NCBI GenBank assembly: GCA_029582155.1
Contig: CM055908.1
Location: 21,057,406-21,121,405 of the forward strand
Length of the DNA: 64,000 nt
Reading direction: 5' to 3'
Source: Panopea generosa
Taxonomy: Eukaryota > Mollusca > Bivalvia > Adapedonta > Hiatellidae
How positions within the stretch are numbered: position 1 is the stretch's first letter; each line of letters begins with the position of its first letter. The notes under the pieces are model-generated. The model worked only from the letters and a program-made list of their open reading frames with translations. It had not been told where the DNA came from and ran no database searches. The translations under genes were made by a program, and so were the position numbers. Positions 1 through 64,000 of the stretch are shown here, piece by piece.

Positions 1-1576
1 TGGTAATTATAAACCGTCTCAACCAAACCAAAATGTTGTCAAGAAGGAAGTTGTGGTTGGAAACAAGGTAGCAAGAAATAACACTCATTTCAATTTTTCT
101 TTTGTTGGCTGTGATACCCAGGATGATGATTGTGATGAGAGAGTGACCAATAGAAAGAAAGATTTTGTAAATGGTAAAAGTGTTAATGAGCCTGCAGAGG
201 AGATTTCAGAGGTTACAGGGCAAAAACATAGAACAAACAATGCACCTCGAAGATATTGTACAAGACAGTCATTAGCGGACACATTTTCTGATACACAGGT
301 TAGGTCTGTAAAGGTTAACAGTGAGATACAAAGTAGCACAGACTGGGATAATAAAGAAATTTTATCCAGCACTCAGTTCTGCACCACTCAGATAAATTCT
401 GCTGAAACTGAGACACATTCTAAGTGCATGGGCACTCCATTTAGGAACAAAGATATTGGACCCATCAATGAAACACAAACACAGTTGGGGAACGTATCGG
501 GTCTGTTTTCTCAGACACAAAATTGTGAAAATACTAACATTGACATCACTCTGTTAAAAGACACATGTGATAGAAATGAATTTAAGTACAGGTGTACTCC
601 ATATAAGGCAGCAGCTAAGGAAAGATGCACTCAAAGTCAAATATCTACCCAGGCTTCGCTGATATGTACTTCCCAGTTTAAGTCACTTTCACCAGAAAAT
701 GTTCAATCAACCCAGATTAACGACACTTGTGAGGAAGGAGGTAACTTTAAGTACAGGTGCACTCCATATAATACCAAGGACAAGGACTCGTGTACTCAGC
801 CGCAGTCATCGCTGGTTTCGAATACCCAGTATCATTCTTATTTACACGACATGCACACTCAAAATGATTGTATAGAAACAACACAGGGAAATAGTAAAGA
901 ATTGTACCGCTTTCCTCCAACACAATCGAGAGCACCAGGTATTGTAGATTCACAGATTCAGTCTACAGGCCTGTGTGACATGACTGGGTTTATTGTTGAT
1001 TCTCAAGATGCTGTAAAAGACATGAATACTTCTAACTGTGATATGTTTGGGGATAGTTTTCACGACCCTGACCTGCTGTCACAGGTTGATGAACTAGACC
1101 ACAAACATTCACAGAAACATGTGGTTGATCAGATTGGAAATAGAAAAATTGGTTCCGAATCTAAAAGAACAAATCATGATACACATAATTCTGTATATGG
1201 GAAAAGTGCAATCCTAGGAAATAACACAAATAAAAAAAGGTCTTTAGATGATGACCTTGAATCCATATCACAGGAATCACGGAAAAGGCGAAGTCTGGGT
1301 AAACAAAAGTATGGAAGCTTAAATCATGAAGACAGTAATGTATCTGGTGACAATTCAAAACTGTTGGACAGTAAAAAGGTTGCCAGTGAGACTGGTTCCA
1401 ACAAAAACATGAAAATAGACAGAGAACATAGTACCAGTCATGTGCAGGTAAATGCCATGACATTTGGGTCAAAGCTGAAAAGTGGAAATGGAGAAACCAC
1501 ACAGCTTGAAACCAGTGTTCCTGTTACACCTGGGGGTGCTGGTACCCTCCAGGAGAGAATAAAACAAAGACTGATG
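1..1576 (+). CDS. HELQ: HELQ exon 1 of window: SQ/TQ-rich disordered N-terminus
   Basis: Open from the left edge (first whole codon at base 2), so the true start lies outside. It encodes residues 1-525 and ends at a GTAATT donor in phase 0; the frame stops 33 nt later. The segment is polar, with no predicted fold, and I count 25 SQ or TQ dipeptides, mostly in the first 370 residues. This satisfies the usual SQ/TQ cluster criterion for ATM/ATR substrates. FKYRCTPY occurs twice (581-604 and 746-769) as part of a repeat of about 54 residues. An acidic stretch with [11 protein letters not shown] lies near 1039-1092, and basic clusters (KKRS, KRRS) near 1230-1300 could serve as nuclear signals. 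Confidence 0.9.
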
Positions 1577-4500
1577 GTAATTTTAGTTTTTTATTTTGTT
1601 TTATTTTGAACACTAGCTTGTATGCAAGTATATAATTGGTAACTCATGACCAATTTATACTCGCAAGCCAACAAAACTGATTGGTGGTGATATTTGATAT
1701 AATAATCCAGATTTTGACAGTAAATCCAAATTGATGTATCTCATTAAAAGTGGAAAAGAAGCATTTCCTTATAAATGATAAATTATAACTTGATAAAATA
1801 AATAAAGAAGTTAATATTTTTGTTTAATTTATTTGGTTTTGAAAAATCTTCATTTAGATACATATACATCTCTTTAGGAAACTGAGGCCATCCTTAAAAA
1901 AATATTTGTTTGCTGTGCTCTGGCCCACTATTTTTCATGTGGGTAGGAAGGTAGCTATTTTTTTGGGCAAAATTTTGCAGTCATTTTAAAGAAAAATGCA
2001 CAGAAATCATGAAAAAAAAATTAAACGCTTTAAAAGTCAATAAAAATGTTTGGGTAGCTGCAATTTTGAGTGAGTAGGTAGGAGCATGGCAAACAATATT
2101 TTTTTTTTAAGGATTGTCTGAAATTAACTTTTAAATGGTAATGGACTAATTACGTCTATTTAGGAATTCAACATGTGATGGGTTTATAATAGAGCAATTT
2201 CATTTACAGCAAAATGCTGGACAGAGGACACCTCAGGGCCCTGCTTCCTTGGTGGAACGGATGAGAGAGCAGGTACTCGAGAGGGTCCAGATTGAGGCAG
2301 AGTTGAGAAAAGATGCGACAAACCACGATGTCGGACCATTCTATGGACTCCCGTCTAAAGTGAAACACCTATTTGAAAGGGACAGGGGAATCAAGTCTTT
2401 GTATGGTAAGACAGAGTTTAATGAACATACCATGGAGAAATAATTTAACAATATATGATACAACTGAAAATTAATTGAGAAAATTGTCTAGTTTATATAT
2501 GATCAGTTATTCGAGGGATGAATGAAGGGGTGAGGGGTAACACCATTTTCAACACATTTCAGGTTGTTTACATGGCAATAATATTTACTAATGGAAGAAA
2601 ACATCAGAATGAATCTGAGTAAATCCTGTCCTTTTGCAAGTAACTGGCAAAGTTTCTTGCTTCAAGTCTTTGAACCAATCTGCCATGACCTCAATTGTAA
2701 AAGGTAAGTGCTCTTTAGAAAGTGTCTTTGACTACTCCATTACGGAGACCTTAGTTATGGAGACCTTACCAGTTATTGGTAATATACTTTGATAGTCAGT
2801 CATCTTCATCAGATGTTTTATGAAAAACATCAAAAACATGGATTATGTATTACCCCTTCATACTCTTGTTATTACTGTAATTCCAGATTGGCAAGATGAA
2901 TGTCTGAAACTGCCAGCAGTCCTTGAGAGGAAAAACTTGATCTACTCATTGCCAACGAGTGGCGGAAAGACTCTGGTGGCAGAAATACTGATCCTTCAAG
3001 AACTCCTTTGTCATAAACGGGATGCCTTACTTATACTGCCATTTGTGTCCATTGTACAGGAGAAGGTTATGCTTGTAACATTGTTGTAAACAGTAGACTT
3101 ATACTGTGTAATATATTGTTAAACAGTTTGTGACAATATGAATTGTAAATATATTTTTACACAGCTCAGTGCAAAGCCTTAATTTAGAAAGTTTCTTTAG
3201 TTTCTTTTAGTATTGGGTGGTCCTCTCCAATAAAGCTGAAGGCAATTTATATGAAATTTGTTATGTGTTGAAAATGTGTAAAAACCCATGACATCCCTTA
3301 ATTCACATGTGACCCTTGATATTGAATAAAAAAATGTTCCTTGACCAGAAATACACAATACCTACCTATTTACTTTGAAGAAGATATTGAAAATACAAAA
3401 ATATCTGGTGGTTGGCCTTTATAAACAAAAATAAGACCAAAGCATTCAACAAAATGCATATATTTGCAGAAAAATTGTTGGTTTTTTTCTTCATATTTTG
3501 GCAGACATTTTATCCTTTATTAAGACTTGTTGTATATGAATCAACCATCGTTTTACTAGTTTTACCCAAAAACATATCATACAACACAATAAATCTAAAT
3601 TTAAACATTGTTCAGCATTTTCTATCAGACTATATATTATAACATGAATTTCAATATTTAGCGGCCATTTTCATGGCCATCTTGGCTTTAATTATATATA
3701 ACAAAACACCCCAACAGCGGTTAGTAGGAAATAGATATTGAACTTGGCATTAATTTAACCTCTAGAAACAAATCTCAAACCTTTATGGACATAAAAAGTG
3801 AAAGACCCCAAGTTCTGGGATTATAACCTTCTGTGTATTGAATATCAAACTTAATCCATATAATAACCCAGGTATTAGGACTTAGGCCAAAATACATACA
3901 AAAACTTCAGTAAGATGTTGTTCTGTGTGCATACCTTTTACCCTTGGGTGAGATTTCCTTACCCATTGTTGTATACTGGCATTATCCAGGTCATAGAATT
4001 TTTTTGTAATATTTGAATTTATAATACATGAAAATGTGTTGATAAGATGGTTCAATATCCATATAAAATGGTTGCAATGTAGATTGAAAATCAATAAAAA
4101 ATATCTTTGTGTGATTCTGCATCCAAGTGTACAATGTATATACATGTATAAATATCAGTTAAGGAAAACTTTTAACAAGCTGAATTAGCAGAATCATTTA
4201 TTTGGCATTCTCTTTTAGTATTTCACATGTGCTCAAAGGGCTTTACCTTAAATAGGATATCAGTAATTTACAGTAAGATATATTCTTGTTTTGTTCATGG
4301 ACACAGGTGAGAAACATGTCCCAGTTTGCTGTGGAACTTGACTTCCATGTTGAAGAATATGCTGGTAGTAAGGGTAGATTTCCTCCAATCAAACGCTGGA
4401 AGAGTCGCTCCCTGTACATAGCCACAATAGAGAAGGCCCAATCTATTGTGAACAGTTTGATGGAAGGGGAGAGGAGCGATGAATTAGGATTGGTTGTGGT

Positions 4501-7500
4501 TGATGAGGTAAAAGTTAAAATGAATTAAAATATATAAACTAAATGTTTATAAGAAGATTACTGTGAGTGAGGTTGAAGTACCCAAATTTTATATTAAATT
4601 TTTAATAAAAGACTTGGAGTTTCTGTCTGTGCTGTTTTCATAAATATTCATGTACCTATTCAACTAATGACAGCTTCCCCATGAGTATGAGTGTAATATA
4701 AAATGGAAAATAAGAAAAAAATGTATACCTGAAAATGCATTAGTTGATAAATGAAGCTAAGAATAATTGTGAGAATGTCAGAAACTAGTTTTTTTGTTGT
4801 TTTTTTATGTAATTTGACTTAAAAAGATTAATATTGCATTTTATGTCCAGTTTAAAATCATTAAGATCATTTTTGTAGACAAAATTATTAATAAAATATT
4901 CATATTCTCAACTGTGAATATCACTTACAATAGTTGATTATGTGGATTGAAATTCATCCGGCAATTCTTTATCCTTACGGTATATATATATATATATATA
5001 TGTATGCATGTATATTCAACAATTCTTACTCAGCACATAATGCCATTTAAAATCAGTCTTTTCAAGTACAATATACTCTTATTTTTATATATGATGATAT
5101 AGTGTACGTTATATTGTTATATATATAATGTATATATTGCAGCTGCATATGATCGGTGAAGGAGGAAGCCGAGGGGCTACTCTGGAAGCAACCATGATGA
5201 AAATACTACATTGTGCCGGTAAGTTATGTTATTCAATGAATTTTAGTCTTGGTGGCATGCTGGTGCTGCAGAATTCCGGGGTAAGGACATAATAAATAAT
5301 TGCTTGAATCTCATCTCCTCCACCCACTTTTAAGAAAAAAATTTGATGAGAATCTAGCAATTGATTTATAATGGTCTAAACTACTGTTTGTGTGTCTATT
5401 TCTGGTCTTGAGACTTCCTTTTAGCTCATCATGTGACATCTACTTCCAACGCCAAGTGCTCTTTCTATTGTCCAAAAGACTGCAAGCACATGAATGAGTT
5501 GAAACCATAGCTATTACATATAGTCAGTTCCACCATCACTCCAAGGTAAACACTAAAAGTGGTTGCTTAATCAACCCGTCTTTATATAATTAATTGCTTA
5601 ATACAGGTGATTGGTGTTAACATTGTGCTCGTTTGTTTATTTAAATCATGTGTTTGCTCAGTAGAGGTACATTGTAATTGCCTATAATTGGTTGCTAAAT
5701 AAAGAAGATCCTTTGAAGCATTTGTACATGTATTGAGGTGACACTGTATGTTTATCTATATCAGGTCCTACCCAGATTATTGGTATGAGTGCCACATTAA
5801 ACAACATCGCAGATCTACAGCAGTTCCTCCATGCAGAAACCTACTCTAATGACTTCAGGCCAGTATGTATTTATTTGACTTGAAACTAGAAGCCAGATTG
5901 TCATCTTTTGTAATAACAGATTATAGGCAGGTTAATGAGAAATTATTTCAGTGTATCAATTTAGATCTGACTTGTTCTGCACCAGCTTTTGTAACTTGAC
6001 CATCCTATTGTTTTCTTGAACTTGTGTAAAAGCATAGTTTAAAAGTTTTGAAATCAATTATTCTGTAAGCATGAGTGGTTGTACTTCTGCAGGTGTCTGC
6101 TGCCTGACGTCTATACTGGGGCTAGGTTGGTTATCCTTTTTTGTGCTTTTAGCATGATGTTTCGTTTTTGCAGTACTATATTAATGAGATTGTCAGATGG
6201 AACTCAGAAATATGTATCAGGAATACAATCAAGGTTTCATGAAATTTATACAAATTTATTTTAGCTTGAATGAGAAAGCTCAAAGCTTATATGAACCATT
6301 CCCATATCAATGTTGTGGGTAAAACCAGTACTGAATATATATTTTTTAGAGGCATCGGGTTGAGCTGGGGATCGAACCAGCAACCTCCAGACTTAGTGGC
6401 CAACATTGTGTCTACAACACTACGCCCCGCTCCGCTTAACAGTGATAGTGATATGGAGATGGTTAAATCTAAGGGAGATAAGATTGGTGAAAGAGAAAAT
6501 AATGCTCTGGTTTCTTCTCAAATATATGTATTAACTACTATTTGAGTATAGGTACAGTTGACTGAACACATCAAACTGTCGGACAACATCTACAAGATAG
6601 ATGGAAAAGCTAAATGTCAAGATGACCAGTTTCTACATGACAGAGTTGTCTGCTTTCAGGTAATTCCCTCAGTAACTAAAGCTCTCTACCATTGCCTGTA
6701 ATCATATTGATTAATTGATATGATTTTAAAAAAGTGATTTTTTAAAGCTCATATAAAGGCTGAGGTTTTAATACTTCAGTGTTTGTTTTTTTTTTATAGT
6801 AAAACTGGGAAAATTATACAGCGACTGTTTAGAGAAGGAAAAAGACTCCAAACAATGTCTTTTAAAGCATTGTCTGAGATGAGAAATTGTTACAGGCGAT
6901 TTGCATTTTTCCATTCATAATTTCCCTGATTCAGGACTTAGTTTCTCATTTGTACTTATATCCTCATTTCTTGTAGTTCTGCCTGTTTATATAATATTTT
7001 CATATATAACTGCCTGTGTATTTAGTATTCTCATATATAACTGCCTGTGTATTTAGTATTCTCATGTATAACTGCCTGTGTATTTAGTATTCTTATATAT
7101 AACTGCTTGGTATTTAGTATTCTCATATATAACTGCCTGTGTATTTAGTATTCTCATATATAACTGCCTGTGTATTTAATATTCTCATCTATAACTGCCT
7201 GTGTATTTAGTATTTCATATGTAACTGCCTGTTTATTTAGTATTCTCATATAACTGCCTGTGTATTAAGTATTCTCATATGTAACTGCCTGTGTATTTCG
7301 TATTCTCATATGTAACTGCCTGTGTATTTAGTATTCTCATATGTAACTGCTTGCATATTTAGTATTCTCATATATAACTGCCTGTGTATTTTGTATTCTC
7401 ATATAATTTATATAACTGCCTGTATATTTAGTATTCTCATATATAACTGCCTGTGTATTTAGTATTCTCATTTAACTGCCTGTGTATTTAGTATTCTCAC

Positions 7501-10500
7501 ATATAACTGCTGTGTATTTAATATTCTCATCTATAACTGCCTGTATATTTAGTAATCTCATATAACTGCTGGGTATTTAGTATTCGCATATATAACTACC
7601 ATTGTATTTAGTATTATCATATATAACTGCCATGGTATTTAGTATTCTCATATATAACTGCCATTGTATTTAGTATTCTCATATATAACTGCCATTGTAT
7701 TTAGTATTCTTATGTATTGCTGCCTGTTTATTTAGTATTCTCATATATAATTGCCTGTTTATTTAGTATTCTCATGTTTTGCTGCCTGTTTATTTAGTAT
7801 TCTCATGTTTTGCTGCCTGTTTATTTAGTATTCTCATGCTTTGCTGCCTGTTTATTTAGTATTCTCATGTTTTTATGCCTGTTCCAGTATCTTCCAGACA
7901 TGGAGAAGGTGGATCCAGACCACCTGCTGGGGCTCGTACTGGAAGTCGTACCAGATAACTCTTGTCTTGTCTTTTGTCCTACAAAGAAAAATTGTGAGAA
8001 TGTTGCACAGATGTTGTGTAAGCTTATGGTCAAATACAAGAGGTTAGTTATTTTAATTTTTGTACGGGGTACACAGAATAGAATTGATTCTGATAAAATT
8101 TTGGTATTAAAAGAAAAGTACTGGATTGTTGTTTTTTCTGCTTATTTATTTAAATGAAGGGGATCAAGTGATAAATTCCTATTATCACATAATTAATGAT
8201 GCTGGAGTTTAATATTGATTGATTGAATATTTAGCGTCATTTTTATGCCATCGAGGGCTAACAGATGATCAGTTAACTTAACCACTGTTTCCTGGGATTA
8301 ACCAGTACTCGAGCACACCCCATCTCCGCAAGTAACTGATAACTTTCCCACTTGAATCAGTGGTGAGAGACGAATGATAATGAGACACAATGTCATATAT
8401 CAATCATCACGGAGACTGTTGCTGGGCGGGGATTCGAACTCACGACCCCTGGATTGATATTCAGACGCGTAACCGACTGAGCTAATCAGGCCCGTCTCGA
8501 GTTTAATAAACCCATGGCATAATATGGTATTAATCTAGTGGTATATAGTTACATCGTTTAGGTGGTTTCTGTATAACTCGGCTCTTGTACTACATCTTGA
8601 TATACATAGATGACGTCGATTTATCGTGGTAGAATGATGTTACTTTGAGACGTTACATCATATGATGAATGAAATATGCTCTTTTCTTATAAACATGATA
8701 TGTTAAACGGTAAATGTACTATTTTTATGAGTTACGTGATAAAATTAAACTGACGGCCGTGCTCATTTATTATTGAATTTATTAAACTTGTTGGCAAAAA
8801 CTATATAATACTCAGCAGAGCCTCGCATTATATATTTTTGCAAACTCGTTTGATAAATTCAATAATAAATGAGCACTCATGTAAGATCCTCTATTTATAC
8901 ATTATTAGTTCATTATGGCTTCTTATTTCACTGAATTCTTAAACTGAAAATTATTTATTTCAGAGAATTGTCCAGTGTGAAACGTAAGGACAGAAAAGAT
9001 CTTTTGAAGGAGCTTCACAATGATTCTGAGGGAAAGATTTGTCCTGTGCTGCAATACACGATACACTTCGGTGTAGCGTATCATCACAGTGGACTGACAG
9101 TGGACGAACGTAAACTGATTGAGGATGCATATTCAAACGGAACATTGTGTTTGTTGACCTGTACTTCAACTTTAGCTGCTGGTGTCAATCTTCCGGCTAA
9201 AAGGTAAAATTAAAAGACACATTCTGTTTTATAAAAGTGGGACCCAATCTTTTCTTAATAAACCCTTAAAGTAGTGATCCCGGTTTATGATATCTATTGT
9301 ATATGGTCACTCCATCCTATGACAATTGACATGTGAGAAAAATTGACCTGTTGTTTTCTAAGAAGGAATTCTACTAACTAAACATTTGCGCAGTTATTTA
9401 TGTTGCCATTGAATTTGTACTAGCATGTACTAAGAGTAGATTATTTTGGACCCTCAAAATAGTTTGTCCTAGGAAAAGTGTCAATTTCATTGGAGCCTGT
9501 GGTGTTAATTTACATGAAAAAACTGTTTTAAATAGTTTAAACATATTTTTTTACGTATTTTATTTTAAACAAATGAACATAAAATGATAACAAAATATAT
9601 AACATATGCAAATGGATTGAACTACAAGTTATAACAACATTAGTTACAGTTGAATGGGTTCATGATTATGAGATCTTCTTTATCAAATAAAATGCCAAAT
9701 ATGATTATTTGTATAATGTGGCGAAAATAAATAATTTACAGTGGTAAGACTAAAATAAGTTCAAAAAACATATATATTTGTCCTTGATGTGTAAGAAACT
9801 TGGAAGGTAATAAAGTCACCCCATATCTCTCACATACATGCAGGAAACACTCTTTGTAAAAGCATTCTTGTTTCTTTTGATTACATTTATGGACTCTCTT
9901 ATTTGTCCTTTCATTAGAGTTATCTTGCGAAGTCCGTATGTCGGCCAGTACTTCATCAGTAGAAGTCAGTATAAGCAGATGGTTGGTCGAGCAGGACGGG
10001 CTGGCATTGACAGTTCAGGGGAGAGCATTCTTATATGTAAAACTTCAGATAGGGAAAAGGTAAATGAAGATGCCAGTTAGGGGACATTACTCTTTAACAT
10101 CTTTAATTTTAATAATTGAACCTGTGGAAGGAAGTCTCCTGGATGCTTGTAATCTGTAGTATGTCCGACATTCTCTTATACATAAACATGTCACACACTC
10201 AGCTATATATTCACTCTTTTCACAAATGAATGAATCAAATTGTTTATTAAAGAAGGTGACCCATTTAGTACAAGAACCTTTCTTCCATGACGTGTTCTTA
10301 TTTGATAACAATAGTTACAAACAAAATTAATGATACCACAACCTTTCACAGTTTCTTCTGTCAGAGTTACAAATCTAAAAATATACAATTGGCACCAATA
10401 CATTGATTTTTTTTTTTACAATAACATTGTTTTGATTTATGGGTTGAATGGGGTTTAATGCCATTTTCAATACATCTTATCACATATGGCATGTCTGGTT

Positions 10501-13500
10501 TTATTGGTGAAGGAAGACATAAAAATTTCTCAACTTTCCGAAGTTTTTGGTCCAAGCTAGACTTGATCCCACGACCTCAGCAGTGAGAGGTAAGTGTGTT
10601 AGATGACCGCACCTTAGAGCACTCTTTCACAGAGGAACCAAATCTATGGGTAGATTAAGTATTAATGTTAATTATACATGTTCCTACCATCTATGAAACA
10701 TAAAGATTAAAAGCACAAGTGAAGTGCTTCTCGGCAACATTAAACATGACTAATGATTTTCCTCTGACACCCAAGGACCCTCAAATTTATGCTTTTAATT
10801 CATACATTTACATTATATGTTTTAACTGTTTTAGATAAAACTACTACCTTATTTTGATATTTAAAACCCCCCAGATTGTATGCATTATACTGTAAAGGCA
10901 ATGTCATGATTGTGAACACAATGAATGAGTGCACCCAAAAACTATTTTTTTAAAAATATCAAAAATTTTAAAAATGAAAATAAAAAATAAAATCCTCCCG
11001 CCCTCCCCATTTTTAAGACAAATTTGGATGATAATCTAGCAATTAATTTATAATGGCCTAATCTATATAGTTAATTTAGACTGATTGCAGCATAAATGTA
11101 AATATACTGTATTTAACTCAATACCAGCTTGTAGACAATCAAAGTTTTAATGTATTGGTGATAGTAAAGTCATTTCTTTTTGGCAATACTTGATTGTCAG
11201 TCTTTGCTGTTTATTTTCAGGTTCCATCCATATTTTTTAATAAAAGATGTTTTTATGAAATGACTTAATCTAGATATCAACATTGCACCTACAGAAAGTC
11301 TTCAATTTTGATATTAATACAAAGTTTGGGGAAAGGTACAAAACAAGTGTGGATAAAGTGTCCTACTCAATGACACAATACATGGAGCTATGGGTATGAA
11401 ACCCACAGATTGTGTAAATCAGATATACCTTGTCAATATTACAGGTGTGTGAGCTACTAGGTGGACCTCTAGAAAGATGCCACAGCAGTCTTATCTATGA
11501 CAATGGGAAGGGACTTCGCAATCTGATTCTGTCTACCATAGGGCTGAAGGTATTGTTAGATTAATGTTTCATTATTCTAGTTAATAAATTTTTGCTCATT
11601 TATGAAGAATGCTCAAAGCTAATATGAACCACTCTCAAGTCCACTTCCTGGGTAGAACCTGTACTTAGTGTTGTTTTATGAGAGGCATTGGGTTAAGCTG
11701 TGAAGTGAATCTACAAACTAAGGCATAAGCTCTATCACTCTATCCACTACACTACCGCCACGCTTTTTGATTATCCTGAAAAAAGGGAATAGAAGACTAG
11801 TTGATATTTTAATGATATATTGATTTTCTGGCATGAAATTGATGAATTGATTGAAAATCAGCTTTCATTCTTTCTTATGTCTGATCTTTTATACAATTTT
11901 GATAGTAGAAAAATAGGAAACAATTTTAATGGAAAAAGAACTGAACAAAATTTTTACTTTACTATCTTGAGTGACCTATATATTTGCATATGTATATAAT
12001 ACAAGTGTTTGGTGAGAAAGTAAGTAATAAATAAGTTGTAACCAATCAAGACATTCAGGGGCACATGTTCTACCCATTCGTAGCATTTTTTGCTTGTGCA
12101 TGACACTTTATCCGCAAATGCTTAGTACTGGTTTTACTCACGAAGACTTCGAGCATGATTTGTCTATTAAAGTTGTTATAACTTGTTGCACAGTCAAAGT
12201 AAAATTTAAGTTTAAATCAACAGAATGTCACATTTACATAATATGTCTACTGAAATATAAGTGTGACAGGGCTTAAATTACTTATAATACACTTGCTGGA
12301 AATTCTTCATTCTATACAGTACATTATGATTTATGATACTTATAAAAGTATTTGTATGTCTGTAAATATTGTTATGTATTGTAGATGACCAGTGAAATGA
12401 CATAATTCAATATTTAACGTTCTTGTTAGATAACTACAAACACAGAAGATGTATTCAAGTTCATGGGCAGATCCTTAGCAACCATCCAGCAACAGTCACT
12501 AGGTGTGGACATCAGTGAGATTTGTAAGGAGTCATTACAAAAGCTCATAGATCTCGGACTGGTTCTGCAAACCACAACACAGTCTGAAAATCCAGAAAAC
12601 AATGTTGTCCACAGTCTTCAGGTTACCGAACTCGGCAAAGCAACTTTTAAAGGTAAATTATATTCTTGTGTTCCTGACCATATACCGTATTTTATTTTTT
12701 TTATCTTGTATTGGAACTAAAAAATCTGGTTTGAGCTTAGAATCTTAAAGTGTTTTGTTTGTTATAGTAAAATGCTAACTAGCAAATAAATATCTGCACG
12801 TATATGGCACTTTAATATCTCAAAGAAACAAAAGATAAAATGAACTTTGATCAGTCTGAAAATACATTACCTGTTACAGAATATTTTACGAGCTAAAGTT
12901 GGAGTTGATTGTACAGTGGGATTTGGGGTGGAATGATGTTGAATTTGATTCCTTTATGAATACATGTAGTTGTAGAATATAAAGTCAAACCTATCTAAAG
13001 GAGCCAGTCCAGGGAAGGGGCAAAAGTGGCCTCTTAAGACAGGTTGTTGCTTAATAGAGGTGAATTTGCTCTAAAAGCATAGAAAGGGGAAATAGCAAAT
13101 GTGGCTGCTTAAGACAAATGGCTGCTTAATAGAGGTGACCACCTGCACAGGATTGACTGTAGTTGTAAATATGTTGTCAATATTCATTGGGATTAACCCT
13201 TTACTCCATAAATACGCGTTTTCCCACACCAATCAGAGAAGGCCTTTGAAAACAGTGTAGGAAGAGTTCAGATTGCTCGTGACGAGCAATCTGAACACTT
13301 CCTGCACTGTTTTCCACTCTGTCAGTTAATATTAACATAATTCACCCAATAATTCAAAAGCCTTCTATATTAGGTGTCCAAAGGTGTCTATATGAAGTAA
13401 AGGGTTAATTAACTTATGACGGAGGATTGTGGGTGGAGAATTGATTCTTATCATGGCCATGTGTTGTCCTGAAACAGATCATTTGTTAACATTTATTCTC

Positions 13501-16500
13501 AGTAGAATGAAATTTGTGATTTGTAAGAATCACTTTAGGGCTTTTCCAGAATTAAATGTATGGGGGGGTCGGACGGCACTTATTTTTTTTACCCACAGAG
13601 CATAAAATTTAATTGTGATATATACCACCATGCATAAAATTTTAATTAGATAAAATACCACCATGCACAAAATAAAAATAAAAAAAGAGGCTAAAATCCC
13701 CTTTCTAATGTTTTCTTATTATAACGCTTCCAAAATTAGTAGTCTGGACGGTTGCCTACTTTCTTTGAAGTACGCCGACGTTACACTTTTGATCTAATGC
13801 CGATATTACGTCACAAATTATCTCAGGTCGAGAATTAAATAAAGGGGCACTACAGATAACAAACGAGAAAAAAAACACAACATATTAATAATTAAAGGTT
13901 AGTGTTTGTATGTAACTAGTTGTCTTCTAAAATGTTTATTTTCAGTATACTAATTTCTTAAAAAAGAATTACTATTAAATTGATACGATCCGTAAAGAGA
14001 GTTATGCTACACATGCCTAAATTTATGCACAGAATGAACACGCTGTCCCTTTCATTAACGCCTTGTGCCAATGTCCGATGACGTCACTCTGACAGTGAAA
14101 CAAACATTATTAAGACACATGTTATTTACTCCCTACTATCGATAAAGGTTTAATCTAATTTGACCTCATTTCGCACACCCGATGGCAAACAATCCGGTTA
14201 TGGATGCTCAAAGACAATTTCACAGTCCAATTTATGTTTTTGTACGACCGTTAAGAAATATCTACTTTTCGCCGTGATTTTTTCAGACACTGGGGTAAGA
14301 ATGAGGCGTATAGGGTGTGGGATGACATATCTGAGAATGTGGATTTTATTTTCACTGCTAACGCAATGTCCTAATTTAGATTTTTTGTCACAATAGACTT
14401 TGCATTTCTTGGTGTTTCTTTTTGTGCCGAATAAATTAGTGTCAAACAGTGCGGATATGCATATAATTATAGCAATGCTGCCGTAGAGTTGAATCGTAAG
14501 TTTTGCGGAATTTAATAATATACACGTCTGTATATTCATATCCGTGTTGGAGTATTTGGTAACATATCCGATACGTCAAATATTGATATATAGTTCGTAA
14601 AATTTACTTGAGGAGATAATTTTGTGACACAGCATTTCGGCATCAATTTAATAAAGTAGACGTGGTTACGGCCTGCTACGAGTGTATTCCGCCATCTGAC
14701 TAGCTCGTACATTTCCGTGTAAATAATTTATTCACGACCAAGAGTATGTTTCTTGTCACTTTTCGGGAAGTCCGAAGGTAGATAATTATACTTTGTTTCA
14801 AACAAACAAATTAAATCATATGTTGTTGTCGGGTGATGTAATTACATTATAGCGGTCTTAACAAAAAAAGATCAATCAGTTTGAGATGAAAAAGTTAATT
14901 GAAGACAATCCCTAACATAAACAACACCAGTGTATCGAGTGTCCAACTGTGTAGTCGCGTAAAACGTTCACTTGGTCATGATGTCTGGAGGTTGTGTATT
15001 ACAATCGTTACAACACGCGTGTCAGTGGCAAACATAAAGGTCAAATCAAGGTAAATTTAAAAGACCTGCAGTTTCTGCTGCGATAAAGATAAGACGCTCG
15101 CCGAAATCTAGAAGCTGCGGGATGTTGACTCAGTGCGGTACATGGGGAAGGACAATTTTATGTTTTTGTATACGACGGGAGAAAAAATCTGGGGAGAAAA
15201 TGTATAAAATTTTGAGAAGAAAAACGGTGTTGAAGAAAAAATTCGGTTCAGAGACGAAAAAAACGGCAAGGCATAAAATTTTAATAAGCTTTTACCCCAC
15301 AAGGCATCATTTTTTTTTATGAAAACACCCACCAGGCATAAAATTTTAATTATACTGCCGTCCGACCCCCCCATACATTTAATTCTGGAAAAGCCCTTTA
15401 ATAGCAAATATAATAGACGATTTTTATTTACAATTATTTTGTACAAACATGTATATAGTTTATGGAAACAGGTGACAGCAGTTTTTATTCAGAAAAATAA
15501 GTTTCTATTTAATAAGAAAAGGACTGATTGAATAGTTTGATTTAGAATTTTTAGCTAAAAAACAATTCTGTTAGGGCATTGAACAGTAAAAACAGTTATA
15601 CATGTACATGTATGTTAAGATCTCTATTCTGTAATATTATTTGATCCAATATCATTAATTTGCAATAAAACTAGACCATCCTTAAAAAAAAATTTGTTTG
15701 CTGTGCTCCGACCCAGTATTTTTCATGTGGGTACGTAGGTAGTTATTTTATTATTTTTTTTGCCCAATTTTAATTTTGCAGTCATTTTAAAGAAAAATGG
15801 ACATAAATCATGAAAAAAAATTTAAACACTTTGGAAGTCAATAAAAAAGTTTGGGTAGCAGCGATTTTGAGTGGGTTGGTAGGAACACGTCAAACAATTT
15901 ACTTTTTAAGGATGGCCTGACATGTTTATTCACAGCATCACCATTAAGGTCATAGGTTTGAGCCAAGCTTAGACAAAACCTTCATGTGAGAAAGTTTGTC
16001 AGTTACATAATGAACAATGGTGGTTCTACACAGATTCATATTAATGAATCTGGCCTTCCCTGCCAATAAAACTGGTTGTCGCTTATACATGTAATTTATA
16101 ATTGATTGAATTGATTGAATATTTAGCATCATTTTCATGCCATTGAGGGCTAACAGATGATCAGTTAACCTGACCACTGTTTCCTAGGATCCTGGAAGGT
16201 TAACCAGTACTCGGGCACACCCCATCTCCGCAAGTAACTGATACCTTTCCCACTTAAATCATGGGTGACAGACGAATGATAATGAGACACAATGTCATAT
16301 ATTAATGTAATTTGTAAACAAACACACAAAACAAAATATGGTCTATGTGTAACTTGGCAACTTCAGGTCCAGTAGATCCAGATTTTGCAGGGATGCTATA
16401 CAAGGATTTGAAGAAAGCTGAGGAACCCCTTGTAATCTCGACTCACCTGCATCTCTTGTACCTGGTAACTCCGTATGACACAGCAAAAGATGTGACACCA

Positions 16501-19500
16501 TCTTGGTTTACATATTTCAACCAGGTAACTTTCTGCACTGTTTTCCACTCTGGCAGTTAATATATAAACACAATTCACCCATTGCTGATACATGGTGAAT
16601 TAATGCTTTCAATATTAGAAGTGTCCAAAGGCGTCTTTATGAAGTAAAGGGCTATGTGAAAAAGTTCATGAGTTACTAGAATAAAGATTTTACACAGATT
16701 CATGTCTATGTATCTCAGGTCTTCATCCAATCATAAAACTATATAACCTGTAAAGTGTTGAAAAAGCTGGTTTTCACATGACTCACTGATTATTATCTGA
16801 CAAACTGGGCTGCATTTCACATAATAACTTACGATAAAAACCGACATAAGTCAATTTGACAATTTCTACGTTGTTTGTTCAAATTTTGATCGACATTTAA
16901 AATGATTGTATTTTCAGAAAATATGTAACTTTTGGCATGATTTGAGCCAACTTGGCTTCATTTGGATGAAAATTAAACATATTATGAATAATTGTTGGTT
17001 TACGCTTAGGACGATTTTTGTCGCAATTCTTTTTGTGAAATGCACCCCTGATGTTTACATGTGTACATGCACAATCATGTACTGACATTGGTGCTTTCAG
17101 ACCGGGCGTCATGTAGGTACAGACGACCTGATTAAGCGGCACCATACAGCAATATGTTACTCTTAAGTTTCTGTGATATAAAGGGGTTTATCACATGGCA
17201 ATCTTAGTAACATACATAACATTGTACTCTATCTGGAGTTGATAAAATGACAATATACATAATTCATGTATACGTACAGTTACTACTGTTGTTTTTGTCA
17301 TAAGTAACATATACTAATTTAGGGCCATCCTTAAAAAATTTATTGTTTACCATGCTCCTACCTACTCACTCAAAATTACAGCTACCCAAACTTTTTTTAT
17401 GGATTTTAAAAGCATTTAATTTTTTTTTTTCATGACTCCATTTTTCTTTAAAATGACAATGCAAAACCAAAATTTGGCAAAAAAAAATTAGCTACCCACA
17501 CGAAAAATTACTTTAGGATAAATAAAAATTGTGAATTGCATGGTCCCCATGGCCTTGGGGGTGGGGTCAAAACAGTCAAATTTTTAATATATGAAGCACT
17601 GGGAAACAAATGGTGAGCATGATTATGGATGTATATGGGTCCTTTATAAAAATTGTGTATTGCATGTTCCTGGGTCTCATAGTTAAGCCCTGGGGATGGG
17701 GCCTAATTTACTAAATCTATATAAGAGAAAATGACAAAAAACGTCATTTTTGATGACTATATAGACTCATTTGAATGGGTTTTAGTGTGATTTGTTGTTG
17801 CTGACGGTTAATGCTTATGTTTTATTGACAAAAGTTGGAAAATAGATTCATATAGCTTTATGTCATCACGGATAATCAGGTGACCGTTAAGGCCTATGGG
17901 CCTCTTGTTTAAATAGTTCACTTATCAGCTTTCCTTCCTATTGTAGATGAACACCTTGACACCGTCTGAACTGAAAGTTGCCAGCCTTACAGGTGTGCCA
18001 GAGTCATATATTGCCAGGAGAGCATCCCAGCAGAAATCAAAACAGGTATTATATTATTAACAGTATAAACTATACAAAACTTGTTTGATATAAATGATTG
18101 TGGAGGCCCCTGATATTAATGACTGCGTAGACCCCTGATATTAATGACTGCATAGACCCCTGATATTAATGACTGCAGAGGCCCCTGATATTAATGATTG
18201 TGGAGGTCTGATATTAATGACTGCATAGACCCCTGATATTAATGACTGCAGAGGCCCCTGATATTAATGATTGTGGAGACCTCTGATATTAATGATTGTG
18301 GAGGCCCCTGATATTTATGACTACGGAGACCTCTGATATTAATGATTGTGGAAGCCCCTGATATTAATGACTATGGAGGCCCTTGATATAAATGAATGCG
18401 GAGACCTCTGATATTAATTATTGTGGAAGCCCCTGATATTAATGACTATGGAAACCCCTGATATATATGACTGCGGAGACCTCTGATATTAATTATTGTG
18501 GAAACCCCTGATATTGATGACTATGGAGACCCCTGATATAAATGACTGCGGAAACCCCTGATATTAATGATTGGGGAGGCCCCTGATATTAATGATTGCA
18601 GAGGCCCCTGATTTTAATGATTGTGGAAATCCCTGATATTAATGACTATGGAAACCCCTGATATAAATGACTGCGGAGACCCCTGATATTAATGACTATG
18701 GAGACCCCTGATATTAATGATTGTGGAAGCCCCTGATAATAATGACTACGGAGACCCCTGATATTAATGACTATGGAGACCCCTGATATTAATGATTGCG
18801 GAGGCCCCTGATTTTAATGACTATGGAGGCCCTTGATATAAATGAATGCGGATATGCCTGAAGGATGTCTGAAACATTGTAGTGAATCTTGGTTAACATA
18901 TGAAATTCTAGAAATTGACAAACAAAGGGACTGTTATATGTATAAATTCAAGAAAGATGAAAACATTTTTATAAACTGTAAAACTGTTGAAGCCACCGTA
19001 TGTACCGGTATGTCAAATAAATTGGAAGAAAACAGAACAAAGATAAAAAAAAAGTTGTGGCAACAAATGAAATGTCTTGAAAATTGTAGATAAAAACCAC
19101 TATAACCAAAGAAAATTACAAATAATTTTACTACACAATACTGGACTTGTGAAGGGAGTAGGCCTATGCCATTTCTATGTTTTATCAGTTGTAAACCTTT
19201 TTGTAGTGGGCAGGATCTATTTACTCGACTATGTTTTAAAGAGCACACGATTGCATGGACTATACACTATCAGAATGTCTAACCTAGGAAGAACCTGAAT
19301 GCATCTTTCAGAACTAACCCATCCAGACAGAGTTAGTCCATATTTATATATTACAGGGATCATTGTAAAAATAGCCTAGTTCTGGCAGTAAACGATTGTC
19401 TGAATTTCATTCTATGTCTACTCTGGGAATTAACTTCATTTGGTTACAGTTGCACCTCTGGCCAATTTTAGGGCGGAATGTTACATATTACACTGTTAAA

Positions 19501-20435
19501 CTGATGATAAAGTAGTGGATTATGTAGCTGGACTATTTGAATTGTGAAAAAACCTAGTCAAACTTATGTAAGTGGTCACCTCTTTTAAGCAGCCACTTGT
19601 CGTAAGTAGCCATTTTTGCTAGTTCCCTTTCAAAGCATATTACCCTTATAATCTGTCTTAAAAGGCAGATTATGCTCCATTCCTTCACTGGCTGCTTAAG
19701 ACAGGTTTGTCTGTATTACTTTATAGTGTAAACATTGGATTATGTCTGGAATTAGAAGTAAAAGAGGGGAGATTCATAATGATCAATAAACCATAGACAA
19801 TAAGAACGAATACCAAAGTTATTTACTCTGTCAGGATAGAATTAGTGTTAGTTGCTAGTCTTCCATGCATATAAGACATAATGTCATTCACTTGTTCCGC
19901 TGTCCGTTTCTGAAAGTGTCGACCAAGAAATGTTTCTACGTTTGATAAAAAAATATTTTAACGACTAAAATTGAAAATGAAAAAAGGCGAAATATTCTTT
20001 AGAGATCGCTTATCTGATATGGATGTCTGGAAATATGTACAGAAATATGTTTGTTTGTCTTAAACAGAAAGTAGACGAGTTTGTTGTCAGTCGGTTCTAT
20101 CTCACCCTGATGTTGTATGACCTGTGGAGACAGAAGTCAGTGTGGGAGGTAGCCGAGAAGTTCCAACAACCCCGTGGATTTGTTCAAAGTCTTCTCTCCA
20201 GCGCAGCTAGTTTTGCGTCGTGTGTAGCACACTTTTGTCAGGTAAGTCAATGTGCCTCAAAGTCATCTTCCAGAACACGAGGAATGAGAAACGTCAGTTT
20301 TTCACATTGTTATTCATAGTGGACATATATATCTTTTTATAAATTAACATCATTAAGGGTATTGTTTTAACTTTGCTTGTTGCATTTTTGTTCATACATG
20401 TATCTCTTGAATGTTCAACAAATGAAATTCTTTTC

Positions 20436-20467
<32 letters not shown>

Positions 20468-23400
20468 TGATCATGCACCTATTCTAGACCAACATGTCTT
20501 ACACAGCACCTTAAACTGTCCTATTAACTATTACATGTGAATGAGTCGATTAAAGTACCGGTAACAGCTTTATTTAGGCCATAATAAATTTATTGTTAGA
20601 TTATCATCCCTGCCCCCCCCATCAAAAAATAATAAAAAAAAAAACATAAAAAACTTTAAAAATGATAAAAAATAAAATCCTCCAGCCCTCCCCATTTTTA
20701 AGAAAAATTTGGATGATAATCTAGCAATTAATTTATAATGGCCTTATGCCTGCTTTATGATCCTGCATCTATTTACAGTTAAACTAAATTGCTACATCAT
20801 CATAACCTATTGTCATATCTGTGTATCACACTTTCTATATTAAGATGTGCCTAAAACTAAAGAAGACCATTCATTTGTGTGTTCATGACATATGAATGAT
20901 ACATTTTATATAGGTTCAACATACTAGATAGTCACAAATGTAAATACTACAATTGACAGTAATGTTTTGTGGTTATAGCATTACACAGGTTTACTGCCAT
21001 TTCATAAACTTGGCATTTACTTTTCAAAAGTCGAAATAAACCATTGTTCATTTATGATTTGATGTACCAATAGCTACCTCTGTATGATATGTTGATCTGT
21101 CAATGTTGGACTTAAAATGCAGCAATATTGTAGTGGATAGAGTGTTGGCTGCTCACGCCAGAGTTTGATTCCCAGCTTGACGTGTTTGACCTCTTCAAAA
21201 AAACACTCACTACTAATTTTATTGAGGAAGAGGTCTCAAGAGTTAACCCTTTACTTCATAAATATGCGTTTTCCTGCAACAATTACAGAAGGCCTTTGAA
21301 AACAGTGCAGGAAGAGTTCAGATTGCTCGTAACAAGCAATCTGAACACTTCCTGCACTGTTTTCCACTCTGTCAGTTACATGTTATATAAACATAATTCA
21401 CCCAATAATTCAAAAGCCTTCTATATAAGAGGTGTCCAAGGTGTCTATATTAGAGGTGTCCAATGGCGTCTATATTAGAGGTATCCAAGGCGTCTATATT
21501 AGAGGTGTCCAAAGACGTCTATATTAGAGGTATCCAAAGGTGTCTATATTAGAGGTGTCCAAAGGCGTCTATATGAAGTAAAGGGTTAAGGTCTGATCTT
21601 ACTTCACAACCTAGCTAAAACAATTTACCAGTTGTATCAACTAAAGTTGGACTCGACGGATACATCAACAGTGAAATATTATACAGTGTTATTCTCCTTC
21701 ATGGACACCTATCCGATAAATAACAACTATAGTAATGAGTTATGATGGTGTGTTTGTAGGAGATGGAGGAGTTCTGGGCATACCAGGACCTGATGGGTAA
21801 CTTTGTGAAGCGTCTGTCCTACTGTGTGTCTGCAGAACTCATACCCTTGATGGAGATACCGGGTGTAAAACTGGTGAGATATTTCTATACATGCATGTCT
21901 GCATAGTAACTATATTACATTGATGAATGTTATTGTAATAAGTTGGTCAGTTTGGCCAGTATGAAAGGCTGGTAACTAGAAAATGCTGGCTAGCAAAATT
22001 CCTCATCTCGGCCTATTAGGTAAAAGAACAAGGCCTGTCAATTTTCCTGTTTCTGTTTTAAGAAGATCACATAGGTCTATATTGCTGCCATTGAGACATT
22101 GAATTGTATAAGCTAATTTAACTTCTGTTGTTTGATTGTTTGAATATTATGCATCATTTTATGCCATCAATGGCATTTAGTCTAACAACTCTTTTCTGGG
22201 ATCCTGGATGGTTAACCAGTATTGAAGCATACCAGTCTCTGCAAGTAACTGATAACTTTTTTGAATCATATCAATCATCACGGCGACTGTGACTGGCCGG
22301 GGAATCAAACTTGCGACTCCTGGATTGATGTGATGATTTCAGAGCTAACAAGGTTAAAAGATCTCTGGCTCTAATGCTGTTCTTTCTGGTTATTTTCGTT
22401 ATTGTTCTCTTTCAACTGCTTGCATTTTCTTTTTAAGACATCTTTCCTAAAAACCTCTCAACCAATTTTAGTGATGGAATGTTCCATGTCAGGTATTAAA
22501 GATTTAAGCTTATTGTTGGTTTTGTAATAAATAGCTCATAAATAGGTTAAGGTCATTTTGGTCAGATATATTGAAATTTGTGCAGGCTGCCTATTTGAAA
22601 TACATGTTCCACCAAATGTCTCTACTGTTCCACCAAATGTCTCTACTGGTACTTGATGGCTTTGGCACAATTCAGTTGTGTTGTCCTAGAAGAGCTTTTG
22701 TCTAATACTCATGACATTAGATAATATGTACTTCATAATTTTTGTTACAGGGAAGAGCGAGACTTATGTACACAGCTGGGTATAAGACGTTAAGTTCTGT
22801 GGCAGGTGTTGACCCAGATGTCCTTGTAAAAGCTGTGCAGTATCTACCCAGGAAAGTTTCCAAACAGATTGTAGCCTCAGCTAAGGTGAAATTAACTTAA
22901 AATTTTTAGATTACGTTAAAATAGTCAAAATATGTGGCACTGTTTATTTTTTGGGGAACAAAAATGTAAATATTTTGTTGATTGTAAAGTAAGCTCTGAC
23001 AGCACTTATATTAACCACTCTTGACTCCACTTCCTCGGTAGAACCAGTTTTGAGTGTTGTTTGGCAGAGGCTAACTGATTGAGCAGGGGATCAAAGCCAC
23101 TGGACAAACCCACCCATTTTGTAATAGTGTTTTATTTTTCTGAGTGTTTCAATGTATTTTTTTTTCTTTAATAAATTCATTCATTCTTGATTTTGACCAA
23201 TATTGTATCATTCAGATATATATATAAATTTAACTGTCTTAGAAAATATTTATTGGTAAATATATATTACACAAACAGAAACTATGAATAAGATTAACTA
23301 ATGGCACTTTTGATTTCTTTATTTTGTTGCCTCTAAAGGAGACTTAAGGGATAAACCTCCTCCCCTACCTCCCCTCCCCCAACACACACACACAATTTTT

Positions 23401-23664
23401 TTTTATATATATATTGTTTGAAAAATATTCTACCTTTGCATAAAAAGTAGATATAAAAAAATACCAGACTTGAATAAATTTATGTTTTCTATTAAGCTCC
23501 TGTTGAATGAGAAGGCCGAGGCCATGATGGCTGAAGTGGAACAGCTTGTTTCTATCCCAGAAGGCCCTACAGTCCCTGTAACAATGGCAGCCATAGCCAC
23601 ACCTACACTTATCACCCCTGGATTCTCGCAGAGTTCCTTTGACAGTCAATCTGCAGTGATCTAG
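1..23664 (+). CDS. HELQ: HELQ (POLQ-like DNA helicase), 18 exons, 5' incomplete
   Basis: Superfamily 2 3'-5' DNA helicase of the HELQ/Hel308 family. Family members act in the nucleus at stalled forks and breaks, with RPA, RAD51 paralogues and ATR. Joined exons are 2-1576, 2210-2405, 2887-3065, 4307-4507, 5143-5218, 5765-5862, 6552-6659, 7888-8042, 8964-9203, 9918-10059, 11445-11549, 12430-12652, 16367-16524, 17947-18045, 20068-20241, 21760-21873, 22751-22885 and 23497-23664. All junctions are GT-AG and in phase. The joined frame is 1,381 residues plus stop, numbered here from the first whole codon at base 2. Motifs in order: Walker [10 protein letters not shown] (K618), DELH (716-719) split by an intron, SAT (751-753), [30 protein letters not shown] and a C-terminal helix-hairpin-helix. 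Human HELQ is about 1,100 residues; the excess here is the disordered N-terminus. Identity is confident; the start codon lies left of the window. Confidence 0.96.
1885..2120. mobile_element. MITE, family with CCATCCTTAAAAAA termini, copy 1
   Basis: About 235 bp between HELQ exons 1 and 2. The left end GGCCATCCTTAAAAAAATAT is mirrored by the right end ...TTTTTAAGGATTGTCT. Two further copies, at 15672-15919 and 17321-17516, share the internal text. No coding capacity. Confidence 0.75.
2210..2405 (+). CDS. HELQ: HELQ exon 2
   Basis: Residues 526-590 plus one base of codon 591. It holds the conserved lead-in to the helicase core, including [15 protein letters not shown] and GIKSLY. Acceptor TTTACAG, donor GTAAGA. 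The phase-1 end joins the next exon to make the D of DWQDEC. Confidence 0.95.
2520..2690 (-). mobile_element. SINE-B fragment
   Basis: Reverse-strand copy of the tRNA-derived SINE seen best at 26000-26190. Shared blocks are the 3' part (CATTTTCAACACATTTCAGG) and the central region with the pattern GGAAGA...CATCAGAATGAATC. Confidence 0.55.
2887..3065 (+). CDS. HELQ: HELQ exon 3: Walker A
   Basis: Residues 591-650. Contains the Q-motif-like DWQDEC, then [17 protein letters not shown], the nucleotide-binding motif I with K618, and the Ia segment [11 protein letters not shown]. Acceptor TTCCAG. The donor GTTATG is weaker than usual but keeps the frame into VRNMSQ. Confidence 0.95.
4307..4507 (+). 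CDS. HELQ: HELQ exon 4: to first half of DELH
   Basis: Residues 651-717, phase 0 at both ends. [14 protein letters not shown] and [17 protein letters not shown] are typical HELQ core segments. The exon stops after VVVDE, so the catalytic DELH box is split by the intron. Acceptor ACACAG, donor GTAAAA. Confidence 0.96.
4980..5002. repeat. (TA)n microsatellite
   Basis: About eleven TA dinucleotides in the HELQ exon 4-5 intron. A second run of about fifteen AT dinucleotides lies near 20440-20468. Confidence 0.9.
5143..5218 (+). CDS. HELQ: HELQ exon 5: second half of DELH
   Basis: Residues 718-742 plus one base. [15 protein letters not shown] completes motif II and the conserved [10 protein letters not shown] segment. 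Acceptor TTGCAG follows a TA-rich tract; donor GTAAGT. Too short to show as a long open frame, but unambiguous by sequence and phase. Confidence 0.95.
5285..5384. repeat. Half copy of MITE with TTATAATGGCC terminus
   Basis: Right half only. The segment ending AATTGATTTATAATGGTC matches the right end of the full element at 20575-20745. Confidence 0.5.
5765..5862 (+). CDS. HELQ: HELQ exon 6: motif III (SAT)
   Basis: Residues 743-775. [19 protein letters not shown] carries motif III (SAT, 751-753), which couples ATP hydrolysis to unwinding. The exon ends in NDFRP. Acceptor TATCAG, donor GTATGT, phase 0 end. Confidence 0.95.
6270..6440 (-). mobile_element. SINE-C (tRNA-headed) copy
   Basis: Reverse-strand copy. 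Holds TGGGTAAAACCAGTACTGA and the tRNA B-box-like GGGGATCGAACCAGCAACC. Related copies lie at 11590, 22985 and 46650 (reverse) and 12060, 32170 and 62320 (forward). It creates a spurious 91-codon open frame. Confidence 0.6.
6552..6659 (+). CDS. HELQ: HELQ exon 7
   Basis: Residues 776-811, phase 0 at both ends. [17 protein letters not shown] matches the HELQ linker between the two RecA-like domains; the rest is less conserved. Acceptor GTATAG, donor GTAATT. The intron before it carries a SINE fragment. Confidence 0.9.
6985..7880. repeat. 31-bp minisatellite ending at the HELQ exon 8 acceptor
   Basis: About 28 diverged units built on GCCTGTGTATTTAGTATTCT followed by CATATATAACT. Units nearest the exon have CATGTTTTGCT instead. 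The array runs directly into ATGCCTGTTCCAG|TATCTT, the exon 8 acceptor, which resembles a unit. Many units contain TTTAG|TATTCTC. Confidence 0.9.
7888..8042 (+). CDS. HELQ: HELQ exon 8: motif IV
   Basis: Residues 812-862 plus two bases. [18 protein letters not shown] and [15 protein letters not shown] form the start of RecA domain 2 (motif IV). The acceptor TTCCAG sits at the very end of a minisatellite of about 0.9 kb whose units resemble this splice junction. Donor GTTAGT. Confidence 0.95.
8212..8495 (-). mobile_element. SINE-A, best copy
   Basis: Reverse-strand tRNA-derived SINE. Read on the minus strand it starts GGGCCTGATTAGCTCAGTCG (A box) and carries GAGTTCGAATCCCCGCC (B box). It ends in a TTGATTGATT-type tail around 8212. 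Partial or split copies lie at 16102, 22132, 35750, 51602/53056 and 62014. It is a SINE, not a tRNA gene, because the body continues about 200 bp past the tRNA-like head. Confidence 0.8.
8759..8876. repeat. Palindromic element (about 50-bp arms)
   Basis: GTGCTCATTTATTATTGAAT at the left is mirrored by ATTCAATAATAAATGAGCAC at the right. The arms are about 50 bp around a 17-bp loop. Lies in the HELQ exon 8-9 intron. Probably a small foldback transposon. Confidence 0.7.
8964..9203 (+). CDS. HELQ: HELQ exon 9: motif V
   Basis: Residues 863-942 with split codons at both ends. [18 protein letters not shown] and [15 protein letters not shown] are conserved motifs of RecA domain 2, including motif V. 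Acceptor TTTCAG, donor GTAAAA in phase 2. Confidence 0.96.
9204..9917. other. HELQ intron 9, nothing recognised
   Basis: AT-rich sequence without open frames or repeats that I recognise elsewhere in the window. Confidence 0.5.
9918..10059 (+). CDS. HELQ: HELQ exon 10: motif VI
   Basis: Residues 943-990. VILRSPYV is followed by [20 protein letters not shown], the motif VI arginine-finger segment of HELQ/Hel308 helicases. Acceptor CATTAG, donor GTAAAT, phase 0 end. Confidence 0.96.
10435..10615 (-). mobile_element. SINE-B copy
   Basis: Reverse-strand copy: GGGTTTAATGCCATTTTCAA, CTGGTTTTATTGGTGAAGG and a tRNA-like head GATCCCACGACCTC. HELQ exon 10-11 intron. Confidence 0.65.
10960..11064. repeat. 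Half copy of MITE with TTATAATGGCC terminus
   Basis: Contains CCTCCCGCCCTCCCCATTTT and GGATGATAATCTAGCAATTA, then AATTTATAATGGCC. It matches the right half of 20575-20745. Confidence 0.6.
11445..11549 (+). CDS. HELQ: HELQ exon 11
   Basis: Residues 991-1025, phase 0 at both ends. [13 protein letters not shown] matches the start of the winged-helix region that follows motif VI. Acceptor TTACAG, donor GTATTG. Confidence 0.93.
11590..11770 (-). mobile_element. SINE-C copy
   Basis: Reverse-strand copy with CTCAAAGCTAATATGAACCA, CTGGGTAGAACCTGTACTTA and AGAGGCATTGGGTTAAGCTG. A further fragment lies near 11330-11400. HELQ exon 11-12 intron. Confidence 0.55.
12060..12172 (+). mobile_element. SINE-C 3' fragment
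   Basis: TTAGTACTGGTTTTACTCAC followed by GAAGACTTCGAGCATGATTT, the forward 3' body of SINE-C. Confidence 0.5.
12430..12652 (+). CDS. HELQ: HELQ exon 12: winged-helix region
   Basis: Residues 1026-1099 plus one base. [16 protein letters not shown] and [12 protein letters not shown] precede [13 protein letters not shown], the conserved end of the winged-helix domain. Acceptor TTGTTAG, donor GTAAAT. It is followed by the longest HELQ intron, which hosts a 1.86-kb transposon. Confidence 0.95.
13197..13404. mobile_element. piggyBac-like MITE, copy 1 (208 bp)
   Basis: Flanked by TTAA on both sides (13193-13196 and 13405-13408). Termini are CCCTTTACTCCATA and TATATGAAGTAAAGGG. TTAA target sites and CCC...GGG ends are typical of the piggyBac superfamily. 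A long near-perfect hairpin lies in the middle. One unit of the internal TCTATATTAG..GTGTCCAAAG module. Confidence 0.85.
13538..15396. mobile_element. Non-autonomous DNA transposon, 1.86 kb, 41-bp perfect TIRs
   Basis: Left end 13538-13578 and right end 15356-15396 are exact inverted repeats of 41 bp, starting GGGCTTTTCCAGAATTAAAT and including a run of seven G. TTTA flanks both sides (13534-13537, 15397-15400), giving an apparent 4-bp target duplication. Subterminal copies of GCATAAAATTTTAAT occur near both ends. No transposase-like open frame; the inner 1.4 kb is unlike the ends. Superfamily not assigned. Confidence 0.85.
15672..15919. mobile_element. MITE, CCATCCTTAAAAAA family, copy 2
   Basis: Same orientation as the copy at 1885. 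Ends AGACCATCCTTAAAAAAAAA and TTTTTAAGGATGGCCT are inverted repeats. Lies in the HELQ exon 12-13 intron, beside a SINE. Confidence 0.75.
15935..16092 (+). mobile_element. SINE-B fragment
   Basis: AGGTCATAGGTTTGAGCC (B-box-like) is followed by AATGGTGGTTCTACACAGAT and CCAATAAAACTGGTTG. It adjoins a SINE-A copy at 16102. Confidence 0.6.
16102..16305 (-). mobile_element. SINE-A copy, tRNA head missing
   Basis: Body text matches 8212-8400 (GCCATTGAGGGCTAACAGAT, ACCCCATCTCCGCAAGTAAC, GATAATGAGACACAATGTCA). The tRNA-like head is absent. Confidence 0.75.
16367..16524 (+). CDS. HELQ: HELQ exon 13
   Basis: Residues 1100-1152. [18 protein letters not shown] and [19 protein letters not shown] match the start of the ratchet domain. 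Acceptor CTTCAG, donor GTAACT. A truncated TTAA-type MITE begins about 5 nt after the exon end. Confidence 0.95.
16530..16651. mobile_element. Truncated piggyBac-like MITE beside the HELQ exon 13 donor
   Basis: Starts at the second hairpin arm (CTGCACTGTTTTCCACTC) and ends GAAGTAAAGGG, as in the full copies. The first half is missing. It begins about 5 nt after the exon 13 splice donor. Confidence 0.75.
16652..16795 (+). mobile_element. SINE-B fragment
   Basis: TACACAGATTCATG, TCTTCATCCAATCATAAAAC and ACCTGTAAAGTGTTGAAAAA follow the order of the SINE-B body. Confidence 0.5.
17321..17516. mobile_element. MITE, CCATCCTTAAAAAA family, copy 3 (reverse, decayed end)
   Basis: Reads as the reverse complement of the other two copies, with GGGCCATCCTTAAAAAATTT at the left. 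The right terminus is degraded. HELQ exon 13-14 intron. Confidence 0.65.
17517..17912 (+). repeat. Dispersed repeat ending GGGCCTCTTGTTT
   Basis: Ends AAGGCCTATGGGCCTCTTGT at 17891-17910. A related 3' end GGCCCTCTTGGGTCTCTTGT closes the repeat at 25505-25962. I recognise this ending as common in bivalve sequence. Internal text differs between the two. Confidence 0.45.
17947..18045 (+). CDS. HELQ: HELQ exon 14
   Basis: Residues 1153-1185, phase 0 at both ends. [20 protein letters not shown] matches the human segment with LSPAEQNVAAILGV. Acceptor TTGTAG, donor GTATTA. A 25-bp minisatellite starts about 50 nt downstream. Confidence 0.94.
18090..18850. repeat. 25-bp minisatellite
   Basis: About 30 units of CCCCTGATATTAATGA plus CTGCGGAGA, with two interleaved variants (ACTATGGAGA and TTGTGGAGG). 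It begins about 50 nt after the HELQ exon 14 donor. No splice site is copied. Confidence 0.95.
18851..20067. other. HELQ intron 14 remainder
   Basis: AT-rich. The open frames here (e.g. 18842-19093, partly minisatellite) have no recognisable similarity. A short GGTCACCTCTTTTAAGCAGC-type segment near 19575-19700 resembles text at 13010-13150 in reverse, suggesting another dispersed repeat. Confidence 0.4.
20068..20241 (+). CDS. HELQ: HELQ exon 15
   Basis: Residues 1186-1243, phase 0 at both ends. [32 protein letters not shown] and [15 protein letters not shown] are conserved parts of the ratchet domain. Acceptor AAACAG, donor GTAAGT. Confidence 0.96.
20575..20745. mobile_element. Foldback MITE with AGGCCATAATAAATT ends (full copy)
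   Basis: AGGCCATAATAAATTTATTG and TTAGATTATCATCC at the left are mirrored by GGATGATAATCTAGCAATTA and TTATAATGGCCT at the right. The centre is A-rich with a C8 run. Half copies lie at 5285 and 10960. Confidence 0.75.
21247..21585. mobile_element. piggyBac-like MITE, copy 2, expanded
   Basis: TTAA at 21243-21246 and 21586-21589. Ends CCCTTTACTTCATA and TATATGAAGTAAAGGG. Central hairpin at 21299-21362. Unlike the other copies it has about six tandem units of TCTATATTAGAGGTGTCCAA. It is inserted in another repeat with a tRNA-like head near 21120-21200. Confidence 0.85.
21760..21873 (+). CDS. HELQ: HELQ exon 16
   Basis: Residues 1244-1281, phase 0 at both ends. [12 protein letters not shown] is followed by [20 protein letters not shown], the lead-in to the helix-hairpin-helix. 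Acceptor TTGTAG, donor GTGAGA. Confidence 0.95.
22132..22340 (-). mobile_element. SINE-A copy
   Basis: GAATATTATGCATCATTTTA, CTGGGATCCTGGATGGTTAA and the head segment AATCATCACGGCGACTGTGA match the SINE-A body, with internal deletions. HELQ exon 16-17 intron. Confidence 0.65.
22751..22885 (+). CDS. HELQ: HELQ exon 17: helix-hairpin-helix
   Basis: Residues 1282-1326, phase 0 at both ends. [20 protein letters not shown] is the C-terminal helix-hairpin-helix segment, which in the family contacts single-stranded [14 protein letters not shown] follows. Acceptor GTTACAG, donor GTGAAA. Confidence 0.96.
22985..23112 (-). mobile_element. SINE-C copy
   Basis: CTTCCTCGGTAGAACCAGTT, GTTTGGCAGAGGCTAACTGA and GGGGATCAAAGCCACTGG match the reverse-strand SINE-C order. 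Confidence 0.5.
23497..23664 (+). CDS. HELQ: HELQ exon 18 and stop
   Basis: Residues 1327-1381 and a TAG stop at 23662-23664. [20 protein letters not shown] matches the family C-terminus; the last 30 residues are a divergent Ser/Thr/Pro tail. Acceptor ATTAAG is preceded by a TTTTCT tract. Confidence 0.94.
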   Translation, partial: LLLNEKAEAMMAEVEQLVSIPEGPTVPVTMAAIATPTLITPGFSQSSFDSQSAVI

Positions 23665-24360
23665 TTTTACATCCCAGGAAGTAACGCTGTATCATAAAAA
23701 CCTACCATCCAGATCTGTATTTATATATATTAGAAATATTGCAGCTTAAAGTTAAATTTCTAGTAATATTCTTGTTATTATAGCTGCAGTATACAAATTT
23801 GATAATCAGAAGTACTTCAACAATATCAATTAGATATAACTGGGACTGGTCTGAAACGCAGGAATTATCATTTGGATTTAAAGGAATTATATTGGCATAT
23901 TACCGTCAATTCCCTGTCCTAAATACACATGCCCAGCATGAAGATACACTTATAACTTAAAGATATATGCGTCTAAAGTGTCTAATTGCATAGCCTCTTT
24001 ATTACAAACATTGGGTTTCTGAAGCCATGTTTTTGTTTTTGTTTACATTCACCATTTTCAACAAACCGCTTTCGGTATTCCGATCAATCATCGGATAACA
24101 TCATAAAGACTCGTTCCCGATCTCGTTTTCGAGGCTTTGTTCAGAAAGTTTACAGAGTTCAATGTAAACATTGCGCAATACTTTATTGCGGGACATATTA
24201 AAGTTTTGGCCAATATTCAATTGTTGTTAATTTGATAACTTTCAAGTAAATAAAGGTTATACATCAATACATAAGCATTATTTTGTGCACACTGCATACA
24301 GGAAAAGTCTGGATTTACAGCGTGTTTGTGTTACTTGCCAATATAATCCCTTTAAGAGAT
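23665..24360 (+). other. HELQ 3' UTR, with AATAAA inside a MITE
   Basis: Reading from the HELQ stop, the first canonical AATAAA is at 24249-24254 and an ATTAAA is near 24196-24201. Both lie inside the MITE at 23882-24351. The transcript end is inferred from hexamers only. Confidence 0.5.
23882..24351. mobile_element. 470-bp MITE in the HELQ 3' UTR (copy A)
   Basis: Flanked by TTAA (23878-23881, 24352-24355). Ends AGGAATTATATTGGCAT and TTGCCAATATAATCCCT are inverted repeats. A second copy of almost identical length lies inverted at 62628-63098. It supplies the first AATAAA downstream of the HELQ stop. No coding capacity. Confidence 0.85.
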
Positions 24361-25500
24361 GAATGCACATGTTAGTAAAGATAATTGAATCAAGATTTAG
24401 CAAGAATTTGAACGAAAACACGAGTGTTGACAAAGTCTCAATCATTTCGTGTCCTCTGTATAATTCCTTGCTGGTAGTAAGTATTTTCTCTGCTTTATTC
24501 TGGATAATTGTGTCAATCTGCCCTAGATGTTTACTTTCCTTAAAATTAAAAACATACAAGCAGTCCCTTATTTTATATACATTTGCACTTGTGTTATTTA
24601 GCAGCATGACCATGCTGTTTAGGAAGTTGTATAAATATACTGTTATGTCAAGTGTTCGACTATATTTATTAACAAGTGTTTCTTAATGAAGTCATTTATA
24701 TATTCTACATTCATCTATTTGATGTATTTACATGTATTATAACAACACTAGTCTCAATCATGTTTGTTAAATCAGTGTCTATATTCTACTGGATGTTATT
24801 AAAAATGAATATTATATATTTACTACAATGTATTGTTGCTTCTTTGACTTACTTCCCTAGTCTAGGGTCCCAGATTATAAAGATAAAAAATATCTGAATC
24901 TAAATTCAACTAAAGTATTTTAGTCTAAATGTGACTAAATTGCCAAATATTTTAGAAACTAAAGTGAGATATTCAAAAAATTTTTTTGTAAAAATCAGTT
25001 CAAAATCAATTGTTTTGCAAGAAAACGTCGTTAATTTCTTGTAAATTGTCTCCAATGGAAATTACGGTACAAGTTTTGAGTCCTGAGTTTTAGACTCCTA
25101 CATTTGATAATGAATTAAGGACCATAATTATACTGCCTGTGGGAGCTATCTATCTGTATAGTAGTTGTTAATTCTCCATCTCTTTCATCAGATGTTTATA
25201 ACTGCAATTGTCTTCCAAATACAAAATAACTACCCTTCATTTTATTTAGATTTGTCTTAACTGCGTTCAGTTTGGATAGCTTTAAAACAGTTCAAAATAT
25301 ATTTATAAATGCTACTGCTAGGCAAATATAAAAGGTTTATTGGATTACTTATGTTTAGTCACCAGGCAAACAGTTGCCATGAACACATTTTTCTGTTGCT
25401 TGTGTTAGGTTTAATACACATCTAACACTGAATGCAGGTCTGAATAGTGCTGGGAATTACTGCAAGTTATTGTTCACTAATTGAGACATTTCAGACGATT
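24356..25500. other. Intergenic, nothing recognised
   Basis: AT-rich. The open frames at 24278-24686 on both strands overlap one another, and I see no protein similarity in them. Confidence 0.4.
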
Positions 25501-25504
25501 GGTA

Positions 25505-25962
25505 TCATGGTCAATTTTAGGTTTTTATTGCTCTATTGGCCAAAGGCCAGAAGTGCTTATGCGATGGCGCGTTGTCTGTCGTCCGTCGTCTGTCCTCTGT
25601 TAGCAGCACTTTCTCTGAAACCACTAGGCCAATTAAACTGAAACTTCACATGGGTGTTTCTATTGCATAGGAGACTATACAGAAGATTTTTTTTTTTCGC
25701 TCTGAAATTCAAGATGGCCACCATTGCTAAAAATAGTCCAAAACGTAAAAAATCTTCTTCTCATGAACGGCCCAACAGATTTTCAAAATGTTCATGTAGT
25801 AATGATGACCAACTATAGTTTTGTTAGATTTGTTCAAATGGTGTCCCTAGAGTTAAAAATGACCCTGCCCTGATGTTTCTATTGCATAGTAGAATTTCAA
25901 AAAGTGCTATGGCCACTATGAGTCAGTAGAGCGTCCCCAGGCCCTCTTGGGTCTCTTGTTTA
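25505..25962 (+). repeat. Dispersed repeat with bivalve-style GGCCTCTTGTTT ending
   Basis: Contains GGCCAAAGGCCAGAAGTGCT, CGATGGCGCGTTGTCTGTCG and TCAAGATGGCCACCATTGCT, and ends GGCCCTCTTGGGTCTCTTGT. It is more GC-rich than its surroundings. Non-coding. Confidence 0.55.
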
Positions 25963-25999
25963 TATAATAAGGGTCCTCCGTGGTCCAAGGCGCCGTCTC

Positions 26000-26190
26000 A
26001 AGATCATTAAGGGTGTAAGTTTGAGTCCAGCTCGCTCCAAAAACTTTATGTAAGACAGTTTCCAGCAACTTGTGGAAGGACGGTGGTTCTACTCAATCTG
26101 AGGTCTTCCTCCACCAGTAAAACTGGTTATGCCATATATAACCTGAAATGTGTTGAAAATGGCATTAAAACGCCATTAAAAAAAAAAAAT
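26000..26190 (+). mobile_element. SINE-B, best copy with poly(A)
   Basis: tRNA-like head (GGTGTAAGTTTGAGTCCAG) is followed by GGACGGTGGTTCTACTCAAT, CACCAGTAAAACTGGTTATG and TGTTGAAAATGGCATTAAAA, ending in A12. This layout is typical of a tRNA-derived SINE. Confidence 0.7.
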
Positions 26191-26669
26191 TGTATATAAT
26201 AACACGAAATGGTCCCAGACGTCGGATTAATTTTTCTTGAAAGGGATAGCTGTTCATCTTTGTCAGTCATGTCGGATAGTTGTCCCAGGCAAGTTGGTTA
26301 GATGCGATTTGATCAGCTGCCCTACTTAATTTCATCCAGTCATTGTTATAAAGAAAGGACAATAGATGGGTCAAATGTGGCGAGCTGGCTTTATGAATTA
26401 ACAACTGGTCATCAATCAATAAACTCCAAAGTTGTCTGCACTGCACTATTTGTCGTGGGACTTGTGGAGGCAAATTGGGTAACTTTTAAATTCAGACAAT
26501 TATAACTTTTTTTTTCATATTGGAAAGTTGGTTTTAGAATTATAGAAAACTTCTACCTCAGACTGAACTAGTAAGATACTGGCAATACTCTTCAATTCTC
26601 CAATAGGGTATACCACTCTTCTGAACATATTGACATTTTGGGAACAAACAGCTGTGTAAAATAATTGAT

Positions 26670-26885
26670 AATTTACATTTTGAATGGGGTTTAGCACAAT
26701 TTTCAACACATTGCAACTTTCTGTTAATATGGAATCCAATTGTATTGAAGGGCGACCTCAGATATAAATGAGCAGAATCACCTTCCTTCAAGTAACTGAC
26801 AAACATTTTAGACCATGCTGGGCTTGTACTAATATCCTTGGTGGTGAGAAATAAGACATCACTCCTTAGATCATTCAGTTTATTG
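26670..26885 (-). mobile_element. SINE-B copy
   Basis: Reverse-strand copy: TGGGGTTTAGCACAATTTTC, AGTAACTGACAAACATTTTA and GACCATGCTGGGCTTGTACT. It creates part of a spurious 154-codon frame (26558-27022, minus). Confidence 0.6.
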
Positions 26886-26999
26886 ACATTGAGGGAATGG
26901 CTACAAAATAATAATAAATGAAGTTGTGAAAGCATAATATGTTTAATTCTCTTGGCATTACATGTAAATATCACTGAAGACATGAGGCAACGTACATAC

Positions 27000-29086
27000 A
27001 AATTGTTTAACAATGATTTCAAATATTGATAACAAGTATTAGTAAATAAATGTTTTTTTTCAACACAAAGTAAGAATGGTTACATGGGTGATTGTAAGTC
27101 ATATCGAATCTTCTTCCAGGAACTTCAAACATTTATAAAAGCAGAATTTCAGTAAAATAATTTTTATAACCTCTAAATAGACAGAAGAGCATGATAGAAA
27201 GATTAACATACCGATAACAAACTAATGATGCATGAATATAACATTCATTTTGAATAAAGTTGCCACCAAGGGTGAATTTGTACCCAACAACAATGCATAA
27301 AGTAACCTCATTTTTATGACACCTTGTATAAGGTCTGGACTTCGGAATGTCTACTTTTGTATCTACTTTTGTATCGATGATACAATATACTTCCATGATA
27401 CAGATTTGTATCAAAGATACAATATACTTCCATGACATGATTATGAATCAAACATTTTGTTTTAAATTAACCAACAAGGAAAACACTACTCTTGAGAAAA
27501 ATGCTTATATGAAACCTGACAAAGGAGATCATCTGTTCCACCAAAATATCCAAGTATACACTACTTAAATATTTAAAAACTTGAATATAAGAAAAGCATT
27601 TAGGTGATTACGATTTTAGACTGGCCAACAGTACAACTGCATATGGTTTAATTGGCATTGATTAAAGAATAGAATAACCGGTCAAAATACAGTTATTTAT
27701 TCAAGAAAAACTTGAACTATGTCAGATGACTTGTGTTAGTTACAGTGTTATGGTTACTGTGGTTATATAAGACACATTCTTGTTAAGAAATCACTACCAC
27801 TACATATGCCAATATACTGGTAATATATAAATAAAAAAATGTAACATGATGTAAATAAAAAGGACCTAATTTCTAAAAAAAAAAAAAGGCCACAATACAT
27901 AATGTCCACTCAAGCCATTTTGCTCAGCAGACTGGAACGATATAATTTATATTGTTAATTTTAAGAAATTACAAAACAAGTACCAACATTTAACAAACAT
28001 AATGCACTTAGAACCTTCCAATCTATAATTGTTATGTCAGAACATGAAGTTGTCAATACGACAAGAAAATGTATCATATTTAAACCTTAACACATAGCAC
28101 ACTGTGACCTTGTATTTACCACAACTTATTATAATATTCTTAATGGTTATTTGACCTTACACAGCTGTCTGTCGAATATCACACCCACCAGTGAAAAGAT
28201 AACTTCTACCATGTGCAAGTGGTTTGTTGCAGTGTTGCAAGCATGTACTGGGTACTCAAATTTAAATGGCAATGGCTAAAACTTGACATGCGTATGGTCA
28301 ATAACTGATAGTGAACCCCATTCTTGCACGTTACATCCAGCTTTTCTGAGAAATAATGTTACTGCCTGTAAGGACATTTTAAAACATTAAGATGAAACTT
28401 GGTAGAGATCAAAAACATGGCATAAACATGCCTGAGTCACGTGGCTCACTGATAACCTGTAATTACATCTTTTTGATCTTTATAGGGAGGGCATGACCTC
28501 TGATTATCACTTCTGGATCTGACTAGATTTTCAAAAATCTAAATTACAAAACATTTAAAATGATATTGAGTCACGTTAATTAAATAAGGTCTATTTTATT
28601 TACGTCATTTTATCATGGTCAATCAATAAAGAGTATAATTTGAGCAAACAAAACACTACATGATAAAATAAAGGTAGTCAACATTGCACATTTGATTTTA
28701 CAATAGTTATTCTCTGCATGTTTGTAATGCAGTCCAAATTATTTTAACACACAGGCATTTATTTTGGTATCTGTAAGACTTTTTTAAGTATTTTCAGCTT
28801 AATTAAGTTATTATTATAATTATTTAAAATGGACTGGTAACCATAAAACTGGATTGCACTTGAAATAGGTGGTAATTTCTAATTCTGTACAAGCAATGAG
28901 TAAAACTGTATTGAATATGTGTATCAGACTGCTTGTCTATATCAGTTTGTGAAATAAGCACAAAACAGTTCACTCTACAGCAATAGTATTACACCTTTCT
29001 AAGCTAACCTTACTAATTACAATAAAAATTCTCTTTGCTTGATGGCTAAAACTATGGACAGACTTTGAGGTGCTCCCCATTCCTAC
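27000..29086. other. Intergenic, no gene recognised
   Basis: A short local repeat, ATCTACTTTTGTATC and ATACAATATACTTCCATGA twice, lies at 27350-27440. The rest is AT-rich unique-looking sequence that could include a long LST2 3' UTR. Confidence 0.4.
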
Positions 29087-29335
29087 CTGTGATGTTTGTG
29101 TGATACTGTCAGAATCACATATGATGTTTGTGTGATACTGTCAGAATCACCTGTGATGTTTGTGTGATACTGTCAGAATCACATGTGATGTTTGTGTGAT
29201 ACTGTCAGAATCACATGTGATGTTTGTGTGATACGATCAGAATCACATGTGATGTTTGTGTGATACTGTCAGAATCACCTGTGATGTTTGTGTGATACTG
29301 TCAGAATCACCTGTGATGTTTGTGTGATACTGCCA
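29087..29335. repeat. 32-bp minisatellite
   Basis: Eight nearly identical units built on TGATGTTTGTGTGATACTGT followed by CAGAATCACCTG. Each unit has a GTGAT...ATCAC pairing. Contiguous units leave no spacers. Confidence 0.95.
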
Positions 29336-31339
29336 GAGTTATGAAACAAGTTCTGAATAAATTTTGTTTTAACCAACCTTGTTGGAAGGTAAAATTTACT
29401 AATTCTTAATAAATTATAAATCTTGTTGATATTATATCAAATGATAAATTAAAGATCATTTTTATGACATGTTAAAAACTGGAACCTTTCAACATAATCG
29501 AGTAGTAAGTCTGCCGTGATTAAAATGAAACCATCTCAGGTGCTGTGGCACAACAACATTGTACATCGTTACAATATAAACATTGTAGGATACCAGTGTT
29601 AGTGATCTGTTTACAAAATTCTCGTTTCTCTTCTCGACAATTCTTTCAACTGACTTTGATAATGAGGTTGATTGATCTACAGATGTTTTACAAGTAATGT
29701 AATGACTAAAATATAGATAGATTCATGAGTACAGGGTTGTGTTTTTCTAACATAATTATAATCAAATAAGTAACTTTAAATGTTGATGTTTATTGAGCTA
29801 CGTCAGTTTGTTTTTACTTAAATCGGCACATATTGGAGCAGGTTTTGAATATTAACTTAGCTAAGTTAATGTTGGTGAAACTGGACCTTCATAATATAAT
29901 TACGTAAGTAAATAAAGAATGAATGAATCAATCAATAGGGTTTTACGGCATACCAACACACTGTAAATAAATATTTCATAGTATTACAACAATGAATCGG
30001 TTTCAAACCAATCAGAATCATCCAAGCTTGTAATAAATATGTGGTTATACAAGAAGATAGAAAATGGGTGTTACGCATGACCTGTAAGAATGTGTCCATT
30101 TTCTTAACTAAATTGAGGTCAATCGCTCATTTACCTGCAATTTTTTCTTTTCATATCTTAACCAGATCAACACTTTGTAAACTAACACATGACTGTAAGA
30201 TAAATTGAAACAAACTTCAAAGGCAACGTCTTAGATTTTAAACAATAATGATCAGCATCAACAGAAAAATGTACAAGTCTGACAAAATGCCACTTTAGGA
30301 TTTGTTTTATTATATAATTTTGTTAATAAAGGCAGTTCAGCTCTATGGTTACTTCAGACCACATTGTAACAGACCTGTGGTCAGTTGTTCAAAGCATTTT
30401 TACATATATTGAACATATATGATCCGAGCTTCGAACAATTCAGCCCTGGAGTGTACTTCTTCTTATTTGCAGAAACAATTAGAAACTTGCAGTAATAAAA
30501 TGTGTCAACTGACATTCTTGTCACAGGCAAGCCAGTTGAAATCATTTTAAATATACCAGATGCACTCCCTTCTGTATGGCAGTATCTAGACAGACATACA
30601 TGTACTTACAAATAGGCACTTTGACCAACAATATATTCATGTCAAAAAGAAATAAAAAATATCAAATTTGTTTGTTACAGACATTTATATACCGGGTAAC
30701 TATTACTTAATAAACTTGTCTTACCTAATTATGTGAACAGTTGACTTTTTACCATGAAAGATTAATATAAAATTTAGTGGCTTAAAATCAGTAAGCTACA
30801 CATCTAGGTAAGTAGTCTAGTTTATTAAACCAGTAATCCTTCAGTGAGCAAGAGACCCTGTTTCTCGACATTAAATGCAACAGCCAAGACAAGGGTCGTT
30901 CACAATGTAACAGTTTGATATTGATACGCTCCACAAGCAACGAAAACAGTGTGAAATAAAAGAACCATGTAAATAATATACAACCATTACTGAAATATAC
31001 AGCCTGAATGTCACAACTTTGTAAAATCTGTAGATTATATAGCAACCTAGACACAATATGGAAAACAAACTTATGTTAACTTGGCTGAGTTTATAAATAT
31101 AATATATTGATCACCAAATAAATTGCAAAACAGAATACAAAATAAGCAAAAATTAAAGTATAAACCTGCCTATGTCAACTTGCTTATCTGGTTAATTTCA
31201 GAATAATACAAGTGAAAATGGAATATCTCTCCCACTTCTATCAGAATCAATTGCTTAGCCTGTCCACCAAATAGTGTCGTATTGGGAGTATTTATTGTAA
31301 TAAATGATTTTAAAAACTGACAATGTTGATGTTCTTTTT

Positions 31340-31560
31340 TGTTTTATCAATGGAGTTTTAACACAATTTTTAACAAATGCCAGGTTATGAAATATCCAGT
31401 TTTATTGATAGAGGAAGACTTATGAATGAATTTTAGTAGAACCACTGTCCTGCAAGTTACTGACACATTTTCGTACATAAGATTTTAAGACCAAGTGGGG
31501 TTCGAACTTCGAGTAAAGTGATCTTGAGATGGCGTCTCTGACCACTGAGCCACAGAAAAC
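31340..31560 (-). mobile_element. SINE-B copy
   Basis: TTTAACACAATTTTTAACAA, CCAGTTTTATTGATAGAGGA and a reverse tRNA-like head (GGGGTTCGAACTTCGAG, GACCACTGAGCCAC). Confidence 0.65.
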
Positions 31561-32169
31561 ACACCTATGTTATGTAAAAATTATTTTAAGTGCTAATGTC
31601 GCCACCAAAGCAATCCTTAATAGAAAAGCAGAACCTTGACTTTTGTGTAGGAAATTAGCACAACAGCAAGACAAAAAGTTACAGTTGATAAACCTGCATA
31701 TAACCACTTTCGACTTTGAAAAAAAATTGAAATTTTGAAACCGAGTGAACAATTTATTTTTCAATTTGATGAATTGAAGTTCGATTACCAAAATTTATAT
31801 TGAAATTACACAAGATAAACTTTTGAAAGTTTTTAAACATAACATTAACAATTTAAACCAATTGTTTTATGGCCTGAGTAACATATCTAACAACGGAACA
31901 TAATTATAGAAACAACAAAACTATAAATTGATAACAGTGACAGCTTCACAAATTTAGAGGTGCTACTCATGACCATGCATTGTTCAGTACAGATAAACCT
32001 CTCGTGTCAGAAGAAAATCCTCTTTTAAAGTTTTTATATATAAAATAACATCCAGATAAAATAATAACAGTATTCATGTTTCTCGCATCCCACAATGATG
32101 TTCTATGAGATTTAATAGCAATTATGCATTTTCCTCATAAACTGTATCAATTTTCATGTATCTTCACAT

Positions 32170-32342
32170 GTGGAGAGCATGTACAGTGGCAGAATATCAT
32201 CCGAGGATCATGGGTTCGATCCTCCCCCACGGCTAATATGGTGTCCTTGAGCAAGGCACTTTTTTTTCCACATATGCTTCCTCATAGTACTGGTTTTACC
32301 CAGGAAGACTTCAAGCGTGATTTGAATAAGTTATAAGAATTT
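32170..32342 (+). mobile_element. SINE-C, copy with intact head
   Basis: ATCATGGGTTCGATCCTCCC is a B-box-like segment. The body has TCCTTGAGCAAGGCACTTTT, TACTGGTTTTACCCAGGAAG and ACTTCAAGCGTGATTTG. Confidence 0.6.
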
Positions 32343-33099
32343 GTTAGAACGCTGAAGTTATGGTTACTGTTATCTGGACCGGCATATAAATAACTGTATT
32401 GTACATAAGTTTTTGTTAACAAACACATAAACAGAAACAGAACATCTCACTTTTAGCGAGTACGGGGCACAAAGACTCCTAACTATGATTACACAAAAAT
32501 GTTACACTTTTTTTCTTTACATCTACAGCCATTAATAATATACTTTTATGATTAATTGCCCGATTAAAATAATATTGATATCTCAAATAAAAATAGCTGG
32601 ACACCCAGCAGATGTTGCCGTGACACTGTGTGATATTTTATAATCACAGAGAATATATGCTAGTTTCTTATCACAATAAGTCTCATGTTTATTTGGAATC
32701 ACTTTATTATATTAGTTTTCAAAGTGTTTAAACATACTTTAATTACACTGCTTAAGTATGTACAATAAATTATATTTATTTATATTACATCATTTGCACT
32801 TTTGGAAAAAATATCTATCTGAATGAAAATGATAATGGAATAGATAAAAAAAAACACAACAAAAATGCTATTGTCTTAAAGACAAACAGATGGTGATTCT
32901 CACTTTTCCAGATTCTTGAAAAAAATCTTTCGTTTTCATGTTCTGTGATATTTGAATAAAAACTTCCATAAGAAATGAGATGCACTTCTGTTGTTTCTCA
33001 GCCTGGATCTGTGGTTGACAAGGATCTGCTCCAGGCACTCGATCACAGCTCTACAGTAAAATTCACTAGGGAAGATATGTGTTTAGGTGTCACCTTTAA

Positions 33100-33846
33100 A
33101 CAACTGCAATTTTGGTAAGGCCTTAATTAAATAATAGTGTGGTTCTGGTTTCCCGACCATCCCTATTATTCCCCATCGACCCTAAACATTTATTCCCTTA
33201 AAAAATCAAAAAAAAAAATCAGCCAGTCTGATCATAGTAACGATAACAGCAACATGGCGGCCCCCAGCAAGAACTCCTTCACCATTGTGTATGACAAGTG
33301 TGTCCACATACAGACATAAAATATACTTGCAGAAAACAGATAGTATCGACAACGTAAAATAAATAATTTACAATAAATAATTTACCTACCTACCCTATTT
33401 CGTATTTCCATGTAATAGGAACCACAATATTAATTAATTTAGGCCTAACCAATAAACTGCAGGACGTGTTAACTGTATCTTGTGATATTCAGTTGGGAGA
33501 AACAATGGCAACTTGACAAGCACTATATCAATATCCATCTACATTAATGCAACACTTGGCTCAGATAATGTGTTTGTCATGGTTAATAATATCACTGAAT
33601 CAGTCAGAAAGTAGTAACTGAAAATCTCACTGCCATTCTTCAGTCCTGTAAGATTGGGGAGTTCTTTCACTGCTAACTGATCATCAAAGTTTCAGTAGAA
33701 AATCATAAATGCCTTCATCACAGAATAATTGTGCTCCCAAGTTGCTGACCAACGCTGGTGGTTTAATCTTTGGCAGCCAACATCTACAGCACAGACACGA
33801 AACACTTAATTGTTATATGTGATATGTTACACAGTGTACACAGTAC
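33100..33846 (-). other. LST2 3' UTR (extent uncertain)
   Basis: Downstream of the LST2 stop an ATTAAA hexamer lies at 33772-33777 (reverse strand). The first canonical AATAAA is at 33189-33194, inside the MITE at 33114-33450. Which is used cannot be told from sequence. Confidence 0.4.
33114..33450. mobile_element. MITE in the LST2 3' UTR
   Basis: GGTAAGGCCTTAATTAAATA and TAGTGTGGTTC at the left are mirrored by GAACCACAATATTAATTAAT and TTAGGCCTAACC at the right, giving imperfect TIRs of about 32 bp. 337 bp. Holds the first AATAAA (33189-33194, reverse strand) after the LST2 stop. Confidence 0.75.
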
Positions 33847-33969
33847 CTAATCACTCACTGTAAAATGTGATACTTGGTAGAGAAAGCACCGGTGACACAC
33901 GCGTACTGGCTTCTGATGGCCATACTGAGGTAAGGGCACAGTGGTGGATGAACATTTCCCGCAAAATAT
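33847..33969 (-). CDS. ZFYVE28: LST2 exon 12: second half of FYVE and stop
   Basis: Residues 972-1011 and TAG at 33847-33849. [17 protein letters not shown] and [14 protein letters not shown] supply the last four zinc ligands and the RVC motif. The tail SHFTVSD is short, as in the human protein. Acceptor TTTTAG. Confidence 0.96.
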   Translation of the reverse strand: MFCGKCSSTTVPLPQYGHQKPVRVCHRCFLYQVSHFTVSD

Positions 33970-36900
33970 CTAAAAAATAAACATTGACGCAATGGTAATG
34001 GTCATCACAACATAATTATACAAGAGAAATGGGCTGTGAGACGACTGCTAGCCTAAGTGTATCAGGCTGATTTGAGGCCAAATCAGTAACAGGAAAACAA
34101 ATTTGAAAATGTTAGTAAATATTCCCTGTTACAAATGCAGTGCATGACTATATTTCAAGAACATTATCAATTACTACATCATTGTTAAAATACATGTATT
34201 ACCTTTTAATTATATTAATTATACTATAAATGATTACTGGAGAAATCTAGAATAATTTTTTTTGTTCAGCAAGAGCATTTCATATAGATTATTCCATTCA
34301 TAGTTCAAAAAGCATAAAATTATGGGCTATTACATTCATGGTTTGAAAGACCACGTGGCTCAAGAGGCACTTGGACGAGTCCACTTATGACTGATAGGGC
34401 ATATGGGCTAGTCCATATATATCTGATATTATTTTCAACAGAAATAAACTTGTGTATAAATCATTGGAATAAAAATGTTCAAACATAAAACAAACCTTTC
34501 CGCAATTTCTACAATGATGTCGACGCCTCATGAAAGTGAAGAATGACTTACAGGCTGTACATCTCTCTACTTCGTCATCTGGCACCCACTCTGGTGGCTC
34601 TGTAAACAAAGGTCAAATCTGGTTCATCAACAACAAAGGTCAAATCTGGGTCATCAACAACAAACCAAGGTCAAATCTGGGTCATCAACAACAAACAGGT
34701 CAAATCAGGTTCTTCAACAACAAACAAAGGTCAAATCTGGTTCATCAACAACAAACAGGTAAAATCTGGTTCATCAACAACAAAGGTCAAATCTAGTTCA
34801 TCAACAACAAACTGGTAAAATCTTGTTCATCAACAACAAAGGTCAAATCTGGGTCATCAGCAACAAACGGGTCAAATCTGGTTAATCAACAACAAACAAA
34901 GGTCAAATCTGGGTTTTCAACGAAATAGGCTAAATCTGGGTATAATGTTTGTTAGAATAGTTAACATAATTTTTATGCCAAAGAGAGCAATGATCATCAC
35001 TCTTTAAGCGACTGCCGATATGGCAGGGTGCATGCACCTCCGCCCCAGTCTTCAAAGTGGGTTACAGTTGCCTCTACTACACCTGGTTGTTTCCTTCTTA
35101 GTTCCAGATTCCGAGATCTAATCATGGATAGAAGACAAAGTAAATTCAAATATATGTATGACAAATGTGGAAACCATCGGTGACGGAGGGGGTTGTTTTA
35201 ACCAGATTAACCAGATCATCATCTAAGTCATATCCACTTTACACAGAGGGACTTTTTAACCATCGTATGCCATGTTATTAACGTGACCCTTAAAGGATCA
35301 TTTTGATGATACAACAATTAAGGTCATCTATAGCCTATACCAACAGCATCAACTACAGAAACTTACCACAGCACATGCCTTGGGAATTAACCATCAGCAG
35401 GGCTGTCATTTGAAGCTGGGGACCAGTGTTTCTCCCCAGCTATTCTTACTTGAAAACACAGCTATTTTCAGCTGAGTTTCTTCAGTGTTTTTTTTAGAAG
35501 ACCCCAGACCCCCCTTCTACTTTTTCCTTTCACCCTTCTACTTCAAAACTTCCAGCCGCCTTAGTCTCCATAATGGACATATCAACAAATCAACTGCAAA
35601 ACAATTTGACATAGACTTCAAAATCAACATCTTATCCAGCCAGTGATGCAGCAACAGGAGATGTAGCAAACCTGCTGATGCTGTCCACTGGCAACATCAT
35701 CTTGCTTGTAAAAAAGCCTAGAGCTTAGTGCGAGGGTAAATAAAACTTTGATTGACTGACCAAAGAGAGCTAATCAGTTAACCTAACCACTCTTTCCCAT
35801 TAATAGATGTAATGTCATATATCAATCATCTCAGAGACTGTGGCTGGGCAGGGATTCGACCTCACGACCCCTGGATTGATAGTCAGACACGCTACTGGCT
35901 ACTAACTGGGTCTGGCAACATTGGTTATATCTTTATTAATAACAACAAATGCAATGACTTATTAATCTACCCATGATAAAATAAATGAAGACTACAGCAA
36001 GGCATCCTTACCATCAAATATACGTCTGGGTGATGCCGGTGGTCTACTATTATTACTATTACTTGTTCTCTGACTGGACGTTTGATTGTTTGGTTCGACA
36101 CTTGGTGATATTGGACCTTCATTGTCCCCTTGACTTTCTGGTGTAGTGGTTGGACTTTCCTCAGGTTCTGGGATATTTGTAGAGTGTAGTTCAAAGACAC
36201 ATTTCAGTATGTGTCGAAGGTCACTAGCATAATTGGTCTGAAGTTGGTCAGCAACACCTACAAGAAAGTCATTTTTTAAATATATAAAATTCTCAAAAAT
36301 ATGAGAACAATTTTTCAATAACATTGTTTTGACTGGCTCATACTCCTGTTTAATCATTTTAAACAAAAGTTGTCAGAAGACAACAAAGCTCGTCTCTGGT
36401 AGTCTAAGTCCAAAAAGGGCCATAACTGTGCCAAAATGCAATCCAGAGTTATGGTTCTTGTCTCTGTGTGTTCCATTGATGATGGTGAACACACATGCGA
36501 AGTTTCATTCACATCCAATGAGTGGTTGCATAGATATCTTAAAGTTAAACACAAATGTTTAACCTGGGTGTCTACAGACGAGGACGCCTATGACGCCGGG
36601 GTCATGGCAAATCCAATAGCTCTCCTTGGACTTCGTCCAAGCGAGCTAAAAAAAGAGAAAACCATCATAACTCAATCATTCCCTGGCAGTGGCATACAAA
36701 ACCTCATTTTTTCTGTAATATAGACCAATCAGTGCTCCAGATATGCAGATTTGGTATGTTAAAGCTTTGAAATTTTTTAATAAAGCATTGAAATTTAAAA
36801 TTAGTGGCAAAATTGGATATTAACAATTTCAGTTATGTGTGGTTTATTTTAAATGGCAATTTAATTAAAAATGATAATTTTTAAGCTCAACCTTATGAAA

Positions 36901-39900
36901 ATAAGCAGTGCATACAAATTTAAGGAGTAAAATACTCATTTGAAGAAAAAATGATCTTGAGCACTGACCCTTTATATACATATATTTTACCAACAATAAA
37001 TAACAATATACCTGCTATACAGACAAAAAGCCTATGAATGAGGTCACTGCTACTACGGAAACGTGAGCGAGCCTCATTTCTTGAGGCAATCTCCGCGGCC
37101 TGTATAGCCAGGGCTATCTCTTCTTCATCATTTGTTTCCGAGTTGTACGAGCTTGTCTCACTACCTGCACATGTACTGTAAAGTAGAACAACAATTACCG
37201 TTACAACAACAATGAATCATTTGCCATTACCAAGACATACAAAAGATGCATTTCATAAACTGGTATTGAAACCATTAACCAGTCTGCAGTTTAAATGTAC
37301 ACAATTCATACATGGGCAACTACAGAAGTAATCATTCACGGGGGGAAAACACAATTAACAAACATGACATCATCTGTAACCTGCAACATAAAAGATGGTT
37401 CCAAACATATTTAATTTTGATGATTCTGACAGTAATTCTGAAATAAAGCCCTTTCTTACTCTTCCAGATCTTACAGTTGTATTACTTCTGTGTTAGTTTG
37501 GTCAAGATCTAATGTTATGTATGTTACCGTGTACACAATAATAAATAGTGAACTTTTTTAAAATTCAAGTTTCATCTGGATAGTCAGAAATCAAACTCTT
37601 ACTGTAAAAGCCATGTTTAACATAGTGATGCAACGTTGAGGTTCAGTAAAAACATGAATCTGTACCTGTATACATTATGTATAACGGGCACCAATGTTTG
37701 TTCAAAATCAAATTTCTGCCGATATTGCCATCATTGAACAACGGCCATCACTCAGTGGTTTGAAAATTTTAACACACCCAATATTGGACATTTTTAATAA
37801 ATTTGTTGTAAAATTAAAATAAGAATTATTTCATTGCCTATAAACTGACCTTGAAAGTTGGAGAAAATATATTCACTGTACTTGAAACATTTTGGTATTA
37901 TTTTCATTATATCTATAGGTCTATAACTACTGTGACATGGATATTATCTGCTAGACCACAGGACTAGTAGAATTTGAACCACACTAGCCCAGTTCAATTT
38001 TTACTAGCCCCAGTACAAAATGCAACTAAATTTAATTAAAACAGTACAAAGTTCCTATTTTTAGATACAGTGACTCCAATTTTTAAGGTGCTCACTTTTC
38101 ACTAGGGACAAATTTAAGTTACTAAGTTTTGTTGAGAATAATGTTGACTTTGGGTCAGCTGTAAACTCTATACAGAAGCTACAAAAAATATTTTCTTCAT
38201 AAATTCAAACTGCTTTTTGCCATTTTGCCAGGTAACCTGAAAGGACAATTCCTTTTTTTCACGTTCATGTTCATTGAGTTTTTCTTTTTTCTTCCCTTGA
38301 ATTTAGATTGTGCCAACAATTTACTACTACTGTAAAAATAAAATTATGATCCACATTTTCCCCCCCAAGTTTTTAAGGTCTAAAACAGGGGTTTAAGGTC
38401 CCAAACTTTACGATCCTCAACATAGGCCAGTTAAAAACAGCTTTTCTGAGGACTATCATCTTGAACGTAGTGCAAAAAGCACAGGACATTTTAAACATAT
38501 CTTTCATGCTTTATATTTTATGATTTCTATTTAATAAACAAAGTTTATAAATCCTTTTTGGTATTATTGTGTATTCTGTAACTTCCAAATGGGAAAACAA
38601 CAAAACTTTTCATTAAACAGGAAGTCTTCTATTATTCACTAGACTGGTGCAAATATTCAAATTCTGTTATATTCACTATTTTTACGCTCACCATTAAACA
38701 TGATAATTGTATGTTGTTTAATATTACAAAAAATTATATATGAAAATATAGATATTACTATTTTTTACAATCATGAATTTCATTTTTTTTTTTTACAATT
38801 ATGAATAATTATTAAAAGTTTATTGATTATAAATAACACAAAATGCATTAAAAACTTTGGGACAACAAAATTGTGCAGGTGTTCAGCAACGCCAATTTGA
38901 CATTGCCCGCTTGTACTTTCCTCGTCATTTACCGTTGTCAGATTATCAAGTGCTGTTAATTGAAACTAACTTGTTTTTATTTTTCCTTTTATCTAACCCA
39001 AATACACATACATGTACACATAAAAATAATTACAGTAACACCATTTTATACTCGCAAGTTTAATTGTCTCTAACACACTACTTATTACATCAAAAGGTTT
39101 TACCTACGTTTTTTACAAAATAGTACACCAGTCTAGTTTTTGTTACTCCATAAATAACCAATCAAAATTCATCTTTCACTATGGACCGGATTTCAAAATG
39201 GTGGATGTAGTAAACGACTGATTCATGCCTGCAGATAACAGACGTATACTAGCTTTTTTCCACCAGTTTTGGCTTCAAAATCACCTCCAGATTATACTCC
39301 AGTGCGTGTTATACTTGGGTAAATATGATATGTTCAAAGCTGTATTTAAGCATCTCTGCCCTCAGTATTGTGCTATAAATAACTTTGCAAATACCTGCCT
39401 TGTTTTGATAGCAAAACCAATTGATCAATACTGATACCCTCATAGACACTTGTTTCTGAAGACTCCCGATATTGGGTTAGAAACTAGATCAAAGAGATTG
39501 ACTGTGAACATATAAAACTTCACATCATTCAGGAGGTTCTGCAGTCTTCAAATCTAAAAGATAAAAGATGGACAACAGATGACAGACACAAAGTGATAAG
39601 AATATCTCACCTAAAGCATTTTACCTCAGGCAATCTAAAGTACAAGGCCTAACATGCTAATATGGATTAAAATGACTCACCAGTCTTTATCACAATCGCA
39701 TTCACTGGATGTGCTTTGACAACTGGAGCAACTAGAACTCACACTTTCTGTATATTTTAATCTCTGAACCCTTGGTACTTCAAGAGACTTATCAGTTACA
39801 GAAGACTGAGCGCCTGTTTTACATTTTATGTGCTCAACAGATCCCTTTCTGTCCTTCTTTACCTTTGTCTTTTGTTTTTGGTTTGTTTGATTTGCAGAAC

Positions 39901-42900
39901 TTTGGTGAGGTGAGTTTGTAGAATTTGGTGATACTCTCAGATCTAAATAATCTCCTACAGTAGGCAGATTTCTGTCACAAGAGGCATTTGTTCTGACAGA
40001 GTTATTTTGATCTAGCACAAGGTCCGTACTAGAGGAATTTTGGGTGGTAATTTCACCTGACCCTATAAAATCTAGCCTCGAGTCAACATTAGGATCTATT
40101 TCAATAGTTTGAGAGTCTATGTTCTGAGATTGCAAAAGCGAAGATATATCACCATGGTGCTCTCCATTTCTTGCCATGCTCGCTAAAGTTTCACTTACAA
40201 ACTCAGACACTATGTCTTTCTGATTATCTGAGAGGGTGCTGTCACTTGAGAATGACCCTGTTGAAACCCGATCCCCACCCGTCTCGATTTCTTGATCAGA
40301 CATTGAGATTCGGGGGATTGCAAACTGAACATTATACTGCCAGCTGAACTGTCTAGCAACTACAGGTGGAGGTCCAGGTTGCTCGTCTTGCTGGTTGGTT
40401 TGTTTATCACCTTTCATATCACTGGGTTCAATCATAGAATTAATATCACAAGTAGCCATACCAGCAGTGCCGGTGGCACTATCACACTTATCAGTGTCTT
40501 CATCACAATCAGCACCGTCATCAAAATGCACTGCATTTAAGACAATCTCTTCCACAATTTCTCGACACATATGGTGCACCTCACTGCCAGTTTCTAAACG
40601 ACAACAACTTTTCAGACACGCGTCTTCATTCGTCAAACCTAACTCATCACATGTATCGTTATCTGTACTAGATGTATCACATAATTTTGTATCTATCTGA
40701 TGGGAATCCATATCACTACTATTACTGGTCACAGTTTCACCTATATCCAAAGTTAATTTCTTTTTATCTTTACTTTTCTCACTAGAAGTCACTTTACACA
40801 CAGAGGTTCCTTCTACTTCCTGTGAAGGTAAAGGTGCACAGTCCACTGTCACTGTATCCGATGTGCTCACATTTTCACTATGTAGTCCTGAGTCTTGACT
40901 TTCTGATTTATTCAAACTAGCAAACACCTCAGATTCAGTCTGAGTTAAACTTGACGGAGAGGCAAATCGAATAAATCCACCTTCCACAATTGTAGAAGAA
41001 GGTGACACTGTGTCAAAGTCTGTCATTTCAGGATTCAAATTCACAGGAGTTACCGGGCTTCCAGAATTAGGTGTGTGCACGAGTATGTTTGTGCCGACCC
41101 CGTCCAAGTTAACAATTCCCTCCCCTCCTTCATCAAAGCCCTGGTCAATCTGTAACTGTAACAAGGTTTCTGGTTGGTTACCTCCTGCAGATGGGGTGGA
41201 AACATCTGGCTCCTCAGAACTACACAGAGACTTTTCCAACATGGACAACTCTGGGGTAGACAGAGTGTACAGCAGTTCCCTGGAAACATACCCAGTACAA
41301 GTTTGTACACACATGTAAATGTATAACATTACAGGAAATGTTTAAACCAAAATAATAATAACTTTCTGAATTTCTATAGTTTATTAATAGACCCTTCCAG
41401 CTTTGCTATGGATTTCCCTACAATCATTTAGGAGGGGTGTTAAATAAGAACTCACTGACTAAATGTTAAATAATGTCAGTCGAGTGAGTTACTAAATTGA
41501 TTGTAAATGGTGGTATTTGTGTTTGTACAGCAATCTTATACTTGATGCTGCTTTTGAAAAGAAAAACAAATGTATCCTCCAAAGGGATGCATGCATTCAA
41601 AAAGAGTTTAGTAAAGTCATATATCTTGTAAATTTTTTGTAAATTTTTTAAAAAAAACCTTCACAGCAGAACGACACTGCCACTATAATTTATGCAAGAC
41701 TAGATTTCATACCGGCAATTCCAAGCAAATAAATGAAATTTTGATAGAAGATTTTAAAAAAGTCATCTGGTCAAGACAAGGAAAAACCAATGGAACCAAT
41801 GCATGCTCCCCAAACAAGTGCTTGATTTAATAGTAGCTACATTTGTATTTGTAAAGGGGAAATTGTTGCAAATGGAAAATAATTCTGTGAATGTTCAAAA
41901 TAGATTTTTGTTCTTACATATCAAGGTACGACATTAACTTTTTTTCCCACTAGACCACCGGGCTAGTAACTCAGTAAAACTACTAGACTTTACCAAACTT
42001 CAACAAGACCAGACCAATATTGTAACTATGACTCCGGACATAATACTGAAAGTTGGTCACAATCAGAGTTTTTTCATAAGTTTTCTTTGTTTCAGTTCTG
42101 CCTTTTGTATTTTTGTCGTTATCATCCCGATCTTTTCCCCAGGTGAAGCCAAAATTTAATAGAGACAATCATGTCAAAATGTGTTGTTCATTGTTAATAT
42201 CAGTAAATCATAAATTGGTCTTCTAATGTCATAAAATATAGAATGGAAATAACTTAAGTCGATCATACCCAGAAGAGTTACGCTGCTTAATATATTAGAA
42301 CAGGTTAGAGTTGTGTCGCTTAGTTTGGGCTGCTTAGTAATTCTAAAAGGCCATAAGTGTGGCAAAAATGCAACCCAGAGGTATGGTTTTTGTCTTTGTG
42401 TGTTTCGATGATGATGGTGAACACACATGCAAAGTTTCATTCATATCCAATGAGTGGTTGCATAGATATCTTACGTGATAAAAAACTTTAACCTGAAAAA
42501 TTAAGTAAAAAATGGGCCATAACTGTGTCAAAATGCAATCCAGAGTTATGGTTCTTGTCTCTGTGTGTTCCATTGATAATGGTGAACACACATGTGAAGT
42601 TTGATTCACATCCAATGAGTGGTTGCATAGATATGTGAAACTTGTACGCAACTAAACGCAAAGTTTAACCTGGGTGTCTAAGTAAAAAAAGGGCCATAAC
42701 TGTGCCAAAATGCAATCCATAGTTATGGTTCTTGTCTCTGTGTGTTCCATTGATGATGGTAAACACACATGCAAAGTTTCATTGACATCCAATGAGTGGT
42801 TGCATAGATATTTGAAACTTGTACGCAAAAGTTTAACCTGGGTGTCTACAGACGATGACACCGCCGCCACCACCGGGGTCATGACAATAGCTCTCCTTGG

Positions 42901-45900
42901 ACTTCGTCCTGGTGAGCTAAAATTGGGGTGGGGGGTAATTCTGTCATTATTGCAGATGGAGTTATGATTCTTTCACTCTTCACATTGCCTTCTATCCATG
43001 TTCAAGGTCAAGTTATGCTCCAAACAAGCAAAACCAACTAAAATGAACTAAAATAGGGGGTGGGTGGTTGGATAATTCTGTTATTATTCCAGATAGAGAT
43101 ATGGTTCTTTCGCTCTGCTCTTCAACACTGACCTTTATCATATTCCCTTCAGTACTTTCTGGACAAGAACTCACACACAGATGGACAAAGCAGCAACTTT
43201 ACACTTGCCCTTTGAGAAACATTGAAAAAATCATTAAAGACCCTCAACTCTGTTAAAAATCAAGACCCTCAAATCTGTTAAAAATCATTAGTGTGAAACA
43301 TTGGGGGAATACTAGACATTAAACTGACACTTGGTGCGTTAGTGTATGAACTGAATATTGTATGTGTATGGAAGATATATGGCTGTTTTTTAAATGTTTA
43401 TAGAGAAAAAAACGTGAACAGCCTGCAATAGTTTGTCCTTCTCTATCCCTCTATCTCAATTTGTAACAAAATGTCTGCAACAGCCAATATGATGATACCT
43501 TATTTTGTAGAGTAAAGTCTGAAAGGGACGGTACATTTCTGTCATGTTGGTGGGTTCCATGTCTGGGTTCAGAGGTCCTTCTGGGTATATCAGTAAACCA
43601 CTGAAATATAATAATTTGCAATAAAAATCATCTAGAATGGTAAGAAATCACCTAGTTACAATGGCTGTTCTAGGGATGGAAAACACCTACTACCAGACAA
43701 TAACAAATATAGAATTTGTTATCATCATCTGATGTATATCCCACAGTTCAAAGTATCATAACCCCTAGGACTGTGTAGAAATATATTTTGATGTTGCTTT
43801 TAATGACTGTTTTGTTTAATTAACGTGGCAAAGTCTGAAAGCGCCAATTAAAGAAGGGTATTTTGTGTTTACAAATATGTGAAATCTTTCATAAATGCAA
43901 TATTGACATACAATACCTAGGTATGATACTTTGACCTGTGGCAAATCCAGGAATGGTGAACACCACCTACAAGACAATGGGTAATCTAGGAATGGCAAAC
44001 ATCACCTACCAGACAATGGCTAATCTAGGAAAGGCAAACATCACCTACCAGACAATGGCTAATTCAGGAATGGTAAACATCACCTACAGACAATGGCTAA
44101 TCCAGGAATGGCAAACGTTAGTGTTGGGAATCAGATGACATTTTTACAATCGATAATCAGTTTGGTTCAACCGATTGATAATCGGATAATAGGCCAATTT
44201 GGGTTTCTGTAAGAGATGACCCTGAATTTGGCATTAAGAACGTGGAAACTGAACATTTTATCATTACTATGCTACTTTGTACTGTATAAATAGTTTATAT
44301 GATTTAAATTCTCAATAAAATATTGTTAAATTAAAAAGCTTAAAAGTTATTTTAGTATAATGATGCCAAGATGCTGATTTACATTACTAGCATATATTGC
44401 CATATACAATTGTGTACATATACATACATATATATATATATATATAAATGAGCCTGAGATTATGAGATATTTCATTCTCCAGAGGCAACTTACTTTAAAA
44501 CATATAACATCCTAGCACAAACTTGACAGACAAAAAATTACAACAAAAGATCACATGATTTTAAAGTTTCAGTGAACTGAAAGTAAATCAATGCATATGG
44601 TAACTAATTGGTAATATAACATACTAGTAACTTAGTATGTTACTTTATTCAACAATGTTCCAAAGCTGTTGGTGGAATATTCAACTAAGTTGGTAACTAA
44701 TAATTCAACAAAATGTTCAAACTGTAACTTTTTCCCAAAACTGAAAAGATTGTGTATCTTTACTAGCTAATCTTTACCACTATCTTTAACTGTTCATGTC
44801 TACAAGGTCAGCACCTATTCTAATCCTGTTTTTGTTCACTATGTTGCCTGCCAAACTGAAAACACTTTCTGATGGAACAGAACTTGTTGGTACAGCAAGA
44901 ATCATCATATCCAGCATAGTTTTCGATTGAGTTCCATCCTTTATTTTTTGTAAAAAGAAAGTACTTCAACAATTGAAACTCCGCTTTACCCCCCGGATAA
45001 GGGAACAAATTATCGTGATTTTCTATACTCATTTAAAGTCGCTTGTTTTTTAACTCATGTCAATAAGAGTGATCTCCCTTTTTCAGAAATTAGCGGACTG
45101 CAAGAAAATAACCGAAATGGTTATAATACGGCGACAATTGATTGTGAACAAACACAATCGATTGTCGCCGACTTCAACTGAACCCTACCAATTATCGATA
45201 GTCTCCGACAATCGGGACACCACTAGTAAACATCACATACCCAACTGACTAATCTAGGAATGGTGAACATCACCTACCAGACAATGGCTAATCTAAGAAT
45301 GGTGAACATCACCTACCAGACAATGGCTAATCTAGGAATGGTTCACATCACCTACCAGACAACGGCTTATCTAGAAAAGGAAAACATCACCTACTAGACA
45401 ATGGCTAGTCTAGGAATGGTAAACATCACCTACAGACAATGGCTAATCTAGAAAAGGTAAACATCACATACCAGACAATAGCTAATCTAGGAATGGTAAA
45501 CATCACCTACCAGACAATGGCTAATCTAGGAATGGTGAACATCACCTTCCATACATTGGTTAATCTAGGAATTGTGAACATCATCTACCAGACAATGGCT
45601 AATCTAGGAATGGTAAACATCACCTACCAGACAATGGCTAATCAAGGAATGGTGAACATTACCTACCAGACAATGGCTAATCTAGGAATGGTAAACATCA
45701 ATGCAGGATCATAGTCATCTATCATTTCCTGTGTTAAAAGGTGGATCTTCAATGCTCTGAAATTACAATTTTATCTTATTCATTAATCAGTTTTATTTGA
45801 GTACTATTTGTATAAAATTCCGAAAATATTAAGCAGAACACAGCATTAACTACAACCAAGGTGTTGTCTGAACACTTGACCTCTCTATCATTCAAGTCCT

Positions 45901-48900
45901 TCTTTGTTTCAAGAGTGTCTTCCTTAATGGGGTACCAGTGCTCTAGATGATAATTTGATCATATAAAATGTACACATAATAAGTTTTAACTACATAAAGT
46001 ATTTCTTCTTCTGTATAAAATCTTAAAACATAATGAATTATATAAATCCCTGTTTAACAAACAGACATATTAATATTCAATAAGACAAACAGACAATTTG
46101 CCAATAACACTTAAAGAAAATAATGAATGAACTCACCCATGAACTGTTTAAAAAAAATGAATGGACTTTTATGTGAACTGTTTCAGAAAATAATGAATGT
46201 ACTCACCTGTAAACTGTTTGAAAAAAAAAAAATGAATGAACTCACCTGTGAACTGTTTCAGAAAATAATGAATGGACTCACCTGTGAACTGTTTCAGAAA
46301 ATAATGGACTCACCTGTGAACTGTTTCAGAAAATAACACTGACACTTCCTGTAACATGTCATATTCCTTCATTGTCTTTACAGGTACCATTGCACTTACA
46401 TAGCTACAAAATATCACAGTGAGATCAGTTCATAATGATTAGAATCTCTTTGTAATGGGCTACATTTCATCTATAGTTTCAGTGTTTGAATAATTAATGT
46501 TTCATCTTTAATTTAATCCTTGTAATTATTACAATATCAAAACATATCTAAAACATCACTTTTCAGAGCAAGGACAAACATACAAATTTTTGAATTGTTA
46601 CAACTTATTTATTTTACTTCTATTGTGAAACAAGTTACTACAACTTATAGTAACCATGCTCAAAGTTTTCCTAGGTAGAACCTGTACATATGTGGATAAA
46701 GTGTCTTTCTCAAGGATACCACACACAGCTGTGGAGTAGCAACGCTTCCCCCATGTGCATGTACAGGACAGGATTTTAAATAAATCTTGACACAGAGAAA
46801 TATAAACATTTATATTAAGATAAATAATCTGAATCTGACAAATGTCACTAAATGGATGGACACAGCATTGCTTGGATGAAGGCTGTAACAAATATTGTAG
46901 ATTAATCTAATATCATTTTGTCTTTCATAACTCTATATTCATCTGTGTAATAAATGTTTACAAATAACAATAAGTGCTGCACATGTAGTCAATATACATA
47001 TCAGTACATTTTAACTGTGTTGCAGCTGTAGAACTCAAATGTTTTCTTGATCCACCAGAGATTAACATTTTGTTATAAACATCCCCACCTGCTTACAACG
47101 TCAAAAAGTACAAAAGCATGCAGTAAAAAACTGTTATTTCTGTAGTAATGGAGTCAATATTTCGGTAGTGTCAATATTTTTGCCAGTCCTAACTTTTTCC
47201 CTTCTGTGTGTATGTAAATATATTGCTTTATTTCTCGATATTGTCTGTGTCAATATTTTGGATATCTCTATTCCAGTTTTAGTTCCCCAATTGATCATTT
47301 TACACTTTTTATTGAATGTCTGTCATGGTATAATAACTGTTAACATAATATCGTGTGTGTTTTCCATGTCATGTGAAAATGTATGCATGCTATATTTTCA
47401 GCTTGTTTAGACATGTCACTAATTACTGGTCTACAGTATTGCTGTCAGTTTTAATGACTTGACAGAATGTTGCAAACATTGTGTCATCAATTGAGTGATT
47501 GCATGTAAATGCCGGATATGAGTATTTATCACATCAGTGTTATTTTACTGCACAGTCCTAATATGAAAGTGAAAGTACAATTGAAAATAAATATTGAATT
47601 TGAAACAAAATCTATGTCGATATTCTGATATCTCAATGTTTTTTGGCATTTCCCTCCAATATTGAGGTAACAAGTTACGACTGTAACTATGCTCCCATTC
47701 CCTTACATTGCACATTTGCATATTTTCCCTTTTCTGTGCTCTCTGGAAGCATTACATTTCCATGAGCTGCAACTTTTAATCTTAACTGAATAATCAAATT
47801 ATTTCTATTACCTTAGCTCAAATTCTGCAAACAGCTTGTCAAATATAACCAATGCTTCTTTTATCTGAAATGCAAAGTATCTCTACTTCAACAAATCACT
47901 TCATCTCTACGGTAATACCGGGAATACTTTAATACAGACAGGTCCATCAAAATATCAGTCTGTCACTTACATGTTTCAGGAAAACAAACAAAACTTTTGT
48001 TTAACAAAGAAATCAATATGGGATGCATGGAACAAAACCAGGAATGAAAACTGTTTCGTTACCTGTTTGCAACTAGGTCTTGTGTGGCCAAGCAATTAGG
48101 ATATCATCTTAACCCTTTACTCCATAGATATGCGTTTTCCCGCACCAATCACAGAAGGCCTTTGAAAACAGTGCAGGAAGAGTTCAGATTGCTCGTAACG
48201 AGCAATCTGAACACTTCCTGCACTGTTTTCCACTCTGTCAGTTAATACAAACATAATTCACCCAATAATTCAAAAGCCTTCTATATTAGAGGTGTCTAAA
48301 GGCATCTATATTAGAGGTGTCCAAAGGCGCCTATATGAAGTAAAGGGTTAAGATGGCTTACGTCCCATCACTGAGGTCATATGCTGGAGTTTCACTCAGT
48401 TCATACACTTTATGTTGGAACATTTGTCAGTTACATGCGGAAGGATGGTGGTTCTACTCAGATTCATTCTGAGGTATTCCTCCGACTATAAAACTTGATG
48501 TGCCATATTTAACCTAAAATGTGTTGGAAATGCCTTTTAACCCCATTGATAAAGGGACTTCAACCACATAAATATATAAAATGTGAAGGGATTGCCTATA
48601 AGCACTACTGTTTATATATTGTGTGCTTATTCAGTTGGCTAATGATCTAATGCTGTAGGCTGTTAGATGTCGCTATGTATAATTCATAGATTAATTGTAT
48701 GACATTATTGATCCATTATGATCATAGCTAATAATTATGTATGCATATAATGTCCCCAGAGGTCTTGTCAAAACTTGGTTGATTAATAAAAGCACCAGTT
48801 GAACTGAATTATCTTTTTTCATTTATTTTTCATCTACTGCAATCAATGTCTATGCTTACACATAGACAAGTAAATATTTAGTTCAGTGCTCCTAAAACTG

Positions 48901-51900
48901 TTTATCAACATAAACTTACACTTGCAGCCCACACATATCTTCTATTTAAATATATATAAAGTCAAAAAATCTTTGTTTGCCATGTTCCCAACCCAGGATT
49001 CAGAAGTGGGTAGTGGATTTTCTGTGTAAATTGTGAATTTCGTTATGAAACAATAATAAAGAGCAAAAATCCATTTTTAAGAAAAATGCTTAAATTTGAG
49101 GTAGGGCTTTTTTGCAGGAACCAACAATCTGCTGTTTTTTAGGTATTGGCTAACATTAGCTTATGCATGTGTGTCCACTGCTAAAATCCTTGGTGTAACA
49201 ACTAACATAGCTTTTGAACTTCATATTTTTACACCCCACAGCATGAACTATGATCTGGTTTAACTGGTGTTTTATTGATAACCTACAATAATGGCGAGTT
49301 TCTAGATAACAAAAAGTGATTACTGAATCCTAACTCTAGGTTAGACTATAAGGAAACTTAAACATTAAACTGAATAAGATACCATATATTCCCTTATTAA
49401 CGCCCCCAGGGGCGTTACATTTTTCAAGGTGGGGGCGTTTATTAAAGATAAAAAAAAGCAAATTTAACAACAGTTAAAAATACAATAAAACCAATTAAGC
49501 CTTGGAAAAACCCTTAAATCCGGTTTAACCAGAAAAAATGGTTCAGAATTATTTGAGAGTGAATGAAATAATCGACATAGGATGAAAAAAGCTGAAAATC
49601 TGTATGAAACTACTAGTCCGCCTACTGGAATATCCGAAATTATGGTCAGTGTACTCTTTTCTTTAAATCACTTGGATGCTTGCTCTTATCAATGTAGAAC
49701 AATGAGCTTTCAGGGTACACAGACTAACCGCATCGGAAAGACTTTGATAATGTTTAATCGACAGACGGCATTTTTACTAGTTTTAAACGGCAAATATGGG
49801 GAAGTGTATATTCAACCAAAAGTGGTTAAGTGACCCAAGATATAAACAATGGATTAGAGAGTTCAAAGGTGATAAACACTCCGCTAATTGTTGTCTGTGT
49901 AACGAAATAATCAATCTGGGAAAGATGGGCGAATACGCACTCAACTCGCATAATATACGTTTTATTTTTTAATTTTCCAGAAAAATAGTAGGTGTCGTTT
50001 ATTAGAGGGGTTGCGTTAATAAGGAATATGCTGTATGACGAACTAAATAAGATTATGATTTAAATATACTGATTGTAAATCTCAACGTCTCTGGTGTCAT
50101 TATCAAATATATATATCACTTTTTTAACATTACTCATCCATGTTTCTAGCTACAAGGCATACATAGTATCTGTGATGATTGGTAATGAACTTAAATCTAG
50201 GCCATGAATCTCCCACATCTAAATATGTGACCAAGTAGTCAGTGACTTGCAGAGACAAGGTATGTTCTTGAATGTACGAAATAATGTTGGGGAAAAAAGA
50301 TAAACTACAAAGCAACATTTACCAACTTACCCTCTCAGTATACTCCGTCACACTACGCAGACACTGGTCCCGCAATATACATCGCAGACTGTCTAGATTT
50401 TTGGTGAGTGCACGGGCCAAAGGTCTCATGCTTGCACTTTCTACCTCTCTGTTCAATATACTTGAACCCGCAGCAAGACACTATGAAAATAATGTAACAT
50501 TTGACACTTTCTTCCTTTCACATATATACAATCATATAACTGTATTCATTTTGCATTTCAATCATGTCTGGAAATAAAAGGTAGACAAAATCAGAAAGCT
50601 GCTACATTAAACTGATTATTTTTTCTTTCAATACAGGTGGTTGGGTGCAACCTATGTCAAAGGACAATAATAATTCAAAATGATTATTATCAAATTTGGT
50701 CAGTTCAAAAATGTGTACAAAATATTATGGTTATGTAACTACAGTGCAAATTTGTTCAATTACAAGTGAGGGGAATAGAGTGCACACAAGTTTAAAAAGT
50801 ACAATGATTCATGTGGATGCTACAGTGCATACAAAGCAAAACTGTGCATTTTTTATGTTTTGAAGGTTACCAATTATCAGCTCAGACATAATTGCACACA
50901 TTTGGAAAATTCAGTGATATTTTGGTTATGAAACTACTGTCCACATTTGATAACAGTTCAATGAAAAATTCTAGTGCTAAAGCATACATAACCTAAAAGT
51001 CTCTGGCTCAAGTAAGGCATTAAAAGAAGAGAAGATCCATAGTTTACCTCTGCACCAAACCACAACTGTCCTGCAAGACTGTCTTGTAGCACATCATCAG
51101 GGAACTTAACCCTAAAGTCCCTGTTTGCCCTTTGACCTGGAATAGCATCTTCCATTGTCTTTTGAATAACTGTCAGCACTTTATCTTGACAAACACGTAG
51201 CTGGTTTACAAGCATTGTGCATCTTTCAGGATCTTTTCGTCCATCGAAACTGTCAAGCTCTGCTGCTACCAGATTAAGCTCCTCATCCGCAAAATAAAAC
51301 TGGGCCAACAGGGAGTTGTCAGTTTTCTGAAGAATAAAAATATTCATATTTACCAATATACATTATTATTGCAGTGGTAGTCTGGTGGTAAGGTCCACAT
51401 GCTAGATACTGTGAATTTGAACTCTATGAGAGACAAAATTGCACTGGTAACTTCCAGTGTTTTTTCCCACCATTTTGGGAAGATGACACATACCCTTGGA
51501 AATGAGAATTTTAGCAGCATTTTCATTAACATTGGGAACACTTTTGCAACAAATATATCTGTTCAACTTCATAAAAATATGTATACTTGCTTCTCTGGCC
51601 ATTGATTGATTGAATATTTAGCTTCATTTTTATGCCATCGAGGGCTAACAAAAGATCAGTTAACCTAACCACTCAGTGCTCCAAGAAAAAAAAATTGGGA
51701 CTAGCCCAGGGCAAACAGTTCACATGCCCAGATTTTTATTTCCAATACACCTTGCGGTAAAATATGAAATATGTAAACATAGACTTAAATGTATTAATTT
51801 TATGTAGGGTTAGCTCCCCATAACATAATGCATGGCTAAATCACAAGTTTTAGAGTTTGAATAAGACCGGGAGAAGTGAGAGAATTTCAGGAGAACTGAC

Positions 51901-53703
51901 TATGTCTCTATCAGTATGTTGTATTAAATCTTTGTTCTTTATTAGCATAAAAAAGAAGCTAAATATTCAATCAATCAATCAATCGTTCTTTACTGACTAT
52001 CATTTCTGTTCTGTCGATTCAGTGGCAGTGTGGGAGCAGGAGTATATTTAAAACATTATTTTAAATACCTTTCTCTTGTTTTCTAATTCTTGCTGTCATA
52101 ACATACAATAATGGCAATGTCAAGCCTACAAAGCTATTCAATCTATCTAAGAGAACTTAAATAAATAAATGCAGTCTATGACAGCCTTCAAATATCTAGA
52201 AAGTGCAACTAGTCAACTATATTTCAAATATTAAAAAAACCCACATAATTCATCTTAATTGTTGTTTTCAATACTATATTTAAATCATGCCAAATAATAT
52301 ATAAGCTGAAACTACAGAACCAAAATGCAATGTTTATTACTATAATACCCCACCCACATTTTTCTTTGCAGTAAACTCAATTTCAATATCAATTTTCATG
52401 TTTTCACAGAAGAAAATTTATATACAAAGAGTTCCAATTATTGTAAATCTACGAAAATATTTATAAAATTACCAGGACCAAACACTGACATTTTACATAA
52501 CGCGATTGATCGCAAATTATCTGCAAAAACATTATAAGATTTTAGACATCGTTACCATTTTGGCAAAGGGAGGTAATTTTATACTCTTCATAATGGAGAA
52601 TTTGAGAAACACCCGTGAGTTACGTCATCGTCTTTTTTTTTAGTCTTTGCTCGGGTAGGTGGTAAGAAACGTGTTACCTTGGGCATAGATATCCGACCAA
52701 TGAGAGCGATTATTAAAAATAGATTACATTATATTCAAAGCTATCCACCAATCACATTAGAGGAATTAAAATAGATAAATGAATATGCACGAGAGGTTTT
52801 CCAAAGTCACATTATTGGGCATGTGGTATAAGCACCGCAGAGGTCAATTGTTTATACTGATTAGTTACAGTCTTTAAACAACAGTTTGACCTGTGTCGTT
52901 TCGAATAGAGATATCTGCAGACCTGTGTATTGTGAAAACTAGCTTATCCGATTTTTTAAGACAAGCCGACGGGCAAGTAACTTTGAAAAAGGCACATGTC
53001 CGGATCCAGATTTGACAAGCCCCGGGCATCGGGCTATCCTATTCTTGGAGCACTGCCACTGTTTCCTGGGATTAATCAGTACTCGAGCACACCCCTTCTC
53101 CGCGAGTAACTGAAAACTCCCACTTGAATCAGTGATGACAGACGAATGATAATTAGACACAATGTCATATATCAATCATCACGGAGACTGTTGCCAGAGG
53201 GGGGATGCAAACTCATGACCCCTGGGTTGATAGTCAGATGCGTAACCGACTGAGCTAATCGGGCATGGCTGTGGAAGTTTCAATTTACAATTATTGAAGC
53301 TTTCAATTGGGAATTTGTACCACTCAATTGGGAAAACAAGATATTAAAACATGCTTGTGAATATATAATCTCATCAATCATGTTAATTTGAATAAAAACT
53401 ATTCATTTATACAGCCTGTCAGTGTTAAATGATGAAAGCAATAAACATTTACACACGAGCAGTTGAATATAATATTTCTACAGTATTCTACCAAAAATAT
53501 TGCAGAAAAAAACAATTCAACCTGTTTCCATCTTTGATTTTAATTGCATGGGTGACTGATCATATCATGTGGTGTTTATTTGTCACGATCTTTTTTTAAA
53601 TAAAACATTGTTTTGACATTTGGGTGTCACCAAAATTAACACATTTTTCTTCGGTATTTCTACCTACCTTAGGCCTATACAACCACTTCCGTATAGAGTT
53701 CAT
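33847..53703 (-). CDS. ZFYVE28: LST2 / ZFYVE28 homologue, 12 exons, complete
   Basis: Lateral signaling target protein 2 homologue: an endosomal FYVE protein that negatively regulates EGF-receptor signalling in worms and mammals. Exons in transcript order: 53668-53703, 51048-51326, 50331-50480, 47812-47864, 46314-46403, 45667-45756, 43499-43600, 39681-41279, 37012-37175, 36012-36257, 34496-34599, 33847-33969. All are GT-AG and in phase, giving 1,011 residues (human about 890). Layout: conserved N-terminal helical domain (1-270), a long acidic Ser-rich disordered region (about 280-800), a conserved [34 protein letters not shown] segment (about 830-875), and a C-terminal FYVE domain with [14 protein letters not shown] and PVRVC motifs. 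K86 sits in [10 protein letters not shown] and aligns with human K87, the reported monoubiquitination site. An in-frame TAA at 53713-53715, four codons upstream, fixes the start. Confidence 0.96.
34496..34599 (-). CDS. ZFYVE28: LST2 exon 11: first half of FYVE domain
   Basis: Residues 938-971. [20 protein letters not shown] has the WxxD motif and first zinc pair. [11 protein letters not shown] is the signature basic patch that binds phosphatidylinositol 3-phosphate in FYVE domains. Acceptor TTTACAG abuts a minisatellite; donor GTTTGT, phase 0 end. Confidence 0.96.
34605..34940. repeat. 31-bp minisatellite at the LST2 exon 11 acceptor
   Basis: About eleven units of GGTCAAATCTGGTTCATCAA plus CAACAAACAAA (plus strand). 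It abuts the FYVE exon acceptor: the last unit runs into the TTTGTTTACAG tract. On the transcribed strand each unit reads a T-rich tract with ACCAG. Confidence 0.9.
35750..35917 (-). mobile_element. SINE-A copy
   Basis: AGAGCTAATCAGTTAACCTA, TAATGTCATATATCAATCAT and GGCAGGGATTCGACCTCACG match SINE-A, with an internal deletion. LST2 intron 10. Confidence 0.75.
36012..36257 (-). CDS. ZFYVE28: LST2 exon 10
   Basis: Residues 856-936 with split codons. [18 protein letters not shown] is nearly identical to human [19 protein letters not shown] Pro/Ser/Asn-rich linker to the FYVE domain follows. Acceptor TTGTAG, donor GTAAGG. Confidence 0.95.
36400..36660 (+). repeat. Dispersed repeat (GGCCATAACTGTGCC type), full-length copy
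   Basis: AAAAAGGGCCATAACTGTGC, ATGGTTCTTGTCTCTGTGTG, AATGAGTGGTTGCATAGATA and AGCTCTCCTTGGACTTCGTC, in order. The same modules recur three times at 42340-42930. Non-coding in all frames by inspection. Confidence 0.7.
37012..37175 (-). CDS. ZFYVE28: LST2 exon 9
   Basis: Residues 801-854 with split codons. [20 protein letters not shown] leads into [20 protein letters not shown], matching human [20 protein letters not shown]. Acceptor TTACAG, donor GTATAT. Confidence 0.95.
37176..39680. other. LST2 intron 8
   Basis: AT-rich with no open frame of interest. Near 37950-38020 a CTAGACCACAGGACTAGTAG segment and repeated ACTAGCCC motifs resemble text near 41950-41990 and the end of the transposon at 51674, possibly scraps of related elements. 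Confidence 0.35.
39681..41279 (-). CDS. ZFYVE28: LST2 exon 8: long acidic Ser-rich region
   Basis: Residues 268-799. It begins with [19 protein letters not shown], the end of the conserved N-terminal domain. More than 500 residues of disordered sequence follow, rich in Ser, Thr, Asp and Glu, with one local island [16 protein letters not shown] that may be a short binding motif. It ends in a Ser/Cys run ECDCDKDW. Acceptor TTCCAG. Donor GTGAGT in phase 2; the open frame meets TGA at the donor. Much longer than the human counterpart region. Confidence 0.95.
42340..42930 (+). repeat. Three partial tandem copies of the GGCCATAACTGTGCC repeat
   Basis: Copies start near 42342, 42508 and 42685. Each has GGCCATAA..GTG..AAAATGC, CTCTGTGTGTTCCATTGAT and AATGAGTGGTTGCATAGATA. 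Only the last continues into TAGCTCTCCTTGGACTTCGT. LST2 intron 7. Confidence 0.75.
43499..43600 (-). CDS. ZFYVE28: LST2 exon 7
   Basis: Residues 234-266 with split codons at both ends. [13 protein letters not shown] and [15 protein letters not shown] match human GLVVYADGPLNLD and MSELFRPFHTLLRKI. Acceptor TTTCAG, donor GTATCA. Confidence 0.95.
43935..44118. repeat. 39-bp exon-6-derived array, distal block
   Basis: About five units separated from the main block by a hAT element. Four units retain ACCTAC (GTAGGT on the LST2 strand) at 43965, 44004, 44043 and 44082, spaced 39 bp. Same unit as 45240-45666. Confidence 0.9.
44119..45225 (-). mobile_element. Decayed hAT transposon inside the minisatellite
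   Basis: Ends TAGTGTTGGGAATC and GACACCACTA are imperfect inverted repeats. Flanks GCAAACGT and GTAAACAT match at 6 of 8 positions, as expected for an aged 8-bp hAT target duplication. On the minus strand, about 44930-44790, a reading frame gives [20 protein letters not shown] then [10 protein letters not shown], the C-terminal dimerisation (hATC) region of hAT transposases. The rest of the transposase is missing. 1,107 bp. Confidence 0.85.
45240..45666. repeat. 39-bp array of LST2 exon 6 tail plus 5' splice site
   Basis: About eleven units. On the LST2 strand each reads TGATGTTTACCATTCCTAGA, then TTAGCC, ATTGTCTG and GTAGG. That is the last 34 nt of exon 6 plus the first 5 nt of its intron. 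Exact GTAGGT donors occur at 45272, 45311, 45350, 45389, 45428, 45505 and 45622, and at the true donor 45661. One unit has GTATGT and one GTAGAT. Non-coding in the intron: each unit has an in-frame TAG. Confidence 0.93.
45667..45756 (-). CDS. ZFYVE28: LST2 exon 6, parent of a 39-bp splice-donor minisatellite
   Basis: Residues 204-232 with split codons at both ends. [20 protein letters not shown] then LAIV match human [23 protein letters not shown]. Acceptor TTTCAG, donor GTAGGT at 45666-45661. The last 34 exon bases plus the first 5 intron bases form the unit of the array downstream. Reading on past the donor gives TGG then TAG. TG joins T of exon 7 to make C233. Confidence 0.95.
46110..46313. 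repeat. 32-39-bp array of LST2 exon 5 tail plus 5' splice site
   Basis: Six units on the LST2 strand of TTATTTTCTGAAACAGTTCA then CAG|GTGAGT and CCATTCA. That is the last 23 nt of exon 5 plus its donor. Intact GTGAGT donors begin at 46313 (true), 46281, 46245, 46206 and 46136; the one near 46170 is mutated. Some units carry a long T run upstream. Confidence 0.93.
46314..46403 (-). CDS. ZFYVE28: LST2 exon 5, parent of a splice-donor minisatellite
   Basis: Residues 174-202 with split codons at both ends. [19 protein letters not shown] and [10 protein letters not shown] match human [18 protein letters not shown]. Acceptor TTGTAG, donor GTGAGT at 46313. The last 23 exon bases plus this donor are copied serially downstream to about 46110. 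Reading past the true donor gives AGG then TGA, so this donor is the only one that keeps the frame. Confidence 0.94.
46650..46865 (-). mobile_element. SINE-C copy
   Basis: CATGCTCAAAGTTTTCCTAG, GTAGAACCTGTACATATGTG and TGTCTTTCTCAAGGATACCA match reverse SINE-C. LST2 intron 4. Confidence 0.5.
46870..47805. other. LST2 intron 4 remainder
   Basis: AT-rich and unique-looking, with no open frame or repeat that I can support. Confidence 0.4.
47812..47864 (-). CDS. ZFYVE28: LST2 exon 4
   Basis: Residues 156-172 plus two bases. [17 protein letters not shown] matches human REALRHFDVLFAEFEL. Acceptor TTTCAG, donor GTAATA. The phase-2 AG joins C from exon 5 to give the S of ELSYVSAM. Confidence 0.95.
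48055..48560 (+). mobile_element. SINE-B copy split by a MITE
   Basis: The head TGTGTGGCCAAGCAATTAGG lies before the MITE. The body resumes with GATGGCTTACGTCCCATCAC, GGATGGTGGTTCTACTCAGA and AACCTAAAATGTGTTGGAAA after it. Removing the insert and one TTAA restores a continuous SINE. LST2 intron 3. Confidence 0.8.
48113..48347. mobile_element. piggyBac-like MITE, copy 3, nested in SINE-B
   Basis: TTAA at 48109-48112 and 48348-48351. Ends CCCTTTACTCCATA and TATATGAAGTAAAGGG. The hairpin at 48165-48231 has two arms of about 32 bp around CGTAACG-type centre. Two units of the internal TATATTAGAGGTGTC module. Confidence 0.9.
48958..49140. repeat. Possible diverged relative of the CCATCCTTAAAAAA MITE
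   Basis: Shares TTTGTTTGCCATG, a CCCA block and AGTGGGTAG with the MITE at 1885 in the same order, but the ends are not clear. LST2 intron 3. Confidence 0.3.
49386..50029 (+). mobile_element. Non-autonomous transposon carrying a transposase N-terminus
   Basis: Ends ATATTCCCTTATTAACGCCC and GCGTTAATAAGGAATAT are inverted repeats. Inside is a short frame (49796-49972) for a zinc-finger start of a hAT/BED-type protein. About 640 bp, LST2 intron 3. Target duplication not clear. Confidence 0.7.
49796..49972 (+). pseudogene. Fragment of BED/hAT-type transposase N-terminal zinc finger
   Basis: Starts [19 protein letters not shown] and continues with [20 protein letters not shown] and ALNSH, then a stop: 58 codons. 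The pattern, W at about 10, then CxxC and a downstream SH, is what I recognise from N-terminal fingers of hAT-related proteins in marine invertebrates. No catalytic domain follows. Confidence 0.6.
50331..50480 (-). CDS. ZFYVE28: LST2 exon 3
   Basis: Residues 106-155, phase 0 at both ends. [20 protein letters not shown] and [15 protein letters not shown] match the human [20 protein letters not shown] region. Acceptor CATAG, donor GTAAGT. Missed by simple ORF searches in this frame; identified by translating the reverse complement. Confidence 0.95.
51048..51326 (-). CDS. ZFYVE28: LST2 exon 2
   Basis: Residues 13-105, phase 0 at both ends. [30 protein letters not shown] and [10 protein letters not shown] are hallmark LST2 segments. 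[10 protein letters not shown] carries K86, equivalent to the human monoubiquitination lysine. Acceptor CTTCAG, donor GTAAAC. The intron before it carries a SINE split by a 1.38-kb transposon. Confidence 0.96.
51602..53268 (-). mobile_element. SINE-A split by a transposon
   Basis: 51602-51673 holds the SINE tail side (TTCATTTTTATGCCATCGAG). 53056-53268 holds the remainder, up to the tRNA-like head (GCGTAACCGACTGAGCTAAT, GGGC). The two parts join at CCACT. LST2 intron 1. Confidence 0.85.
51674..53055. mobile_element. 1.38-kb non-autonomous DNA transposon with CAGTGCTCCAAGAA ends
   Basis: CAGTGCTCCAAGAA at the left and TTCTTGGAGCACTG at the right are exact 14-bp inverted repeats. AGCCC/GGGCT blocks sit just inside. 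CCACT flanks both sides (51669-51673, 53056-53060), a 5-bp target duplication confirmed by the interrupted SINE. No transposase frame. CAGTG ends suggest hAT, but 5 bp is not the hAT size, so the superfamily is left open. Confidence 0.85.
53270..53660. other. LST2 intron 1, 5' part
   Basis: AT-rich, no feature recognised before the exon 1 donor. Confidence 0.4.
53668..53703 (-). CDS. ZFYVE28: LST2 exon 1 (start)
   Basis: [12 protein letters not shown], matching the human start MMNRFRKWLYKPK. An in-frame TAA lies four codons upstream, so no longer start is possible without another upstream exon. Donor GTAGGT, phase 0. Only 36 coding nt. Confidence 0.93.
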
Positions 53704-54200
53704 TGTGTGTACTTAGTTATGGCTTGTTATCCATATCGTAGTGCCTTTAATTCATAAAATATTTATATTTTCCTTCGATGTTTTCATCCACCTTTCATGG
53801 AAAAGTTCTCGTACTATCTCGTACCATGACGCGACTTCCTGTTGGGCCACTCTAAAACTCTGACTTTGATGGCTGACGTCAGATATTAGGATGACCAAAT
53901 ATTGTGCGAGGAAAACGCTGACCAGACGGAAAATGCTAACCAAGTCAATAATATTTTTACTGTAAACATTTTTGATTTAGATTTATGTTTTATGTTAAAT
54001 AGCATACATAAAAAATTATAATCAAATGTTTGTTTTAATAGCTTTTTTTCCAGTTCAAAATATGAAGAAAACACTGACCAAATCCGAGTTTTGCAGGAAA
54101 ACGCTGACCATCTACATCTACATCGTACGTCGACGTAGTCACAGTTGACTATTTCGCGACGGGTGGTGAAATGTCAAGAAAAGATATTAAAGGATAGACA
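53704..54200 (-). promoter_or_regulatory. LST2 5' UTR and upstream region
   Basis: Sequence immediately upstream of the LST2 start. No TATA box or initiator can be called. It contains a repeated motif GAGGAAAACGCTGACCA near 53908 and 54095. A related block of about 170 bp recurs at 55850-56120, so part of this flank is repeat-derived. Confidence 0.35.
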
Positions 54201-54453
54201 GTAAGAAGAGGTTGGATAGTTAAAAGGTAGAAAGTTGGAATAAAGTGTGTCCAGCTACGTTTTCGCCTCTTCAACCCTGTCCTCTCCGGTTACGGCGGCT
54301 GCGGCCGGTACAGCAATGGGAATCACTAGAAACTACATGTTGCTGGACTCCTACGGACATGAATAAGAGTGTTGATAGCCCATGCTTGAAGGATAACAAG
54401 TCAGCGGTGTCTGCTACGCCGGCAGGTAGGCTGTGTTCGTGGAAACATTACTG

Positions 54454-54870
54454 TCATTGGGCTCTGGTCCGACGAGATTCTAGTGTCTCCAATCCCAGGT
54501 GGTCTAGCAAGGAGGAGACACTGCTGGTATTGTGATATCTGTTGGTTACATCCTCTGAACAATCTTCAGCTTGTGTGTCTGGTCCTTGATGCACGGGTTC
54601 CAGACTGGAACAGTACTCCAGGTTTGGTCGCACAAGTGTTTTATAGGCCGTACCATTTATCTCTCCATTGTTGATACGCAGATTGCGTCGAAGGAAGCCG
54701 AGCGTGCTGTTACTCTTCTTCACAGTCTTGTCAATATGATAGTTCCACGAGAGGTTCTTGGACATGTGGACTCCGAGGTACTTCGTTACTGAATCTGTAT
54801 CAAGTGTGTGGCCCTTCAAAGAGTACTCATATATAATTGGGGTCCTCTTGCGGTTGACACAGAGGATAGT
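54454..54870 (-). pseudogene. Non-LTR retrotransposon reverse transcriptase fragment
   Basis: On the minus strand the frame reads YLGVHMSKNLSWNYHIDKTV, then SNSTLGFLRRNLRI and AYKTLVRPNLEYCSS. This is the segment after the RT catalytic core in jockey/CR1-type elements. It then loses the frame. No catalytic YxDD motif and no endonuclease are present. The plus-strand frames here are shadows. Confidence 0.8.
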
Positions 54871-55367
54871 TTAATCATATTTTATTGCATTTATAATTGC
54901 AGCAATGTGGTTGGGCCACAAGTTCTCACAACATTAATTACGGCCCTTCCCCTAAAATATTACAAATAATTGAAGACAAAAAACCATTATAACATGGCAT
55001 AACACATGATAAAGGGTTAATACAAAGTGAAAAGAGACGTACCACAGTGTGTACACAGTTCCATCAGTGAATACCAATTTAAATAATAGAGAAAAATTAT
55101 TTCTTAAAAAGTCAGTAATATCAATTCCATTTAGTTCTTATAAGGTTAAAAAAAAAAGAAGACTGGAAAAGGAATAGGAATGCAATAGATGCATTTAGAC
55201 ACTATGCAGACTTGTAACACAACAATAAAAAAAAGATTATCCCGTATGATCTACATTGTTGTCATTAAAGTAACTGTTTACAATATTGATTATGAATGTT
55301 TGTCAGTCGTTATAGAAACCTTTTTTTTTATTGGATATAAAAATGCTTTTTATGACGGATTTCTTAA

Positions 55368-55772
55368 TTAGTACTCAGATTCAAATCTTTTTGAAGATGT
55401 AATAAAGTGTTGTACAGCTTTAAATATTTTAGTATTATCATAGTATACAAGATTAGAATTGCCATATAATATTAACCTTAAACCTATTGGGTGGAATGCT
55501 CTAATTGAGCTAAAAAATTCAATTCTTGAAGCTACATATAAGACACATTTAAAAAAGTAGTGTTCAGCATCTTCAGTCAAATATCCACAAGTACAGACGG
55601 GATTATTTTTTAAATGGTTTAAATACATATCACTATTCCAATTACTGCAGTTATTTCTGATTCTAGCATGCAGAGTTGATAAGTATCTGTTTCCCTCCGA
55701 GTAATAATTTGGAGGTTTTTTAGGTGACATTCTTATATTGTTTTTAAAGGCAGATATACTTGAGTCTATCAC
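55368..55772 (-). pseudogene. C-terminal fragment of a non-LTR retrotransposon ORF2
   Basis: 134-codon frame with LSTLHARIRNNCSNWNSDMY and NPVCTCGYLTEDAEHYFFKC. This is the zinc-binding Cys/His tail (CxCG...EHYFxxC) found at the end of many non-LTR retrotransposon ORF2 proteins. The start shown is arbitrary. Whether it belonged to the same element as 54454-54870 is unclear. Confidence 0.7.
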
Positions 55773-56129
55773 TCTTACTGCTGGGTCTTATTGTAAACAT
55801 GTTTTATTTAAAACCTATATTTCTATGTAAAATAAGATTTTTTTAACACCATAGATACAAAATATTAATCAGAATTTTGTTTTAACAGCTTATTTTTCAG
55901 TTCAACATATGAAGAAAAAGCTGATCAAATCCGAGTTAAGCAGGAAAACGCTGTATGGCCAAGTTAATAAAATTCTTATTGTAAACAGTTTTTATTCATT
56001 TTTTTTTTATGTAAATTGCTTACATTGGATTAATACAGATGAAAAAAGATAATAAATAATTTATTGTTAAGCTCAAAATATATCATATAAATAGATATGG
56101 CCTGACCAAATTATGCGAGGAAAACGCCC

Positions 56130-56335
56130 AGGTGGTCTAGCAAGGAGGAGACACTGCTGGTATTGTGATATCTGTTGGTTACATCCTCTGAACAATCTTC
56201 AGCTTGTGTGTCTGGTCCTTGATGTACGGGTTCCAGACGGGAACAGTACTCCAGGTTTGGTCGCACAAGTGTTTTATAGGCCGTACCCTTTACCTCTCCA
56301 TTGTTGATACGCAGATTGCGTCGAAGGAAAACGAC
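56130..56335 (-). pseudogene. Second copy of the RT fragment
   Basis: Nearly identical to 54497-54700 (GGTGGTCTAGCAAGGAGGAG through TTGATACGCAGATTGCGTCG). Both edges meet GAGGAAAACGC-type motifs, so a short piece sits inside the local repeat. Confidence 0.8.
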
Positions 56336-56567
56336 GACCAGTCGGAAAACGCTGATTAAGTCATTGCATGTATTGTAAACATTGTTTCATTAATGCGTGT
56401 GTGATTCTAAGGTTTTTAGTCCCTCTGTCAAATTTCCCCATTTTTTAAATCCAGCCGTTGACGCGTTACGTGTTATTACCGTATATACATATACCACCCT
56501 GCGGCGCACGGTATCCTGACAAAAGCCCCATTTGAGCTGTAACCCCACCGTTGATTTTTGTTCTTTA

Positions 56568-57450
56568 TTCTATAGTAAATAATAAAAGTTTGAAGGCTTG
56601 TCATTCATAGAAAACCCGAAATGAAAGAAGTGAAACCTACATTTTACTGTTTGTCAACCTCTGCACTATCAAAGTAGGTGTCATGTGTCATATAAGAGAT
56701 TTTTTTCTGTTCAGTGTGTACATGACAATGCTATCAAAATATTCAAAATACATCAATAATGCCATTCAAATAAATAAAATGAGCATTAAAATAAGGAAAA
56801 TGCATTTTTAAAGACGAATAAATGAGGATTATTGATAAGCGCCATTATGCGACTACCCCACGGAAGCACTTCCTTTTTGCAATGGTGGTACTATACCTGG
56901 ACAAAAACACCTTGGTAGATTTTAGAACGTGAACAAGAGTTCCTTTGTTGATTTTAGGAGATGGACACAAGCTCATTGGTCGATTTTAGAAGTTGGACAA
57001 AAGCCCCATGGTCGAATTTAGAAGGTGGACAAAAGCCCCTTAGTAGATTTTAGAAGGTGGAAAAAAGCCCCTTGGTAGATTTTAGGAGATGGACACAAGC
57101 CCCTTGGCAGTGCTCACTTCACTCCAGATGTCAGTTCTATAGTAATTAATAAAAATTTGAAGGCTTGTCATTCATAGAGAGACCCAAATTTTACTGTTTG
57201 TCAACCTCTGCACTATCAAAATATGATGAGAAAAGTAGGGGTGATGTTTCATATAAGAGATTTTTTTTCTGCTCAGTGTGAGCTGTTGACAAATTGAAAG
57301 TAGACTTGTAAATTATGTTTTCATACCCCAATTTCTAAGCATATTTTTTTTCTCTCTAAATTCACAATTCAAACATTTTTAAAGAAGAAGAAACAATGAT
57401 TATTTATAACCGCCATTATGCGACTATCACACGGAAGCGCATCCTGGTTT
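56568..57450. repeat. Local direct duplication flanking a 35-bp repeat
   Basis: A block with TTTGAAGGCTTGTCATTCAT, TGTTTGTCAACCTCTGCACT and CATATAAGAGATTTTTT at 56568-56705 recurs at 57134-57285. A second block with CGCCATTATGCGACTA at 56840 recurs at 57410. Between them, at 56925-57110, are about five units of TTGGTAGATTTTAGAAGGTG plus GACAAAAGCCCC. Confidence 0.85.
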
Positions 57451-57984
57451 CCAGAAATAACGACGTCACAAAAAAGGGGGAATCAATACAAAAAACTATT
57501 TCCGCATTGCTGTGCGGCCTGTCCTCGGGTTTCTCAACCGTTACAATTTACTGTATAGAATGTATGTGATACCAGAGACATACAATTAAAATGAATGATC
57601 ACAATGTCATATACAAATATTTATGTCCTATTACCCAGGATTTCCCAAGCTATTACTGACTTTAAAATTTATAGATTATTTAAGCAAAGCAAACATGAAT
57701 GCGGGACTAAGATTAGAGGGCATGAGGAAACGGTTCAACTGATGTACGGTTCAAGTTTATGTTTACTACTATTTTCACTGAATACATCTCACGAGATCTT
57801 GAAACTACTTATCCCCTCCTCCATGATGGTGCCATAATCTTAGCTACAAGTGACGCGGGGCAATAACTCCGAATTTAATTATTCGATTTGGCCAGTGAAC
57901 TTGTCCATGATATGCTTGCCATGTTAAACAACAAAGCATAACTAGTATAATGTTTACAGCAGCATAGTTATTAATTCACTAGTC

Positions 57985-60570
57985 TAATCACAGTCACAGA
58001 CATTCACAAGTCCAGTCACAGTCGCATACATTCACCAGTCCTATCACATATACACCAGTTCAATTAAAGTCAGACACTCACCAGTCAAATCACAGTCATA
58101 GACATTCACCAGTCCAATCACAGACATTCACCAGTCAAATCAAAGTCAAACATTCACCAGTCCAATTACAGTCATATACATTCACCAATTCAATCACAGT
58201 TATATACATTCACCAGTTCAATCACATTCAGACATTCACCAGTCCAATCACAGTCACAGACATTCACCAGTCATATCAAAGTCGGACATTAACCAGTCCT
58301 ATCACAGTCAGATATTCACCAGTCAAATCAGTCAGACATTCACCACTCCTACCACAGTCAGACTTTAATCAGTTAAATCACAGTCAGACATTCACAAGTT
58401 CAATCACAGTCAGAGTCAGACATTCACCAGTTCAATCAGTCAGACATTCACCAGTCCAATCAAAGTGACAGACATTCATCAGTCTAATCACACATTCATT
58501 AGTCCAATCACAGTCATAAACGTTCACAAGTCAAATCACACATTCACCAGTCAAATCACAGTCAGAAATTCACCAGTCCAATCACATGCAGACATTCACT
58601 AGTCCAATCCTAGTCATATGCACTAGTCCAATTACAGTCAGACATTCTACAGTTCAATCACAGTCAGACATTCACCAGTCCAATCACAGTCAGACATTCA
58701 CCAGTCCAATCACAGTCAGACATTCACCAGTCCAATCACAATCATAGACATTAACTAGTTCAATCACAGTCAGACATTCACCAGTCCAATCACAGTCAGA
58801 CATTCACCAGTCCAATCACAGTCATAGACATTCACTAGTTCAATCACAGTTAGACATCCACAAGTCCAATTACAGTCATAGACATTCACCAGTACACTTA
58901 CAGTTACGTACTTTCACCATTCAAATCACAGACATTCACCAGTCCAATCATAGTTAGACATTCACCAGTCCAATCACAGTCAGACATTCACCAGTACAAT
59001 CACAGTCATAGACATTCACTAGTTCAATCACGGTTAGACATTCACAAGTCCAATCACAGTCAGAGACATTCACCAATCCAATATCAGTCACATACATTCA
59101 CCAGTCCAATCACAGTAAATTATTCACCAGTCCAATTACAGTCATAGACATTCACCAGTACAATTACAGTTACGTACATTCACCATTCCAATCACAGACA
59201 TTCACCAGTCCAATCATAGTTGCACATTCACCAGTCCAATCACAGTCAGACATTTATCAGTCCAATCACAGTCATAGACATTCACTAGTTCAATCACAGT
59301 TAGACATTCACAAGTCCAATCACAGTAAGAGACATTCACCAATCCAATTACAGTCACATACATTCACCAGTCCGATCACAGTTAAACATTCACCAGTCCA
59401 ATTACAGTCAGACATGCACAAGTCCTACAACAGTCAGACATTTACCAATTTAATCAATCAGACATTCACCAGTCCAATTACAGTCAGACATGCAATTGAC
59501 CTATCATAGTCAGACATAAACAGTCACAGACTTTCATCAGTTCAATCTGAGTCACAGACATTCACCAGCCCACACACATTCAGACATTCACCAGTCCAAT
59601 CACAGTCAGACATGCAACTGACCTATCATAGTCAGACATTCACCAGTCCATTCACAGCCACAGATATTCACCAGTCCAATCAAAGTCATACATTCACCAG
59701 TCCTATCACACATTCACCAGTTCAATCACAATCAGACATATACTAGTGAAATCAGTCAGACATTCACCAGTCCAATCACAGTCAGACATTCACCAGTCAC
59801 AGCACAGTCAGACATTCACAAGTTTAATCATAGTTATACATTCAGTTCAATCAGTCAGACATTTATCAGTTCAATCACAGTCAAGCATTCACCTGTCCAA
59901 TCACAGTCAGACATTCGTAAGTCCTTTCAGTCAGATATTCACCAGTCCAATCAACCAGTCATATCACAGTTAGACATTCATACGTTCAATTAGTCAGACA
60001 TTCACCAGTCCAGTCACAGTCAGACAGTCACCAGTTTAATCACAGTCTGACATTTACCAGTCTAATCACAATAAGACATTCGCCAGTCCTATCACAGCCA
60101 GACATTCACCAATCCAGTCACAGTCAGACATTCACCAACCCAATCACAGTCAGACATTTACGAGTCCAGTCAGTCAGACATTCACCAGTCCAATCACAGT
60201 CAGACATTTACCAATCCAATCACAGTCAAACATTCACCAGTTTAATCACAGTCAGACATTCACTAGTCCTATCAGTCAGACATTCATCAGTCCAATCAAT
60301 CAGACATTCACCGGTCTAATCACAGTCAGAGATTTACCAGTCCTATCACAGTCAGACATTCACCAGTTCTATCACAGTCAGACTTTCACCAGTCATACCA
60401 CAGTCAGACATTCACAAGTTCAATCACAGTCAGACATTCACCAGTTCAATCAATCAGACATTCGTCACAGTCAGACATTCACAAGTTCAATCACAGTCAG
60501 CCCTTCACCAGTCCAATCACGGTCAGACATTCAACAGTCCTATCACAGTCACAGACATTCACTTCACTGC
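57985..60570. repeat. 26-bp minisatellite, about 2.6 kb
   Basis: Roughly one hundred units of CAGACATTCACCAGTCCAAT plus CACAGT, with point changes and short deletions throughout and some higher-order runs (for example near 58810-59050 and 59150-59330). It gives only spurious short frames. Confidence 0.97.
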
Positions 60571-61354
60571 TCCATCAAAGCCACAAACAAACATTTCCTG
60601 CCATTAAGAGTACCTGATAGTAAGTTATTTATAAGTGATAATAAATTATAAGTCATAAAGTATACGTTATAACATATAAATAAAAATTGTCCCCCAAGGC
60701 ATTGGTCATATGACGAGTTTACATTTAGTATCACTAACTGCTGAAACATGGATCATTTGGAATTTATCACCGTGTGGAGCAACAACAGGTTTAACTTATT
60801 CATGTAATCAGAAAAATGGCTACTGTAGTTATAAGTCCAATTGCCATAAGCAAACCGCTTGGTATATAGACAATTTTATGAAACAGAAACATTTTTTTCT
60901 GTCTGGTTGCATGTAAGCGCACCTAATTATTGTTCCTCGGAATGTGTATGTTAATATGAATTATCGTGACTAAATAATGCACGGAACTTTTCACTAACAT
61001 ACATGTATTGTTATACCTACACATTTCATTGACATAAATTATTAATTTTACAAAGAATGCTACATGCATTTATAAGGCTTACAGAATGTTTTTATGATGA
61101 ATTAGAGAAACATCAAATAAATTTCATGACTTTTTTGCCACTCCAAATTCTACGTTAATAATTGTTTAACTTATGAATGCTATGAAGGCCTGGACATCAG
61201 TGAAGAACAATGAATCATGATCAATTTTACCAGAGCTCAAATTGTACATGATGTAGTTCTCCCTCACTCTAGATCTGGAGGTCACCATGGATACCTGACA
61301 GTGGAATCAATAAATGTATCACATGACAAAAAAATGTTGTTTTTTTTAAATGAA

Positions 61355-61438
61355 GCCAAGGTGTGCTGTCACCTTTCTTCGCAGTCTTGTTGATGTGATG
61401 ATTCCACGAGAGGTTCTGGGATATGTGAACTTTGATCT
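61355..61438 (-). pseudogene. Third short RT fragment
   Basis: CTTCGCAGTCTTGTTGATGT and GATTCCACGAGAGGTTCTGG match 54715-54770 of the RT fragment. Confidence 0.65.
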
Positions 61439-61487
61439 GCAAAGTGTAATAACCTGTGACCTTTACCTCACATTATCCTCTCATTCA

Positions 61488-61988
61488 TCACATACATGTA
61501 TACAGACACATATTACAGACACATATATACAGACACATGTTACAGACACATGTATACAGACACATGTTACAGACACATGCATACAGACACATGTTACATA
61601 CACATGTATACAAACACATGTTACAGACACATGTGTACAGACATATTTTCCAGACACATGTTACAGACACATGTATACAGACACATGTTACAGTCACATG
61701 TTATGGACACATGTTACAGACAAATGTATACAGACACATGTTACAGACACATGTTGCAGACACATATATACAGACACATTTTACAGTCACATGTATAAAG
61801 ACACATGTTACATACACATGTTACAGATAAATGTATAAAGACACATGTTACAGACACATGTATACAGACACATGTTACAGACACATGTTACAGACAAATG
61901 TATACAGACATATTTTACAGACATGTTACAGACAAATGTATACAGACACATGTTACAGACACATGCATACAGATACATGTATACAGAG
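61488..61988. repeat. 14/28-bp minisatellite
   Basis: About 35 half-units alternating CAGACACATGTTA and CAGACACATGTATA. ACATGT is palindromic. Because the array lacks stops on both strands it yields several spurious repetitive frames (THVTDTCIQ-like). Confidence 0.95.
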
Positions 61989-62013
61989 GTAATATCAAAT
62001 GCAAATTGAATGA

Positions 62014-62290
62014 GCCAGACCCAGTTAGCTCAGTCAATAGCATGTCTGACTATCAGTCTAGGAGTCATGAGTTCGACTCCATGCCCAGTTACAGTTTTGG
62101 TGATGATTGATATATGACATTGCGCCTTATTTCCATTCTTCTCTCACTGATGATTGTGTGAGAATGTTTAAGTTACTTGCGAAGATGAGTGTGCGTGAGT
62201 ACTGATTAACCTTCCAGGATCCCAGGAAAGAATTAGTAGGTTAATTGATCATCTGTTAGCTCTCTATGACATATAATTGATGCTAAATCA
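62014..62290 (+). mobile_element. SINE-A, forward copy
   Basis: Head GACCCAGTTAGCTCAGTCAA (A box) and CATGAGTTCGACTCCATGCC (B box). Body GATATATGACATTGCGCCTT, TACTTGCGAAGATGAGTGTG and AACCTTCCAGGATCCCAGGA, with a tail near TAATTGATGCTAAAT. Confidence 0.8.
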
Positions 62291-62319
62291 TAGTATTCAA
62301 AATGCAGAATGGGGAGCAT

Positions 62320-62485
62320 GTGATCCAGCTTCACACCAAGCATTAGAAGGCAGTATGTTTGATCCCCTGCCAGGGCAATGTTTCATGTTTGAGAAAGTCA
62401 TATATATATGTAAGTACTTAGTACTGGTTCTTTCCAAAACGCCTTTAAGCATAATCAATTTGCAAAAGCTGTTTGAACTTGATTG
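62320..62485 (+). mobile_element. SINE-C copy
   Basis: CAGTATGTTTGATCCCCTGC (B-box-like), GTACTTAGTACTGGTTCTTT and CGCCTTTAAGCATAATC follow the forward SINE-C order. Confidence 0.5.
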
Positions 62486-62627
62486 AATGTAAACTGATGG
62501 TTCTATAATGTTTACAAGAAAAATTATCAGATAGATGTCAGACTGACTATGGACAAATAACCAAGACATAAGCCCTTCACCACATCACCTGGACAAAACT
62601 GCAACAGAAGTAATCTTGGTGGATTAA

Positions 62628-63098
62628 AGGGATTACCAGTATATTGGCAAGTAACACAAACACGCTGTTAATCCAGACTTTTTCTGTATGCAGTATGCAC
62701 AAAATAATGCCTATGTATTGACGTATAGCCTTTATTTACTTGAAAGTTATCAAATTAACAGTAATTGAATATTGGCCAAAACTTTAATACGTCCTGCAAT
62801 AAAGTATTGCGCAATGTTTACATTGAACTCCGTAAACTTCCCGACCAAAGCCTCGAAAACGAGATCGGGAACGAGTCTTCACGATGTTATGATTGATCAG
62901 AAACCCGAAAGCGGTTTGTTGAAAATGGCAAATGTAAACAAAAAGAAGAACGTGGCTTCAGAAACCCGATGTTTGTAATAACGAGGTTATGCAATTAGAC
63001 ACTTTAGACGCGTATATCACTAAGTTATAAGTGTATCTTCATGCTGGGCGTATGTATTTAGGACAGGGAATTGACGGTAATATGCCAATTTAATTCCT
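62628..63098. mobile_element. 470-bp MITE, copy B (inverted relative to copy A)
   Basis: TTAA at 62624-62627 and 63099-63102. Its reverse complement aligns end to end with 23882-24351 (470 against 471 bp). Shared internal landmarks include ATTGCGCAATGTTTACATTG-type text and the CTCGTTTTCGAGGC palindrome. Confidence 0.88.
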
Positions 63099-63102
63099 TT
63101 AA

Positions 63103-64000
63103 GTTTGGGAATGATGTGTAATAAAACGTACAGAAAGTTTACTAAAGTCGGAGATTTATAAATGTATAAAGAAAAAAAAGGGTGAAAATATTTGATGGTA
63201 ATTTGATCAAATATATTAGTTTATTAATCTGCAATACTTGTTGAGAGAATGTTACCTTTAAAGTTGATACTGTTGAAAATAGTGTTTATGATACTCATTT
63301 CAAAGAAAAAAATCAACTACATATACAAAATATTGACATAAAGCTATTTTATTGCCAATGAGCATAATAAAAATTACCCCACTTACCAATATTATACAGT
63401 GTTTTTTCCCATTTTAAAAACTGAATAAGAAATTTCATTTTTTATTTACTAAATATTGAAAAATAAATAAAGATTCATTAACAAAAAGTAATATCACAAC
63501 AAATATGTCACTATCATCATCAGCAGTAGTAACAGTAGTAGCAACTTCAACAATGGCAACAATTAAAGCTCATAAGTTATGTCCGCATAAGATTAGTAAC
63601 AAATATGACGCAAATCATTGTTAATCATAAAAAATTGAGTAAAGATGGTATAAAGATACTTTATTCTTTCATTCTGTATAAGCCTATCAGTCCCTCAATA
63701 ACCATATTTTTAAAAGTACCGTAAAGTGTACCGTAATCGGGTACCGTCGATACCGTCTTTTATTACCGCACTGAGTATCACTCTGATCACCTCGGCCTTT
63801 ATGCTACGTGTATTATACGGAGGCAATCGTATATACTCGGCCAATTCCGTCATCCTTCGGTATTATACTTAATTACGATAATTGGCAAGGTCGACCGAAT
63901 GATACGGAGGATACGGAATACCCGGTGTTTCACGATTGCACCGAGTATATACGGAAAATTTGGCGCCATCTGTTCACACTTTTCACGGATTTCTTGGAGC
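63103..64000. other. Right edge, nothing recognised
   Basis: AT-rich to about 63710. The last 280 bp have several ACCGAGTATATACGG / CCGTATAC-like short inverted motifs but no gene. Confidence 0.4.

Follow-up and report, generated by a model that had tools for sequence, protein, structure and literature searches.

At one exon of the bivalve Panopea generosa, the end of a coding sequence and the 5' splice site that follows it are repeated in tandem in the adjoining intron, which raises the question of how an exon edge comes to be copied beside itself, whether this is peculiar to one gene, and what the additional donors could do to splicing. The window, by which we mean the whole stretch of 64,000 nucleotides that was analysed, lies on contig C15 of a genome of 1.47 Gb in 39 contigs, and its relevant features are collected in Table 1. 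Between 51326 and 33847 on the minus strand, 11 placed exons join into a single open frame of 999 residues whose only stop is the terminal one, with the start codon upstream of these exons. The N-terminal part of the product appears similar to LST2/ZFYVE28, and we treat the gene as LST2/ZFYVE28-like. The first 278 residues gave no Pfam match, and the C-terminal end of the frame is a FYVE zinc finger (PF01363, E 3.2e-24). In mammals, LST2 is described in the accessible part of one report as a negative regulator of EGFR (PMC11348030).

Table 1. Positions of exons, arrays and the inserted element in the window
Feature	Position	Strand	Details
LST2 exon 5	46314..46403	-	Donor CAG/GTGAGT at 46313
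Exon 5 array (A1)	46115..46336	-	TRF 6.2 copies, ~36-bp unit; start of the intron preceding exon 6
LST2 exon 6	45756..45667 (90 nt)	-	Acceptor TTTCAG, donor GTAGGT at 45666; frame continuity across 11 exons
Exon 6 array (A2), part 1	45226..45700	-	TRF 12.3 x 39 including the exon's own copy; unit scan
hAT-like insertion (1107 bp)	44119..45225	-	Splits A2; 40-aa open stretch matches Pfam Dimer_Tnp_hAT, E 5.5e-7
Exon 6 array (A2), part 2, far side of insertion	43939..44116	-	TRF 4.6 x 39; four more GTAGGT
Two decayed A2 units	43650..43727	-	~50 bp from exon 7 acceptor; 29/39 (43727) and 26/39 (43688)
LST2 exon 7	43499..43600	-	Acceptor ATATTTCAG/TGGTTT; Cys completed by TG/T across the junction
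Intron array, 10.4 x 29	34610..34912	-	Stops ~10 nt short of the FYVE exon (34599)
Intron array, 28.8 x 31	6979..7868	+	Stops ~20 nt short of the exon at 7888

The array in intron 6 has a 39-bp unit consisting of the terminal 34 nt of exon 6 and five intron nucleotides (GTAGG), a composition claimed in an earlier note on this DNA and borne out by a unit scan. The scan found 15 copies beyond that of the exon as well as two decayed remnants; the exon copy and the 15 further copies agree with the 39-mer at between 28 and 39 of its 39 positions, and the two that flank the insertion (at 45272 and 44120) match worst. The consensus of 12 in-register copies is exon 6's own 39-mer, letter for letter, and the exon tail reaches a score of 68 in the array where 500 shuffled tails gave 28 or less, a match beyond chance that upholds the note's view that the edge of a coding exon has been amplified in tandem. 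All twelve exact GTAGGT words that it had counted were located, namely the true donor at 45666 and those at 45627, 45510, 45433, 45394, 45355, 45316, 45277, 44087, 44048, 44009 and 43970, along with the variants GTATGT (45471 and 45240) and GTAGAT (45588); further GTATGT words at 44624 and 44427 are within the inserted element. A search of the organism's own genome (one assembly) returned three matches, all at this locus. The extent first given to the array (43935-45756) had to be amended, since the array is present there but about 1.1 kb of the interval (45225..44119) is the hAT-like insertion.

The two 8-bp flanks of this element (ATGTTTAC and ACGTTTGC, alike at 6 of 8 positions) are both pieces of the repeat unit, and the element therefore entered a pre-existing array: the array is the older of the two. 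The ends of the element start TAGTGGTG and TAGTGTTG and form a weak terminal inverted repeat in which 9 of the first 24 positions agree, and an inner inverted repeat spans 24 nt at 79% identity. That the exon-edge copies were instead introduced by the assembler is scarcely credible, given that the 16 scanned copies (exon copy excluded) are all distinct, that a 1.1-kb element, its two 8-bp flanks similar, interrupts the array, and that the same build is present in other genes.

The end of exon 5 has been repeated in the same way. There the unit comprises the last 22-23 nt of the exon, GTGAGT and about 8 intron nucleotides, four further GTGAGT are found, and the exon tail scores 46 against the array (500 shuffles, at most 25). 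Two other intron arrays in the window come close to acceptors and were considered as copies of the exon heads that follow. The candidate beside the FYVE exon was rejected on a non-significant exon-head match (p ~0.15), as was the one beside the exon at 7888 (p ~0.98), an exon that gave no Pfam match and is presumably helicase/POLQ-like. A 25-bp unit (AAAGGC.TCTATATTAGAGGTGTCC) is common to two separate arrays of the window (21413-21574 and 48273-48336), and some arrays are therefore dispersed families.

Tandem-duplicated exon/intron boundaries have been described before under the name of mirages, first in amphioxus Adh3 (original report as cited in PMC3087553 and PMC3902484) and also in the globins BflGb6 and BflGb9, TnC and PGBD5, where either boundary may be involved. 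In the available portions of these reports, amphioxus mirages vary in length and are somatically unstable, and regular splicing is undisturbed according to the authors (PMC3087553, PMC3902484). The resemblance to the arrays described here is close: as far as those accounts go, both are minisatellite-like and boundary-spanning, lie on the donor or the acceptor side and keep AG or GT in many copies, the amphioxus units measuring 10-160 bp. In LST2 the unit crosses the exon/intron boundary (34 + 5 nt at exon 6, 22-23 + ~14 nt at exon 5), the copies run head to tail beside the authentic exon copy, and the splice signal is kept in many of them (12 GTAGGT and variants). Differences from the cephalochordate cases are that adjacent introns of a single gene both carry arrays here, that one array has been split by a hAT-like element, and that a rate over sampled exon edges can be given (see below). 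Instability and undisturbed splicing, on the other hand, are features reported in the accessible text for amphioxus, whereas the arrays here are known from the sequence of one assembly. A literature search of open-licence papers found no report of mirages in molluscs or otherwise outside amphioxus. The LST2 array is of the amphioxus mirage kind, which is apparently common in this genome.

Two further systems are comparable in part. The VNTR in intron 18 of human ABCA7 (25-bp unit) is likewise flush with an exon and includes the exon's donor, which forms the start of the unit, and retention of one unit has been observed, as the available text of the report has it (PMC5954066). That text describes the unit as starting at the donor GT and, as far as it extends, does not describe an exon tail, whereas the LST2 unit includes one; moreover, the ABCA7 VNTR is given there as polymorphic, disease-linked and confined to one locus, and the LST2 array is known from one assembly. 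In the second system, tandem duplication across an intron/exon boundary can create an intron by reusing existing splice signals, according to the part of the source at hand (PMC4974935). The arrays here show no new intron, but likewise duplicate the boundary.

Whether such arrays recur was approached by a genome word search for three AGGTRAGT at a spacing of 23-53 bp, with the reversed pattern as control. The search gave 4463 + 4744 matches as against 1930 + 1054 for the control, an excess that was discarded as an argument for exon-edge arrays since most of the counts stem from long arrays and dispersed families; among the matches listed, distinct donor clusters numbered about 16 over the initial 52 Mb of contig C1, and control clusters about 18 over its full 101 Mb. 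Twelve distinct donor-bearing clusters were read, and a coding exon stands at the start of two (L037 and L040), while in the other ten no recognisable upstream exon was seen (one of them, L034, having no upstream sequence to read). At the first of the two, an ABCE1-like exon (1022-1639 of L037) is followed by copies of its tail with GTGAGT in a 26-bp unit, GTGAGT being kept in 19 of the 20 copies found, although the match of the exon tail alone is weak (p 0.038). At the second (1391-1689 of L040), an Ig-domain exon is followed by a 34-bp unit, and its tail scores 30, the best of 500 shuffles reaching no more than 22.

For a rate, exons were chosen according to protein family, with their sequence still unseen, 60 from kinases and 14 from myosins. 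The kinase exons are 60 partial, stop-free matches out of 106 that remained. Another 46 of these were left out, among them matches over the full domain, matches interrupted by stops and a number of partial ones, including near-duplicates; the 30 best kinase loci (L004-L033), most of which span nearly the whole domain, are outside the rate. The myosin exons are 14 of 81 matches, mainly from among the top-ranked. Arrays were called at a TRF score of 50 (kinase) or 40 (myosin) and then read by eye, and exon edges were approximated by the ends of the domain hits, so that the denominator of 148 edges is itself approximate. A tandem self-copy including exon letters was found at 4 of 120 kinase edges (donor side L072 and L115, acceptor side L083 and L113; with a single extra copy in each of L072 and L083) and at 4 of 28 myosin edges (donor side L127 and L136, acceptor side L129 and L135). 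In total, 8 of 148 edges are self-copied (5.4%, 95% CI 2.4-10.4%); the exon shares only some 9 nt with its copies in L129 and L135, and dropping both leaves 6 of 148 (CI 1.5-8.6%). Arrays as such make up 7.6% of the 90 kinase loci.

The exon is the source of the array: the copied tails of L115 and L127 code for residues within a Pfam domain match, and the in-register consensus in LST2 is the exon edge itself. Such self-copying recurs in several genes, at donors and at acceptors, with many intact putative decoy donors. The earlier note implied that the exon 6 array is singular, and this does not hold in either sense. Within the genome it is contradicted by the intron after exon 5, by the ABCE1-like and Ig-domain exons and by the 8 of 148 sampled edges; as a kind, mirages were already published from amphioxus, as the available part of the report makes plain (PMC3087553). 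The array as a special device of LST2 was also considered, and the same build in other genes rules it out.

Recurrence at exon edges could mean that array birth is favoured at splice sites, for instance by transcription-linked breaks or by the step in base composition between exon and intron. On a reading of the 60 kinase loci, about nine arrays end at an exon edge or within about 25 bp of one, a gathering of ends that an edge-blind process alone would not predict; in the window, moreover, two arrays include donors and two stop just before acceptors. Under a fixed criterion for tandem self-copies, which picks up wholly intronic arrays at an edge as well, 8 of 120 edges were nevertheless positive as compared with 41 of 480 intron points 70-190 bp away (p 0.58), and an earlier, looser criterion had given 5 of 120 edges against 9 of 120 in introns. 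By the fixed-criterion test, exon edges are thus neither spared nor singled out, and the missing excess is as an edge-blind process predicts. Both tests speak against targeting, which had been prompted by the pile-up of ends and was rejected on them. In addition, the window was chosen for its oddities, and selection that trims arrays running into exons would let their ends pile up at edges with no targeting at all. We therefore regard preferential birth at splice sites as very improbable.

Turning to what the extra donors may do, a donor matrix was built on the 67 sampled exons (out of 74) that have a clear donor nearby; it includes the mirage exons. The true donor of exon 6 scores 8.2, against a mean of 8.8 for the 67 donors that is biased upwards because these were picked by a consensus. 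Of the 15 copy sites of exon 6, seven score 8.2 and one 9.5, and this supports the claim that the copies offer decoy donors in near-native exon context, with 8 of 15 matching or exceeding the true site on this matrix. At exon 5 the true donor scores 11.8 and three of the four copy sites have the same value. Donor strength cannot discriminate between the copies, and position or exon definition must therefore make the choice, provided that the proximal donor is used. Use of the next donor is predicted to be read into an immediate stop in both LST2 arrays (Trp-TAG at exon 6, Arg-TGA at exon 5) and in ABCE1, and into a slightly later one in L136. If the first decoy were used, the reading frame would be shifted in L115 and L127, and L040 would gain 33 nt and L072 111 nt, in both cases in frame and free of stops.

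Over all copies scanned in eight donor arrays, departures from consensus affect 29 of 360 donor letters and 122 of 1496 letters elsewhere, and this comparison gave no sign that decoys are purged. When the indel-shifted copies of LST2 exon 6 are dropped, donors appear better kept (13/336 vs 99/1364, p 0.026), which could indicate some constraint on them. This pooled difference is due to ABCE1, where the donor letters are unusually well kept (1/120 vs 32/440, p 0.004, one of eight tests), and it vanishes when that array is taken out (12/216 vs 67/924, p 0.46). An apparent opposite effect in LST2 exon 6, where donors seemed worse kept (p = 0.01), came from copies shifted by one base and was set aside; over its 12 in-register copies the figures are 3/72 for donor letters and 28/396 for the rest (p 0.45).

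These observations bear on the proposal that the arrays serve as a rheostat, in which decoys used at a low rate would lead to an immediate stop in LST2 and array length would tune the amount of productive mRNA, in the way that length is associated with expression at human ABCA7. The predicted stops in both LST2 arrays and ABCE1 would suit such a role, as would decoys of the strength described (8 of 15 at exon 6 at least equal to the true donor, three of four at exon 5 equal to it) and the well-kept ABCE1 donors. In ABCA7, the accessible report ties the length of a VNTR that includes the exon 18 donor, and of which one unit can be retained, to lower expression and exon 19 skipping; the same text, however, has one-unit retention unchanged by array length (PMC5954066). 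Against the proposal, decoy donors over all copies are kept no better than the rest of the unit, and the difference that emerges without the out-of-register copies comes from ABCE1; the first decoy gives no stop in L040 and L072, where it is in frame, and in L115 and L127 it changes the frame; and arrays are found in unrelated genes. A regulatory function of this sort accordingly strikes us as highly unlikely.

With great probability, then, the arrays reflect a minisatellite process of the mirage type that is blind to exon edges and is tolerated because the outermost copy keeps splicing intact. In this account a short tandem duplication would once have covered both the 3' end of exon 6 and the 5' splice site that follows, and would then have expanded into the intron, presumably by unequal exchange or slippage. 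The outermost copy, that of the exon, would be held by selection on its coding content and would stay the splice donor, so that the extra copies would all be intronic and be removed with the intron. These could then drift as near-neutral sequence, and the exon 6 array would later have been split by the hAT-like element. The exon-proximal donor would be the one used, probably by exon definition or proximity, which are invoked because donor strength does not discriminate. The arrays are thus best read as an ordinary by-product of a minisatellite-rich genome that does not spare its exon edges.

The interest of these arrays lies chiefly in their apparent commonness and in the clean test of splice choice that they offer, rather than in any single array. 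The usual way to study splice-site choice is to weaken a donor or to move it. In this gene a single exon bounded by one acceptor precedes many equally strong donors, all in the same exon context and spaced at 39-nt steps, which amounts to a natural experiment. As similar sets of donors are present in other genes of the genome, the effects of position and of strength could be read from ordinary RNA-seq. The findings also suggest that exon-boundary minisatellites, known from amphioxus, are not confined to it and may be frequent, and they provide natural cases for models of intron gain via tandem duplication. One might go further and suppose that self-copying edges, at about one in 20, are a standing feature that leaves thousands of genes with spare donors and acceptors, that their length tunes unproductive or altered splicing, and that they form a seedbed for exons and introns; we think this rather unlikely.

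Other repeats were noted in passing. A dispersed repeat of about 51 bp occurs at C1:47250401-47251617 and 51920891-51921543, with donor-like words on both strands (AGGTAAGT...ACTCACCT). At 58053-60562 the window contains a 2.5-kb array with a 26-bp unit, in which the acceptor-like word TCACAG is found 53 times in about 97 units. Three related tRNA-like blocks (53160-53280 and 35840-35920 on the minus strand, 62010-62110 on the plus strand) probably belong to a SINE family, as judged by eye, and an open frame at 54454-54870 on the minus strand (LGVHMSKNLSWNYHID) resembles, again by eye, a fragment of a LINE reverse transcriptase.
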